Shown here one piece after another: positions 1 to 64,000 of a stretch of 64,000 nucleotides of DNA (the stretch's first letter is position 1; each line of letters opens with the position of its first letter). Under the pieces are notes generated by a model. That model made no database searches. It was not told the DNA's origin and saw only the letters and a program-made list of their open reading frames with translations. Source of the DNA: Anaeramoeba flamelloides (taxonomy: Eukaryota > Metamonada > Anaeramoebidae); assembly GCA_027625915.1 (NCBI GenBank), contig JANTQA010000060.1:3348001-3412000 (forward strand), given 5' to 3'. A program made the position numbers and the translations under genes.

Positions 1-99
1 ATGTATTTATGGGAGTAATAATCCCATAACAAAAACTGGAATTGAAATATATAATCGTAAATTAAAAAATATATTGGTCTTTTGAAGTTCTAGATTCCC

Positions 100-102
<3 letters not shown>

Positions 103-137
<35 letters not shown>
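103..137. repeat. (AT)n microsatellite
   Basis: Uninterrupted alternating AT dinucleotides, about 17 units. Confidence 0.95.
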
Positions 138-141
<4 letters not shown>

Positions 142-673
142 TTAACTTTTCCAATATTATCAATTAAAATTTTAGAGTAAATATTATGAAAAATAAAAAT
201 ATAATTTGGAGAAATTTATTTACTTTTTTTAAGGAGATTAATTTTTTGAAATCTAATACTAAATTGAATCACTTTGTATTTCCAGGTGATATTTATATAA
301 TACTTAATAATTATTTGAATATTACGGATCATGAAATATTCCCCAAAAACAAATATTCAAGAGATCTAAAAAAAGAGTATAATAATTATTATGATTTTTC
401 ATTATTCTATTTTAAAAATGAGAATTTCAGGTTTCATTGGTATTCATTAGATAAATTTATAATTAATATGTTATATCTTTTAAAAAGAAATTCAATTTAT
501 TTGATAATACTCTTTTAATATTATTAAACAATTTGAAGTTAATTAAATTCATTTTTTTTTTTTTTTTACTCATCTTAAAAGTATTAGATTTTTAATTTTT
601 TATAAAATAATAAACCCACCTTTTGTTATCTTACAAAAGTTTCATAATATTTTCAAGATAAAACTTTTGAATT

Positions 674-698
674 TATATATATATATATATATATATAT
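674..698. repeat. (AT)n microsatellite
   Basis: Uninterrupted alternating AT dinucleotides, about 12 units, in the spacer left of the copine gene. Confidence 0.95.
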
Positions 699-1959
699 CA
701 GTATTTATAACTTTTAATCGATTTGGGGAATTATTTAAAACTTTTTTAAAAATATTTACCCAAATTCAACTAATAATTTTACAAAATATTTCAGAAAAAT
801 AAAAGCAAAAAATGATATTTTCTATTACTTTTCACTCTTTAAAATTCATTGTTTTGTGAATTTTTAAAAATACTTTGAATTCAAAATATTAAAATTTTTA
901 AAGTATTTGAATAATTTTTCATTTTTATTTCATTCCCTAATCAATTTTAATAAAATGTGTAATTATTAAAGAATCATGAGAATGGATTAGAAAATATTAA
1001 ATTACAAATCATGATATTTTTTTTCTTGTTAGTAATAAAAATTAATTTGGATTTCATACCTCTAAAATAAATAAGTAATTTTGTCATATTTTACGAATTA
1101 GAAATAAAACATTTTTCAAACAAATTGGCACACTTCTCAAATCATCAATCATATTGAATTTGACTGTTAATAAGATAATTATTTATTGGTGATTTTCTTT
1201 TTAATTATTCATTTTTTCATTTTTGATTTTAATATTTATGGATATTTAACAGTTGGAAAAAGAAAAAAAAAACACAAGTTAAGAAGAAACCAATTTGAAA
1301 ATAATTTGTCTGTGTAAAAATGGAAACAGATTAAATTTGAATTTGAATGAGCTAGATATAATAATTTTACAAATGAATTATTGGATTGGTGTATGGAACA
1401 AATATAAAATTGAAAATATTGGAAAAAAGATTTCCAAAAAAATTCTCAGATGAGTTACTGCTTTATCTTGAAAATGAGACTTTAATGATCAAAGGTTTCA
1501 CGTTAAAAGATTTATCAATAAAATGTAAAGAACTTGAACCCAATTAGCCTTGTTCAAATGTTTTTAACAATTTTATATTTTTTTTTCTTTACAATTCGCA
1601 AAACTAGATTTCTCATTTCAAAGAAAAGGGTACATCAATTTTTAAAATATTTTCTTTTAATTTTTATTGTTTTATTTAATGTGTTTTATATTTGCATTGG
1701 GTTTTTTTTTTATATTTTAAAGGGTTTTTTATTTTAGAATGATATTACAATTAATTCAATTCAATTAGGAATAATTGTCGAAATTTTTTGTACCCTTTTG
1801 TTTGAAAAAGATTATATAATAATTTGATCAATATAAAGATCTTCAAAAAAAAAAAAAATATTTTGAAAAATAAATTAAAAGAAACAAATTAAAATAGTGA
1901 TAAGATTACAATATATAATTTAAAAATACAATTTTCTTTTTTTTTAAAAAAAAATGATT

Positions 1960-2160
1960 TACAGTCAGTTCCACTTATAAGGCACAAAATTTCAACGGGA
2001 TTTAAGGAACAATAAGAATCTGAAATTAAGACACAAAATTCAGATTCTAGTAAAATAAATTGTAAAAAATAAAAATTATAAATAATGTGCTCTAATTTAA
2101 GATTTTTTTGTGCATTAAATTTTGTTGAAAGTTTGTGCCTTAAAAGTGGAACTGGCTGTA
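1960..2160. mobile_element. Family A hairpin MITE, copy 1
   Basis: Begins TA-CAGTCAGTTCCACTT and ends in the reverse complement followed by TA. The two arms, about 95 nt each, pair over nearly the whole element. The TA at each end fits target duplication by the Tc1/mariner superfamily (TA target, CAGT-type ends). No coding capacity. The open frame at 1889-2164 on the minus strand is only a read-through of this repeat. Confidence 0.85.
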
Positions 2161-3359
2161 TCAAAATATTTTAATATTTTATTAGGAGGATATTTACTTT
2201 AATAAAAGATATGAACGTTTCTTACCACAATTCATAAGGATATTTTTTTTATGTGTGTAAAAAATTGTCAGATATTTCTTTCTAATTTTTTTGATCCTAA
2301 TAAATTGTTTTTTCATCTATCGAATATTAGAAAATTTTCTAAGAAAATAAAAAAGCTATAAAAAATTTTATCTAAAAAAAATGAAGAATTTCTTTCCTCT
2401 TTCACATAATATTCTCTTTAGAAATATTCAGAGTTCCCAAAATGATTCAATATTTATGAAACTCTGAAGAATCTCAAAAATATAAATTTTGGAATTTTAA
2501 TATTAAAACAATTCCAATCATGTTAGTTTTTTTCAAATATTTTCTACTTGTTAAAACCCCTTTTAAGAATATTTTTGTTAATAAAATCAAAAATTATTTT
2601 ATTCGGAGTTCTTTGGAATCAAAAAAAAGATTTTTTATTTGTTACCAAAACTCTATTAAAAAAAAAAAAAGAATCTTTTTATTCCAATTTAAAGTAAAAT
2701 AATTTTAACATCAGGAATAAACAGAAAAATATCAGAATTAATGAAAACGTGATGTCAACAAAATTTGTAACAAGAAAAACCTCAAATATTAATTTTTATG
2801 AGAAATCTTGAAATTCTTTATTAAAATAATTTTTAAAAAAAAAATATTATTAATTATTAAATTTTGAGAATCATTCGAATCTATTAAAAACCAAATATTA
2901 CCAAGAAATAAGTTGAGACTAATCATTGAGATCAAAAGGAATCATTTGATTCCATTGAAATCAAAATTAGAATTATTTGAGGTTTTTTCGAAAAAGAATC
3001 AAAAAGTGAACTCTGGAAATATTTCTATGATCGAAGGAAAATTGGTAATATAAAATTAAGAGGAATATCAATACTGATTGAATCATTACATCTTTTTTAT
3101 CTTTCCAAGTATTTCAAAAAAAAAAATTCCCAAAAATGAAAAAAAAAAATAGCCCTTTTCTTTTACAAAGCAAGGAAAGAAATTTCAATAAAAAAATGGG
3201 ATATGATAAGGGTAAAAAGGATTTTTTAAACAATAAAAAACTTTTATAAGATTCATTTAATTAACAATATTTTATCTAATTAAAAATTTTATAAAATAAA
3301 ATAAAAGATGTCCAAATCGTGAAATACACTGATTCGATCAAAAAAAAGTTAATGAATGA
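2161..3359. other. AT-rich spacer downstream of the copine gene
   Basis: No gene is recognised. The last 50 nt before the copine stop are the presumed 3' UTR of that minus-strand gene. The frame at 2520-2702 is Lys/Phe-rich translation of homopolymers. Confidence 0.6.
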
Positions 3360-5639
3360 TTAAAGTTCGAATGTTTTATTTGAGAATTTGAAATATTCAA
3401 CAATTTGATCTGGAAGCTCTTCTAAGGTTGCCATTGTTAATCCTTCCATATCCAAATTGCCATTTTTTGTGAAGTCTCTCAGTGGTACGAACTGTACAAT
3501 GTCTCTTTTTGCTTCTTCATCTTGGTATTTGATTCTTACATCATCACCATCCAATCGATCCATTTTACTAAAGTTGGCATCACCAATGCCTACAATAACT
3601 ATTGCAATTGGCAAGTCACGTGCAGCAAGCACAATTTCCTTTGCTGTTTTATTAAAATCTGTAATCTCGCCATCTGTTAGAATAAGTAAAATATAATACA
3701 TATTTGGATTTTCCTCTAGATCTTCGGTAACCATTTCACGGCATTTTTGAATAGAAGGTGCAAAGTTTGTTGGCCCGCCAAAAGTGATTGTGTTGCCTTG
3801 AAGAACCTTTTTGTATGCATCCATCACCCCATCTAATCCTTTCACTTCCGGGTCGTCATCGTTACCATTTAAAGGGAAGCAATGCTTCGGACCAAGGCTT
3901 TGATTTGCCCCAAAGCCAAAAACGGGGAAAAGCTGATCAGAATCATATTGGCCCAAGATCCTTCCAATGGAATCGATGGATTGTTGGTAACCGTTCATCC
4001 TGTTATTTTTATACAATTGGTGCAAGCCAGATTGCTTGCTGCCATTAGATCCTGTAAAGTCAATACTGATCATTAAATTGATCTCAAGACCTCGTTCGAT
4101 GTAATTCAGATAGCTTGCGTTTTCAACATAATAGATCAATGGCGCTGCAGGCCTTCGGATAAACTTGATTACCTCGTTCCAGACTTGAACTTTCTTTGTA
4201 ATGGTTTTCGGGGTTCTCGATATCTCCTTTTGGACTTCAACCATTCTTTGAACTGTGACAACCACTTGTGTAGCCTTTAAATTTTCAATACATGAAAAAT
4301 TGATCATGCCAGAATTGATATATTTTTTGGATTTCAATTTTTTGTCTCTGTTAACAAGTTCCTTCACAAGCTCGTTGTCATTACCGAAATCAAATTCTTT
4401 TTCAATCGTTTTTTCCTCTTGAATTCTCTTGCTTTGCGACGAGCTTATTAATTCGCCAACGGTGCAGACACACCGCCCAACGAAGACACTTTTATTATTT
4501 TTTTTCCAATTGTAGCACGCAAACATCAATTTCTTCGTTTCCTCCTTGCCAGCGATATCCTCATACTTGATCGTGATGGGTTTCCATCGGAATTTTTTGC
4601 TCTTTTGGATATATTCTGTTTCCCCAATTTCGATCCAACTTGAGGAATCGTTGAGATCAGGATCCGTCCCACGTGGCCTTAAAACTTTGACAAACGGTTT
4701 CAACTTGCCAAAGATTCCTTCTTTCACCAATTGAAATGCCTCCATTTCGATCGTAATTGAATATGGTAAATCAACAGTTTGTGGCTCTTCGACGTCTGCC
4801 ATTTCCTTGACGGTTTCATATTTGATGTCAAAGGTCTTGAGCTCTTTTTCAATTTCTCCTTTTTGATAGGTTTTGAATGTGACATCTTCAAATTTCTTCC
4901 CCTTGATCGTGATCGGCTTTACTTGCAAGGCATGATCAACGGGCCTTTTTGGTAATTTGGTATCCATTGATCGATTGTCAATGTTATTCTTCTTGTCGCT
5001 ATTATTCGGAACAAAGATCGGCATACTCGTGAAGGACAATTCTTCTTCGTTTTCTTGTTGTAAAAGCATTTCTTCAAATTGTTCGCCAACATTCGAATCA
5101 AGAATTTTGAGATTTTTGAATCTTTCGTTTAAAAGGCTCGTCGTGTCAAGAGCTGAAAATTCTTCTCCAAAGATTTCAATTTCACCTTCTTGAATTTGTT
5201 TGTCGTTTTGATAAAGTGGTGTTCTCAATTTTGAATGATTAGAGCCTACGAGTTCTCCCAACAAAAATTCAATTTCACCAATCATTTTCCCTTTTTTCAA
5301 GCCTCCATAAATCACAAATTTATATTTTTGTAAAATAGAAAAGAAAAATTTCACTTTGAAGGTCTTTTTCCAGACGGGATCTGGGTTGTTTGTGATGGCT
5401 TCTGTTTGATCAATTTTGTTCCATTTTTTTGTTGAACCTGGCTGATGATAAAGAACAGCATAATACTCGTTGTTTCTTTATTGGGAAAATATGTCATTAT
5501 TAATTTAAAAAAAAAAAGATTAATTTAAAGTGGTTAATTCTTGCTTGAAATAGGAAAAAAGGAAAAGGTATTACTCATAAAAATCATATCCATTTACTGT
5601 TAAAAGTATATTAACTTCTTGTTGTTGTTGTTGTTGCAT
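3360..5639 (-). CDS. Copine (C2-C2-vWA calcium-dependent membrane-binding protein), two exons
   Basis: Reads as complement(join(3360..5475, 5575..5639)), 726 residues. The start is the ATG at 5639, followed by six Gln codons. Exon 1 ends TAT GA and is joined across a 99-nt GT-AG intron to exon 2, restoring one C2 fold across the junction (VNILLTVNGYDFYE then NNEYYAVLYHQPG). C2A covers roughly residues 1-130, including NPDPVWKKTF. A second C2 lies at about 257-375. The copine vWA-like domain lies at about 470-715. The MIDAS-type motif IDFTGSN has Asp494 and Ser498, and LILTDGEITDF is present. Copines bind phospholipid in a Ca2+-dependent way and act at the plasma or endosomal membrane; their exact role here cannot be inferred. 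The linker between C2A and C2B (about 110 residues) is longer and more acidic than usual. Codons use more G/C than those of the kinase genes, suggesting an older conserved gene. Confidence 0.93.
5476..5574 (-). other. Intron of the copine gene (99 nt, phase 2)
   Basis: The donor reads GTAATA at 5574-5569 and the acceptor AATAAAG ends at 5476. The intron contains in-frame stops. Removing it joins GA to A to make a Glu codon and keeps the C2A domain continuous. It is the only intron I can defend in the window. Confidence 0.8.
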
Positions 5640-6549
5640 GTGTTTGAGTTTTTTTAATTTTATAAATGCGAAAAGAAAAAAAATGATAATTTTTCTCAAT
5701 TTCCTACTTAAAAAAAAAAACCTTAATTGTACAAAGCCACACAGTTTACAACTCACTTCTCCTTCAAAACTGTTGACAAATATTTGAAAGGTTTTTATTG
5801 GATTTAAATTCGAACATGTGAAAAAATTTTCACGCATTTTCTTTTCCTTTTTCAAACTTGAGCAACAAATTACAACCTACTTGTTGGAAAACTAAATTTA
5901 GAAAAGGAAATGAAAATTTAGAAGAGAAAATTTTTCCCATTTAGAATTCAAATAGCAATCAATTGTCAAAAAGTATTTGAAAGTTTGAAAAGTTAAAAGG
6001 TTGATAAAATTAATCAGATTTTTGGGAGTGTTGATTTCCTTTTTATCAAAAATGTTAGAAAGTGGGGATTTTCTTTTTAAATTAGAACAAGTTTTTAATC
6101 TCTCGAATAATTGTATTCTCTAAATTGTTTGAATCACTTTTAATTCACTCCTCGAATTCGGAATTCTAAAATAGGTACGGTTTCTTTTTGTTCCTTATTA
6201 TTTAATAAAGTAAAGAAATAGAACAAAATTTTCTTCCTTTTTTATACAGACTTTAAATAAAAAAAGAAGATAACTCTTCAAAAAGCAGCGAATATCTTGA
6301 AGCCCAAAGAAAAGGTAGAGTGGTCTAAATAAGGAATGTTGACTACCTCACCCAATTAGGAATATTTAATATATTTTTTTATCAGACTTTGTCATTTGAA
6401 AAAGGGATAAACACTAATATACTTGGTTCAATATAAAATTGAATTTGGAGGTTAAATCTTGAATTGTGAAATTGTTAGAAAATAGAAAAAAATTGGTTTG
6501 GAAATCAATTGACATCTTTATCACAACAAGAATAACATAATTGATATAA
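5640..6549. other. Copine upstream region and spacer
   Basis: No gene seen. The copine promoter and 5' UTR should lie just right of 5640 but no box-like element stands out. At 5890-5960 there is a fragment of family D (fifteen-odd nt matching TTCCCATTTAGAATTCAAAT). Confidence 0.5.
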
Positions 6550-7007
6550 ATGTTCGTCAAAAAAAGTGAAACAGGGAAAAAAAAGCAAAACAGTAAAAAA
6601 CAGCGAAATATGGTTTTTCATTGGTGACATTCATAGAACCTGACAACGAAAGTTAAAATCAATTAAAAGAAGAAACAAATTAACTCCAAATAATAATCCA
6701 TTGTATTATATTCAATCGATCCAATTGAAACAATTTTAATCTACTTTTTTATCGAAATTGAAAAAGAGGTTTTGAAGATCTCAAAAATAGTCAATTTTTG
6801 AACAAATTTTTAATAATTAACCAACCAAATAAAGCCTAAATACCAAAACGTAGCATCAAGATCTTTTATTGTGTTTAACCCTTCTTTTTGTTTTTATTTA
6901 TTTAAATAATCTTTTATTAATTGATCTTACTCTGAATTTTATATAATGTTCCCAATTAAAAAACTTGTTTCACTTTTTTTCCCAGTTTCACTTTTTTTTG
7001 AGGTAAC
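6550..7007. mobile_element. Family B inverted-repeat element, copy 1 (about 458 bp)
   Basis: The left end carries AAAAAAAGTGAAACAGGG and then a second AAAC module with GGTTTTTCATTGGTGACATT. The right end carries the complement (GTTCCCAATTAAAAAAC, then GTTTCACTTTTTTTCCC). The same ends are seen at 12621-13059 and 23652-24089. It directly abuts a family C element. No open frame. Confidence 0.7.
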
Positions 7008-7452
7008 TGTTGAGAGAAAAATGTTGGACACAGAAAAATAATTGGAGACCATTTTTATTTGTGAATATTAGTAAAATTGAAAATCAAATCCTATTGATAA
7101 CTAGTTGAATTTTATATAAATCCAGGTTTAAATGTGTTAAAAGTTCATTAATCTGTGGTGTGTGTAGAATACTCATTTGAATGGTTGATAACTAAAGTAG
7201 ATCATGCTATTTTAACAAAAATCCAAGTTGTAGTAAAGTTTACTATTAATTCTGAAAATTGGTAATTTTTAAACTTGCTTTAGATTATAAGAGATTGGGT
7301 TTTGAAAAAGTAGAATTACATTAATCGTTATTCTAAGGAGTGGATTATTATTATTTTCTTTAGTTATTTCACAAACGATTAAATAAAAAATCATTTTCAG
7401 TAATGTTCAATATTAAAATTGCTGCCAAACTATTTTTCTCTCAATCCAAATA
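7008..7452. mobile_element. Family C inverted-repeat element, copy 1 (about 445 bp)
   Basis: The left end GTTGAGAGAAAAATGTTGG is mirrored by CCAAACTATTTTTCTCTCAA at the right end. A half copy of the same element lies at 12497-12620, where it is cut off by family B. Non-coding. Confidence 0.65.
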
Positions 7453-9534
7453 AACTTTTTAAAGATTTTTTTGAACTTCCAGACCCAAAGTCAATAAGAT
7501 TTCAGTTTATGATATTCTTTCATATTTTTTTAGATTTCAAATACTTGATTCAAACTTTTATAAGCCTAAAAAAGGGTAAAAAATAATAATTAACAAAAGA
7601 TAACATTATGAAAATTAAATTTAATTAAAAAGTTATCACAAATTGAAAAATTGTAACAATTAATAGAATAAAATCTAAAAAATATCCATCCTATCTTTAG
7701 TATCCATAAACAACTAATTATTAAATCTGATTTGTAATTCACTTTTAAATCATTCAAAATATATAAAATCACAATATTTTTAAATTAAAAAAAAATAAAA
7801 CCAAAAAATGAAAAAAAGGAGAGTTAAAATTTTTGAAAATAGCATTACCGATGCTTTTTTTGCTGAACTTACACTGAAAAAAATTTATAAAGAAGGTCTT
7901 TTGCTAAAAATTAACTTTAATCAAAATGATATTAAATACTCTCAGTTTTCTTAGTGGTTATTTCTCTTTTCAAAGATCATTTTTATTTTTTCCACATGAT
8001 CTTTTACTTAAAAAAAAAGGTATCAAAAACAAAAGAAAAAGAAAAAGAATTAAAAAAAGAAAAACAAAATTTAGAAAAAATGGAAAAACAAAAATTTTAA
8101 AAAATAAAACAAAAATTTGCAAAATTAGAAAAAATGTTTTTGATTCAAAATTTATGAAAAAATTTTTTAGAGAAGAATATAGAATAACCCCCCCAAACAA
8201 CTTTGATTAACATTGTAAAGTGAGCCAATTTTTTTTGAAAATAATTTATTATTAAAAAAAAAAAAAAATGAGTTTTAACCATAAAATATTTCTGAGAATT
8301 TTTTGGGTGTTGATGATTCAAACAAAATTATATATACTTTAGCCTTTTTGGGAAATATTTGAATAGTTTAATCTATCGGATATTTTTGGTGTTAATAATA
8401 AATGTCGGATATTTTCTTTAATAAAATCAAAGTTTAAAATGATACTATTTTTCAGTCAGAATCCCCCAGTTTTATTGAAGAAATATTTGATACTCTATGG
8501 GTTTAGTCTAGTCTGTTTCTCAAAATAAATTTTCATTTTTTAGTTCAGATACATTTTTTCTAATTTGTCAATTGTTCTTTTAATTATTGTTCTATTTTTT
8601 TTTTTTTTTTGAAAAGTAAATTTGAAAAATAAATGTTATTAAATCGAATTAAAATACAGAAAAGTGATGCTCCAGAATTTCTTATAAAATGAATATATAT
8701 ACTATTAAAATCTTTTATAATCAAAATATTTCATTTTCTCTAAGAAATTGAGAAATTTTACACAGGTGGGGCATTGAAAGAGTCAAAATTTTTTTTAATA
8801 TTGTTTTTTTTTAAAATTATATAGTTTGTTCTGATATTACTTTTATCAATATCAACTCTAATCTGATTCCCCCCATTATTTCTTAACAATCATACGTCGT
8901 TTGTTAGGTTCTTAAAAAATAAGTAAATTTTTCTATTTTTGCACAGGCTACTTTAAACTAGAATGGGGCTGATTTTACAAATACAAACATTTTTAAAGAA
9001 GTTTGTTAAACAATTCGAATTTTAGTTATTGATGTTAAAAAATAAAATATAGAATATTAAAAACTTGATTTTTAAAAATTTATATTTATTATCAACTGCG
9101 TTATTCATCAATATTAAAATTATGAAAGAAAATTTTTTATGTAAAATTTAAAAATCTCTTTTTATAAAAGTTTGTAAATTTTTTGTAATTTTTATTCATT
9201 TTTTTTTAAAAAAAAAAAAATTCTCATTGACTGTTATTTTCCCATACAGACAATGATAGTTATTCTCTGGCCATCATAGGTGGTAAATTTTACAAAATTT
9301 TATATTTTTTATGCCAAAAAAACAAAAAATAAACCCCATTTAAATAAAAATTTAAAAAAAAAAATTACTGTATTCTTGATAAAAAAATTTAACAAGATTT
9401 TTTATTAGTGACCTTAATATAGTGTGAAAATGAAAAGTGAGATCAATAAATAAATTAAAAATTCAAAAATTAAAGTCAAAATGAGGGTTTAAACACAATA
9501 TTAGGTTTTTTATTAGAAAATCTTTTAGGTTGGG
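7453..9534. other. AT-rich spacer with one doubtful small reading frame
   Basis: The only stretch with coding-like composition is 7808-7954 (+), given separately. The longer open frame at 7926-8210 is a Lys/Arg-rich translation of A-rich DNA. Nothing else is recognised. Confidence 0.5.
7808..7954 (+). CDS. Possible small ORF or gene remnant, 48 codons
   Basis: Starts MKKRRVKIFENSITDAFFAE and ends at TAG. Its composition is less homopolymeric than its surroundings, with balanced Glu, Asp, Thr, Gly and Asn. A different frame (7926-8210) continues with hydrophobic and then very basic residues, so the two could be parts of a decayed gene. No homology is recognised. It could equally be chance. 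Confidence 0.15.
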   Translation: MKKRRVKIFENSITDAFFAELTLKKIYKEGLLLKINFNQNDIKYSQFS

Positions 9535-9803
9535 GTTTTTCTTTTATTGAAACAACATTTCAAAAATTGTTGAAAAAAATTTAATATTTTTGAAATCTTC
9601 AAAGCCATTCTTTATTAGATTTTGGGATTCAAGTTGATATAAAATCTAATTGTTGGTTTGATTAAAAATAATAACATGATTTATTCCATAAAGTTAATTT
9701 TTTTTATCTTTTAATTGATTTTACTTTCGATTTTGAGGTTCTATTAAGTTTCAAAATCAAAAATCTTGTTGAAATTTTTTTTCACTGTTTACTTTTTTTC
9801 CCA
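9535..9803. mobile_element. Family B fragment (right half)
   Basis: Resembles the right half of the family B elements: an ATTGTTGGTTTGATTAAAAA core, then TTTTAATTGATTTTACTTTC, then GTTTACTTTTTTTCCCAAA at the end. The left terminus is not recognisable. Confidence 0.5.
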
Positions 9804-11096
9804 AATGATAAAGCAAAACTTTCTTTTTATAAAATAATTCTCTACCTTCGTATTTTTTAACATGTGATAAAAAAGAGATTTACAATGATTTTATCCCATT
9901 ATTTAGAAAAAAATATCAAAAATCACGACTGAGAATTATTTTAAATTTAAATGAAAATGAAAAAAAAATGAAAATTATTTTTTTAATCAATTAAAAAAAT
10001 AAAAAAAAAAAAGTTTATTTAAAAAAATAAGAATACACAGGTCCGACATTTTTTAAAAAATTTTGATTTTTTTTGTCAATTTTTGTCAAACTTTCATGAT
10101 TTTTTATGTTATGTCACCTTTTTGACACATTTTTGATATTTTTTGATTTTTTTTTGTCATATTATGTAATCAAAAATATTTGTCATAAAAAACCAAACAA
10201 AAATAATCAAAAATTGTCAACAAAAAAATTCAAAAGATATCAAATCAAAAAATGTCAAAAATTGACAGAAAAATCCGACAAAAATTATCAAAAAAAATCA
10301 AAATTAAAAATCAAAGATTGTCAACCATTGCCGTAGCATAAATAATCATAATTTATCAAATTTTGACATAAAAAAACAAAAAATTCAACTTATCAACAAT
10401 TGAAATTTTTGATATTTGGTTAATTTTAAATAATAGTTAATAACCCCATCTTGGTTATTTCAGTGGGTTAGTAAATAACCCAAAGATTAAATTTATCAAT
10501 AAAATTTTTTTGTATTGCTCAATTTTTTTAAAATATTTTCAAACAAATATAACTAATTCAATTTAATAATTCTAATAAAAAAATAATAGGGATTCTCAAA
10601 TAACTGATTTTAATAATAACAGTTTGGTTGCTTATACTCTTGATATTTTAAAAATAATATTGATAATTTTTTTAATTTCAAGATATTTAATAAGTGTTTG
10701 TGAATATAATAAAGGATCAATTTTTTGTGATCTTTAATTATTCAATGTTTGATTTATTTCTCTTGCATTTTTAAAATAATATTAAAGTTTCAATCTTACT
10801 TGTTCATACAAACTCTCACAAATTACTAAAAGTGAGATTTCTTTACAATGAAAAAGGTTTTCAAAAATTTTTCAATTTCTATTTTGGATCTGTGTATCCA
10901 AACAGAAAGGATATGATCTTTTGACTGAAAATTTCATTGGAAGAAAAATCAACTCTTTTAAAATTGATTACTCATTTCACTAAAGTTGATAAATGAGTTT
11001 GCATATCAGGTTTTTCATTAAATCCTTGTGTAATTAATTACTCTATTACCTTTGGGAATTGAAAAAGTCAATTAAAAAATTCCTCTTCCCCAACTT
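9804..11096. other. Spacer with a low-complexity TGTCAAAAATT tract
   Basis: Between about 10040 and 10330 the left half is rich in TTTTTGTCA and the right half in its complement TGACAAAAA, forming a long imperfect palindrome. The open frame at 10106-10336 is a translation of that repeat. No gene is recognised. Confidence 0.55.
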
Positions 11097-11935
11097 ACAT
11101 CTGAATTATAAATGGGAAATAATTTTCACTTCTGTAACAATTTCCTTTTTAATTAGAGTCATGAATTACAACTGACTTCTTTGAGAACTCTATTTGTACA
11201 AGAAAAATAAGAATAAATTAAGTGAAAAATGTTTTCAATGTAGCATACTAATCCTTAAAAAGAAAAAAAAATTCAAAAAACTAGAAAACGATAGGAAAAA
11301 AACAGCTAGGGTCTTGAAAAAATATAAGACACCATAGTAACCCCAATTCAAGAAATTTAATTGCTCATATTTGTAAGACTGTCGTATAATTACAATTATT
11401 GAAAATCAAATCTTTTTTATATCTAAACAAATTTTTAATAAACCCAATAATAAACCTACTTAATATTCACTTAAAGTTGGTGTGTTTAGAGATTACTTGT
11501 TTGCCTGTTGAATAACAAACCAGATCTACTTATTTTCAAAAACAAGAGAGTTTTATAGAGATTTAGTAGAGTTGGAAAATGATAATTTTTATTCTTGTTT
11601 TTTGATTGGTTGAATGCTGTTTTGAAAAGTGTGATTTCATTATTCATCATTCTAAAAAGTGGATAGGTTATAATTTTACAATGGTTTCAATAGCATGTGC
11701 TAAGTTTTAATTTTTGTTTCTGAAAAGTTTTTTTTTGGTCTTTGTTGATAATTGTTGTTATTTTTTTAATACTTATATTTGATTTCAATTATGGAAAATT
11801 TTCACTTCATTTTCCAGATTTTTTCTTTTACAAAGTGCGCTCGTGAAAGAAGTGGGTTGTAATTCATGACTCTAATTGAAAATGAAGTTGAAAATTTTTT
11901 TCCCAGTTATACTGGTATTTGTATTCTAAATGGCC
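11097..11935. mobile_element. Family D inverted-repeat element with insertion (about 840 bp)
   Basis: The arms at about 11097-11186 and 11843-11935 are mutual reverse complements (for example AGAGTCATGAATTACAACTG against its complement). The outer end ATACTGGTATTTG is shared with family D copies at 20834, 28921 and 59740. The centre holds unrelated DNA that includes a stretch similar to the family C interior. Confidence 0.6.
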
Positions 11936-12496
11936 AGAAATACAAATGGCCATATGTTGCCCTTTTTTAAGGGGTAAGTTTCGACCAAGTAGAACTCTAA
12001 GATGACGTATTTGTTATTTTAGGGAATTACAATAGTGAGACAAAGTGTAAATGTTTTGAAAAATATCAATTAGTCAAAGTAGTAATATTGGTTGATCCCA
12101 TCAATTAAAAATGATCCTTTTATTAATTAAAAAACCCAACAATTTTAGAAAAAAATCTTCATTTTGTCGCAAATTTAAAGGTTAAATTATCAATATTCGG
12201 ACTCCGTCGTAGCAAAATAACTTCTTAAATACGTGGCGAAATGTAGATTAGTGGCTAAAAAATTCAATTTTGATCAAAACTTTAATAATGAAACAATAGA
12301 TTTTTTTGACCAATTATTTTTGAATATTGGAAATATATTGATGTTACAATTAAATTTATCAAAAAGAAATAAAACTTACCAGTTCTTTGGATTTTTATGT
12401 TGATAATTATTGAGTTAATTATTAGAATTTTAAAATTTCAAAAATAGTTACTTTTATAAGTTCACAATATAAATTATAAAACATTGAATACTATTA

Positions 12497-12620
12497 CGGT
12501 TGAGAAAAAAATGTTGGACAGCAATTTTGATATTGAACATTAATAGAAAATGATTTTTAATTTCAATCGTTTGTGAAATAACTATTGAAAATAACAATAA
12601 TCTACTTATTAGAATAACGT
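12497..12620. mobile_element. Family C half copy, truncated by family B
   Basis: Carries the family C terminus GTTGAGAAAAAAATGTTGG and about 120 nt of interior matching the inverted right half of the copy at 7008-7452. It stops exactly where the family B terminus TTACCCTTCTGG begins. Confidence 0.6.
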
Positions 12621-13059
12621 TTACCCTTCTGGAAAAAAGTGAAACACGGTTTTTAATTGGGAACATTAATAGAATCACAGAAACCTGGAAACTCAAAGTA
12701 AGACCAATGAAAATTAGAATAAATAAATAAATAAATAAAGAGAAAATTAAGTATTCACCACAATAACAGTTTTTTTAATACTATCTTTTCGTAAGGGCTT
12801 TTCGTTGATTGATCAATTATTAAAAATTTGTTCAAAAAATTGACTATTTTTGAGATCTCCAAAACCATTTGAACAATTGGATAAGAAAGAAGATTTAAAT
12901 TGTTTTTATTAGTTTGATTGAAAATAATATAATGAATTATTATTTGGAATTAATTTTTTTCTTCTTTTAATTGAGTTTACTTTTCATTTTCAGTTAATGT
13001 TCCCAATGAAAAACCGTGTTTCACTTTTTTTCCTGTTTCACTTTTTTCCAGAACGGTAA
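12621..13059. mobile_element. Family B inverted-repeat element, copy 2 (439 bp)
   Basis: The ends TTACCCTTCTGGAAAAAAGT and its near complement ACTTTTTTCCAGAACGGTAA bound the element. Inner modules GAAACACGGTTTTTAATTGG and their complement follow. It is nearly the same length as copy 3 (438 bp). Confidence 0.75.
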
Positions 13060-13440
13060 AGATATTTCTAAGATTTCAAAAATAATTGGTCAAAAAAATC
13101 TATAGGTCAATTATTAATTTGTTTTAAACAAAATTGAATTTTTTAGCCACTAATATACATTTCGCCACATATTTTTGAAAGATAGTTTGCTACTTTGGAG
13201 TCTGAATATTAATAATTCAACCTTTAAATTTGTGGCAAAATGCAGATTTTTTTCTGAAATTGTGGGTTTTTTAATTAATAAAAGGATCATTTTTAATTGA
13301 TGGGATCAAGAGAATATCACTACTTTGACTAATGGATTTTTAGATACATTTGAACCATGGTACATAAATGCAAATTACACCCAATAAGAAATACTTTCAT
13401 CTTAGAATTCTCCTTGGTAGACTCTAATACCTTAAATAGT

Positions 13441-14070
13441 GTTTTGAATAAGTGTAATTTAATTAATCATCATAATAATAAGTGGCGAGTTTTTATTTTA
13501 AAAGTTTGATTTTTTAAATAAAATTAATTATTAAGCAATTCCACAATGGGTTTCCTAAAACTAATAAATTCAAAAAAAAAAATTCTTGTCAGGAATTTTT
13601 TCCATGTCAGGTATTTTTTTCAATACTATATATTTCTTTTTGAGAAAAGGCCTCCTAATATTTGGTTTTTAAAAATCATAAATTCCCAAAAATTTTGTTA
13701 ACTTTTTTGGTTCAAATTCAATTTTTTTATTTATGGTGTACCAACTTTTAAAACATTTTTTCAAACGAAGCATTGTTACCAACTAATTTACAAGTTTTAT
13801 TTGTCCTATGAAACCTAAAAAATTCTAATTTTAAACTCAGAAATTCATTTTCAAAAATAGGAAAGTGAACAAAAAAGTTAAAAACATTTGTATGAATTTA
13901 TCAGTATTAAAAATAAAAAATCATGTCCTGGATTATTTTGATGTCAGGTATTTTTTTTAATCCTCTAGTTGTTGTTTTCTTTAGTTTTTAGTTTTGGTAT
14001 TTTTTTTTCTTTTAAGGATTAGTAACTCTTTTTAATTGTTGTTTTCTTTTCCCAAAGGTAATAGAGTAAT
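13441..14070. other. Spacer left of the mannosidase fragments
   Basis: No gene. A short motif CATGTCAGGTATTTTTTTCA recurs here at about 13600 and 13940. The block GGTAATAGAGTAATTA just before the next MITE is the inverse of sequence at about 11040, so this too is repeat-derived. Nothing resembling the missing mannosidase 5' exons is present. Confidence 0.55.
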
Positions 14071-14269
14071 TACATCAGTTCCACTTTTAAGAAACAAACT
14101 TTAAACGAAATTTAAGGCACAAAAAATTCTCAAATTAAGGCACAAAATTTGTAATTTTTTTTTTTACAATTTATTTTACTAGAATCTGAATTTTGTGCCT
14201 TAATTTGAGATTTTTTTTGTTCCTTAAATTTCGTTGAATGTTTGTACCTTAAAAGTGAAACTGACTGTA
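14071..14269. mobile_element. Family A hairpin MITE, copy 2
   Basis: TA-flanked, full length, with near-complementary arms. Its right end lies directly against the first recognisable alpha-mannosidase codons. Confidence 0.85.
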
Positions 14270-15604
14270 AATTAATCAATTATATCAATTTAAACCCAGA
14301 CAAATATAATGTCAATGTTCAATATGAAACTCCGTATGATCATTTTACAATTGTCAAAAACTGGCGAAAAAAACAACCCAAAAATTGAATTCCCTCAAAG
14401 AGGCCCTCAGGATTTCTTTACATATTTCTTTGATGATGAGCTTACCAAAAATGGATACTGGTCGGGTTATTACACATCATGGCCATTATTAAAAGGATCC
14501 ATTGCAAAGGCACAAAGAAATTTAAGAGCATTTGAAATGGCCAATATGCTCTTCCATGGAAAATCACAAACATACAACACTGATTTAAATGTTTTAAGAG
14601 ACGCTTTTGGCATTACAGTCAGTTTCACTTTTCAGGCACAAACTTTAAACGAAATTTAAGGCACACTAAAAATCTCAAATTAAAGCACAAAATTCAAATT
14701 CTAGTAAAATAAATTGTAAAAAAAAAAAATTACAAATTTTGTGCCATTATTTGAGATTTTTAGTGTGCCTTAAATTTCGTTGAAAGTTTGTGCCTTAAAA
14801 GTGAAACTGACTGTATTGAAAACAAAAAAAATATTATACACCAAAAACAATGGTTTAGAAACTGGTAAAAGAGAATATCTGGATCTGGATACTCAAGCTA
14901 TCCCAGCAAATTACCATCCTTTCCCATCAGCAGCCTGGATAAATGGAACAAATACAAATACGAAGAATGAAGAAGAAATATTATTAATTACAGAACGCGT
15001 ACACGGCGCAGGATCTATTAACGAAGGACAGATCGAAATAATGGTAGCAAGAAGAACTCTGCAAGATGGCGGATTTGGACTTGGAATGCCTCTTGTTGAT
15101 ACAATGGAATTCAAAACCAAACTTTGGCTGTCAATTGATACACATTATAGTAACAAAAATAAAAGACAAAAGGCAGCAACGATATTACCTCTTTTTTCTG
15201 ATAATTTACATATGAGATCTTCCTACCCTGTGATTTCTAAATCATCTGAATGGAGCACCAAATTCTTGACAGAAAAATCAGAATTATGTATCACACTTCC
15301 TGGTTATATCCATATCCTTACAATTTCAAAAACCTTTGATCAACAATCAAAAGGAATTCTTAGAATCCAACATTTATCTGAATTTGATGAAGGATCGCCA
15401 TATACCGTTAATTTAAACAAATTATTTTCTTGTTCTAGAACTTTTAATCCTTCCATTTTCCAAGAAATGAGTCTGTCCTTATCAAATACAATCGATACCT
15501 GCCACAGTTCAAATAAAAACATTAAACCAAACCCTAAAACTGTCAGTGAAATTACAATCAAACCAATGGAAATAAGAACCTTTATTTTTGATTATTCAAA
15601 TTAA
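14270..15604 (+). pseudogene. GH38 alpha-mannosidase (lysosomal type), broken into two fragments by a MITE
   Basis: Fragment 1 (14270-14613) begins KLINYINLN...YETPYDHF and continues DFFTYFFDD, GYWSGYYTSWPLLKG, RNLRAFEMANML and VLRDAFGI. This matches the region after the catalytic domain and just before the conserved QHHDAVSGT segment of family 38. It needs a one-base frame correction in the 7-A run at 14367-14373. Fragment 2 (14816-15604) resumes far downstream at YTKNNGLETGKREYLD. It contains ERVHGAGSINEGQIEIM (the usual DRxxGxSSLxDGxLExM block) and ends with the typical PMEIRTFIF terminus and TAA. The catalytic N-terminal domain and some 250-300 middle residues are missing, and both gaps lie at family A MITEs. 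Intact relatives hydrolyse alpha-mannosides from N-glycans in lysosomes. This copy cannot encode an active enzyme as written, unless the assembly has collapsed between MITE copies. Confidence 0.88.
14614..14815. mobile_element. Family A hairpin MITE, copy 3, inside the mannosidase sequence
   Basis: Inserted after the ATT codon of VLRDAFGI, with TA at both ends and full-length arms. The two mannosidase fragments on either side are not adjacent in the normal protein, so a simple insertion does not explain the junction. Confidence 0.9.
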
Positions 15605-16486
15605 TTTGATTACTATTTATTAAATAATTTATTTTTTATTAATGTGGAAAAATCTATTTTTTTTTTTTTATTATTCTTCTTATTTTTTTAAATAAATCTT
15701 TTTTTTTATTTTTTTCATTGATTAAAAAAATATATGTATATATTTTTTTTTTCATTTTAAAAAGGTCTATTTTTTATTTTTTGTTTTTGTTTAATAAATT
15801 GAATTTGATAAATTTTGAACAAAAAAAAAAATTCCAAAAATGTAGAAACAGTTTAAACACTTGAAAGAATAACAATAATGTACTTACATTCAATTTGGAA
15901 ATAATTTTTGATTTTTCAAACGATTTTTTCATTTTTTATCTTTTTTTTTTTAGTTTTCATATCCTTTTTTCCAGTTAAATTATCTTTTTCCATGGATCTG
16001 GGATTTTTTTTCGAATGATGGTTTATAGAAGGTTAGTGTTAATTTTGTCAAATATAAAAATCACATACAATTAGTTGATGTATTTATTTGATCAATCAAT
16101 AATTCTTGGTGAAATTTCAACAAATTTACCAAATAATTTTTTATTCTGTTCTTTTCATCATTTTGAACTCTTTGATTTTTATTTTTTCATTTTATATTTT
16201 TTTATTTAATTTGGATAAAAATAATTACTTCTCAAAATATTAATATTATGTAAATCAAATGTATTTTAATCTTATCTTTCGAAAATATATAAAATTTTCT
16301 TTAATTTTTCGAAAACTAAATGATGTATAAAACTTTTCCAAGTACTGTATCTAAAAGATATTTTAGATACTATTTAAATGGGGAGGCAAAATTTTAGTCA
16401 CTACAAAATTCTCTTTTAACCAGACAAAGTTTCCAACAATTAGTTCTTCGCAATTAATCCAAAAACGCAATAGATTCAGAATTTAT
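15605..16486. other. Spacer with a partial family F element (about 15840-16250)
   Basis: The segment 15840-16250 matches, in the same orientation, the element at 60728-61242: CAGTTTAAACACTTGAAAGA, then TTAGTGTTAATTTTGTCAAA, then TGGTGAAATTTCAACAAATT. Its far terminus is eroded. No gene is present; the T-rich DNA just after 15604 is presumably the mannosidase 3' flank. Confidence 0.55.
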
Positions 16487-16687
16487 TACAGTCAGTTTCA
16501 CTTTTAAGACACAAACTTTCTACGAAATTTAAGGCACAAAAAAAATCTCAAATTAAAGCACAAAATTCAAATTCTAGTAAAATACTTTGTGAAAATTAAA
16601 ATTCCAAAATTTTGTGCCTTAATTTGAGATTTTTTTGTGCCTTAAATTTCGTAGAAAGTTTGTGCCTTAAAAGTGAAACTGACTGTA
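16487..16687. mobile_element. Family A hairpin MITE, copy 4
   Basis: TA-flanked and full length. The arm has TTTCTACGAAATTT where most copies have TTTCAACGAAATTT, and the change is mirrored in the other arm. This suggests arm-to-arm correction or a subfamily. Confidence 0.88.
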
Positions 16688-16778
16688 TTATTATTTTTGA
16701 TTCTTGTAATGTCCGAATTTTAGGACATGGGATTTACTTTCAATATTTGTGATTCTACTTAAACTACAATTCAAAAAT

Positions 16779-16979
16779 TACAGTCAGTTTCACTTTTAAG
16801 GCACAAACTTTCAACGAAATTTAAGGCACAAAAAAATCTCAAATTAAAGCACAAAATTCAAATTCTAGTAAAAATAAATTGTAAAAAAAAAATATTACAA
16901 ATTTTGTGCCTTAATTTGAGATTTTTTTGTGCCTTAAATTTCGTTAAAAGTTTGTGCCTTAAAAGTGAAACTGACTGTA
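16779..16979. mobile_element. Family A hairpin MITE, copy 5
   Basis: TA-flanked and full length, only 91 bp from copy 4 and in the same sequence context of AT-rich spacer. Confidence 0.88.
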
Positions 16980-17121
16980 TTTATACTTCAAATTTAATAT
17001 TTTTTGAAAAATATCCTCACATAGAAATTCTTTAAAAAATACCAAATTCGAACTATAAAATAATTAAAAAAGTGCAAATTATTCATTATACACCAACAAA
17101 ATAAAATAAAATAAATAATCA

Positions 17122-17318
17122 TACAGTCAGTTCCACTATCAAGACATAAACTTTCAACAAAATAAAAGGAAAAAAAAATCTCAAAGTAAGACATTTTTTT
17201 GAATTTTTAATTTTACAAATTATTTTACTAGAATTTGAATTTTGTACCTTAATTTGAGATTTTTTTTGTGCCTTAAATTTCATGAAAGGTTTTTTTCTTA
17301 AAAGTGGAACTGAACCTT
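17122..17318. mobile_element. Family A hairpin MITE, copy 6 (diverged)
   Basis: The left end ATACAGTCAGTTCCACTATC is clear. The right end has decayed to GGAACTGAACCTTA, so the terminal CTGACTGTA is lost. An open frame at 16994-17194 (-) only reads through this element. Confidence 0.78.
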
Positions 17319-17463
17319 AAATAAAAAAAATAATAACAGTCATAAGAATTTTAGAGTGAAAATAAGAGAACAATATATATTTGTGAAATATTGAAATTCC
17401 TAAAAGAGTTATTTAATAACTATGGGTTGGATTTCTTTTCTTTTTTTTTTTCTTTTTTCTATT

Positions 17464-17664
17464 TACAGTCAGTTCCACTTTTAATAAAAAAACCTTTCAT
17501 GAAATTTAAGGGACAAAAAAAAATCTCAAATTAAGGCACAAAATTTGTAATTTTTTTTTTACAATTTATTTTATTAGAATCTGAATTTTGTACCTTAATT
17601 TGAGATTTTTTTTGTGACTTGAATTTCGTTGAAAGTTTGTGCCTTAAAAGTGGAACTGACTGTA
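17464..17664. mobile_element. Family A hairpin MITE, copy 7
   Basis: TA-flanked. The right arm is close to consensus, while the left arm has a decayed block (TTTTAATAAAAAAACCTTTC). Confidence 0.85.
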
Positions 17665-18579
17665 ATAGAAAAAACAAAAGACTGAGTTTTAATCATTTTA
17701 AAAAAATAATTAGTCATCAGCAATAAACTATTGAGTACTGAAAGGAAAATGAAAAGAAATTAAGAAAAAAATAAACTTTAAAGTTTTCAAAAAAATACTT
17801 GAAAAATGTAAATTATTTCCCAATTTCAGGAAAGTTGAGTCACTATATTATTGTAACTGTTTTAATCATATAAGAGTTTTAAAATTTGAGTTTCTTTTCG
17901 AATAAATTGAATAAAGTGATATTTTTTTGAGGTTTACTATTCTTTAATTGACTATTTGACAAAATTTATACTAAGATAAGAATTATATAATCTTAATCTA
18001 GTTTAAAAATTGTAATTGAAAATTATATCAAAAGTATTGAAATTTGGTTTTTATTTCAAAAATATTTTCAAATTTTGTTTTCTCTTTGGGAAAAAAACGA
18101 CCAAGTAGTAGAAAATACTTAAAACCCGGTTTTTAAAGAGTTAAAATTACATTAAATGAAGAGTAAAACCAATTAAAAGAAGAATAAAATTAACTTTTAA
18201 ATAATAAATCGATTATATTATTATCAAGGTAACAAAAAAAATTATTTATCTATATTTTTATAATCGGATAAACTTTATTTCATAATTAATGTTTCAATAC
18301 TTTTATTTTTCGTTTAATTTTTTACATTTTATTTTTAGAAGAAAAAAAATATTTCTAGTGTATAGAACCGAATATTAAAATAGTAATTTTTGTATATTAA
18401 TATAAAAAATCCAATTTATAAAAATATTTATTTTCAAAATTTGATTTTTAATGGGTCAATGATTTTGAAATCGAGTTTACAATGTGTTGCTTTGATGATT
18501 TCATAAATAAAAGGGTTTCTTTAACATATTTTGAATGGGGTGTCAGGGAATTCAGAATACTGTTCAAATCAAATAGTAA
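17665..18579. other. Spacer with a family B left-half fragment (about 18104-18240)
   Basis: The fragment CGGTTTTTAAAGAGTTAAAA, followed by AAACCAATTAAAAGAAGAAT, matches the inner left portion of family B. No gene is recognised in the remainder. Confidence 0.5.
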
Positions 18580-18763
18580 TACAGTTAGTTCTACTTGTAA
18601 GACTCAATCTTCAATGAAATTTAAGGCACAAAAAACAATCTCAAATTAAGGCACAAAATTCAACTTCTAGTAAAATAATTTCAAAAAATGTAGTACTTTA
18701 ATGTTAGATTTTTTCTACCTCATACTACTTTGAAAATTTGTGTTTTAAAAGCGGAACTGAGTA
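18580..18763. mobile_element. Family A hairpin MITE, copy 8 (old, decayed)
   Basis: The ends TACAGTTAGTTCTACTTGTA and GCGGAACTGAGTATA are recognisable but diverged, and part of the right arm is missing. The core TTTAAGGCACAAAAAACAAT is well kept. Confidence 0.75.
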
Positions 18764-18949
18764 TATTTGAATTTTTAACTCACAGTTCGTGATAATGCCT
18801 GAATTAAAATCAGATTATAATCATTACTAATTGGATTTGTAAAGTTCTTGGGGTTTTTTCAACTGATAAGTAGTAAACTATTTGAGAACTTTACAATAAA
18901 ACTAATCTTTTGGAAAATGGAAAACTTAGGAAAAGATAGTATCTCTCAA

Positions 18950-19080
18950 CTGTTCGGTTTTTAAGACTCCATATTGTTGTTAATCATTGGTTTTTGCTTT
19001 TACTAATTGGTCTTACTTTTCATTTTCAGACTTTATTAATGTTTCCTTATTAAAATCTTGTTTAACTTTTTTGTCTGAAT
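18950..19080. mobile_element. Family B fragment (right part)
   Basis: Contains AATTGGTCTTACTTTTCATT, then TTAATGTTTCCTTATTAAAA and TTGTTTAACTTTTTTGTC, the order seen at the right end of complete family B copies. The terminal GGTTA is not preserved. Confidence 0.45.
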
Positions 19081-20833
19081 GGGTGGACTAATTTTAACAA
19101 GAAAATAAACCAAAAAAATGAAAATTTTATCACCTGCTAAAATTCAAATATCAATTTAAACTTTACAATTCTTATACTTTAACAAAAAAACTAATATTTT
19201 GTTACACAATTTATTATCAAATCTTTATTTCAAAAACAATAATTTATTGAACTTGACTGTCTTAGAAAATTAGAAAAATACATTTCTTTTTCAAATTTGA
19301 AAAAACAATATTTATTTTTTTCAAAAACACAAACAGTTTTAAAAACAAGTAGTATTGGAGGTACTGTAAATGCGTATAGAATGGTGACTTTAATTTTGGG
19401 ATCAATTAAACTTTAAGTGGGAAAACCTAATTTAAAAAATAAATATGCAAGAATCAGGCAAACCAAAAAGAAAAAGGGATTATTACTTTTTATAATTCAA
19501 AATTTATTTATTAAAAAAAAATTATTTTCAAATATAAATTTGTGGTGGAAATTGAGATTATTTACCAGTTTAAAAAAAAATTGAAAAGATGTGATAACAC
19601 ATCAATTTACTTTTTTTTTGAACTTTTTTTTTTATTTAAACTTTTCTCTTAAAATTATTGGAAATATATTTTTTTATAGATCAAAAAAAATTGTTAATGT
19701 TAGTTTCTCGATTATGAAAAGTGTTTTTTGACTTTTTGACTTCAAACTTCTACTCCCATTTGAAAATTTGAAATATTAAAAATGATTCGGGTATTTTTTA
19801 ATTGTATAGGTTGGATGATTTCTGTGATTTGGAGTTTCTAAGAACATCACCTTTTCAATTATCTGTTTGTAGTTATTTTTTTTTTTTTCTCATTTGTTCT
19901 CAAAATGTGAATTATCGACAGATTACTGAATTAAAAATATTAACAACCACTTTTGAGTTTTACAATTCTGAAATATAATCTCATGATCTATCTTTGATAT
20001 AATATCAAACTAAGTAGGAAGATACTTTATTCACAAAAGTTGTCGAAATATAATTAACTTTTAAATATTTACTTTGAACGAAAAAATAAAAAAGTGTAAA
20101 TTTTTTTGGTCTTTGAGACTTTACCCTCTCTTATTTTTATAATAAATTATATTTGGCACAGCTTTTATTTTAATTTCAAAATTGAATTTTTTTTATTTGT
20201 TAATAATAAAATTCAATAATTGAAAATGCCCTTTTTTTAAAACAAAATGTGAAAATTAAAAATGAAATGACTTATTGTTTAAAAATCCTACTCTTTAGAT
20301 GAAATTATAATTAAAGATCCACCCCAAATTTTTTTACAATTTTTCCAAAATAGTTCAAATTTCAATTTTTTTTTTTCTAAAATGTCTCAAATCAAACACG
20401 AACATTCATAAAGTCTTTATTGAAAATTTGGCAATTTTTTTTAAAAAGTTTTTTTCCATTACTTTTTCAATTGGTACTCAAAACACTTTCTACCCTTATT
20501 TTTTTTATCAAAATTATTGTCTACAACAAGATATGAATTCTCAGAGTTAGTTGATATTTACATAACACAATATTTTAATTTAGCCTTCTCTCCTTTAAAA
20601 CCCATGTTTTCATAAAAACTTTTATCAAAATTTTGGCTTCTCAACATTCCTCAAACAAAAACAAAAAAGAAACTTCAGTATGAAAATAGCAACAAATTTT
20701 AGAATTAGTAGTTGGGTTGTCGGTGAAATTCGATCAATCTTTTTCGAAAAAGCTAATTTATGCATTATTTTTAAGTTATGAATTAATTAATAAAGAGGTT
20801 TTAGTCAACGGTTGAATTTTTGACTAAAAGTTA
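19081..20833. other. AT-rich spacer, nothing recognised
   Basis: No coding-like frame and no repeat shared with the rest of the window that I could see. Composition is T-rich with several runs over ten nt. Confidence 0.55.
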
Positions 20834-21012
20834 TACTGGTATTTGAATAATAAATGGGATTTTTTTTCACTTCATTTTTAATTTCTCTTTTTTAAGAGAA
20901 TATAGATCGAGAACCTCAAATTGTAACCTAATTTCTTTGAGAACTATATTTATAAAAAAAAAATATGGAAAAGGAAGTGAAAATTCTTTCCCATTTAGAA
21001 TTCAAATACCAG
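20834..21012. mobile_element. Family D inverted-repeat MITE (about 180 bp)
   Basis: Starts ATACTGGTATTTGAATAATA and ends in the complement TTCAAATACCAGTAAT. The arms pair through AAATGGGA...TCCCATTT and TTTTTCACTTC...GAAGTGAAAA. Confidence 0.75.
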
Positions 21013-22023
21013 TAATGTAATCAAAAAATCACAGTTACACATAGAATTTTTTCTGGCTCTTACTCTTTAGAAATATTGTATCCTAAAAGTTAACAAGTCT
21101 TTATTTATTAAAGCAGGAGAAAAATTTTACACTTTATTTACATGATGTTTCATTACCTAAAAGGTTTTTGTAATCGTAGGATCTGATTTGAGTTTGTCTA
21201 TTGAGTTGTATGTACTTTTTTTATGATGTAAATTTGATGGAACACAACCCTCCATAAAAGGAATTTCAAATGACTATAAAAAACGTAATATGACAAAATT
21301 TTGTCTTTTAGAAATGGCAAAAGGCAATGCTATGTTGTTTAAGGCCCCAAACTAAACTTTTGAAAAACAATTCCCAAACTTCTTGAGTTAATGTGCGATT
21401 TATACAACTTTTATCCTTTAGTTTTTCTCAAAGTATGACATCGATATTTTTTTTGTAGAATGCTCCAATACTTGATTCAAAGAGGTTTCCCAACTACAAT
21501 ATACCTGCAATGTAAATTTTGACTGTCATCCAATCCGAAAATGACTTGTTTCCAAATCATAATTAAGTATTTTGAATGCAATAGGTTATTTTTTCTTTTA
21601 CTTTTCCACCAAATAAAGTAATTTCTTAAAGACCAATTTTGGTAAAGGTCATTAAAATTGTTCTCCATTTCTAATCATTTAATGAAATATGAAAATTCGA
21701 AAAATTACCAAAATTAACAAAAAAAATTTCCTTCTAATCAAGATTATTTTCAGAGTACTTGATTTTACATTAATTAACCATACCTACACTAGCCCTTGGG
21801 ATAACTGAGAATAAGAAACACTTGTGTATTTAAGTTTTTGTTTTATGGCTTTAGACATTTTTTTTTCTGATATTCAATCCAACTTTTGAAAATTCAATTT
21901 GCTTTCACAAAAAGTGAATCAAAAACCTGAAAAACAAAACTCTAATTTTTTCCACACACTTATTTCTGTCAAGCTTTAGTATTAAATATTCTTTTTGATT
22001 AACAAAACCAAAAACTTTATCGA
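21013..22023. other. Spacer upstream of the CDF transporter gene
   Basis: No gene is supported. The open frame at 21477-21668 (-) has no homology that I recognise. The last 150 nt before 22024 should include the transporter promoter; no distinct element is visible. Confidence 0.5.
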
Positions 22024-22770
22024 ATGTATAAGAATAATTCCCAGGATCTGGAAGAGAAAACTACCCCACCTGTTAAAAAAATGAGTTCAAATATATGTAC
22101 CTTATTGCTGATGTTCACCTTGTTTTTATTGATCACCGTAGCCCAATTCATTGCGTCCTTTGTTTCCAATTCAAACGCACTCTTAGAGGACTCTTCACTA
22201 ATGGCTGTTGACACGATGTCGTACCTCATTACAATTCTGTCAGAAAAAGGCAAAAGAACAAGCAAAAAAAAGAAGCTGCTGGTAAAAATAATCGCAGCCT
22301 TCCTCAGCATCCTGATTCTCTTTGCGATCACCATTTGGGTACTCATTGAAAGTGTTAAAAATATTGTTGATCAAAACCACGACAGGGAAGTTGACGGGAA
22401 AATTGTACTGATTTTCTCGATAATAGGGCTCGCCATCGATCTCACCTGTATCTTCAATTTCTACCGTAACAAAAGGAAAAATAAAAATGATCAAATCACA
22501 AAGCTCAATATGAATTCGTCACTTTTCCATGTACTTTCCGATCTGTTACGCTCCTTTTCAACCTTGGTTGAATCAATTTTGATCATGTACTTCAAAGTTG
22601 AGCCTGGCATAACAGACGACATCGTCAGTCTCATTATTTCATCATTAATTGTTATGGGCTCGTTCCAAATGTTCAAAAAGATCTTTATCAAATACAGGCT
22701 ATATAAAACAGATCAATTAGTGGACATTAGTCTTGCTTTGAAATCTCCCGAAACAACATCTTTACTTTAA
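22024..22770 (+). CDS. Cation diffusion facilitator (CDF/ZnT-like) transporter, short form without C-terminal domain
   Basis: 248 residues with about six hydrophobic segments (roughly 24-45, 49-72, 86-110, 126-146, 166-190 and 199-218), the CDF layout. The SNSNALLEDSSLMAVD block (48-63) matches the usual GSxALLxDxxHxxxD of TM2, but the metal-binding His is Leu59 while Asp63 is kept. TM5 has the canonical pair His169 and Asp173 in FHVLSDLLRS. The cytosolic metal-binding C-terminal domain is missing: only about 30 residues follow TM6. CDF proteins exchange Zn2+, Mn2+ or related ions for protons across organelle or plasma membranes as dimers. The altered TM2 site makes metal choice, or even transport activity, uncertain. 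The start is the first ATG after in-frame stops. The gene stands alone, with GC-richer codons than its flanks. Confidence 0.8.
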   Translation: MYKNNSQDLEEKTTPPVKKMSSNICTLLLMFTLFLLITVAQFIASFVSNSNALLEDSSLMAVDTMSYLITILSEKGKRTSKKKKLLVKIIAAFLSILILFAITIWVLIESVKNIVDQNHDREVDGKIVLIFSIIGLAIDLTCIFNFYRNKRKNKNDQITKLNMNSSLFHVLSDLLRSFSTLVESILIMYFKVEPGITDDIVSLIISSLIVMGSFQMFKKIFIKYRLYKTDQLVDISLALKSPETTSLL

Positions 22771-23651
22771 ATCATTTTTTATTTGGGTAACACTTTTTTT
22801 TTTTTTTGTGTTTTTAACTTTTGTTTTTGTTATAAATCCAGAAACAACGCACAGTGAGATCAAAAAGTGATACTACATCTTTTTTTCAAAAAATTTTTCT
22901 TTTTTTAAACAAAAGAAGAAAAATTTTCATCATTTTTCAAAAATAAAAGATTCCGAAATGTATAAAAATTAAAAAACCACAACCCCAACTTTGTTTTGAG
23001 AGGTTGTAAAAAATAAATTTATATTTCTGATGAGTTCTCATTCTCAACCTTATCCACACTCTTCTATTTTTTTTTTTTTTTTTATCTATAGATATGGTTA
23101 TCTTTACTAAATCCATTATTTTGTCTATCATCGATCTTGTTGCAGATTTAATTGTAAGGGATTTTGCAGAAAGTAATTGTAAAAGTTAATAATTCGAATC
23201 AAATAGGTACATTATAGAAAAACCAATTTACTGGTATTTGAATCATATAAACAAAATAAATTTCATTTCAGTTTTCATTTTCTTTTTCAAATAGAGATTT
23301 CAAAGAAATGGGTTGACCATTTTCAGATGAACATGATTGTTCAGAAAGAGTGATCAAAATCACACAAAAGTGTTCACTTTGAACATATTCGGAGAATTTC
23401 AGAAGTTATTTGGGAAAAAAATATGGAGTACACTTTGACAATTTTAAATTTGAAAAAAAATTTTTCAAAGGTAAATTAAAAACTTTTTTGTTTTTTGGGT
23501 ATTTGAGATTTTTTTACTTAAATTGGGGTTTTAAATACCAACTCTTAAAAAGTTTCACCAATCGAAATGAGTTGGCTTTAGAAGTAATTGTAACTTATTC
23601 ACTCAACAAAGATATGATCTTTAAAGTACCTTATAATTCAAATACAAAGTA
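22771..23651. other. Spacer with a partial family D element (about 23229-23330)
   Basis: TACTGGTATTTGAATCATAT, then CAGTTTTCATTTTCTTTTTC and AAAGAAATGGGTTGACC, resembles one arm of family D. The frame at 23410-23709 (99 codons) runs into the next family B element and is not convincing as a gene. Confidence 0.5.
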
Positions 23652-24089
23652 TAACCATTGTGGAAAAAAAGTGAAACAGGAAAAAAAGATCAACACAGTT
23701 TTTAATTGAGAAAATTACTGAAAATTCAAAGTAAGATCAATGAAAAAAAGAATAAATTATTAAATAAAGACAAAATGAAGTATTCGCCATAATAACAGTT
23801 TTTTTGATACTATCTTTTATCATGGGCTTTTCTTTGATTAATTAATTATTAAAAATTTGTTCAAAAAATTGACTATTTTTGCGATCTCCAAAATTACATG
23901 AACAATTTCGATAAGAAAGAAGATTGAAATTGTATTTGTTGGATTGATTGAAAATAATATAATGGGTTATTATTTGAAGTTAATTGGTTTCTTCTTTTTA
24001 TTGATTCAACTTTTTGTTTTCAGAAATGTTCCCAATTAAAAACAGTGTTGCACTTTTTTAACTGTTTCACTTTTTTTCCAAAACCGTTA
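23652..24089. mobile_element. Family B inverted-repeat element, copy 3 (438 bp)
   Basis: The ends TAACCATTGTGGAAAAAAAG and TTTTTTTCCAAAACCGTTA are complementary and enclose the second terminal module CACAGTTTTTAATTGAGAAA and its mirror. No coding potential. Confidence 0.75.
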
Positions 24090-25207
24090 GACTTTTTATT
24101 TTAATTTTAATTTTTTGATCTCTTGCAATCCAAATTATCAAATATATTTTTTCCAATAGAAGTCTTAGATGTCGACTAATTTAAAAGTTTTTTTTTGTCT
24201 TTAGATCAATACAATTCTTTCTTCAAAGCTTATTAAAATATTTTCAAAAATAGAAAATTGAACAAAAAAGTAGCAAAACATTTTTAGTTTTTATCCGTAA
24301 TTAATATATGGGTTTTTGTTTAAATGTTATTGTTAGATTAATCAATGAAAGTTTTTATTTCAGTTTCCAAATAAACTCCTTTGAATTAGGTAAGGAAAAA
24401 ATAAAGAACTTTTCAAAATAAATTTGAAATAGTGTTTTGAGTGATTGTTTTCTTTTTCTTATTGGAAAAATGAGATAAAATTTTGATATTAGAAAAATAC
24501 ACTTATAATATTTGATAAAGAGTATATTTTTTGTTTTTTTTATAGTGAAAGTTTCATTTTCCCCCAATAGAGTGATTTGTGAGATTTTTTCATAAAAAAT
24601 ATTTTCGGGAAATCTATCTTCTTTTTTTTTTTAAAAGATTAAACGGTACTCAAATAAAATTTTCTTTTTAAACATACGACCTGTTTTTAAAAGTTTTAAT
24701 ATATTAGCCTGATCATATATTGGTCGAAAATCAGAGTGTGCTGACTAATTGGGTCAATTTTATATCAGTGTTACACAGCTCAGATGTCTCTAGGAAATCT
24801 ATAATACATATTATTGAACAATAAATTATTGAATTTTTTTACTAAAACACTTTTAAAAAATTTTAATTTTGAGAAATGTTTTTTAATTCCTTTTCAAAAT
24901 CAAAAAATAGAAACCGAAATAATATTGTCCCTGGTAATTAATAATAAAGATTTAGATCTTTGAAAAAGTAACTATTTTTATATTTTTTTTTAATATCAAA
25001 TAGTAAATAAAAAATCATTCAACCTAAAAACACAAAGACTAGTAATTTTTGTTTACTTTTTCACAAGCTTTTTTTTACATTAATATATTTCTAATTATAG
25101 AGAAATTGTTTGCTAAAAGAATCTATTGGTTAATTTTTTTAATTTTTTTCTAAAATCAAATTTTTTAGTAACTTATATTAATTTCACCACAAATGTAAAA
25201 TTTGAAT
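24090..25207. other. AT-rich spacer, nothing recognised
   Basis: No coding frame, RNA gene or shared repeat could be identified. The short frame at 24355-24567 (-) has spacer-like composition. Confidence 0.5.
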
Positions 25208-25406
25208 TACAGTCTGTTCCACTTTTAAGGTACAAACTTCAACGAAATTTATGGAACAAAAAAAATCTCAAATTAAGGTACAACATTCAAATTCTAGTAA
25301 AATAACTTGTAAAAAAAATAATTCTAAATTTTGTACTTTAATTTATGATTTTTTTGTGCCTTAAATTTCGTTGTAAGTTTGTTCCTTAAATTTGAAACCG
25401 ACCGTA
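25208..25406. mobile_element. Family A hairpin MITE, copy 9
   Basis: TA-flanked ends TTACAGTCTGTTCCACTTTT and AAACCGACCGTAA are slightly decayed. Both arms keep the TTAAGG-type blocks. Confidence 0.82.
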
Positions 25407-26989
25407 ATAATATTCAGACTCCAAAGTTGATAAATACCTTATGTTATTCTTCTCATATTTTAACTGTTTTATAATATTGGATTTTTGTATCGAAATTCAA
25501 ATGACCATTTTTAAAAAGATGATTGTTGTTGAAAAAATTAGTGAAATTTTGACATGATGGGTAATCAATAATACACACTTTAAGTTAATACCAGTTTTTT
25601 TTCATAAGGAAAAAATGATTTCTTGATTAGAGAGCATTTTTTATTCACGTATTTTTTTTTTTCTTCTTCAAATTGAAATCAAAAACTTATGAAAAGGAGT
25701 TGAATAAAAAAATCTAGTTTGCCGAGTTAAAAGATTCCCTTCCAATGATTTAGAGAAATTGATCTTAAAAGTTAAATGTATCATATTGGAGAATAATAAC
25801 CCAAATGAAAATAATCATCGACTCGCTCTTTAATTGTTACTATTCAGGAAATAGTTATGTTATTGCTATATAATTGCATTCATTTAATAATCAAACTTTT
25901 AAAATTACAAAATAATCACTGGATAGAAGAACTAGTAATTGAAATTATATCTGCCCAAACCAACATTTAATCAATCGAAAAACAATAATAAAAATACTCT
26001 TTTCTAAATTCATAGAAAACCTCTCTAAAAATCTATTTTTTTTTTTTCTAAATAAGTAGATATACTTTTGTTATCATACAATTAAAAGAGTATTTAGATA
26101 GATATACCGTTTTAATGAAATTTAGGTAGGTTTATTAATAGGTTTATTAATAGGTTCATAAACAATTTAGTAATTTATTAAAAGGATTAGAATTAAAATA
26201 TTTGTAATTACATATTAATTTTCCTGTTTTTCACAATTAGGAATCTTGTCTTCCAATATTTTGATGTATTGTATCTTTTTTTCAATATGAATCTACATCA
26301 AGATTTTTTTTACTTTTTTTAAAAATATGGACTAATGGAAGATATTAAAATCTCATAAAATACAAAAAAAAAAAGGTTTTTTTTAAGCGTTTGAACTAAT
26401 TTTTAAAAAAATTTTCATGATTATATTTATCTGAATAGATTTTTTGAGTTTTAAGTTAGTTATCTGAAAAGAAAAGATACAAAGTTTATTATTTTTTTAT
26501 ATACACTCTTCACGATTGTTTAATATTTAGAAACAACTAATAATAATAATAATTGAATTGGATCTTGGTTATCCTTTTAAAAAAGCGGAACGATGCTCTA
26601 CTTATAAAAGTTTTACTATTTCAAATCCAAATAATAAAAAAATTAATAATTGTGAAAGTAAATCTCACAATATTGAGTCTATTTGTATTCAACTATTTTT
26701 GATATAAACAATTTGTGTTTTTATAACTATCCTTTTAATTATAATTGCAAAAAAAAAATTTTATAAACATAAACACAAGAAAATGTAAATGTTTTTTTTT
26801 TTTTTTTTTTTTGGGTACTGTTTTGGTGAATATATTTTGATATAAATACAACTGCGTTTGATTCAATTACAATTAATATTTCACTTTAATTTGAAATTGT
26901 CAATTAACGAATAGATACACAAATGAAAAACGATTGTATAAGAAATATAAATAAAATTCGCAAGTTTTTGTAAAAACCTTACACAGCCA
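25407..26989. other. AT-rich spacer, nothing recognised
   Basis: No gene found. An 18-T run lies at about 26790. The short repeat AGGTTTATTAATAGGTTTAT occurs at about 26130. Confidence 0.5.
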
Positions 26990-27154
26990 GTACCAACTTT
27001 AAGGCACAATAAAAATTCCAAATTAAGGCACAAAATTCAGATTCGAGAAAAATAATTTGTATAAAAAATTCCAAATTTTGTGTCTTTATTTGAAATGATC
27101 TTTTACCCCTTAACTTTGGTTGAAGTTTGTGCCTTAAATTTGAAGTTGACTCTA
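26990..27154. mobile_element. Family A hairpin MITE, copy 10 (shortened, decayed)
   Basis: About 165 bp. The left end ACACAGCCAGTACCAACTTT lacks a block present in full copies (AACTTTCAACGAAATTTAAG). The right arm is longer and ends AAGTTGACTCTA. Confidence 0.7.
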
Positions 27155-27842
27155 ATATATATACTTTTTGTTAAAAAATATTAATTATTTTTCTGAAAAA
27201 GTTATTTTTTTTGAAAAGACAAGATTTAAAGAGTAAAAGCGAAAAAAATAATTTTTTTTTTTAAAAAATCTTGATTAATGTTAATAGTGGTTAAAAAATG
27301 AAAATATCAAATTAAATAAATCATATTTTGTAATTTTTTTTATTAAAAAAAATTTCATTTTGTTTTTCCTAAAAATAATCGTCAAATTTTTGAAAAAATG
27401 ATTAGAAAATACCTTAAAAACAGATACAATTCTAATAATTAAATAATCAAACAAATAGTCAAATAGAAAACATTATTTGTTTTTTATAATTCCCTTCGCA
27501 AGACCCTTTTTAGGATTACCAAATATAAAAAAAAATATGAAGATTATAATAGAAACTCTTTTATAAATCATCACTGAATTTGTGTTACAGATTCATATTT
27601 ATATCAAGATATATCCCTTATGAATCGAATTTGACCTAAATCCATTAAGTCCAAAATAAAAGTTTAAAATGATATTGATGTACTAATATATTTATTTTCT
27701 TATTTCAGTTCAATTCATATTTTAATTAGAACAAAAAGTCATAATAGTTAAAAGATAAAGTTTTTATGTTATTAATTTTTTTTTTTTTTTTGGTTGGAAT
27801 AAAAAAAATAATATTCATTTTTCCAATTTCTTAAATTTTTGT
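27155..27842. other. AT-rich spacer, nothing recognised
   Basis: No gene or repeat recognised apart from homopolymers. Confidence 0.5.
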
Positions 27843-28043
27843 TACAGTCAGTTTCACTTTTAAAGGCACAAACTTTCAACATAATTTAAGGCACAAAAAA
27901 AATCTCAAATTAAAGCACAAAATTCAAATTCTAGTAAAAATAAATTGTAAAAAAAAATTCCAAATTTTGTGCCTTAATTTGAGATTTTTTTTGTGTCTTA
28001 AATTATGTTGAAAGTTTGTGCCTTAAAAGTGAAAATGACTGTA
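27843..28043. mobile_element. Family A hairpin MITE, copy 11
   Basis: TA-flanked and full length. Both arms share the variant AACATAATTTAAGG / CCTTAAATTATGTT-type change, another compensatory pair. Confidence 0.88.
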
Positions 28044-28702
28044 TTTGTTTTTTAATTTTTTAACTCAGAAATTTTATTACAATAATAGTAATTCAAATCT
28101 TAATTCATTGATTTATTAATAAAAATTTTCAAATAATATTGCTAATTTTAATCATAAAAAAAATTAGAAAAAATAAATAACAATAATTAGAAAATTTCAT
28201 TTTATTTTTAATATAAAATTTTAATAAATATAAATTAAGATAAAAATTTAAAATTTATTTCCTCAGCCCAAAATTAAAAATTCAATATGCTTCTTTTTCA
28301 AAAAACCTAAATTTAAACAAAACAAAATAATTGAAAAAATTAAACAAAAAAAATTTTAAAAAAATAAATAATAACTTATAAATAGTATACAAAGGTAATA
28401 TAATAATCTTGGAAACCAAGAATTTTTTTTTTTTTTTGAATTCTATTATTAGTAAAAATTTGAATTTTCAATCTAAATTAATTTAAATCTTGTATAATAA
28501 TTTTTTTATCTATGCACTATTATTCAAAATTATTGTTTATTTTATGCTAAGACTATAATAAGCCAAAAATCTAAAAAATAGTTATAAATTAAAAAAAAAA
28601 TCAAATTATTAAATTTACCGGAACTATTGAAAAATGATTTAAATTTGAAAAAAAATATTATTTTTTTAAAAAATCTAATTTATATTGTATCTACAAACTC
28701 TG
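28044..28702. other. Extremely AT-rich spacer
   Basis: Almost pure A/T between 28120 and 28700. Nothing else is seen. Confidence 0.55.
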
Positions 28703-29391
28703 TTTCAGTCAAAGGGCCCAATGTTTTTTTCAAATATCAATTATTTTATATAATTGACCTTTGAATAACAAATAAGAAATAAACAGAATAATACACATCA
28801 ACGAATTGTTGATATATACCTGAAAGAAAACTAATTAATCAATAAATTTTCTTAAAAATTTCAACACCTAAATTCTTATTGCCCTATTGAGAAAAATAAT
28901 AACGTCCGATTTGAATATCTACTGGTATTTGAATAATAAATATGAAACATTTTTCACTTCATTTTCCATACTTTTCTTTTAGAAATTAAGCCCCCCCAAA
29001 CGAATTTTGTTGGTATCTGGGGTCTCTATTTGAAAAAGGAAATGAAAAAGAAGTGAAAATTTTTCACATTTATTAAACAAATATCAAGATCAAAGATCGA
29101 ATAGAATTGCAATAGAAATCATATCATTTCTCAACAATCTTTACATGGTTTCAATAACATTAGAATAACACATTTATACCAAGTGACTATTGATCTTGCA
29201 ATAAAAAATTTTTTGAAAATGAATGAGGTTTTAAAAAAAAAATCGAAAAAAAAAACAAAAATGTGGAAAAATGTGAAAAAATGATTTCAATTTTGAACAT
29301 TTCCGAAAGAATTTTTTAATTCTAATATCTATACAAGCACTTTAAACACATGTATTGTACCCTTTACAACTGGGCCCCTTTGACTGAAAAA
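28703..29391. mobile_element. Family E inverted-terminal-repeat element, copy 1 (689 bp), containing a family D copy
   Basis: The ends TTTCAGTCAAAGGGCCCA and TGGGCCCCTTTGACTGAAAA are complementary. A family D element occupies about 28921-29095 inside. The entire structure is repeated in inverse orientation at 59442-60131 with nearly equal length. A further lone terminus (AAAGGGCCCCAAAAAATTTC) lies at about 29541-29565. Non-coding. Confidence 0.75.
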
Positions 29392-29624
29392 TAGTTTATA
29401 TATTAATTATTTAAAATAAAATATATGTCTTTCTATTGATTGGTTATCAAATTCTAATTCAAATTCTCTATGTAATGCCAGTATATTTTTTTATGGAATA
29501 AATTATTTGTATAAAGTATTTTAGGTAATGTTGTGACGCAAAGGGCCCCAAAAAATTTCAGTCAAGTATGATGTGTTTAAATGTTAATATTATTAAGTTC
29601 TTGATATGTAGAAAAACTTATATA

Positions 29625-29821
29625 TACAGTCTGTTTCACTTTTAAGGAACAAACTAGCAACGAAATTTAAGGCACAAAAATCTCAAATTAAGGCACAAAA
29701 TTTGAGATTTTTTTTTTACAATTTTTTTTACTAGAATATGAATTTTGTGCCTTAATTAGAGATTTTTTTTGTGCCTTAAATTTCGTTGCTAGTTTGTTCC
29801 TTAAAAGTGGAACTGACTGTA
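29625..29821. mobile_element. Family A hairpin MITE, copy 12
   Basis: TA-flanked with clean arms. Both arms carry the mirrored variant CTAGCAACGAAATTT / AAATTTCGTTGCTAG. Confidence 0.88.
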
Positions 29822-30361
29822 TATATAATTTCGATTGAAAAATAATAAAATTCAAAGTATCAAGAAGAATTTTTCAAGATTGAAAAAAAATTTTCAAGTT
29901 ATCTAAATAATGTCGTTATTATTTTTTTGAAACCTAAGCTAAAAAAAAATAATAAAAAATAATATTTTTTCGAGTCATATTTATATTGGTTATTTCTCGA
30001 AAAAAAGATCTTTATTTAATAATACTCTACTGATTATGAGTATTATTGGATTTTTCTCTTTTCTTTTTTTTTGTTTTCTTTTTTTTTTTTGAGAAACAAA
30101 TAGCTCAGTTCGTGGAAATGGTATCTTAATATTTAAAACAGAATAGGTAGGGGAATAGAAGAAATGTGACTTTTCTCGAGATCTTAATTTACCAAATATA
30201 TTTTTCTTTAAAACAATAAATTTTAAAATGTGTTGTTATTAATGAGTGTTAGCTAATTTGAGAGTTTAAAGAGGGCGAAGAAAATAACTTTTTAAAAATG
30301 TTGAAATTTTGAAAAAATTACTTTTTGAGTTGAGAGTTAAGTATTTTAAAACAGTTTTAAA
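29822..30361. other. AT-rich spacer between two MITEs
   Basis: No gene recognised. Confidence 0.5.
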
Positions 30362-30564
30362 TACAGTCAGTTTCACTTTTACGGCACAAACTTTCAACGA
30401 AATTTAAGGCACAAAAAAAATCTCAAATTAAGGCACAAAAATCTCAAATTCTAGTAAAATAATTTGTAACAAAAAAAAATTCCAAATTTTGTACCTTAAT
30501 TTGGAATTTTTTTGTGTCTTAAATTTCATTGAAAGTTTGTTCCTTAAAAGTGAAACTGACTGTA
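30362..30564. mobile_element. Family A hairpin MITE, copy 13
   Basis: TA-flanked and full length, ends CAGTCAGTTTCACTTTTACG and AAAAGTGAAACTGACTG. Confidence 0.88.
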
Positions 30565-31834
30565 ATACAAATATTAGTCTAGCTTTAAAGATCTAAAAAG
30601 AATCTAAAACTAGAAACGATTTTTTTTTATTTTTTTTTCCTAGAAGATCCACACTATTTCAACAAATAATAACTCACACAATTTGACCCATTGTTTCGAC
30701 AACAAACAAAAAAATCTTTCTTTCTGGGCAATATCAATATCACCCCCCCAAGAAAAATAGATTGCATATTTTCTCAACTTGGTACAAATAACGGCGTAGA
30801 TATAGATCCTTCTAAATTTTATAATTTTTTTTCTCAGATGATTTTTGATAAATTTTAAATGTTATTGTCAAATCTAAAACCTGGAAATTTCTGAAACCCG
30901 GTAATTTCATTTTTCTGATCAATTGTAAATATTAGTAAAATATCAAAAATATACTCCCATTTTACAGACAAATAACCTAATTACCCAGAGACTTATAACC
31001 GTTCCAATTGGGGTATTTTTTAAATATTCTGGATCCATTAATTTTAACTCTTTGGTGAATTCAGAAACCAAAAAAATCCAAAATTTGTAAAATTAATTGA
31101 TAACATTACTGAAAATTGAAAATCAAATTTATTGCCATTTTCCCTTTAGATAAATTTTAAATTTATAAGGAATCATCTTTATATGAATTATTTTGATTTG
31201 AAATTTTGAAATAAGAGTTTTATTTACTTTATCTCTTTCTTTTAATAATTTTTTTAAAAATTTTAAATTTCTATTGGGAACCTTAGAGGATTTATTTTTT
31301 TACAAAATGGTTTTCATAATTTCATGAAAATTTATTATAATCAAACACCTCTCTCAAATTCAAATTCTTCCAAATATTTCAAAGTATGAAAAAATTTTTT
31401 ATTTCAAAATTTAAAATCAAAAGTGGATTTTCATTTTCAGTCATGTTCTCAGGGATATGAACAAAAATGAGAACATTTTTCACATTTTAAAATTTTAAAT
31501 GGTTTAAAAAGTAATTCTAACAAGAATGTAGACTCAATATCTCAAATTTTAACTTGGGATATTTATTAGATTGGCTATTTTGCTGTTAAACCATTCATAC
31601 TTTAAGATACTTTTGAACAGAATTTTCAGTTAATTTTTTTTTTTCAAATAGGACTGGATTTTTTTTACATATTTATAATTTTTTATATCTCGGAAAAACA
31701 AAAAAAAATATATTTATGAATATTAAAACGATCTTATTGTTCAAATTTCTTATTTATTTATTTTATTAAAAAAAATATTGAAAAGAATAGAGAAAAGGTA
31801 AACACACACACACACACACACATATACATAGATA
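30565..31834. other. Spacer downstream of the kinase-NTPase gene, with a (CA)n tract
   Basis: No gene recognised. A (CA)n microsatellite at about 31802-31822 sits 13 nt beyond the minus-strand stop codon and would be in the 3' UTR of that gene. Confidence 0.6.
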
Positions 31835-34800
31835 TTAAAATTCAATTTCTTTAGATTTTTTTAATTTTATTTCTTTTCTTATTTCAATCCATTTTTTTAA
31901 TAGTTCTGTGACATTACTATTATCTTCGACCAACTGTTTAGTGTTGTTTGTATTATGATTTTTTTTATATTCTTTAAAAAACTTTTCATTATTCTTTATT
32001 ATTTGATCAAAGTGATAAAATTGAGTTTTTAAAGAAAATTTTTCATTATGGACTGGTATAATTACTTTTTTTAATGCAGGAAGAAATCCACCTAATAATT
32101 GATGAAATAATTTATTATATTTTTCAAATTTTTTTCGTTCCCTCCCATTCATTTTTTTATGAGTCTCTTCAAATGCGTTTTTTTCAAAATATTGCGCGGT
32201 TTCTTTGATTGAAAAATTATTAACCTTAATTGGAATAATTTGGATCATTTCCATATCAAGCTCAGATTGTGAAGTGAGTAATATGTCTCCATTAATTTGA
32301 TTAAAATACATTTTTTTTAGTAGGGTATCAACATTATCAAAAACTATCAATCTTTTGAGCTTTGAAACATTATTTGTTTGATAATTCAAAAAATTAGATA
32401 ATCTTTTTAATATTTCAATTCCTCCTTCAGTTTTTTTTGCTAAATTTTTTTTGTTGTCACTTTGATTGTATGGATTTAGATCATTAGATAAATTTTGAAA
32501 ATCCTGTATTAGTTTTTCTTCACTTTCACTGTTAAACCAAAAGATTTGATCATAATATTTAGAATGTCTATCAATATATTCAATACACAAATGTGTTTTC
32601 CCAATTCCTGATAACCCTGAAATTAATAAAATTATGGTTTTTCCTCTCATTTCTGTGTTAAAATATTGTTCAATTTTCTCTAATAATTCAATTCTTTCAA
32701 CAGGATTTTTATTTCTATTTGGAATTCCCCATTTAAATTCATAAGATTTTCCCACTTCTTTTTTTCTCTTTTTCTTGGTTAGATTTTTATATTTCTCCTC
32801 TTCAGAATCATTTTGGTTGGTATCTTTCTCAATATCTAACTTTTCTAAACATTGTTTTAAGAAATAAGTTATTTTATTAATTTTCGGTCTTTTTTCGGGA
32901 TTCGGATTCCAACATAATTTGATTAATTCCTCAAATTTTTTTGGCGTGTCCTCTGGAATTTTATCTCTTTCCCCCTTTCGGATTTTCCTCTCAAATACTT
33001 CTTTGTCTTTTATCTCCTGAAAAGGAACTTTCCCATTTGTACTCAATTCATAAAAGATAATACCAAGACTGTAAATATCACATTTTTTATTATATTCTGT
33101 GATCTTTGGATTTAACATTTCCGGTGACATATACCGATGAGTTCCGATTTTTTGTTTTTTTGTATTTCCATTTGGATTAGATGTAATAAATTTTGATACC
33201 CCAAAATCACATATTTTGGCTGTTATTGTGGAATTTTCTTCCTTAATTATCTTTTCTGTAAATCTTGAATTATCTTGGTTGGGATCAGTCGTACATTGAG
33301 ATTGGATTTCTTTAGTGGACTCGATATGTAATAAAATATTACCTGGTTTTAAGTCAAGATGTAAAATATTTAACCTATGCAATTCTCTTAAACCATAAGT
33401 GATATCAAGGGCAAGTTTTATTTTCTGTTTCCAATTCAATTCCTTTTTTGGCTGTTTCTTTTCCAAAAATGATTTCAATTTTGACTTTTTCTGTTTTGAA
33501 TTTGATTCCTTCTTTGACTCTTCTGTTTCCATTTTCAAAAAATAATCTCTTAGTGATCCATAATTGCAATATTCCATTATTATTGAATAAGGATCATAAC
33601 ACATACCTATTATACTAACCAAATTTGGGTGTCTTAATTTAAATAAAATTGAGACTTCATTCTTAAATTGTGAATTTATGGATTTATTTTTTGGTTCAAT
33701 GTTCAATATTTTAATAACAGCAGGGTTGTTCTGTACACGTGTTTTAAAAACATTTCCAAATGTACCTTCACCTAAATAATCACCTTTTTTTGGTAATTCG
33801 TATGAATTAAAAACATATTTCTCAAATAGATCATCATCCTCATCTACTGTAATTGTCTCTGTTGAAGATAGGAACTTTCTTGAGTTGTAGCTTGAGGTGT
33901 TTGAAAATGTATTCTTAAAAGTACTAAAGTAAAATGAAACATCAAGATCACCACCATCAGCTTCTTCATTTTCATTTTCATTTTCATATTCATCTTCTTT
34001 TTCATTTTGTTCGTTTTCGTCTTTACTATGATCTTCTTCTTTTACTTTTTGTTCCTTTTTTTTTTCTGTTTGATTCGTATAATTTTCCTTTTCTTTTTGA
34101 GTTTCCATTTCTTGTGTTTTTTTTTGATCTACTTTTGGTATTTCTATTTCTTGTTCTTTGTTGGGTTTTTTGGCTTCTTGATTTTGAGTTCTTTTTCTAT
34201 CGCTTTGATTTTTGATTTTTTCTTTTTGCTTTTTTTCATCTACATCTTTTCCTTGTTCTTGTTCTTTTTCTTCTCCTTTATTTTTTTTTTTTTCTAATTC
34301 TACTTCATGATGTTTTGTTTCTTTTTTTTTAATACTTTCTTCCAAATTAGAAATTGAAATTGATTCATCTTTGTTGAAGTTTTGGCTCATTAAAATAATT
34401 GTTTTATCCTTTAAAAAAGTTGATTTTGGGCTTATATTATCTCCATTTTCTCTCTTGTTTTCTTGTTTTTTTTCTTTTTTCATTTCTCTCCTTTCGTGTT
34501 TTTTTTTCTTCTTTTTTTTATTGTAGAAAGAATAATCATTAGGATAATTTTCTTCCAAAGTAGAAATTGAAATAGATTCATCTTTGTTGAAGTTTTGTCT
34601 TGTTAAAATAATTGTTTTTCCATTTGAAAAAGTTGATTTTGGGCTAATATTATCTCCATTTTCTCTCTTGTTTTCCTGTTTTTTTTTTTTTTCATTTCTC
34701 TCTTTTTGTGTTAGTGTTGTCTTCTTTTTTTTATTGCCGAAAGAATAATAATTAGGATAATTTTCTTCCAAAGTAGAAATTGAAATAGATTCATCTTTGT

Positions 34801-34918
34801 TGAAGATTTGTATTATCTGTGTTTGAAATATTGATTCTTTCTCGTTTTCTGGTTCTTTTCTTTTTATCTCTCCCCCGACTTTTTCTTGCAAGCCTTTATT
34901 TATTTTTTTTTGTGTCAT
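31835..34918 (-). CDS. TKL-like protein kinase fused to a STAND (NB-ARC-like) NTPase; no TPR domain
   Basis: 1,027 residues from the ATG at 34918. That start is preferred over 34966 because its context (AGTAATACATATGACACA) is the same as at the start of the divergent partner gene. Residues 39-190 hold a 71-residue tandem repeat beginning FNKDESISIS, followed by a Glu/Lys-rich linker to about 325. The kinase spans about 372-690: Gly loop GEGTFG (383-388), Lys403 in AVIK, HLDLKPGN with Asp522, a 40-residue insert with NQDNSR, DFG Asp571, and MSPE. All catalytic elements are present. A P-loop NTPase follows (about 725-935): GLSGIGKTH with Lys774, Walker B-like RLIVFDNVD, and a TSQSELD segment. 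The protein ends soon after a degenerate GGFLPAL motif (GxPLAL in the family), so it lacks the winged helix and repeats found in its partner. Likely a cytosolic signalling kinase regulated by a nucleotide switch; substrates are unknown. Confidence 0.88.
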   Translation of the reverse strand: MTQKKINKGLQEKVGGEIKRKEPENEKESIFQTQIIQIFNKDESISISTLEENYPNYYSFGNKKKKTTLTQKERNEKKKKQENKRENGDNISPKSTFSNGKTIILTRQNFNKDESISISTLEENYPNDYSFYNKKKKKKKHERREMKKEKKQENKRENGDNISPKSTFLKDKTIILMSQNFNKDESISISNLEESIKKKETKHHEVELEKKKNKGEEKEQEQGKDVDEKKQKEKIKNQSDRKRTQNQEAKKPNKEQEIEIPKVDQKKTQEMETQKEKENYTNQTEKKKEQKVKEEDHSKDENEQNEKEDEYENENENEEADGGDLDVSFYFSTFKNTFSNTSSYNSRKFLSSTETITVDEDDDLFEKYVFNSYELPKKGDYLGEGTFGNVFKTRVQNNPAVIKILNIEPKNKSINSQFKNEVSILFKLRHPNLVSIIGMCYDPYSIIMEYCNYGSLRDYFLKMETEESKKESNSKQKKSKLKSFLEKKQPKKELNWKQKIKLALDITYGLRELHRLNILHLDLKPGNILLHIESTKEIQSQCTTDPNQDNSRFTEKIIKEENSTITAKICDFGVSKFITSNPNGNTKKQKIGTHRYMSPEMLNPKITEYNKKCDIYSLGIIFYELSTNGKVPFQEIKDKEVFERKIRKGERDKIPEDTPKKFEELIKLCWNPNPEKRPKINKITYFLKQCLEKLDIEKDTNQNDSEEEKYKNLTKKKRKKEVGKSYEFKWGIPNRNKNPVERIELLEKIEQYFNTEMRGKTIILLISGLSGIGKTHLCIEYIDRHSKYYDQIFWFNSESEEKLIQDFQNLSNDLNPYNQSDNKKNLAKKTEGGIEILKRLSNFLNYQTNNVSKLKRLIVFDNVDTLLKKMYFNQINGDILLTSQSELDMEMIQIIPIKVNNFSIKETAQYFEKNAFEETHKKMNGRERKKFEKYNKLFHQLLGGFLPALKKVIIPVHNEKFSLKTQFYHFDQIIKNNEKFFKEYKKNHNTNNTKQLVEDNSNVTELLKKWIEIRKEIKLKKSKEIEF
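34345..34804 (-). repeat. 213-nt in-frame tandem repeat in the kinase-NTPase gene
   Basis: Two full 71-residue units start at Phe39 and Phe110, and a third partial unit starts at Phe181. Each opens FNKDESISIS(T/N)LEE and ends with ENGDNISPKSTF and a KTIIL strand. The Lys runs vary most between units. Confidence 0.85.
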
Positions 34919-36266
34919 ATGTATTACTGAAATATTCCTAGGAAAAAAATGTTTTTCTTGATTCAATATTTAACCTTAATCTTCTCTGAAAAACAATTGT
35001 TTATATTCTAAACTTATCCTCTTTATTTTTTTTTAATTGGTCTTTTTTCAAAAAAATTTCAATTGTCGTCAAAAAAAAAAAAAAAATAATATAAAGTGAT
35101 CACCATGATAATTCTTGACTATTTATGAAGTATTGTTCCGAAATTGCAAAACGAAACGAAAATTTTTTGATCAAAAATAAAACTCTTAGTTTTTGAATGT
35201 ATAATTTCAATTGGTCAAATGATTGCTTTGTTAGGTTTTTGTTTTTCAAAAATATAGCCATTGAAAAAACCTGTTGGATTTTTTGAATTGATCATTTCAC
35301 CATTGTGAAAAAAATTTGGGTCATTAAAAAAAATTGGGTCAGTCAAAAATTTGTTTTCGTTTTTTAAATAATAAATTTTAGCAAAATGGTTTTTGATCAA
35401 AGTAAAATTTTATGAACAAATCTTACATTTAAGAAAAACCAAAGTCACTATCAATAATAATTTTCAAATGCAATATTAAATTGTTACATTTTAACCTTTT
35501 GGAATTACTGTGGAACTCTAAAAAACAAAAATTTATTTTTAATTGTAAACTTTACTAAAAATGTTAATTTTTTTTTATTAGAAAACATTACAAGATCAAG
35601 TTAATTATTGTTTGGGAAGACCAAAAATTAATAAAAGTTTTAAATTAAGGTTTATCTATGAGGATTTTTAAAATTTAAATGGTTTTTGAAATCTTGAAAT
35701 TTCGGTATTTTGAAGTTTTGATTGTAAACATAAGTGGAAAACAACCTCTTTCGAAAAAACATCTTTTTTTGGAAGAATTTATGATTCAATTGGGTTTAAA
35801 AGGATATTTAAGATTAACTGTGATAAATTTACGTTTATTAACAATGATAAATATCTTATTGAATTAATAGATTTTGATATTTCCTATTAAATAGTTCTCT
35901 TATTTTTAGTAAAGTTGGCAATTAAAAATAAATTTTTGTATTTTTGGAGTTCCACAGTAATTCCAAAAGGTTAAAATGCAACAATTTAATTTTGCATTTG
36001 AAAATTATTATTGATAATGACTTTGGTTTTTATTAAATGTAAGATTTGTTCATAAAATTTTACTTTGATCAAAAACCATTTTGCTAATATTTATTATTTA
36101 AAAAACGAAAACAAATTTTTGACTGACCCAATTTTTTTTAATGACCCAAATTTTTTTCACAATGGTAAACAAGAGAAGTTTAGAATATAAACAAGCACTT
36201 TTCGATAATTAACAATAAAGAATCTAGAAAAAACATTTTTTTCAAAAGATTATTTTAGTAATACAT
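34919..36266. promoter_or_regulatory. Shared divergent intergenic region of the kinase and pseudokinase genes
   Basis: Both genes start at opposite edges of this 1.35-kb interval. Close to each start lies the same sequence in mirror orientation: AAGTTTAGAATATAAACAA at 35014-34995 (-) and 36176-36194 (+), about 72-77 nt before each ATG. Then come AAAAAACATTTTTTT and AGTAATACATATGACACA at the start. This implies the two genes were copied with their proximal promoter. Everything between is either unique spacer or the inserted element at 35299-36166. Confidence 0.6.
35299..36166. mobile_element. Family I long-inverted-repeat element (868 bp) inside the shared promoter
   Basis: The ends ACCATTGTGAAAAAAATTTG and its complement are near perfect, and the arms pair for about 250 nt (35299-35545 and 35907-36166). 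The 360-nt centre has a short coding-like stretch at 35582-35671 (LQDQVNYCLGRPKINKSFKL). It follows a pyrimidine-rich tract ending TTAG, and may be a relic of an element-encoded protein. No conserved transposase motif is recognisable. Confidence 0.75.
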
Positions 36267-39200
36267 ATGACACATATAAACAAAAATGAAGACTTTCTTG
36301 TACAAGTAATAAAGAAGGTTAAAGACAAAAAAGAGAATGGAAAGAAAACAGGTGAAAAAACCATTCAAATCAAAACTTTTTCAGAATATAAACAAAAGAA
36401 AATAGATAAATTAATTGAAGACAAGCAAAATTTGCGAAATATTGAGAAAACAGACATTACAGAAAAAATCTTGGTACACAATAATCTTTCAAGTGCAAAA
36501 TTGGATCACCATTCAATACTCATTAAGGAATTTAACCCTCAAAATGAAAATCAATTTGAAGATTTTATCAATGAAATAAGGATTTTAACAAGACTAAGGG
36601 GGCTGATTTTCGTTAATATCATTGGGATATGCACAAATCCTTATTATATTGTAATGGAGTATTGCAATTCCGGATCCTTGAAAGATTATCTGATTGGAAT
36701 AAAAAGCCAAAAGAAGGCATTTGAATGGAAACAGAAAATAAAACTTTCCCTTGATATCGCTTATGGTTTAAAAGCTTTGCACAGGTTAAATATTTTACAT
36801 CTTGACTTAAAATCAGAAAATATTTTGTTGAATATTTTGACTACGAAGACGACACATTCTCAATCTATGACTGATCGTAACCAAGATAATTCAAGATCAA
36901 CAACAATCCTAATTAACAAAGAAAATTCCAAAATAACAGCCAAAATATTTAATTTTGCTAAATCAAAAATTATTACATCTGATACAAAAAGAAATACAAA
37001 AAAACAAAAAATGGGAACCTCTCCATATATTTCACCCAAAAGGTTAAATCCAAAGATCACAGAATATAATGAAAAATGTGATATTTACAGTCTTGGTATT
37101 ATCTTTTATGAATTGAGTACAAATGGAAAAGTTCCTTTTCTTAATTCGAAAAATGAATTTTTTCAAAAGTTTCTGAAAGATAAGGGAATTCAAGAGGACA
37201 CACCAAAAAAATTTAAAGATTTAATCAAATCATGTTTAGCTCCGAATCCCGAAGAAAGGCCAAAAATTGATGATATTGTTGATGAGTTAAAGGGTATAAA
37301 CAAAGTTCAAAAAAATTTAAATAATTTTGATCTTGATAGTTTTGATAAAGATAAAAAAAAAACCAAGAAGAATAAAAAAAAGGAAAAAGGAATTTCTATT
37401 CAAATTAAATGGCGAATTCCAAATAGAAATAAAAATCCTGTTGAAAGAATTGAATTATTAGAGAAAATTGAACAAAATTTTAACACAGACATGAGAGGAA
37501 AAACCATAATTTTATTAATTTCAGGGTTATCAGGAATTGGGAAAACACATTTGTGTATCGAATATATTTATAGACATTATGAAGATTATGATCAAATCTT
37601 TTGGTTTAACAGTGAAAGTGAAACAATACTAATACAGGATTTTCAAGATTTGTCTAATGATCTAAAGCCATACAATCAAAGTGACAACAAAAAAAATTTA
37701 GCAAAAAAAACTGAAGGAGGAATTGAAATATTAAAAAGATTATCTAATTTTTTGAATTTCAATAACCTGAACAAAAAGCTCAAAAGATTGATAGTTTTTG
37801 ATAATGTTGATACCCTACCAAAAGAAATGTATTTTAATCAAATTAATGGAGACATATTACTCACTTCAAAATCTGAGCTTGATATGGAAATGATCCAAAT
37901 TATTCCAATTAAGGTTAATAATTTTTCACTGGATGAAACATTCCAATACTTAGAGAAGCAATTAAAACCAAGAGCTAGAAATATCAATTTTCATGATTCT
38001 AAACAAAATTCATTGATATTTAATGAAAAGGAGAAAGGTTATGCAAAAGAAATCCATAATTTATTAGATGGGTTTCCTTTAGCTTTATTTCAATCAACTG
38101 GGTATATGAATCATGGGAATGTTTCCATGAAGGATTATATTGATAATTTTAATAAATGTCGAGAAATTATTTTTCAAATTGATTTTAATAATAATAACAA
38201 CAATAACAATAACAATAACAATAACAATAACAATAATAATAATAATAACCAAAATGCAATATTCACAACATTAAATTTAAATTTAGATCTCATTAAAAAG
38301 GATCCCAAAATTGAAATTGATGATAAAAAGAAATTAATAAAATTATTAAATTATATTTCATTTTTATATCCAAAAAATATTCATTTTGAATTCTTAATGC
38401 AACTTCTTAAAATTAATGATGAGGATTTACTTCTCAGATTATGTAACCTTTTAAAAAAAATTAATATACTTGATTATCAGATGGGATGTTATTCAATTCA
38501 TAAACTGTTACAATTAGTAATAAGAGATGCACTTAGTTACAATGAACAAAAAAAGATAATTAATAATTTAATTACAATTTTTATTTCTAAATTCAATTTT
38601 GATGCAAACAATATGATAGATTGTAAAAGATATCAAATATATATATACCATATTCTTGAATTGTTAACCAATCCCAATAATAGTGAAATAATAAATTTGA
38701 ATTTAAATAATGTTAAATATTTAAATTTAATAATAGGTATTTATTTCTCAACATATAATATCAATAACGAGTTATCTTTAAAATATTATGATAAATCAAT
38801 GACTATCTTTAAAAATTCACTGATAAATGCTTTAGATAAGAAATTACATATGGTAAACATTTTAAATGCCAAGGGAGCGATTTATTTACGTAGATTAAAT
38901 TTTGATTTATCCTTGGAGTATTTCTCCAAGGCACTAAGTATGCTCGATGAAATTGGTGATTATGAAAAATCAAAACAGTTTAAAAAATTAATAACATATT
39001 ATGTGATTGGAGGTATTTGTTTAAATACAATAAAAACATATACAAATAAAGATAAAGATAAAAATCAAAATCCAATTCAACATTACCACAAATTAGCCAT
39101 GGTTTGTTTTCAAAAAATCATTAAAAATTTACAAAAAAATATAAAAAAAATGAAAAATCCTCTCAAAATAAAAATTTATAGTAATATTGGTGAAATATAT

Positions 39201-42200
39201 CATCAAAAGTTCAACTTTAAGTTATCTTTGGATTACTTGTCAAAGTCTTTAAAAATATGCAATAATATTTTAAAATTTAAAAACAAAAAATTGAAAGAGG
39301 CAATAATTATTTTTTTTATTTGCATCATATCTTTAAATTTTATCAACAAAATAAGAGACAAAGAAGGCAATGTTGATGAAAAAAAACAAGTCAATGGTAA
39401 AAAAAATGTGAATAAGAATAAGAAAATGAATAATATCAACAAAGATAAAAACAATGATATTAACAATAATAAAAAGGATTACTCTGGTGTGAATATTGAA
39501 AACAATAAACCGAATCGAAATATAAATAATAGTCTGATTAACCACAAGAACAATAAAATTAATACTAAATTTGCTTATGGTTGTTTAATAAAATCACTCA
39601 AATTATTTAACAAATATCAAATTTCAAATTCTGAATATAAAGAAAAATCCATTCTTCTAAATAATATAGGGATGACGTATTTAGGACTTGAAAAACATGA
39701 TCAAGCTTTAAAATTTTTGGATGAATCAAAAATATTTTTTAAAAAAAGTTATGGGAAGGATAAATTTAACAAGAAACATCCATTTGTTGCAATAAACTTT
39801 TTACATATGGGAATTATTTCTAACAAACTAGAAAAATATAATCTAGCTTTAAAATATTTGAAGAAATCGCTTAAATTAATGAAAAAGAATTATAAATCAA
39901 AAATTCACAATAAAGAAAAGAATAGACACAACTATTTATACCAAGTTTATCAAACTATTGGTTCAGTTTATATTAATCTATATAATTTTGAGAAATCTAC
40001 AAAATATTTAAATAAGGCTAGAAAAATTAATAAAAAAATCAATCCAAACTATAAAGAAATTAATAATGATTTAATAATCAATCTTCATAATTCTGGAACA
40101 GTTTATCTACAACAATCAAAAGATAAATTAGCCTTAGAATATTTTGAACAATCATTACAATTGGCAAGGGAAAAATATAAAGACAGACAAAATAACCATC
40201 CAATAATTGCTGCTAATCTCAACAAAATCGGTTTAATTCATCTCAACAAAGGCAAAAACCTTAAATTAGCCTTGGGATATTTTAAAGAATCCTATAGAAT
40301 ATTTGAAAATATGGGTCAAACAGAGAAACATAAAGAAATCATTACGATTTTGAATAATATTGGTGAAATTTATATGAAAAAAATCTGAATACGATCTATC
40401 TTTGAGATATTTAAAAAAGTCATATCATCTTGGGAAAAAACTTTTTAAAAAGAAAGACCACTCGGTAATTTTAACAGCTTTGAAAAATATTGGTTTGGTT
40501 TATACACGAAAAAATAATTTTACAAAGGCTTTAAAATATACTAACAAATCATTAAAACTTTTGAACAAAAAAGAATCGGTGCAACTGAATAAAAAGGATC
40601 ACAGATCTAAACGATCAAATGATGAGAGGAATGATGATCAAAATAAAAAACAATTATATAACCTTTTAGAAAGAGCAGAATCTTTGAAGAATCTTGGTTT
40701 TATTTATCATGAAAAAGCAAACTATAAATTAGCTTTGGAAAATTTTGAGCAATCTTTACAACTGTTCCAACAAGTTTACCCAAATGGAAATAACATCCAA
40801 ATTGCTCACGTATTACACTCGATTGGTTTAATACATTTGGATCTTGCCGATTATAAATTGGCCAAATATTATTTACAATTATCATTGGGGAACTTTAAAA
40901 AAATGTTTCCAGATGGAAAAAACAATGAAAATCCTGAAAACCCTGAAATTGCTTTAATTTATTTCAGTCTTGGGAAGATTTCTTATCGACAAGAAAAGTA
41001 TGATGAAGCCTTAAAAATATATCTACAAAGTTTCAAGACTTATCAGTCCATATACCCAGAGGAAAAGGAATATAATCATGATATTGCAATTCTAATGAAT
41101 GATATTGGTAATATTTATTTATTTCAGCGAAAATATTTCCAATCCCGACATTATTACCAAAAAGCATTAGCAATTGCAAACCGGATTTATAAAGATGATC
41201 AAAATAATGGTCTAACTTCAACAATTCATAACAATATTTTAATATTAAATTCATTGATGGGAAATCATGATTATAATAACCAAAACCAAGAAAACTGCAA
41301 TGGTTTGAACAAGAACATTGACAAGAATAAGAATAAGAATAAAAACAGTGACATGGACAAGAATAAGAATAGAGGTTTTATTGTATCAAATAAAATTAAT
41401 AGTCATTTACAAGAGTTATTCAAAATATTAAAAGGTGATCAACTCAGATATAATACACAAGATAATCATCCAAACATAGCAATAGATCAGAATAATATTG
41501 GAATGGAATATCTAGATATGAGGCAATATGATTTAGCTTTAGAACGTTTTAAGATAGCTTTAAAAATACTAAAAAAATTTAAACCAAAAGATCGAGATCC
41601 AGATATTTTCAAGATTCGATATAACATTAGCTATATTTATTTTCAAAAAAAAGAGAATGATTTGTCAATAAAAAACTTTAAAAAAGCTCAAAGGGTGTTA
41701 AACAATCTCAACAATTTGATGGATAAAATATATTTTGAAGCTGAAATTCATAATTATTTAGGACTTAACTATAAATTCAAAGGAAACAATATTGAAAACC
41801 AAAATTTGGCTTTGGAATCTTTTCAAAACTCTTTAATGATATTAGAAAATATCAATAATCATAAAAAAAATTATTTCAAATTAAAAGCGTCTAATTTTGA
41901 ACAAATGGGAAGAATTGTTTTTAATGATAAAAATTATTATTCTGCATTAGATTGTTTCCAAAACTCTTTAAGTTTTTACAAAAAAATTTTTGATTCCGAG
42001 TATAATGCCACTATTGCAAATATATTAGCAAAGATTGGATATACATATTATTTATTACAAAAATATGAACTTTCCATAGAAATTTACCAAAAATATTTTG
42101 ATATATTATCTAAATTGAAGAAGAATGGAGATCAATCATTTGATTTAGACAATTATCTTAATGAGATAGCTGATCTATTTTTGAAAAGTAGCAAATATAA

Positions 42201-42234
42201 TTTATTTTTAAAATATTTTGAAAAATATTTCTAA
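36267..42234 (+). CDS. Pseudokinase fused to a STAND (NB-ARC-like) NTPase, winged-helix region and long TPR array; one frame break
   Basis: Two frames (to 40388, and from about 40384 to 42234) join into 1,988 codons if one A of the 7-A run at 40377-40383 is surplus. The join restores a perfect TPR (NNIGEIYMKKSEYDLSLRYL). Residues 60-345 are kinase-like: Lys87 and HLDLKSEN (Asp180) remain. However, the Gly loop is gone, DFG is NFA (Asn229) and the APE Glu is Lys258, so catalysis is unlikely. The NTPase (about 375-590) has GLSGIGKTH with Lys426, RLIVFDNVD and GFPLAL. A poly-Asn run of more than 20 residues starts near 640. A winged-helix-like segment follows, with YSIHKLLQLVIRDAL (about 740-755) as in NB-ARC-TPR proteins. 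From about 790 to the end there are well over a dozen TPRs with two Asn/Lys-rich loops. Such proteins are intracellular ligand sensors that oligomerise on nucleotide exchange. The partner gene is divergent and shares the 5' flank. Confidence 0.87.
38182..38252 (+). repeat. AAT/AAC trinucleotide repeat coding for poly-Asn
   Basis: Codes for more than 20 consecutive Asn residues between the NTPase domain and the winged-helix-like region. It mixes AAT and AAC codons, so it is not a freshly expanded pure microsatellite. Confidence 0.9.
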
Positions 42235-44324
42235 AATTTAATTTTTATGTTATTTTTTTCTTTTTATTTTTTTTTTAACTTTACTTTTTTTTTATTTTTA
42301 AATTCCTTTTTATTTTATTTTTATTTTGATCAGACAATAAATTCTGCGGTGATAAAAATATTTTTTAAATTAGAAATGTAAGAAGATAGAAAGTGGTTCA
42401 AATAGTAGTGATGTTGTATTTAAATATGCTTCATAATCTAATAGAAAGGGTTATCTTGTTACAGGAGATATCTAACTAGTATTTGGGGGGTAGAGTATGA
42501 TTTCAATAGATAAGGATTTAATTTTTGGAATTATGACGAAGTGATTTTTCGTGATTAAATAAAATATATATCATTTATATTCTTAACTGAAAAAATAATT
42601 GTAAAAACTAAAAAAAATAATTATTTTCCAATGGGGTTATAGAGGATCTATATAACATTTCAATTCATTTAGCAATTAAATATTTGGAATTTTTCTTCTT
42701 TTCTTATCATTTTTTCTAATTTTGTTTTCCAAATTATTTATTAATTATTTTTCATTTACTTGTTTCAGAGAAATAGGAAGTAATTCTTCCCCTATAAATA
42801 AATCAATAAATTTCATTTTTTAGGTTTATTTTTAAGATTCTTGGTAACTTGACTATTTTTAAATAATCTTTGTGAAAATTTTCAGACATGTCGGCAAGAG
42901 TCAATATGAATGTTGTAAAAAATAGAGTTTATACAATTTTAGGGATAAATAAAGAGTTCCATTCATTTATCGAAATTTGGGTAATAATAAATAGAATAAC
43001 TGATTATCTTAATAGTCTAATAATAATTTTAATCAAAAAATCTATTGGTAAACAACAAACTTTCAATTTAAGAATTAAATTTTAATGAAATAATTTTAAG
43101 TCAAGAGAGCTTAAAATTTTTTTCATTAATTAATAAGGGTAGAATCTATGATTTTACACTTAAATTCCTAAAAGAGAATTGAAGTAAAAGGATACTCAGA
43201 GTGTAATTTACACTTCTTCCTCATCAATAAAAAAAAAAAAATAGAAAACAAACTTTCAATATTTGAAAAAATAAAATTTCAAACAAAAGTGATGTTGTTC
43301 ACCAAACTATTTTATATTAGAAATCCCTTTGAGTTCAAAAATCAAAACTGGCGTTTGGTTTTACTAATACAAAAATTTGGATAAATTCATGGAATTCCTT
43401 ATTTATCTCTAAAATTATATAAACTCTATTTTTTACAACATTTACTATTTACAATTGTGTTCGGGAAATATTTTGATTATCGAAAATATAATCTTGGTAA
43501 ATATTAACAATTATAAGAATGAGTTGTTTTTTTTTTTTTTTTTTTGAATTTTATTGAAATAAATCATGGAAATTTTACTTTTCAACTTTTTATTCATCTA
43601 TTGAACCATTTTTCAAGACGTATATGTGGTCTTTAGAAAAGCTAATTATAGTTCTACTTGAATAGTAAGTTTTATTTGGATAATCTTATATTTTCAGAAT
43701 AAAGAGAAAAATAAAAGAAAAGTATTGGGTTGTTTTCAAAAGTTTTAAATTAATTGATTAAAATCATTGATTTTAATTTCTGGTTTTGAGGTGTAGAAAC
43801 TTTAATGGTATTACATATTCTAGAATTTGTTAATTTTTTTTAATAAAAAAAAAGATATTTAAAAAATAAAAGAAAAAGTCTTACTTTAATTTATTTGTTT
43901 TTTTGTTGACTATTTAATCATTTTTCCCCCCCCAATAAAAAAGGAGTTGTTTTTAATTTATGCTTTTTAATATACAACCTGTACTTAAAAAAAAAACAGA
44001 TTAATTTATCCAAACTTTGTGTGCCAAAAATATTTCAATCATTTTTATACAATTTAAGGTGTATTTCAACATTTTTAAATAGGTTATTTTCTGTAAAAAT
44101 TCTAAATTCATCAATAGTCTAGAAATAATATACTGTAAATTTATTTGTTGTTTAAAAAACTTTTTTTTCAAATATATTAAAATTTTTTAAAACAGAAATA
44201 TATATAACAAGTAAAATACAAAACCCTCATAATTCTAAAGCTAGAATAATTTTGCTATATTTTTTTTAAAACTCAAACATTTTATTGTGAAAATCTCAAG
44301 TATATAATTCTAGACAACTACTAA
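42235..44324. other. AT-rich spacer right of the TPR gene
   Basis: No gene is supported. The open frame at 42888-43085 has spacer-like composition. A run of C residues (TTTTTCCCCCCCCAATAAAA) stands out at about 43924. Confidence 0.5.
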
Positions 44325-44535
44325 ATAGAAAGTGGTAGTTACACAAAAAGGTTTAAGATAGTATTGTAGTTGTTGTGATAAGATTTTGGGAAATCCATTA
44401 GTAATTAGGCAAAATTTGGAAAATTTTCTGATCTTATTTTGAATTCAAAAAAGTAAATTAAATTGAAAGTATTTTACAAATAAATTTCACTTTAAAAATG
44501 TTATTTAAAGTTATTTTAGAAGATTTTAACCAAAT
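44325..44535. repeat. Inverted repeat, left member (partner at about 47745-47950)
   Basis: GTTTAAGATAGTATTGTAGT, GGCAAAGTTTGG-type and GTTATTTAAAGTTATTTTA segments occur as reverse complements at 47745-47950. The pair encloses the duplicated unit described below and may be the ends of a larger, 3.6-kb mobile or amplified segment. Confidence 0.6.
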
Positions 44536-44909
44536 TTTTTTACAACCTTGTTAATCTTATAAATCCCAAAAAATCACCGCGCTCAAGGATTTACGACATT
44601 GGAAAATTAATTTGGTTCAAGGATCCGAATTATTTCATCAATAGAATATAAAAAAAAGAGTCCATCAATTTTTCTGTAAAGGTTGGAAATTGAATGAATT
44701 CCCCTTCTTTGTTTTAAAAAAATGTTTAAAATCAAACAGCGTTTTTGGTTTTGGTTTGAAAGAAACCAATATCTGTGTTTATTGTTTTGATTTGGAAACA
44801 ATCTCATTGTTATAATCTGAGTTTGTCCTGGAAGAACGAATAAAATGAGATTGTTCGAAGTGGCATAAGATGATATTGAGGAGTTCGAAGAACAACGATT
44901 AATATCATC

Positions 44910-45849
44910 TTAAGAGATTAGTCTATATTAAATTTTTTTAGGTAAATTTAATCAAGATTTAGAATTTTTTTTTTCAATTGTTTAGATTTGAAATCAACGT
45001 GAAAAACTTCTTAGTATAGTAATGAAATCTTGCTAAATGACATTCATTAAATTTATTTATTGTTTTTATAGAAATAAAAAATTTTTCCGTTTTTTCACTT
45101 TTTTGATAGTTGCTTTTTTTTAACTTTTTGCAAAAATACAAAAAATAAAAAAAAATATGAGCAAGAAAGCAAAACTTTGTTATTTTTGTGGAAGACCTAC
45201 AAAAAATAGTTTGAAAAATAAACCTGAAAATGTTTTTTTTGGATTTGCATGAAAAAACAGTTTGATTCGAAAAAAATATACAATATATGCTTTACTCTTA
45301 ATAAAAGATTTTCTTTCTTTTCTTGTACCATTCTTTTTTTTCATTAATCTACTTTTTCAGTTTACACTCTTTTGTTTTTGTTGAATTTGAAGTTTTTTTA
45401 AGTATTCCCAAATTACCATCCGAAAATTTTTTGTCAGAGTCAAAAATTAAAAGAAAAGAATAAGAACTATTTTTTTAAAAAGTAATTATTGATAAAACAA
45501 ATTGAGTTCTTTATAGAGTCAGGTTGGATGAACAGAAGTGAAAGAGAAAATATTCACCAGTTTTTTATTATTTTTTCGTTTTTAAAAATGAGAATAAATA
45601 TTATTTTTGAGAAAATAATTAAATCCAAAATTAATCAAAAAATTTCTCATCCTTTTTAGATATTTTTTTCAAAATATATTTTTTAAAAGTCACTTTTTTT
45701 GGCAGAATTGTAAAATTTTAAAAAAACAAGAACTTAAAGTTCTAACATTGAAAAAACATGTCTATTTTCAATTTTAAACATATTTCAAGATAAGGATTCC
45801 TTATTTAGTCATTGGTCAAAAAAAAAATTAATAGAGACTAGTCCCTTAA
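44910..45849. mobile_element. TTAA-flanked (piggyBac-like) element, 932 bp plus TTAA at both sides
   Basis: TTAA occurs at 44910-44913 and 45846-45849. The inner ends GAGATTAGTCTATATTAA and (complement of right end) GGGACTAGTCTCTATTAA match. The sister copy of the host repeat lacks this insert and reads through at about 46888, so it serves as an empty site. TTAA duplication is the mark of the piggyBac superfamily. No transposase frame remains. Confidence 0.75.
45157..45252 (+). CDS. Small ORF with a CxxC motif inside the TTAA-flanked element
   Basis: 31 codons, with MSKKAKLCYFCGRPTKNSLK and then NKPENVFFGFA. The CYFCGRP part resembles one half of a small zinc-binding finger. It lies inside the mobile element and could be a relic of its coding region or the first exon of a lost gene. 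No second Cys/His pair is visible in any frame nearby. Confidence 0.25.
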   Translation: MSKKAKLCYFCGRPTKNSLKNKPENVFFGFA

Positions 45850-46745
45850 TACTAAAAAATCACATTATTTTGAGTTTGGATGGAGAACCAAAACCAAGAA
45901 TTATAAAAGGTGATTGTTGAACTAATCAAACAATATTATCAGATATTATTTTTTTCAAACGAAGAAACTAACTCGTCAAATCAAATTCGTCAAAACAAAA
46001 AATTTAACAAATAAAAACAAAACAACTAATGAGGTATTTTTTAATGGTACTTTGAAGAACTTGTTCTTCAAAGGATCTCATTTTCTTCAATATAGTAAAC
46101 AAAAACATTGAAGTTAAATTTTTCATTTTGATCATTGGTGACAAAACTTGGTTTAAATTTTCGAGAGATAAACTAGATCGTCCGCCCTTTCAATGAGATC
46201 TATTTCCTCTTTTATTTTCCATTTGTGAGTCAATTCTCAAATCGATCAAACTTAAAAATCTGCCTGTTTCTATTGGTGTTCTTAACTATGAAGTATTTTG
46301 AACATTCCTCTTAAAATTTCTTAACTTGAAATATTAGAAAAAAATGTTTGTATTTTTTTTTTTTCCAAAAATGATCATTTATTTTAATTTCCCCTTTCCA
46401 AAAACCTCTTATAAATGGTCTTTTCTCTCTTTTTTTCAAAGAAAAAAGAGAACAAATATAATTTTTTTTTTCAAAAATGATATTGCTTTTTTTTTAAAAA
46501 GATAAAAAACAATGTTTGTTAAGTAGACATTATTTTCAATAAAGAAATGGAATTTATTCTTTTTCCAACATTTCCCCAAATTATCAATATTTTTTTTTTT
46601 AGTTTTTATTGAACTAATATTTTGGTTCATTGGAACAAATTGTTTGTTCAATTGTTTTGAAATTGCGACATTGTCGAATCTCAGTGTTATCAATTAAACA
46701 AGGTTGTAAATAAAATTTTCAAAGGAATCTTAAATAACTAAAAAT

Positions 46746-47740
46746 ATCTGTGTTGATTGTTTTGATTTGGAAACAATCTCTTTGTTATAATCTGAGTTTG
46801 TCCTGGAAGAACGAAAAAAATGAGATTGTTCGAAGTGACATAAGATGATATTGAGGTGTTCGAAGAACGACGATTAATATCATCTTTACACTAAAAAAAT
46901 ATCATTATTTTGAGTCTGGAAGTGAATCAAAACGAAGAATTATAAAAGGCGATTGTTGAACAAATGAAACAATATGAGATGCTATGTATTTTTTAGCTCG
47001 GGATCTCACTCGTCAAAACAAAAAACAAACAAATAAATTTAACGAAAACAACTAATTTGTTATTTTTTTATGGTACTTTGAAGAACTTACTCTTCAAAGG
47101 ATCTCATTCTCTCCAATGTATTTTGTGAAAACATTGAAGTTAAATTTTACATTTTGATCATCGGTGACAAAACTTGGTTTAAATTTTATTGAGATAAACT
47201 AGATCGTTCATCCATTCAATGAGATCTATTTCCTCTTTTATTTTCCGTTTGTCAGCCAATTCTCGAAAACTATCAAACTTAAAAATCTTCATGCATCTAT
47301 TGAATCTTAACTGTGAAGTATTTTGCATTCCTCTAAAATTTCTTGACTTGACATAGTAAAAAAAAATGTTTTTTTTTCATTTTTTTTCCAAAAATGATCA
47401 TTTATTTTTTTCCCCTTTCCAAAAACCTCTTATAAGTGGTCTCTTCTCTCCTTTTTTCGATCAAAAAAGAGATGAAAATAAAATTTTTTTTTCAAAAATG
47501 ATATTGCTTTTTTTTGGAAAAGAGAAAAAAACAAAGTTTGTTAATAGACATTGTTTTCAAAAAAGAAATGGAATTTATTCCTTTTCCAAACTTTCGCCAA
47601 ATGATCAAGCACTTTTTTTTTAGTTTTTATTGAACAAATATTTTGGTCCCTTGAGCCAAAATTTGTGTTCAATTGAGTTTTAAATTGAGACATTCGCAAA
47701 TCTCAGTGTTATCGATTAAACAAGGTCGTAAATAAAATTT
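46746..47740 (+). repeat. Family G unit, copy 2 (uninterrupted)
   Basis: Direct repeat of copy 1, about 1 kb, starting TGTGTTGATTGTTTTGATTT and ending near AAACAAGGTCGTAAATAAAA. It diverges by scattered substitutions and small indels, so the duplication is not very recent. Confidence 0.75.
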
Positions 47741-47744
47741 TCAA

Positions 47745-47950
47745 AGTACTGTAAAATAACTTTAAATAACAGATTTAATGACAAAATTATTGATAAAATA
47801 CATCTTAATTCACTTTGTTAGAATTGGAAATAAGAAGATCAGAAAATTACCAAACTTTGCCTAATAATACAATGAATTCTCAAAATCTTTTCACAGCAAC
47901 TAAAATACTATCTTAAACTTTTAAGAGAGCTAATCTCTTTCTTATATGTG
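47745..47950. repeat. Inverted repeat, right member (partner at 44325-44535)
   Basis: Reverse complement of the left member, with moderate divergence; contains AAAATAACTTTAAATAAC and ACTATCTTAAACTTT. Confidence 0.6.
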
Positions 47951-48117
47951 GTTATCAAAAAGTATTTACTTAAATTTTCTCAAAGAAAAATGTTTCTGTT
48001 TAAAAAAAAATAAATAGCTTTAATATTAAATGATGTAGATCAGAAAAATATGGCATCATTTTTTATATTTTTTTAAATATTTTTGATTAAGAAATCAAAT
48101 ATCATTTTAAAAAAATT

Positions 48118-48550
48118 AAAAACGTTTCCTATTTTTTTTCTTTGAAAAAAGGAGAGAAGAGGCTATGAATAACAGGTTTTTGGAATTGTGAAAAAATACA
48201 TTTACAAATTGAAGAAATTAAAAAATAAAAACATTTTTTTTTACAATCAGTCAAGCCAGGAAATTTTAAGAGGAATTTTCAAAAATCATTCATTGTTAAG
48301 AACTCCAACAAGCGCACTCAGATTTTTATGTTTGAATACTTTTGGGAATTGACTTGCAAATGGGAATGAAAGAGAAAATATAATCATTGAAAGGATGGAC
48401 AATCTGGTTTGTCTCTGTCTAATTTATACCAAGTTTTGTCTCAAATATGAAAAGGTAAAATTTGACTTTAATGTTTTCATTAACTCCATTGGAGAGAATG
48501 AGATCCTTTGAAGAGTAAGTTCTTCAAAGTACCATTAAAAAATAACAAAT
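48118..48550 (-). repeat. Family G fragment, inverted third copy
   Basis: Carries the complements of marks seen in copies 1 and 2: GAGAGAAGAGGC, TAAGAACTCCAACA, GAGAATGAGATCCTTTGAAG and AAGTTCTTCAAAGTACCATT. It lacks the first 500 bp of the unit. Confidence 0.65.
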
Positions 48551-48588
48551 TACAGCGATCAAAATAATGCATGTATAACGATTATTAT

Positions 48589-48999
48589 GGTTGTTTCAAA
48601 ATATAATCCGTGCTTTTTTTTCTTCTTATTCCAATACATCATCCAATTTAAAACCCAATAGTAGACCCAAGTTTAAATCAATTTTGAAAGTAAACCCTTT
48701 GATATTTCTAGTAAAATTTAAATTATTAATGTAATTAGTTAAATATTTTTGGTAATATTCTCAATTTTTTTATATTTTTTGTTTTTTTGAAAGTAAAAAT
48801 TTTAACAAAAAATAACTCTGTATTTTTTGAGATAAATTTTCCAATTTGATCCTTCATTTTTAGTATTTCATTTTAAATATTATAACTTTAATAAACCCTT
48901 ATTAACTATGATATTGGTTTATTAAAGTTATAATATTTGCTCGGTTAATCTTTAGGCCTTCTAGAACAAAAAACACACGCTTTTTATTTTGAAACAAGG
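48589..48999. mobile_element. Family H inverted-repeat element (about 410 bp)
   Basis: The left end GGTTGTTTCAAAATATAATC is matched by the complement of ATTTTGAAACAAGG at the right end, followed inward by a GCACGG/CACACGC module and T/A runs. It contains the perfect 22-bp hairpin at 48876-48937. Confidence 0.55.
48876..48937. repeat. Perfect 22-bp hairpin, 18-nt loop
   Basis: The arms 48876-48897 and 48916-48937 are exact reverse complements (AATATTATAACTTTAATAAA and two further bases). Confidence 0.85.
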
Positions 49000-49329
49000 A
49001 TTAAATTTTTTTGCATAAATTATTTTGAATAAGGTTCTTTTTTCTGATCTACATCACTTAAAATATTTGATATTAAATTTATCTTTAAATAAGTGTAAAA
49101 TTGGAAAAAATGATTTTGCTTATTTTTTTTTTGATAAAATCTTTTAAAATTAAAATCAAGGTAATATTGTATTGTAAAGGGTTTTTATTTCGATTTTTTT
49201 TTCTAAAAAAGTCAACTTTTGGGATTTTGATGAAAATAGAAACACTTTCTAAATGAAGTTGATATTGTTTTTTTTTTTTCAAAAAGATGAAATTTATTTT
49301 TGTTTTAAATCTGAATCCGAATAATTATG
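49000..49329. other. 3' flank of the receptor gene
   Basis: AT-rich spacer, no gene. The open frame at 49085-49282 (-) is Lys/Phe-rich noise. Confidence 0.5.
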
Positions 49330-52300
49330 TTAATCTGAACTAGAATCAGAATCAGAATCAGAATCAGAATCAGAATTAGAATCAGAATTTTCAATTTTTT
49401 GATCGTTTAAATTTTTTGTATTTTTTAATTTGGAAATAATTTTGTCTTTTTCAATTAAATTATTTTTTAATTTTTCATTCTCTTTTTCAAATTTTTCTAT
49501 TTCTTTCTTTAACAAATTGTTGTTTTCATCATCAAGATTATTCTTATTATTGCTTGGCATTATATTCAATTCAAGATCAGTGTTATCACTGTTATTTGAA
49601 GAAGAAGTTGTTGATAAATTAATTTGATTTTTATTTAAATGAATATTGTTTTGTGTTTTTTCTTGTTTGGAATTTTTAAATTTCTGTATTTGTTTTTTTT
49701 TATTCCACATTTCTTTTATATTCTTCCGTGTCCCAATAAAAGTGGTTATGATCCCAATTGGATAGAAAATTGAATATAAAATGTTATCTAATTCATTAAT
49801 TCCAGAGGTAACCATTGCAATTAAAATTAAATTCAATCCAATTGTAATAAAATCTTCAGGTGCTATCTTTTCCCATATTGATTTAACATTTCGGTTTTCT
49901 CCATCGATTGGTGTTAAAAATGGATAGGGTTTAAATATGATAATGATGATTGTCATTAATGTTATCAATGATAATATTGAAATTAATAAAATATTTTTAT
50001 GTTGCAGACTAATCAAAATTGGTAATATAATTATGAATAATTTAAAAAATATTTTTGGGATTTCCCACCAGTATCTGTTTGGTTTATAAAATTCCCAAAG
50101 CCAACCAAATCGTTTTTTCCAATATTTTGAAAAATTGTGTTTTTTACTAATAATTAAAATGATGATGAAAAATATTGGAATTGAGATTGAATAGAAATAG
50201 AGGAAAAACAAAAACAGTGGATAATATTTTTGATATTTCTGATCATCAGTGGAAATATTTGGTGCATAATTTAAAGTGTTTTTATCTATTCCATTTTGAT
50301 AAGTAGTTTGCAAAGGTTTTGCACAAATTATTATTTCTGGAATAAATAAATATCTTAACATGATTGAAATTAAATTGCAAATTGAAATTATGTATTTATT
50401 TGTATCAATAAGTTGATTATTGGTTATTGGATCTTTTGTATTTTTTGTTGTTGTTTTTTTTGTTGTTTTTTTTGTTACTGGCATTTTATTTTTGGTTTCT
50501 GTTTCAATAGATGATGATGATGATGAGGAAGAGGAGGATGAGGAGGGCGATTCTTTTTTAATTTCATTTTCATTTGATGATGATGATGATGATGATTGTG
50601 ATTTCTTTTTGATATTATTTATGTTTGTATTTTGTTTTTTGATTTTTATTTTTCCCTTTTTGACAAGAAAGGAGAACACAAGATTAATGATTTTGATAAT
50701 TAATAAAATTAACAAAGCTAATAAAATAAAACAGATTGGAAATAAAACCATGATTAAATATTTGGAATAAAAATCAAAATTTTTATAGCATTCTGGTGTA
50801 ACTATTGTCGAGATTTCAAAATTAAATATTGAAGTCGAAGAAATAATATTTGAATTGATATATTCTGGCCAATTGATGCTCATTGTTAAAATTGTGGCTA
50901 ATAATTGAAGAAATGTCAAATATATTTCAAAAATGGGATTTTTTTTTAATAATAACAAATTTCCAATTTTGTTTCTGAATATATATATCAAGATAATCAA
51001 CAGCACGATGATAATCAAATAAATGATCCAAATCCAACTTGGTCCACATTTTTTTACATTGGTTATTTCTTAAATAATAGTTATCCATGCAATCCGAACA
51101 AAAGGTGTCTGGGTCACGCCCATCAGCACATTTACCTCCCTCCAGGCATATATCTGGGAGCCCACATTTTAAGCAATAAGTTGCTCCTTCGATGTTATTA
51201 AAATAATCGTTTTGGCAAGGAGAGCAACTTGAATCCAATGTGTTGTTTTTTATAATATCCCTTCCCACATGGCTCACATTGGTCTTGCGCATCGGAAGGT
51301 TGGTATCCAATACTGCACAATGAACAGCTCGTTGAATTAATTTGGTTTGAAATTTTATTACTTTCACAGGTCTTACATCCATAAATACCTTTTAAACCTT
51401 CAGTTTGGCTATATGTTCCTGTGGGGCATGGGTCACATGATTCGATTGTTGTTGATCCAAATTTTGCATTATAAAATCCCTTGGTGCAATTAGTACACTC
51501 AGATTCGTCCGTTAGCCCTGTTTGATCGCTCCAGGTACCTAGGGGGCATTTTTTACATGCAGTATCAAAACTAGTTTCTCCTTCTGTATCTCCATAGCTA
51601 CCTTTGTTACATTCTACACAAGATGTCATATTTGTATTTGGTGAATAGCTCCCAATCGTACAATTTGGGCAATTGGCTTGGCCAGTTTGGTTTTGATATG
51701 TTCCCTCTTGGCATAACTCACATGAACTTTGGCCTTTTAAAGGTTGATGACTGCCAATATTGCAATCACTACAATCATTTTCTGATTCCGAATTTGTGTT
51801 TGCATTAAAAGTTCCAGCTGGGCATTCTTTACAAGAGGTTTGATGAATTTCGTCTTGATATGTTCCCTTCTGGCACCCCCAACAACTTGCACTGTTACTT
51901 TCATTGCTATAAGTGCCTTTTGTGCAATTTTTGCATACACTTTGACCCACTTGATCATTATACGTTCCCTTGATGCATACTGAACAATCATTTTCTGATT
52001 TCGAGCCTGTATTTACATTATACGTTCCCATTGGGCATCTTTTACATTCTTTTTGTGCCACTTCATCATTATATGTTCCAATATCGCACACTAAGCAAAC
52101 ATCTATTGTTTTCGAGCCATTAAGAGGATTAGAAGTTCCAATTGGGCATTCTTTACAAGAGGTTTGATTAGTTTCGTCTTGATAGGTTCCTTCTGGACAC
52201 AATGTACAAATACTTTCAAATCCTTGGTAATATCCTTCCTCACATATACATTCAGTTAATGATGATCCATTGTACATTTGCATGAAAATCCCATTTAATG

Positions 52301-53636
52301 AGCCATCTTGTTCATTACTTTGCCAAGTGATAACAAAATTTTCATCACCTTCACCAATTGATGTTATTTCTGGGTTTATTTGATCTAGATTTGTATAATT
52401 ATTGACTGGATATTCTTCTCCAATTTTTCTTGTTTCGAGACTTGCTGTATTGAAATTGAATTTTTGGGCATAAATCCCATATTCTGAACCATCTTGTTCA
52501 TTACTTGTCCAAGTTATAACAAATTGTTGATCGTCTCCGTTTTGTGCTAAAGCTGTGATTGATGGGGTTTGCTTTTCGCCAATAGTTTCTGTATTTATGC
52601 GAAATTCAATATCTCCCCCAACCTTCAGTCCATTACTTGAATTAAATATTTGTGCATAAATCTCAGGTACTTCATCTTCTTGATGATAACTTTGCCAAGC
52701 AATAATAAAATAATTTCCATTATTTAAAGAACAAACTTTTGGATTTGTTTGATGTGAATCAAAAAAATGATTGACTTGAAATTCTTCTCCAGTTTTGTTT
52801 CCACTTACACTCGAAAATAATTGTGCATAAATTTCATATTCCTCTTCACCACCAGATTGACCATCGCTTTGCCAAGTAATAACAAAATTTTCTTTTCCTT
52901 CTCCAATTGAGGCGATCGATGGAAACTTTTGCTTGCCCTCTGAATAAGTGTTAACCTGGAATTCGTCTCCAATTTTACTTCCTGTATTTGAATCGAAAAT
53001 TTGTGCAAATATTCCATATTTTTCACCATCTGGACCATAACTTTGCCAAGTAATAATAAATTTTTCTTTTCCTTCTCCAATTGAAGATATTTTAGGAAAT
53101 GTTGGTTCGTCAGAATAAAAAGTATTGGCTTGAAATGTGTCTCCAATTTTGGAATAATCATTAGAGCTATAAATTTGGCAATTAACAGAACCACCTCTAT
53201 TAGCCAAATATTCGTACCAACAAATAACATATTTTTCGTTGTATTCCCCAATGGCACATATTGATGGGTTTTCTAGGAGAGAACTATTTGTGTATACTTG
53301 TATTTCTGTTCCAATTTTGGCACCATTCAAACTTGAAAAGATTTGCATTTGGATCGTATATTTACCCTCATTATCAGTTAATTGGCTTTCCCAAGCAACA
53401 ACAAATTTTTCATTAAATTCACCAATTGATGCAATTGTTGGGTTCTCTTGTTCGTTGGTTGTATTTGTGTTAACCATTTGTTCTGTACCAATTGGGGGTG
53501 GCTGGACAAAACATTCTTTTGAGTTTATTTTGTTTACAAGAATTAAAACAATCAAAACAAAGATTAAAACAAATTTCCTGTTCGTAAAATAGTTGCTATT
53601 TAATTGAAGAAACACAATTTTTGGACATTTTTTCAT
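49330..53636 (-). CDS. Large surface receptor-like protein: signal peptide, WQS repeats, ephrin-receptor-like Cys repeats, multi-pass membrane region
   Basis: Reads as one gene of 1,434 residues if one surplus A is ignored in each of two sense-strand runs (51246-51251 and 51049-51055). The corrected junctions read GYYKNNTLDSSCSPC and NQCKKCGPSWIWII. Start is the ATG at 53636, giving a signal peptide with core FVLIFVLIVLILVN. About residues 55-445 carry seven repeats of some 53 residues of the type SIGEG-ENFVITWQS-GQDG-YGIYAQIF. About 450-860 hold Cys-rich repeats (CPEGTYQDETNQTSCKEC), the GCC2/GCC3 ephrin-receptor-like type. About eight hydrophobic segments follow from residue 867, with Ser-rich and Lys-rich loops, then a charged coiled coil and a Ser/Asp tail. 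The N-terminal part should face outside or a vesicle lumen and bind a ligand or surface. No kinase or other signalling domain is visible in the tail. Confidence 0.85.
49340..49375 (-). repeat. Hexanucleotide repeat coding for the Ser-Asp tail
   Basis: Repeated TCAGAA on the + strand encodes (Ser-Asp)n at the receptor C-terminus. Confidence 0.85.
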
Positions 53637-56600
53637 TTTGCAAAAAAGAAAAAAGGAAAAATAAGGGTTTTTTTTGAGGAAAATGATTTTATTTTGTCCA
53701 ATCAATTTTTGAAAACAAATATATTTTTTTTATCCTTCAAAACTTTTTGCTTTTTCTGTTTTAAAGAATAATACTATTTATTATAAAAAAACATAAACTT
53801 TTTTTTGACTTTTTACAATAGCTCTTGCAAAAGATTCGCAAAAAATTAAAGAAAACAAATTGTTGTCAAAAAAAAAAACACAATTGATTTGGAAACTTGG
53901 AAAATTTCTTTTGTCAAGATCTGTGGTGTTGTTTGTTTTTGTTTGAGAAGTGTGTTTATTGTTTGTTTTTGTTATCAAATGAAAGGAACTAAATTTTCAT
54001 TCAGCTTTTCACAAAAAGATTTGTAAAATCAGGTAACTTTTTAAATTTTTAATTCTGAAAACAAGTCAAAATTTTCAATTGAAAATTTCGAATTGGCAAC
54101 ATTGAGGGTTTACAAAAATTCTTTGTGAGGTATGTTTTGTTTTTGGAAAGTTGAATGATAATTTTGTTCAATTATTATTTTTCAAATTGCAGTCTTCTCT
54201 TTTGAATGATTTTTCTTAATTTGTCCAAAAAAATTTGATACATCTAAATTCTCTTCCATTTTTATCTTTTGTTTCCAAATCTTATCAATTACAGAAGGAT
54301 CCTTTGATACAAATCTAGGGTCATTTTTCCAGGGTTTTGGAAAACAACTGTGTTGTCAATTTCAAGATGTTTCTCACAACTCTCAGTTAAGTCCAAATAC
54401 ACGAAGAAAAGTTTGGATCATCGTTTAAAAAAAGCGTTTTGCAAAGTAACCCTCCAAACAGCTGGAAACCTTCAACAGAAATATTTCAAAAACTCGATTG
54501 AAATTCAATTTTGTCAGCTTTCCCTTTCAATTTCAATTCACTTTTTTTTAAACCATTTCTTTGACACTCAATTCCAACAAAACAAAAATTACCTTTCAAA
54601 AAATTAACTTTTGAAATGACTGATTTATCAAAATTAAAGTTGTGGTGTCGTTAAAATAACCTGTTCGAACTTGGTTCTTTCGTATTGGAAAATAAAACCA
54701 GTGTTCCTAATTTCTGATGAAATTAAGAAGACCTTTTACTTGAAAAGATCAAAGAAACCAAAAAGAAATCATGAGAAAATATATGAGTGGTTTATTAAAG
54801 TTCTTTTATTAAAAAAACTAAAAATTCAAAAATTGAATGATCAAGAATTAAGGACTACGTTTTTATGTGAAAACAGTGGAATAATGTATAAAATCACCCT
54901 TGAATAAGTTATGTAATCCAAATAATATTTGTACAAGGAGAATTTCTTTTAGAAAAAATGTGAAATTTTCACAGTTTCTCAATTTTTGTCTTGAAAGATC
55001 ATGTAAAATTTTGATTTAAATATTTTAGAATTTCCATTTCAACTTTCAGAACTCACACTATTTTCTAGAGCGACTTTACATATTTTTTTAAATTTGCTTT
55101 TAATAGTTTAAAATGTTCTCAAATTTGAAATGCACTTGAAAATCCCCAAAAGACATTTTTTAGTATTTATTTTTTTGTTATTGTTAATTTTCCTTTTCAT
55201 TGAAAAAGAAATAAAAATAATCTTCGTGAAAAGGTCAAGATGACAAAAAATGTTTTTTTTTTGTTCAACCTCTTCTGTGTAAAAATTTTTTGTAAGAAGC
55301 GAAAGTGAAATAACACAATTACTCAAACCCCTCAAGGGTGGGAAAGTAGTCCTTAAATTTAAGGTTTTATTAATTTATGTTTAGATCTAGAAATGTTTTT
55401 ATTTGAATGAGTAAAATTAATTAAAGATAATAAAACAAAAAAATAAACATGAGATGGTGTGAATTTTAAACATCGTTTTCTTTTCTGAATTTCAAACTAG
55501 AAAGATCGCCCTTTCCCCGAATAAACTGTTTTAAACCAAGAATGTTTAAAAGAAAATTTTCAAAGTAGATTTTAATTTAGCTAATTTGTTTTCTTATTTG
55601 TCTTCTGGAATTGAAAGAGTAGAAAGAATCAATTTCCTCTGACCTTCCCGCACCTTTCCTATTTATTATTTTTTTTGAAAAAAAATCTTCTGTTTAAGGA
55701 ATTATTTTTTCAAATTCTGATATCAAAATTTTAAAGAACTAAGCCAAAAAAAAAGAACACACTTGAAAAGATTAAATGAGCAAAGGATTAAATTCAAATC
55801 AAAAAAATAACTTCAAAAAATTCCAACTTAAATAAAAAGAAAATATTGAAATAAATGAAAAAAATCTTAATTTATTACAAAAATCTCAAAAATAATAAAC
55901 AATTATTTAATGTGATTTTAATTTTAATTGAAAAAAAATAACTTGTACTTCAAAATTCACATATAGATTATTTTTCGAATAATAAGAATTCAGAAAAAAA
56001 TAATAACTTTGATTATTTTGAATAAACTTCGATAATTGTAAATCTATATTAACAAAAACAAATATTGATAATATTCAGGATTATAATATAATTATAAATA
56101 AATCCAAAATTAATAAATACTAGGAAATCAAAAATGCAAAAAAATTAAAGATATTCCAAATGGCAATATTTATTTTACATTTTTTTAGAAAGCTGATAAT
56201 TATCAACTAAAGAAAAGAATTTTTAAACTTTTTATAACTATAATTGAAAGTAAAAGAAAAAAATATTTTAAATATATCAACAAATTTTTAAATGTATATA
56301 GCCCGATTCATAAATTATTTGAAAATAATGAATAAATTTAAAAAAATAAACTTTATAATAATAAACAATATCCTAAATTAATAAACCAAATGATTATTGA
56401 TTTGGAAAAAAATCTCACTTTTTTTCGAAAAGGCCAAAATATCAAGAGATAGTCCAAGCCAAATGATTCTAAATAATCTTAATATGAAAACATCTTATTT
56501 CAGGTTTATTAAATTACAGAAGAGAGAGAAACATATATATGTATTTCGTTTTCATAATAAATGGCCCTATTTTTTCTGTTTATTCTTTTATTTGAAGATG

Positions 56601-57481
56601 AAAATAAAATATTTCTAGTGAATAGAATTAAAATTTAAAAAAATAATTTATTTATTATAATAAATAACTTCAATTTATACAAATATTTTTCTTTAAAATT
56701 TCATTTTTAATGGGACAATGTTTTTGAGACGGATTTTATATCTCTTTTAAGGAAGCAATAGTCAAAAAAAATCAAGTAGTAAAAAAATTACAATTCAAAT
56801 AAAAAAATTCAAATTTCATCGAAAATAAACCTGGGAAAAAAAAATACTCAAATAATTAATCTTAATTTTGGGTTAGTTTGTAACTTAAATTTTGTTAAAG
56901 GTATCTGTCAAAAAAGTAATTCTGGTTTTATTCTTAATTTTATTAAAAATTTAAAAACTCTTGATAAAAATAATATATAAAATACTAAGTAGAAAAAATA
57001 TTTTCTATTGCTAAAATTCAAAAAAAAAAATACAAAATATCAAAAAGAAAACCGAAAGAAAATGTTTCAAAGAATTATTTTAAAAAAATATAAAATCAAT
57101 GTTGTGAATTTTATATAATTTATGAAAAAAAAATTAATTGCAATTGAAAAAATAATGAAAATTTCAAATTATTATTTTTTTCAGAAAAATATTACATATT
57201 TTTAGAGAAGAGATTTTTTTATTAATTGATGAATCTGGGGATGAAAAAAGTACTTCGATTATTAATCAAAATCAATTAATAAAACAATTGCGTATTTTTC
57301 TTCAAATTTTTATATAAAAGGATTGAATATTATTTTGTTATGTTTACAAAATTACAATTTATTTTTAACAAAACAATTAAAAAACAGAATTGAAATCTGG
57401 AATTTAAAGAAAAAATATCAAAAAATGAAAAATAAAACCAAAAAAAAAAAATTGGTAAATATTTTATTTTAGAGTTATTAG
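53637..57481. other. Spacer upstream of the receptor gene, no supported gene
   Basis: The receptor promoter should lie just right of 53637. A less homopolymeric stretch at 54290-54910 contains two short open frames (54350-54607 and 54671-54907, +). Neither has a recognisable domain, start context or homology, so they are not called. The rest, particularly 55700-57400, is extremely A-rich. Confidence 0.5.
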
Positions 57482-57679
57482 TACATTCAGTTCCTCTTTT
57501 AAGCCAAAAATTTCAACGAAATTTAAGGCACTAAAAAAATCTCAAATTCAGGCTCAAAATATATAATTTTTTTTTACAATTTATTTTACTAGAATCTGAT
57601 TATTGTGCCTTAATTTTAGATTTTTTTTTGTGCCTTAAATTTCGTTGAATTTTATGTCTTAAAAGTGCAACTGACTGTA
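57482..57679. mobile_element. Family A hairpin MITE, copy 14
   Basis: Ends GTACATTCAGTTCCTCTTTT and AAAAGTGCAACTGACTGTA. The first arm is more decayed than the second. Confidence 0.82.
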
Positions 57680-57774
57680 TATATATATAAATAAATATAT
57701 ACTTTCAAAGTTATTTAAATTACTATAAAATTATAAAATTTAGCACAATTTTTGGAATATTCTTAAACCCAAAT

Positions 57775-57872
57775 TATTTTATTAGTTTTTGAATTAAGTG
57801 TATTAAATTTAGATTTTTATTTTAATGAAAAATACGTTGTAAGTTTATGTCTTAAAAGTGGAACTGGTTGTA
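57775..57872. mobile_element. Family A MITE remnant (right half only), copy 15
   Basis: Ends ATGTCTTAAAAGTGGAACTG followed by GTTGTAA. Interior blocks are recognisable but eroded, and the left arm is absent. Confidence 0.6.
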
Positions 57873-58332
57873 ACATAGAGATGAGATTAAAATATTCTAA
57901 TAATTAAAAGATGAATAATTCTATTTATCCGAAAAAATTATTATAAGGTAACTTTTTCATTTTTTAAAAAATGTATTTAAAAAAAAAAAAAAAAAAATAC
58001 CTATTCTAATACAATATTATAAAACACTGTTTATTTCAAAGAATCAATACATTAACATAATAATTTTTTTCCTATCCCAAATCTAGAATTTTCAATAATT
58101 TCAAAATTTTCAAAAATGTTATTATATAAATATAGATAATACATGTTTTCAAATTTTTCAAACCATTTTCAATAATGCTAAAATGAAAATTTCAAAGATA
58201 GGTACTCTATTCTAATATAATATTGTAAAACATTGTTTATTTTAAAGAACCAATATGCTAACATTATAATTTATTTCCAAATCAAATTACAAATTTTCAA
58301 AATTTTCAAAAATTCCAAATTGTTTATAAATC

Positions 58333-58850
58333 CCATTCCAAAAATTTGGACACTCCCAAAATCAAAAATAGGTAAAAAAACTCAATTTATTTTATTTTTC
58401 CAAACCTAATAACAAAAAACATTTAAGTAACCCATTATTAATGTTTTAATAAGTAATCATTTTAATCCAAATAAAAGAAAAAAATATAATACTCAAAAAT
58501 AAAAACAGGTGTGTCCAAAATAATGAAACAAGCTGGACAAAAAATGTATTGGTAAATTTGTTGAAATTTCACCAACAATTGTTGATCGATCAAATGATAA
58601 GATATCATCTACCAATTGTATGTTATTTTCCAATTTAATAAACCCAACACTAACCTTCGACTAACCATTGAAAAAAAATTTGGAGATCTAACGAAACAGA
58701 TTACGTAACTACAAAAAATGAAATGAAAACAAAACAAAAAAGACAAAAAATGAAATATTTTTTAGAATCAAAATTCTTTCCAAATTGAATTTAAAGTACA
58801 GTAATGATTTTGTTTCCACTGTTTAAACTGTGTCCAAATGTTTGGAATCT
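58333..58850. mobile_element. Family F inverted-terminal-repeat element, copy 1 (518 bp)
   Basis: The ends CCATTCCAAAAATTTGGACA and TGTCCAAATGTTTGGAAT are complementary. The interior (ACCAACAATTGTTGATCGAT, CTAACCTTCGACTAACCATT) is found as the reverse complement at 60728-61242. Confidence 0.75.
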
Positions 58851-59244
58851 AGTTTATATCTAAATATAAACTCCATTTCACTAAAAGTAGCCCAGCCAAA
58901 AATGAAAAATTCACTTTATTTCTAAGAACCAACCAAACTTAGATTGTTTAAAAATACGAAAAATAATAATCTTCCTATTCGAGTCTAAAATCATAAAAGA
59001 AAACCCTGAAAAAACCAAAAATTTCAAAAACAAAAAAAAGTTAAAAATTTTTTTGCGAGACTTTCATTGGAACATCTCGTTCAAAATTCTCAATTTCTTA
59101 AGGAAATTAAAATTGTTGACAATAATATATTTGACTTGGAAAGGTATATATTTTTATAGAAGATACAAAACCTAACTTTTTTTAATATTGATTTGGAGTT
59201 TCAAACATTTAGTTTTTTTCAAATTTAATTTTTAAAAAAAAAAT

Positions 59245-59275
<31 letters not shown>

Positions 59276-59441
59276 TTAAAATGAGAAAAAATAATTTTGT
59301 TCTAAAATTTGAAATTTTAGTTTGAAAAGAATAATGAATTAAACTCATAGAAGGTGTTCTATTTCTAGAATAAAACTGCCCCCCCATTAACTGAAAAAGA
59401 GTTTATTTATTTATATATATATAGATATATAAAAACTATTT
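58851..59441. other. Spacer with a 30-40 nt A run
   Basis: A long, nearly pure A tract occupies about 59234-59271. No gene is present. A C run and CATTAACTGAAAAAGAGTTT at about 59385 resemble an extra family E terminus. Confidence 0.55.
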
Positions 59442-60131
59442 TCCAGTCAGAGGAACCCCGTTGGAATGTGTGAAATACATGTCTTTAAAGTGTTTGCCTG
59501 TATATTAGATTAAAAAAATTATATTGTAAATTTTCAAAATTGAAATCATTTTTTCATATTTTTATACATTCTTGTTTTTTTTTTTTCCATTTTTTTTGAC
59601 ACTTGATTCAGTTGTAAAAAAATTTTTTTATTCCAAGATCAATTGTCACTTGGTAAAAATGTGTTATTCTAATGTCATTGAAAACATGTAAATGATTGTT
59701 GAGAAATCATATTCCATTTCTATTGGAATTTTATTCAATCATTGATCCTGATTATTTGAATAATAAATGTGAAAAATTTTCACTTCATTTTCTTTTACTT
59801 TTTCAAACAGAGTAAACAAATCCCAACCTACTTTGTTTGGGTGATTGATTTCTAAAATAACTGTATGGAAAATGAAGAGAAAATTCTTTTCTATTTATCA
59901 TTTTAATACCAGTAGGAGAGCAAAACAAACATTCTTATTTTTCTCAAGGGTTCTAAAAATTTGAGTTTTTCAATTTTTAAGAAAATTTATGGATTAATTA
60001 GTTTTCTCATACAGACATCAACAATTCTTCTTCCGTGTGTATTATTCTGCTAATTTATTATCTATTCTTCAAAGTTCAATTATATAAAATAATTGATTTT
60101 TGAAAAAAAGTTGTTCCTATTTGACTGAAAC
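59442..60131. mobile_element. Family E element, copy 2 (690 bp, inverse orientation), containing a family D copy
   Basis: Ends TTCCAGTCAGAGGAACCCC and ATTTGACTGAAACAAGG. Interior landmarks match copy 1 in reverse: ATTGATCCTGATTATTTGAA, AACATGTAAATGATTGTTGA, GTGTGTATTATTCTG. The family D copy (about 59740-59920) occupies the same internal position as in copy 1. Confidence 0.75.
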
Positions 60132-60727
60132 AAGGTTTATAAAAGGTATTTCCAAAAAAATGGTGATTTTTTTTGACATTTTATAAAAATCAATTTTTTA
60201 GTAGAACTATTCATTAATTGAAAATAACAAATTTAGTTTAATATTAAACGCGATTGAATCAATAACAGGGTATTTATTTCAAAACATATCAATTGAAATA
60301 TTTCAAAAAATGTAAAATAAAACGAAAAACAGCAGTTTTTCTGGAGAAAATAATGTACAACCAATTTCAATAAAAAACCGGAAATATAGAAAGGGTACAG
60401 ATTATTTTTTAAAAAATAAATAGTTGAATGTATTCAATTTTATTTGAAATTTTCTAGAGATTAAAAAAGGATTAAAATCGATTCTTTGTATTAAAAAAAA
60501 AAAAATAAACACAAATTTTCACTTATAAAAAATATCAGATAAAATTGAGAAAATAAAATTTAATATCTTTTATTAATGTAATATGATACTAAGAAAAAAT
60601 TGAATTATTATCAAGAATCAATAAATGGTAGTTAATGATTTTATAAATTTAAATACTTTATCGAAAAATTGTGGTTAATGATGATATTTTATTTAAAAAT
60701 TTACCCCACTTTCTAGGAAATAAACTA
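60132..60727. other. AT-rich spacer
   Basis: No gene or known repeat recognised. Confidence 0.5.
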
Positions 60728-61242
60728 GATTCAAAAAATTTGTACACAGTTTAAACAGTTGAAAGAACTTCATTACTTCACTTTAAATTCAATTTGGAAA
60801 GAATTTTGATTTTACAAAATATTTCATTTTTTGTCTTTTTTGTTTTGTTTTCATTTCATTTTTTGTAGTTACGTAATCTGTTTCGTTAGATCTGAATTTT
60901 TTTTTCAATGGTTGATAGAAGGTTAGTGTTGGGTTTGTTAAATTGGATAATAACATACAATTGGTAGATGTATCTTATCATTTGATCGATCAACAATTGT
61001 TGGTGAAATTTCAACAAATTTACCAATACTTTTTTTGTTCCGCTTGTTTCATAGTTTTGGAATCACTTATTTTTATTTTTGAGTTTTATATTTTTTTCTT
61101 TTATTTGGATTAAAATGATTACTTATTAAAACATTAATAATCGGTTACTTATATGTTGCTTTATATTAGGTTTGGAAAAATACAATAAATTGGGTTTTTT
61201 TGCCCTGTTTTGATTTTGGGTGTGTCGAAATTTTTGGAATGG
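60728..61242. mobile_element. Family F element, copy 2 (515 bp, inverted relative to copy 1)
   Basis: Ends GATTCAAAAAATTTGTACAC and GTGTGTCGAAATTTTTGGAAT. Together with copy 1 it brackets a 1.9-kb segment that contains family E copy 2. Confidence 0.75.
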
Positions 61243-62450
61243 GGTTTATCTTAGATATATATATATATATATAAATATATCTTTGGGTAAATAAATAATC
61301 TTAATTAAAGTTCAGGTGTAATTTCAAAAAAGTAATCAATATCTTACAACAAAAATAATTTAAAAAAGTTTTTAAAATTTCACTTTTTTAAATCTATATT
61401 ATATAGCAATTATTATATTGTTTGTAAATATTTAATTTAACTTAAAAATTGATTTTAAAGATTTTGATACATGAATTAACCAAAATAATAAATTTTTTTG
61501 AATCGATCCATCTCGCTCTCCTAAGGTTATTTATAAAACAGATGTTATTATTGAACCTGTTAGAATGAGAATTCATTAAAGAAAATTTTCAATTAATTCA
61601 AAGATAAAAACAAGTTTTATAAATATTAATCAATTATTTTCCTTTTAGCAAAATTGAATTTGAAAATATTTATTTAAAATTTTAAAAATTGGAAAAAACT
61701 AGAAATTGATTCCAACATTTAGAAATTTAAAAAATTAGAAAGTATTTCCAGTTGGAAAACCTAAAGACAAAAGATATTTAAAATGGAAGTATTCAAATTC
61801 AATTTTATAAATCAAAAATTTACAAATTATTAAAAAAATATCCTCTTAAGTTATGAATAAAAATAAATTCAAATATTGCGAAATATTCAAAAAATAAATG
61901 ATTTAGATATCATTGAAGATTTGGATTTTTTTCTATGGAATAACCCAGATTATGAAAATAATTACTAAAACTTGTTAACAGAATTAGTGAAAATATTATT
62001 TATAAAATAATTATAACATTCTTAATATTTTTACAAAATAGATTCATCATGTTAATTTGAACTTGGCGAATACAAAATTTAATTTATAATGTTTTTTATA
62101 AAACTACTAAATATAAAAAAAAAATTGTGAAGTTTGGTCAAATGCAGCAGCGTGTCGTGAAGTGCCTTCAAGTGGCTAGCTTTTTTTTAATTTAAGAAAT
62201 TAAAAGAAAATTTGGATTTTTTTTATACTTTTTATCCTTTCCAAATTTCTCTTTTTAAGGACTACGTTTGGTATTGAAATTTGATGCCACGTGTGATAAA
62301 AGATGATTCTGTCAGTTAGTAACTCTGGCAATTATTTATTCAATGAGATGTAAGTAGAAAAAAAAGACATTTTTTAACTCGAGTTTTCTCTCAGCGTATC
62401 TCAAAATAACAAAGAAGGTTGCGAAAAAACAGCTTTTGGAGAAAATAACT
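61243..62450. other. Spacer, with GC content rising after 62130
   Basis: An (AT)n tract lies at about 61254-61272. From 62130 the DNA becomes clearly less AT-rich (for example GCAGCAGCGTGTCGTGAAGT), but I see no coding frame, tRNA or other known RNA. Confidence 0.5.
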
Positions 62451-62553
62451 TTTTAGGTTTAAGTGGCAAACCTGGAGACGATGATTAGCTGCTTCTTTGA
62501 TTTATTTGTGATCTGTGAGAGAAGATGAGAAGGTTTGCCACTTAAACCTAAAA
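62451..62553. repeat. Perfect 23-bp inverted repeat, 57-nt loop
   Basis: The arms 62451-62473 and 62531-62553 are exact reverse complements, with TTAGGTTTAAGTGGCAAACC in the left arm. The loop is GC-richer than its surroundings. It could be a hairpin RNA precursor, the ends of a tiny element or a protein-binding palindrome. I cannot tell which. Confidence 0.85.
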
Positions 62554-62794
62554 GGTCAAAATGGTGAAAATTGGAAAATTTTGATGAATTATTGTTGAAA
62601 GGTTCTTTTTTATTTCCAAACAAAGAACAAATTGGTTAATAGGTACGATAATGCGTTTGGTATTGTATCAAATCCACTAAAATCCTCATTTACAAAAATC
62701 GAAAAGATCATTTTTTCTCAACTGACACAATATTTTTTTTTTTTTTAATAAAAAAAACTGATTAATTTTTGCAAATTTAATTTTCAAAAGATCC
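62554..62794. other. Short spacer before a possible small gene
   Basis: No recognised feature. Confidence 0.4.
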
Positions 62795-63127
62795 TTGAAT
62801 GCAAAATACCACCAAATCTTTCCCACAACACACCACGCCAATTTTCCTCGATACACCAATTGGGATTTGATAAAAACGATCCAAACGAAGAAAACTTTGA
62901 CAAAGAAATATAAAAAAAAACAATATTTTGCATTTAACATGGATCATGTTGTTCCAAAAACAATTCGAGGAGACAATCTCCTCTTATTCATGGTGGGAGA
63001 TTTATTCAAGGAAAAACAACAAGAACCAAACAAAAAACAAGAGAAACACTCAACCCCTTTTTTATGGATTAATCTAGTTTACGAATTACTAGAACAAAAC
63101 AAGGAACCCAACACTCAAAAATCTTAG
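62795..63127 (+). CDS. Hypothetical small protein (possible), 110 or 62 codons
   Basis: Codon composition is more protein-like than in the surrounding spacer. Two starts are possible: 62795, or the ATG at 62939 giving MDHVVPKTIRGDNLLLFMVG and then a Gln/Lys-rich centre and a WINLVYELLEQ helix. Ends TAG. No domain or homology is recognised. Another frame over 62790-62910 (with LGFDKNDPNEENFDKEI) is equally open, so an unseen splice or frame break is possible. Confidence 0.3.
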   Translation: MNAKYHQIFPTTHHANFPRYTNWDLIKTIQTKKTLTKKYKKKQYFAFNMDHVVPKTIRGDNLLLFMVGDLFKEKQQEPNKKQEKHSTPFLWINLVYELLEQNKEPNTQKS

Positions 63128-64000
63128 AGAATTGTGATCTTCGAAAGTTAGAGTTGTTTTTTTTTGTTTGTTTGGACTGATCTTCGTTTTTTATAATGAT
63201 AAAAAATCGTGATTATTTTTCTTTTTCATTTTTACCATCCTTAACAAGGGTGTTCGAGTTTACGTATCTCAAAATTTCTTTTTCATTTTTCATAAAAAAA
63301 ATGACATAAAATGATTTTTTTCGATCGAAATTGGAGAATATTTCCAAGATCATTACTCTATGTTTTAAATGAGATTGGGTCAAAAGGTGTTGAGACAAAT
63401 TGATCAATTGCCAACGTAGTTCTTAAGTTGTTTGGGTTCCTCCTCTTTTTGTTTTTTTAGGTTCTTGGAGAGGTTCAAGGAATAAAAAATCATTATAAGA
63501 ATTGGTGGACTTGGTCATGACTAACCTAACCAAACTTTTTAATGATCAGATCTAAAATGAATTGAGCTGGACTTATGCAACCGTAGAGAACTGAATCCAA
63601 CGAATGCGATCTGAAGCCAACCAAAGTGAACCGAATTGGACTTTCCGTACAATCTGTCGAGTTGTTAACTGGACTGGGTTTTTGCTGTCGAGTCGGTATC
63701 TTGTACTGGGATTTTGCGAAAACAAGATTTGGGAAACTTGCAAAAAAAAAAATAAAAAAAAAAGCAACTCAAAAAAAAAAAAAAAAGAAAAAAAAAAGCA
63801 ACTCAATTCTGTAAAACCAAATCTTATCCTTAAAACCTTAGCACTTTATAGAATCAAACCATCTATAAAGTTCTAAATAACTTAATAAAGTAACCTATTT
63901 CATTTGATCTATAGTTGTTCAAATATTTAGATCTCTTTATTAAAACAAGAAATTATTGAAAATATTGATAATTTTTATGGGTCTATCCTTTCTATGATCA
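63128..64000. other. Right-end spacer with a GC-richer patch at about 63540-63730
   Basis: The patch carries repeated CTGGACT/TTGGACT and CTGTCGAGT words and is followed by A-rich runs. Open frames on both strands cross it, but none shows a domain. It could be a decayed exon, a degenerate satellite or an RNA gene; no choice is supported. Confidence 0.4.

Follow-up and report, generated by a model that had tools for sequence, protein, structure and literature searches.

The locus and its two divergent kinase genes

The window analyzed here, 64 kb of the genome of the anaerobic amoeba Anaeramoeba flamelloides (C61:3348001-3412000; 254 Mb in 76 contigs), contained two large genes, A and B, in head-to-head orientation. 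Anaeramoeba is a genus of Metamonada whose published genomes have a high A+T content and expanded gene families; the same report describes A. flamelloides as housing bacterial symbionts, and its main text does not contain the word "kinase" (PMC11550330). For A. flamelloides BUSSELTON2 an RNA-seq data set is available (PMC11550330). No Rfam families or tRNAs were identified in the 64-kb window.

Gene A (34918..31835, minus strand, ATG at 34918) encodes a protein of 1027 aa (P0004) with an N-terminal extension, an intact TKL-type kinase, a short NB-ARC-like NTPase and a tail of its own. Gene B, on the plus strand, consists of a first ORF of 1373 aa (36267..40388), with a pseudokinase, an NTPase, a winged helix and the first TPRs, and a second ORF of 610 aa in a different frame (40402..42234) that holds the remainder of the TPR array. 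The preliminary description of this locus had the two genes diverging from a single 1.35-kb region, and both were located as it stated, with a start-to-start spacer of 1348 bp. A and B fit the description of adjacent divergent receptor-like genes.

A repeat element of 869 bp with terminal inverted repeats of ~265 bp was inserted between A and B (35298..36166) and thus accounted for 869 of the 1348 bp in the spacer. At least 40 full-length copies of this element, the spacer copy included, were found in the genome when the best 40 of 722 candidates were scored. Because the nearest other copy among the matches listed was 99% identical, we infer that the insertion was recent. Outside the element, the 5' leader and start region of gene A (34890..35025, minus strand) matched that of gene B (36166..36295, plus strand) in opposite orientation, start codons included, with 77% identity over 137 columns. 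The simplest reading of this layout is an inverted duplication of leader and gene, which would account for the head-to-head orientation, with the repeat element splitting the leaders later. A bidirectional promoter common to both genes was unsupported, as the spacer contains the repeat and each gene has a separate leader copy.

Domain composition of genes A and B

The kinase domain of gene A (32837..33805, minus strand; Pfam E 4.8e-52) had a complete set of catalytic motifs, as had been claimed for it. The GEGTFG at residue 383, Lys403, Asp522 and DFG Asp571 (ATG numbering) were confirmed by position, and the Gly loop, Lys, Glu, HRD Asp, DFG and the Glu of SPE were all present. The NTPase and diverged tail (31838..32737, minus strand) had a P-loop. 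The NTPase alignment and Pfam agreed with the earlier statement that this gene has neither a winged-helix segment nor TPRs.

An extension of gene A into TPR exons was rejected, as no TPR match was found from its stop to the left end of the window and P0005, a protein from another A. flamelloides assembly, stops at the same place. P0005 aligned to gene A from residue 19 to the end (892/1025 columns, 87%); its kinase was intact, and it shared the short tail of A. Because this protein from a different assembly ends identically, the TPR-less form of gene A is, as judged by the alignment, real and not an accident of assembly.

The kinase domain of gene B (36423..37310, plus strand; Pfam E 3.7e-36) was missing the Gly loop and had NFA for DFG and SPK for APE, with Asn229 replacing the DFG Asp and Lys258 replacing the APE Glu (ATG numbering); each of these losses had been described previously and was verified. 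Lys87 (VAIK), Glu103 (alpha-C) and Asp180 (HRD) were retained. The structure model of the domain (pLDDT 73, pTM 0.77) had a kinase fold, and its matches were kinases. With at least one catalytic motif residue gone and the fold present in the model, the domain is a pseudokinase by motif loss. It looks to be non-catalytic, a prediction made from the motif losses in a domain that still has the VAIK Lys and HRD Asp.

The pseudokinase of gene B was followed by a predicted NB-ARC-like NTPase and winged-helix segment (37404..38537, plus strand). The intact P-loop, GFPLAL (residue 602) and IHKLLQ (residue 744) attributed to this gene were all found. Pfam identified TPR_12 in three stretches of the first ORF and five of the second. 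The "over a dozen TPRs" of the preliminary description were recovered when both ORFs were counted, as they have to be because the frame changes between the two ORFs of gene B; the array is not one unbroken ORF. The frame break that divides it lies at an A-run, and an intron was rejected on inspection by eye, as only 13 bases separate the ORFs and no GT-AG was visible.

A third paralogue and the mosaic of A, B and C

A DNA search identified a third paralogue, gene C (C61:3435371-3443720, minus strand), outside the window and 45 kb past the end of gene B. Gene C has ORFs of 2056 aa and 690 aa, with the frame break at a different A-run from that of gene B. Its domains begin with kinase 1 (motif DFN) and a linker, continue with an N-extension resembling that of A and kinase 2 (motif DFR), and end with an NTPase and a TPR array, in which Pfam identified several stretches of TPR_12. 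Both kinases of gene C retain the Asp at the DFG position.

The identity of gene C to the other two genes differed along its length. From the kinase through the NTPase, A and C were 91% identical in DNA. In 300-base blocks, B and C were 78-83% identical up to window position 37597, and from the middle of the NTPase onward they were 95-100% identical over a tract (37598..42697, plus strand) that included ~460 bp beyond the stop of gene B. Based on this pattern, gene C has an A-like kinase half joined to an NTPase-TPR half that resembles that of B. Around the P-loop, A and B were 98% identical to one another versus 86-88% to C.

In a mosaic test of 328 variable sites (B residues 78 to 559), the longest common runs were 11 sites for A-B, 48 for A-C and 23 for B-C. 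Runs that long occurred in 0 of 5000 shuffles, a result that should be read with the caveat that unequal rates, such as a faster N-lobe in B or a faster tail in A, may also lengthen runs. The step in B-C identity, together with the matching 3' flank, appears to be a firmer sign of recombination than the shuffle test. From these comparisons, A, B and C are best described as a patchwork, members of a small local family that recombine with one another.

Evidence for retention of the gene B pseudokinase

In a kinase tree of ten rows, gene B was sister to A, the second kinase of C and P0005, and its branch measured 0.77 changes per column. The dN/dS comparison that had been proposed for the lost catalytic sites was run by lobe, using the Nei-Gojobori method, which ignores the base bias of the genome. 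The kinase values were below 1: 0.59 (0.41-0.90) for B-C and 0.70 (0.49-1.06) for A-B in the C-lobe, the latter interval reaching beyond 1, and 0.20 (0.11-0.53) for A-B in the N-lobe, where dS was saturated. In the young shared tracts dN/dS was about 1 or higher with wide intervals, as in the NTPase (B-C 2.05; 0.68-9.20); the first TPR part gave 1.02 (0.59-2.30) and the second TPR ORF, for B-C, 0.52 (0.22-2.24).

The pseudokinase region of gene B had no stops. In a neutral simulation, the 314 kinase codons of gene A were mutated at 78% A+T, with 1000 sequences at each divergence level. Stop-free sequences numbered 6/1000 at 0.05 changes per site, 1/1000 at 0.1, and 0/1000 at each of 0.17, 0.3, 0.5 and 1.0. 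In addition, the differences in coding length between B and C were net multiples of three, save for two frame-breaking single-base differences in A-runs. Based on the lack of stops relative to the simulation and on these length differences, the pseudokinase of gene B looks to have been retained by selection.

Related genes elsewhere in the genome

Genome searches, in which the best 34 of 4315 candidates (query B) and the best 33 of 3608 (query C22 protein) were scored, recovered at least four genes with a kinase and an NB-ARC-like NTPase (A, B, C and C22). All family counts are therefore lower bounds. The C22 gene is a single open frame with an intact-looking kinase, an NTPase and TPRs, and it indicates that the kinase-NTPase-TPR chain also exists as one protein. 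No kinase or NTPase partner was found within the 10 kb examined beside it. C24 had an NTPase and TPRs, and 9 kb of its sequence yielded no kinase match; C21 had an NTPase with TPR matches downstream. Only one divergent pair, that of A and B, was present among the at least four kinase-NB-ARC-like genes recovered.

Among eight kinase domains (A, B, the two of C, C22, C37, C13 and C1), the DFG Asp was lost in B and in C13 (L021), and catalytic loss is not, therefore, peculiar to gene B. P0006 was 86.6% identical to C22 over 1449 columns. This value and the 87% between A and P0005 are below the average ortholog identity of 94.8% reported for two A. flamelloides strains (PMC11550330), if the proteins come from such strains. 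Protein-collection searches, among them those with C and with the TPR half of C as queries, returned A and no B- or C-like protein. The two C-based searches gave no protein named Anaeramoeba; because the C search also missed P0006, a known relative, the absence of B and C proteins is weak evidence. Weak, low-complexity TPR matches were observed on L012, at a distance of over 31 kb from gene A, with E down to 3e-8 when composition correction was off.

The NTPase domain and its possible relation to NLRs

The segments GxSGIGKTH and LIVFDNVD, which we take to be the P-loop and a Walker-B-like motif, were present in A, B and C, and GxGKT was invariant across seven aligned NTPase rows. With a threshold of E 0.01, Pfam gave no NB-ARC match for A, B, C or C22, and A, B and C had only sub-threshold AAA matches. 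The C21 relative did have an NB-ARC match (27.6 bits, cut-off 23.5). A profile search of the NTPases against the sequences of solved structures gave nothing useful (best E 0.005).

The model of the gene B NTPase was weak (pLDDT 53, seven sequences) and gave loose Foldseek overlays (TM 0.32-0.38). Its structural matches were led by Apaf-1, NRC2 and CED-4, with Dark also matched, at 13-17% sequence identity in the first 12 rows. B and C have a C-terminal repeat array and A has none. Since the best matches of the gene B model were to Apaf-1, plant NRC receptors and CED-4, we consider A, B and C to be probable members of an NLR-like kinase-NB-ARC-TPR family, resembling immune receptors of plants and animals.

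A probable recombining cluster and its alternatives

The explanation that we favor, and think reasonably likely, is a real, recombining cluster of NLR-like kinases. A, B and C would form a small local cluster that recombined repeatedly, its parts being a TKL-type kinase, an NB-ARC-like STAND switch and a TPR array. In a tentative order of events, an old inverted duplication, leader and start codon included, would have set A and B head-to-head, after which gene conversion or segmental copying would have moved kinase, NTPase and TPR parts among the three genes. Judging from the fold family, the TPR array would sense a ligand or partner and keep the switch off, nucleotide exchange would lead to assembly of subunits, and the kinases would signal once brought together. 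Gene B would be a receptor whose kinase module was retained for binding or regulation without catalysis, and the similarity of its NTPase to those of A and C may allow it to form mixed assemblies with either. Gene A would be a short active form without TPRs and gene C the complete form, with two kinases. Against this explanation are the weak NTPase model, the sub-threshold AAA matches and the lack of a Pfam NB-ARC match, the A-B C-lobe interval of up to 1.06 and the young tracts at about 1 or higher, the frame break in each of B and C, and mosaic runs that could reflect unequal rates.

The same features bear on other readings of the locus. STAND kinases could serve housekeeping or developmental signaling and not non-self recognition, as STAND switches also drive apoptosis (the structural matches include Apaf-1, CED-4 and Dark) and kinases of the A/B type are numerous in the genome. 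We regard this as somewhat unlikely, given that A-P0005 and C22-P0006 fall below the strain average (PMC11550330) and that recognition genes would be expected to recombine as this cluster does, which is no proof. The A-run frame breaks, the failure to find B and C proteins and the dN/dS of about 1 in the young tracts would also suit B, and perhaps C, being a pseudogene or unexpressed copy, with A a stand-alone kinase. That reading seems unlikely to us, and a plainly decaying gene B is not favored, as its diverged kinase is stop-free and the other B-C length differences are net multiples of three. Moreover, errors in A-run length are possible if this assembly, like the A. flamelloides genomes of PMC11550330, is Nanopore-based.

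The preliminary description had suggested a split of sensor and executor between B and A. A true paired receptor, in which B senses through its TPRs and pseudokinase and relays to the active kinase of A by NTPase-NTPase contact, would accord with the divergent arrangement and homologous leaders, the complementary losses in A and B, gene C as the fused counterpart of the two halves, and a plant precedent in a kinase-bearing head-to-head NLR pair (PMC6570958). The complementary losses and the joining of both halves in C help the suggested split, but C and C22 each carry kinase, NTPase and TPRs in one gene and so these functions are not generally split. In addition, a single pair was found among at least four genes and gene B has a frame break. 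We judge a true paired receptor to be quite improbable. A sensor/executor mechanism for A and B is possible, and the pairing is speculative. What weakens it is that relatives have all of these modules in one protein, that the NTPases of A and B closely resemble each other, that the frame of B is broken and that no recurring pair was seen. Very doubtful is a three-gene NLR-like network in which the TPR-less active A acts in trans with B as pseudokinase sensor, C is the cis-fused tandem-kinase version, and gene conversion swaps kinase heads and TPR sensors.

Comparison with known systems

The barley Rpg5/HvRga1 genes (PMC6570958) resemble A and B in being a divergent NB-ARC-type pair of which one bears a kinase. 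In barley, however, one LRR-bearing partner has the kinase at its C-terminus, whereas A and B are close paralogues, each with its kinase at the N-terminus, and the repeats at this locus are TPRs. Fungal NLRs share PKinase, STAND NTPase and TPR modules and occur in clusters and in head-to-head pairs, the latter being rare (13/225 two-NLR clusters); they are of another lineage, and no kinase/pseudokinase pair was seen in the portions of these reports available (PMC4986451, PMC12258605).

Plant Pkn-NLRs are likewise NB-ARC proteins with an N-terminal kinase, but they combine a plant NB-ARC with LRRs and have no TPR (PMC11218826). Plant tandem kinase-pseudokinases of the WTK1 type have two kinase domains per protein, as does C, although the 92 described have no further conserved domain (PMC6170490). 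Gene C falls outside that definition, having an NTPase and TPRs and keeping the Asp in both kinases. Apaf-1, CED-4 and the NRC proteins have the NB-ARC and winged-helix arrangement predicted by the weak gene B model, but differ in their N- and C-terminal modules and share 13-17% sequence identity in the first 12 rows.

In the literature collection searched, no paper contained both "Anaeramoeba" and "NLR" as whole words. From domain composition, we rate the three genes as putative NLR-like kinase receptors of a known type, the Anaeramoeba version being a variant with plant and fungal parallels. These results would place kinase-NB-ARC-TPR proteins, including pseudokinase and tandem-kinase members, in Metamonada, with kinase heads and TPR halves that recombine as expected in recognition genes. 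If A and B work together, then paired receptors with a dead kinase would exist far from plants. PADLOC matches coincided with the kinase domains.

The 869-bp Element and Other STAND-Type Loci

A copy of the 869-bp inverted-repeat element, 96% identical, was identified at C22:3606628-3607496 (L045:8628-9496), approximately 1.8 kb upstream of the kinase-NTPase-TPR gene on that contig. With this copy, two loci of the kinase-NTPase-TPR family have the element near the 5' end, an arrangement that may be due to chance.

Profile matches to a kinase and then a NACHT-like NTPase were found on the minus strand at L019:457-3084 (C37:3770802 region), and this locus is a further kinase-STAND combination, with the NTPase match (25.3 bits) falling just below the 26.7 cut-off. 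The domain matches on C24 (L046:2666-5299, minus strand) were to an NB-ARC-like NTPase and a regular TPR array, with no kinase match alongside them; the reading frame is open upstream and has no early ATG.

Additional Features of the Window

The pseudokinase-NTPase-TPR gene B and its paralogue C differ in length by 1 and 2 bases within window 39112-39139, differences that jointly restore the frame and alter a few TPR residues. In the 3' flank of B, from window 43186 onward, approximately 570-600 bp are missing beside C; this stretch lies near the end of the flank common to both genes.

Domain matches elsewhere in the window identified a Copine with a C2 domain (3363-5354, minus strand), a GH38 C-terminal domain (14780-15601, plus strand; weak match), and a cation efflux protein (22024-22767, plus strand). 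The ORF at 51201-53705 (minus strand) matched Ephrin_rec_like in seven stretches and also carries TNFR/NCD3G-like cysteine motifs. Among the matches listed, a repeat of approximately 205 bp had many copies, including those at window 14067-14273, 14612-14817, 16485-16689 and 27843-28043, which match one another in both orientations.
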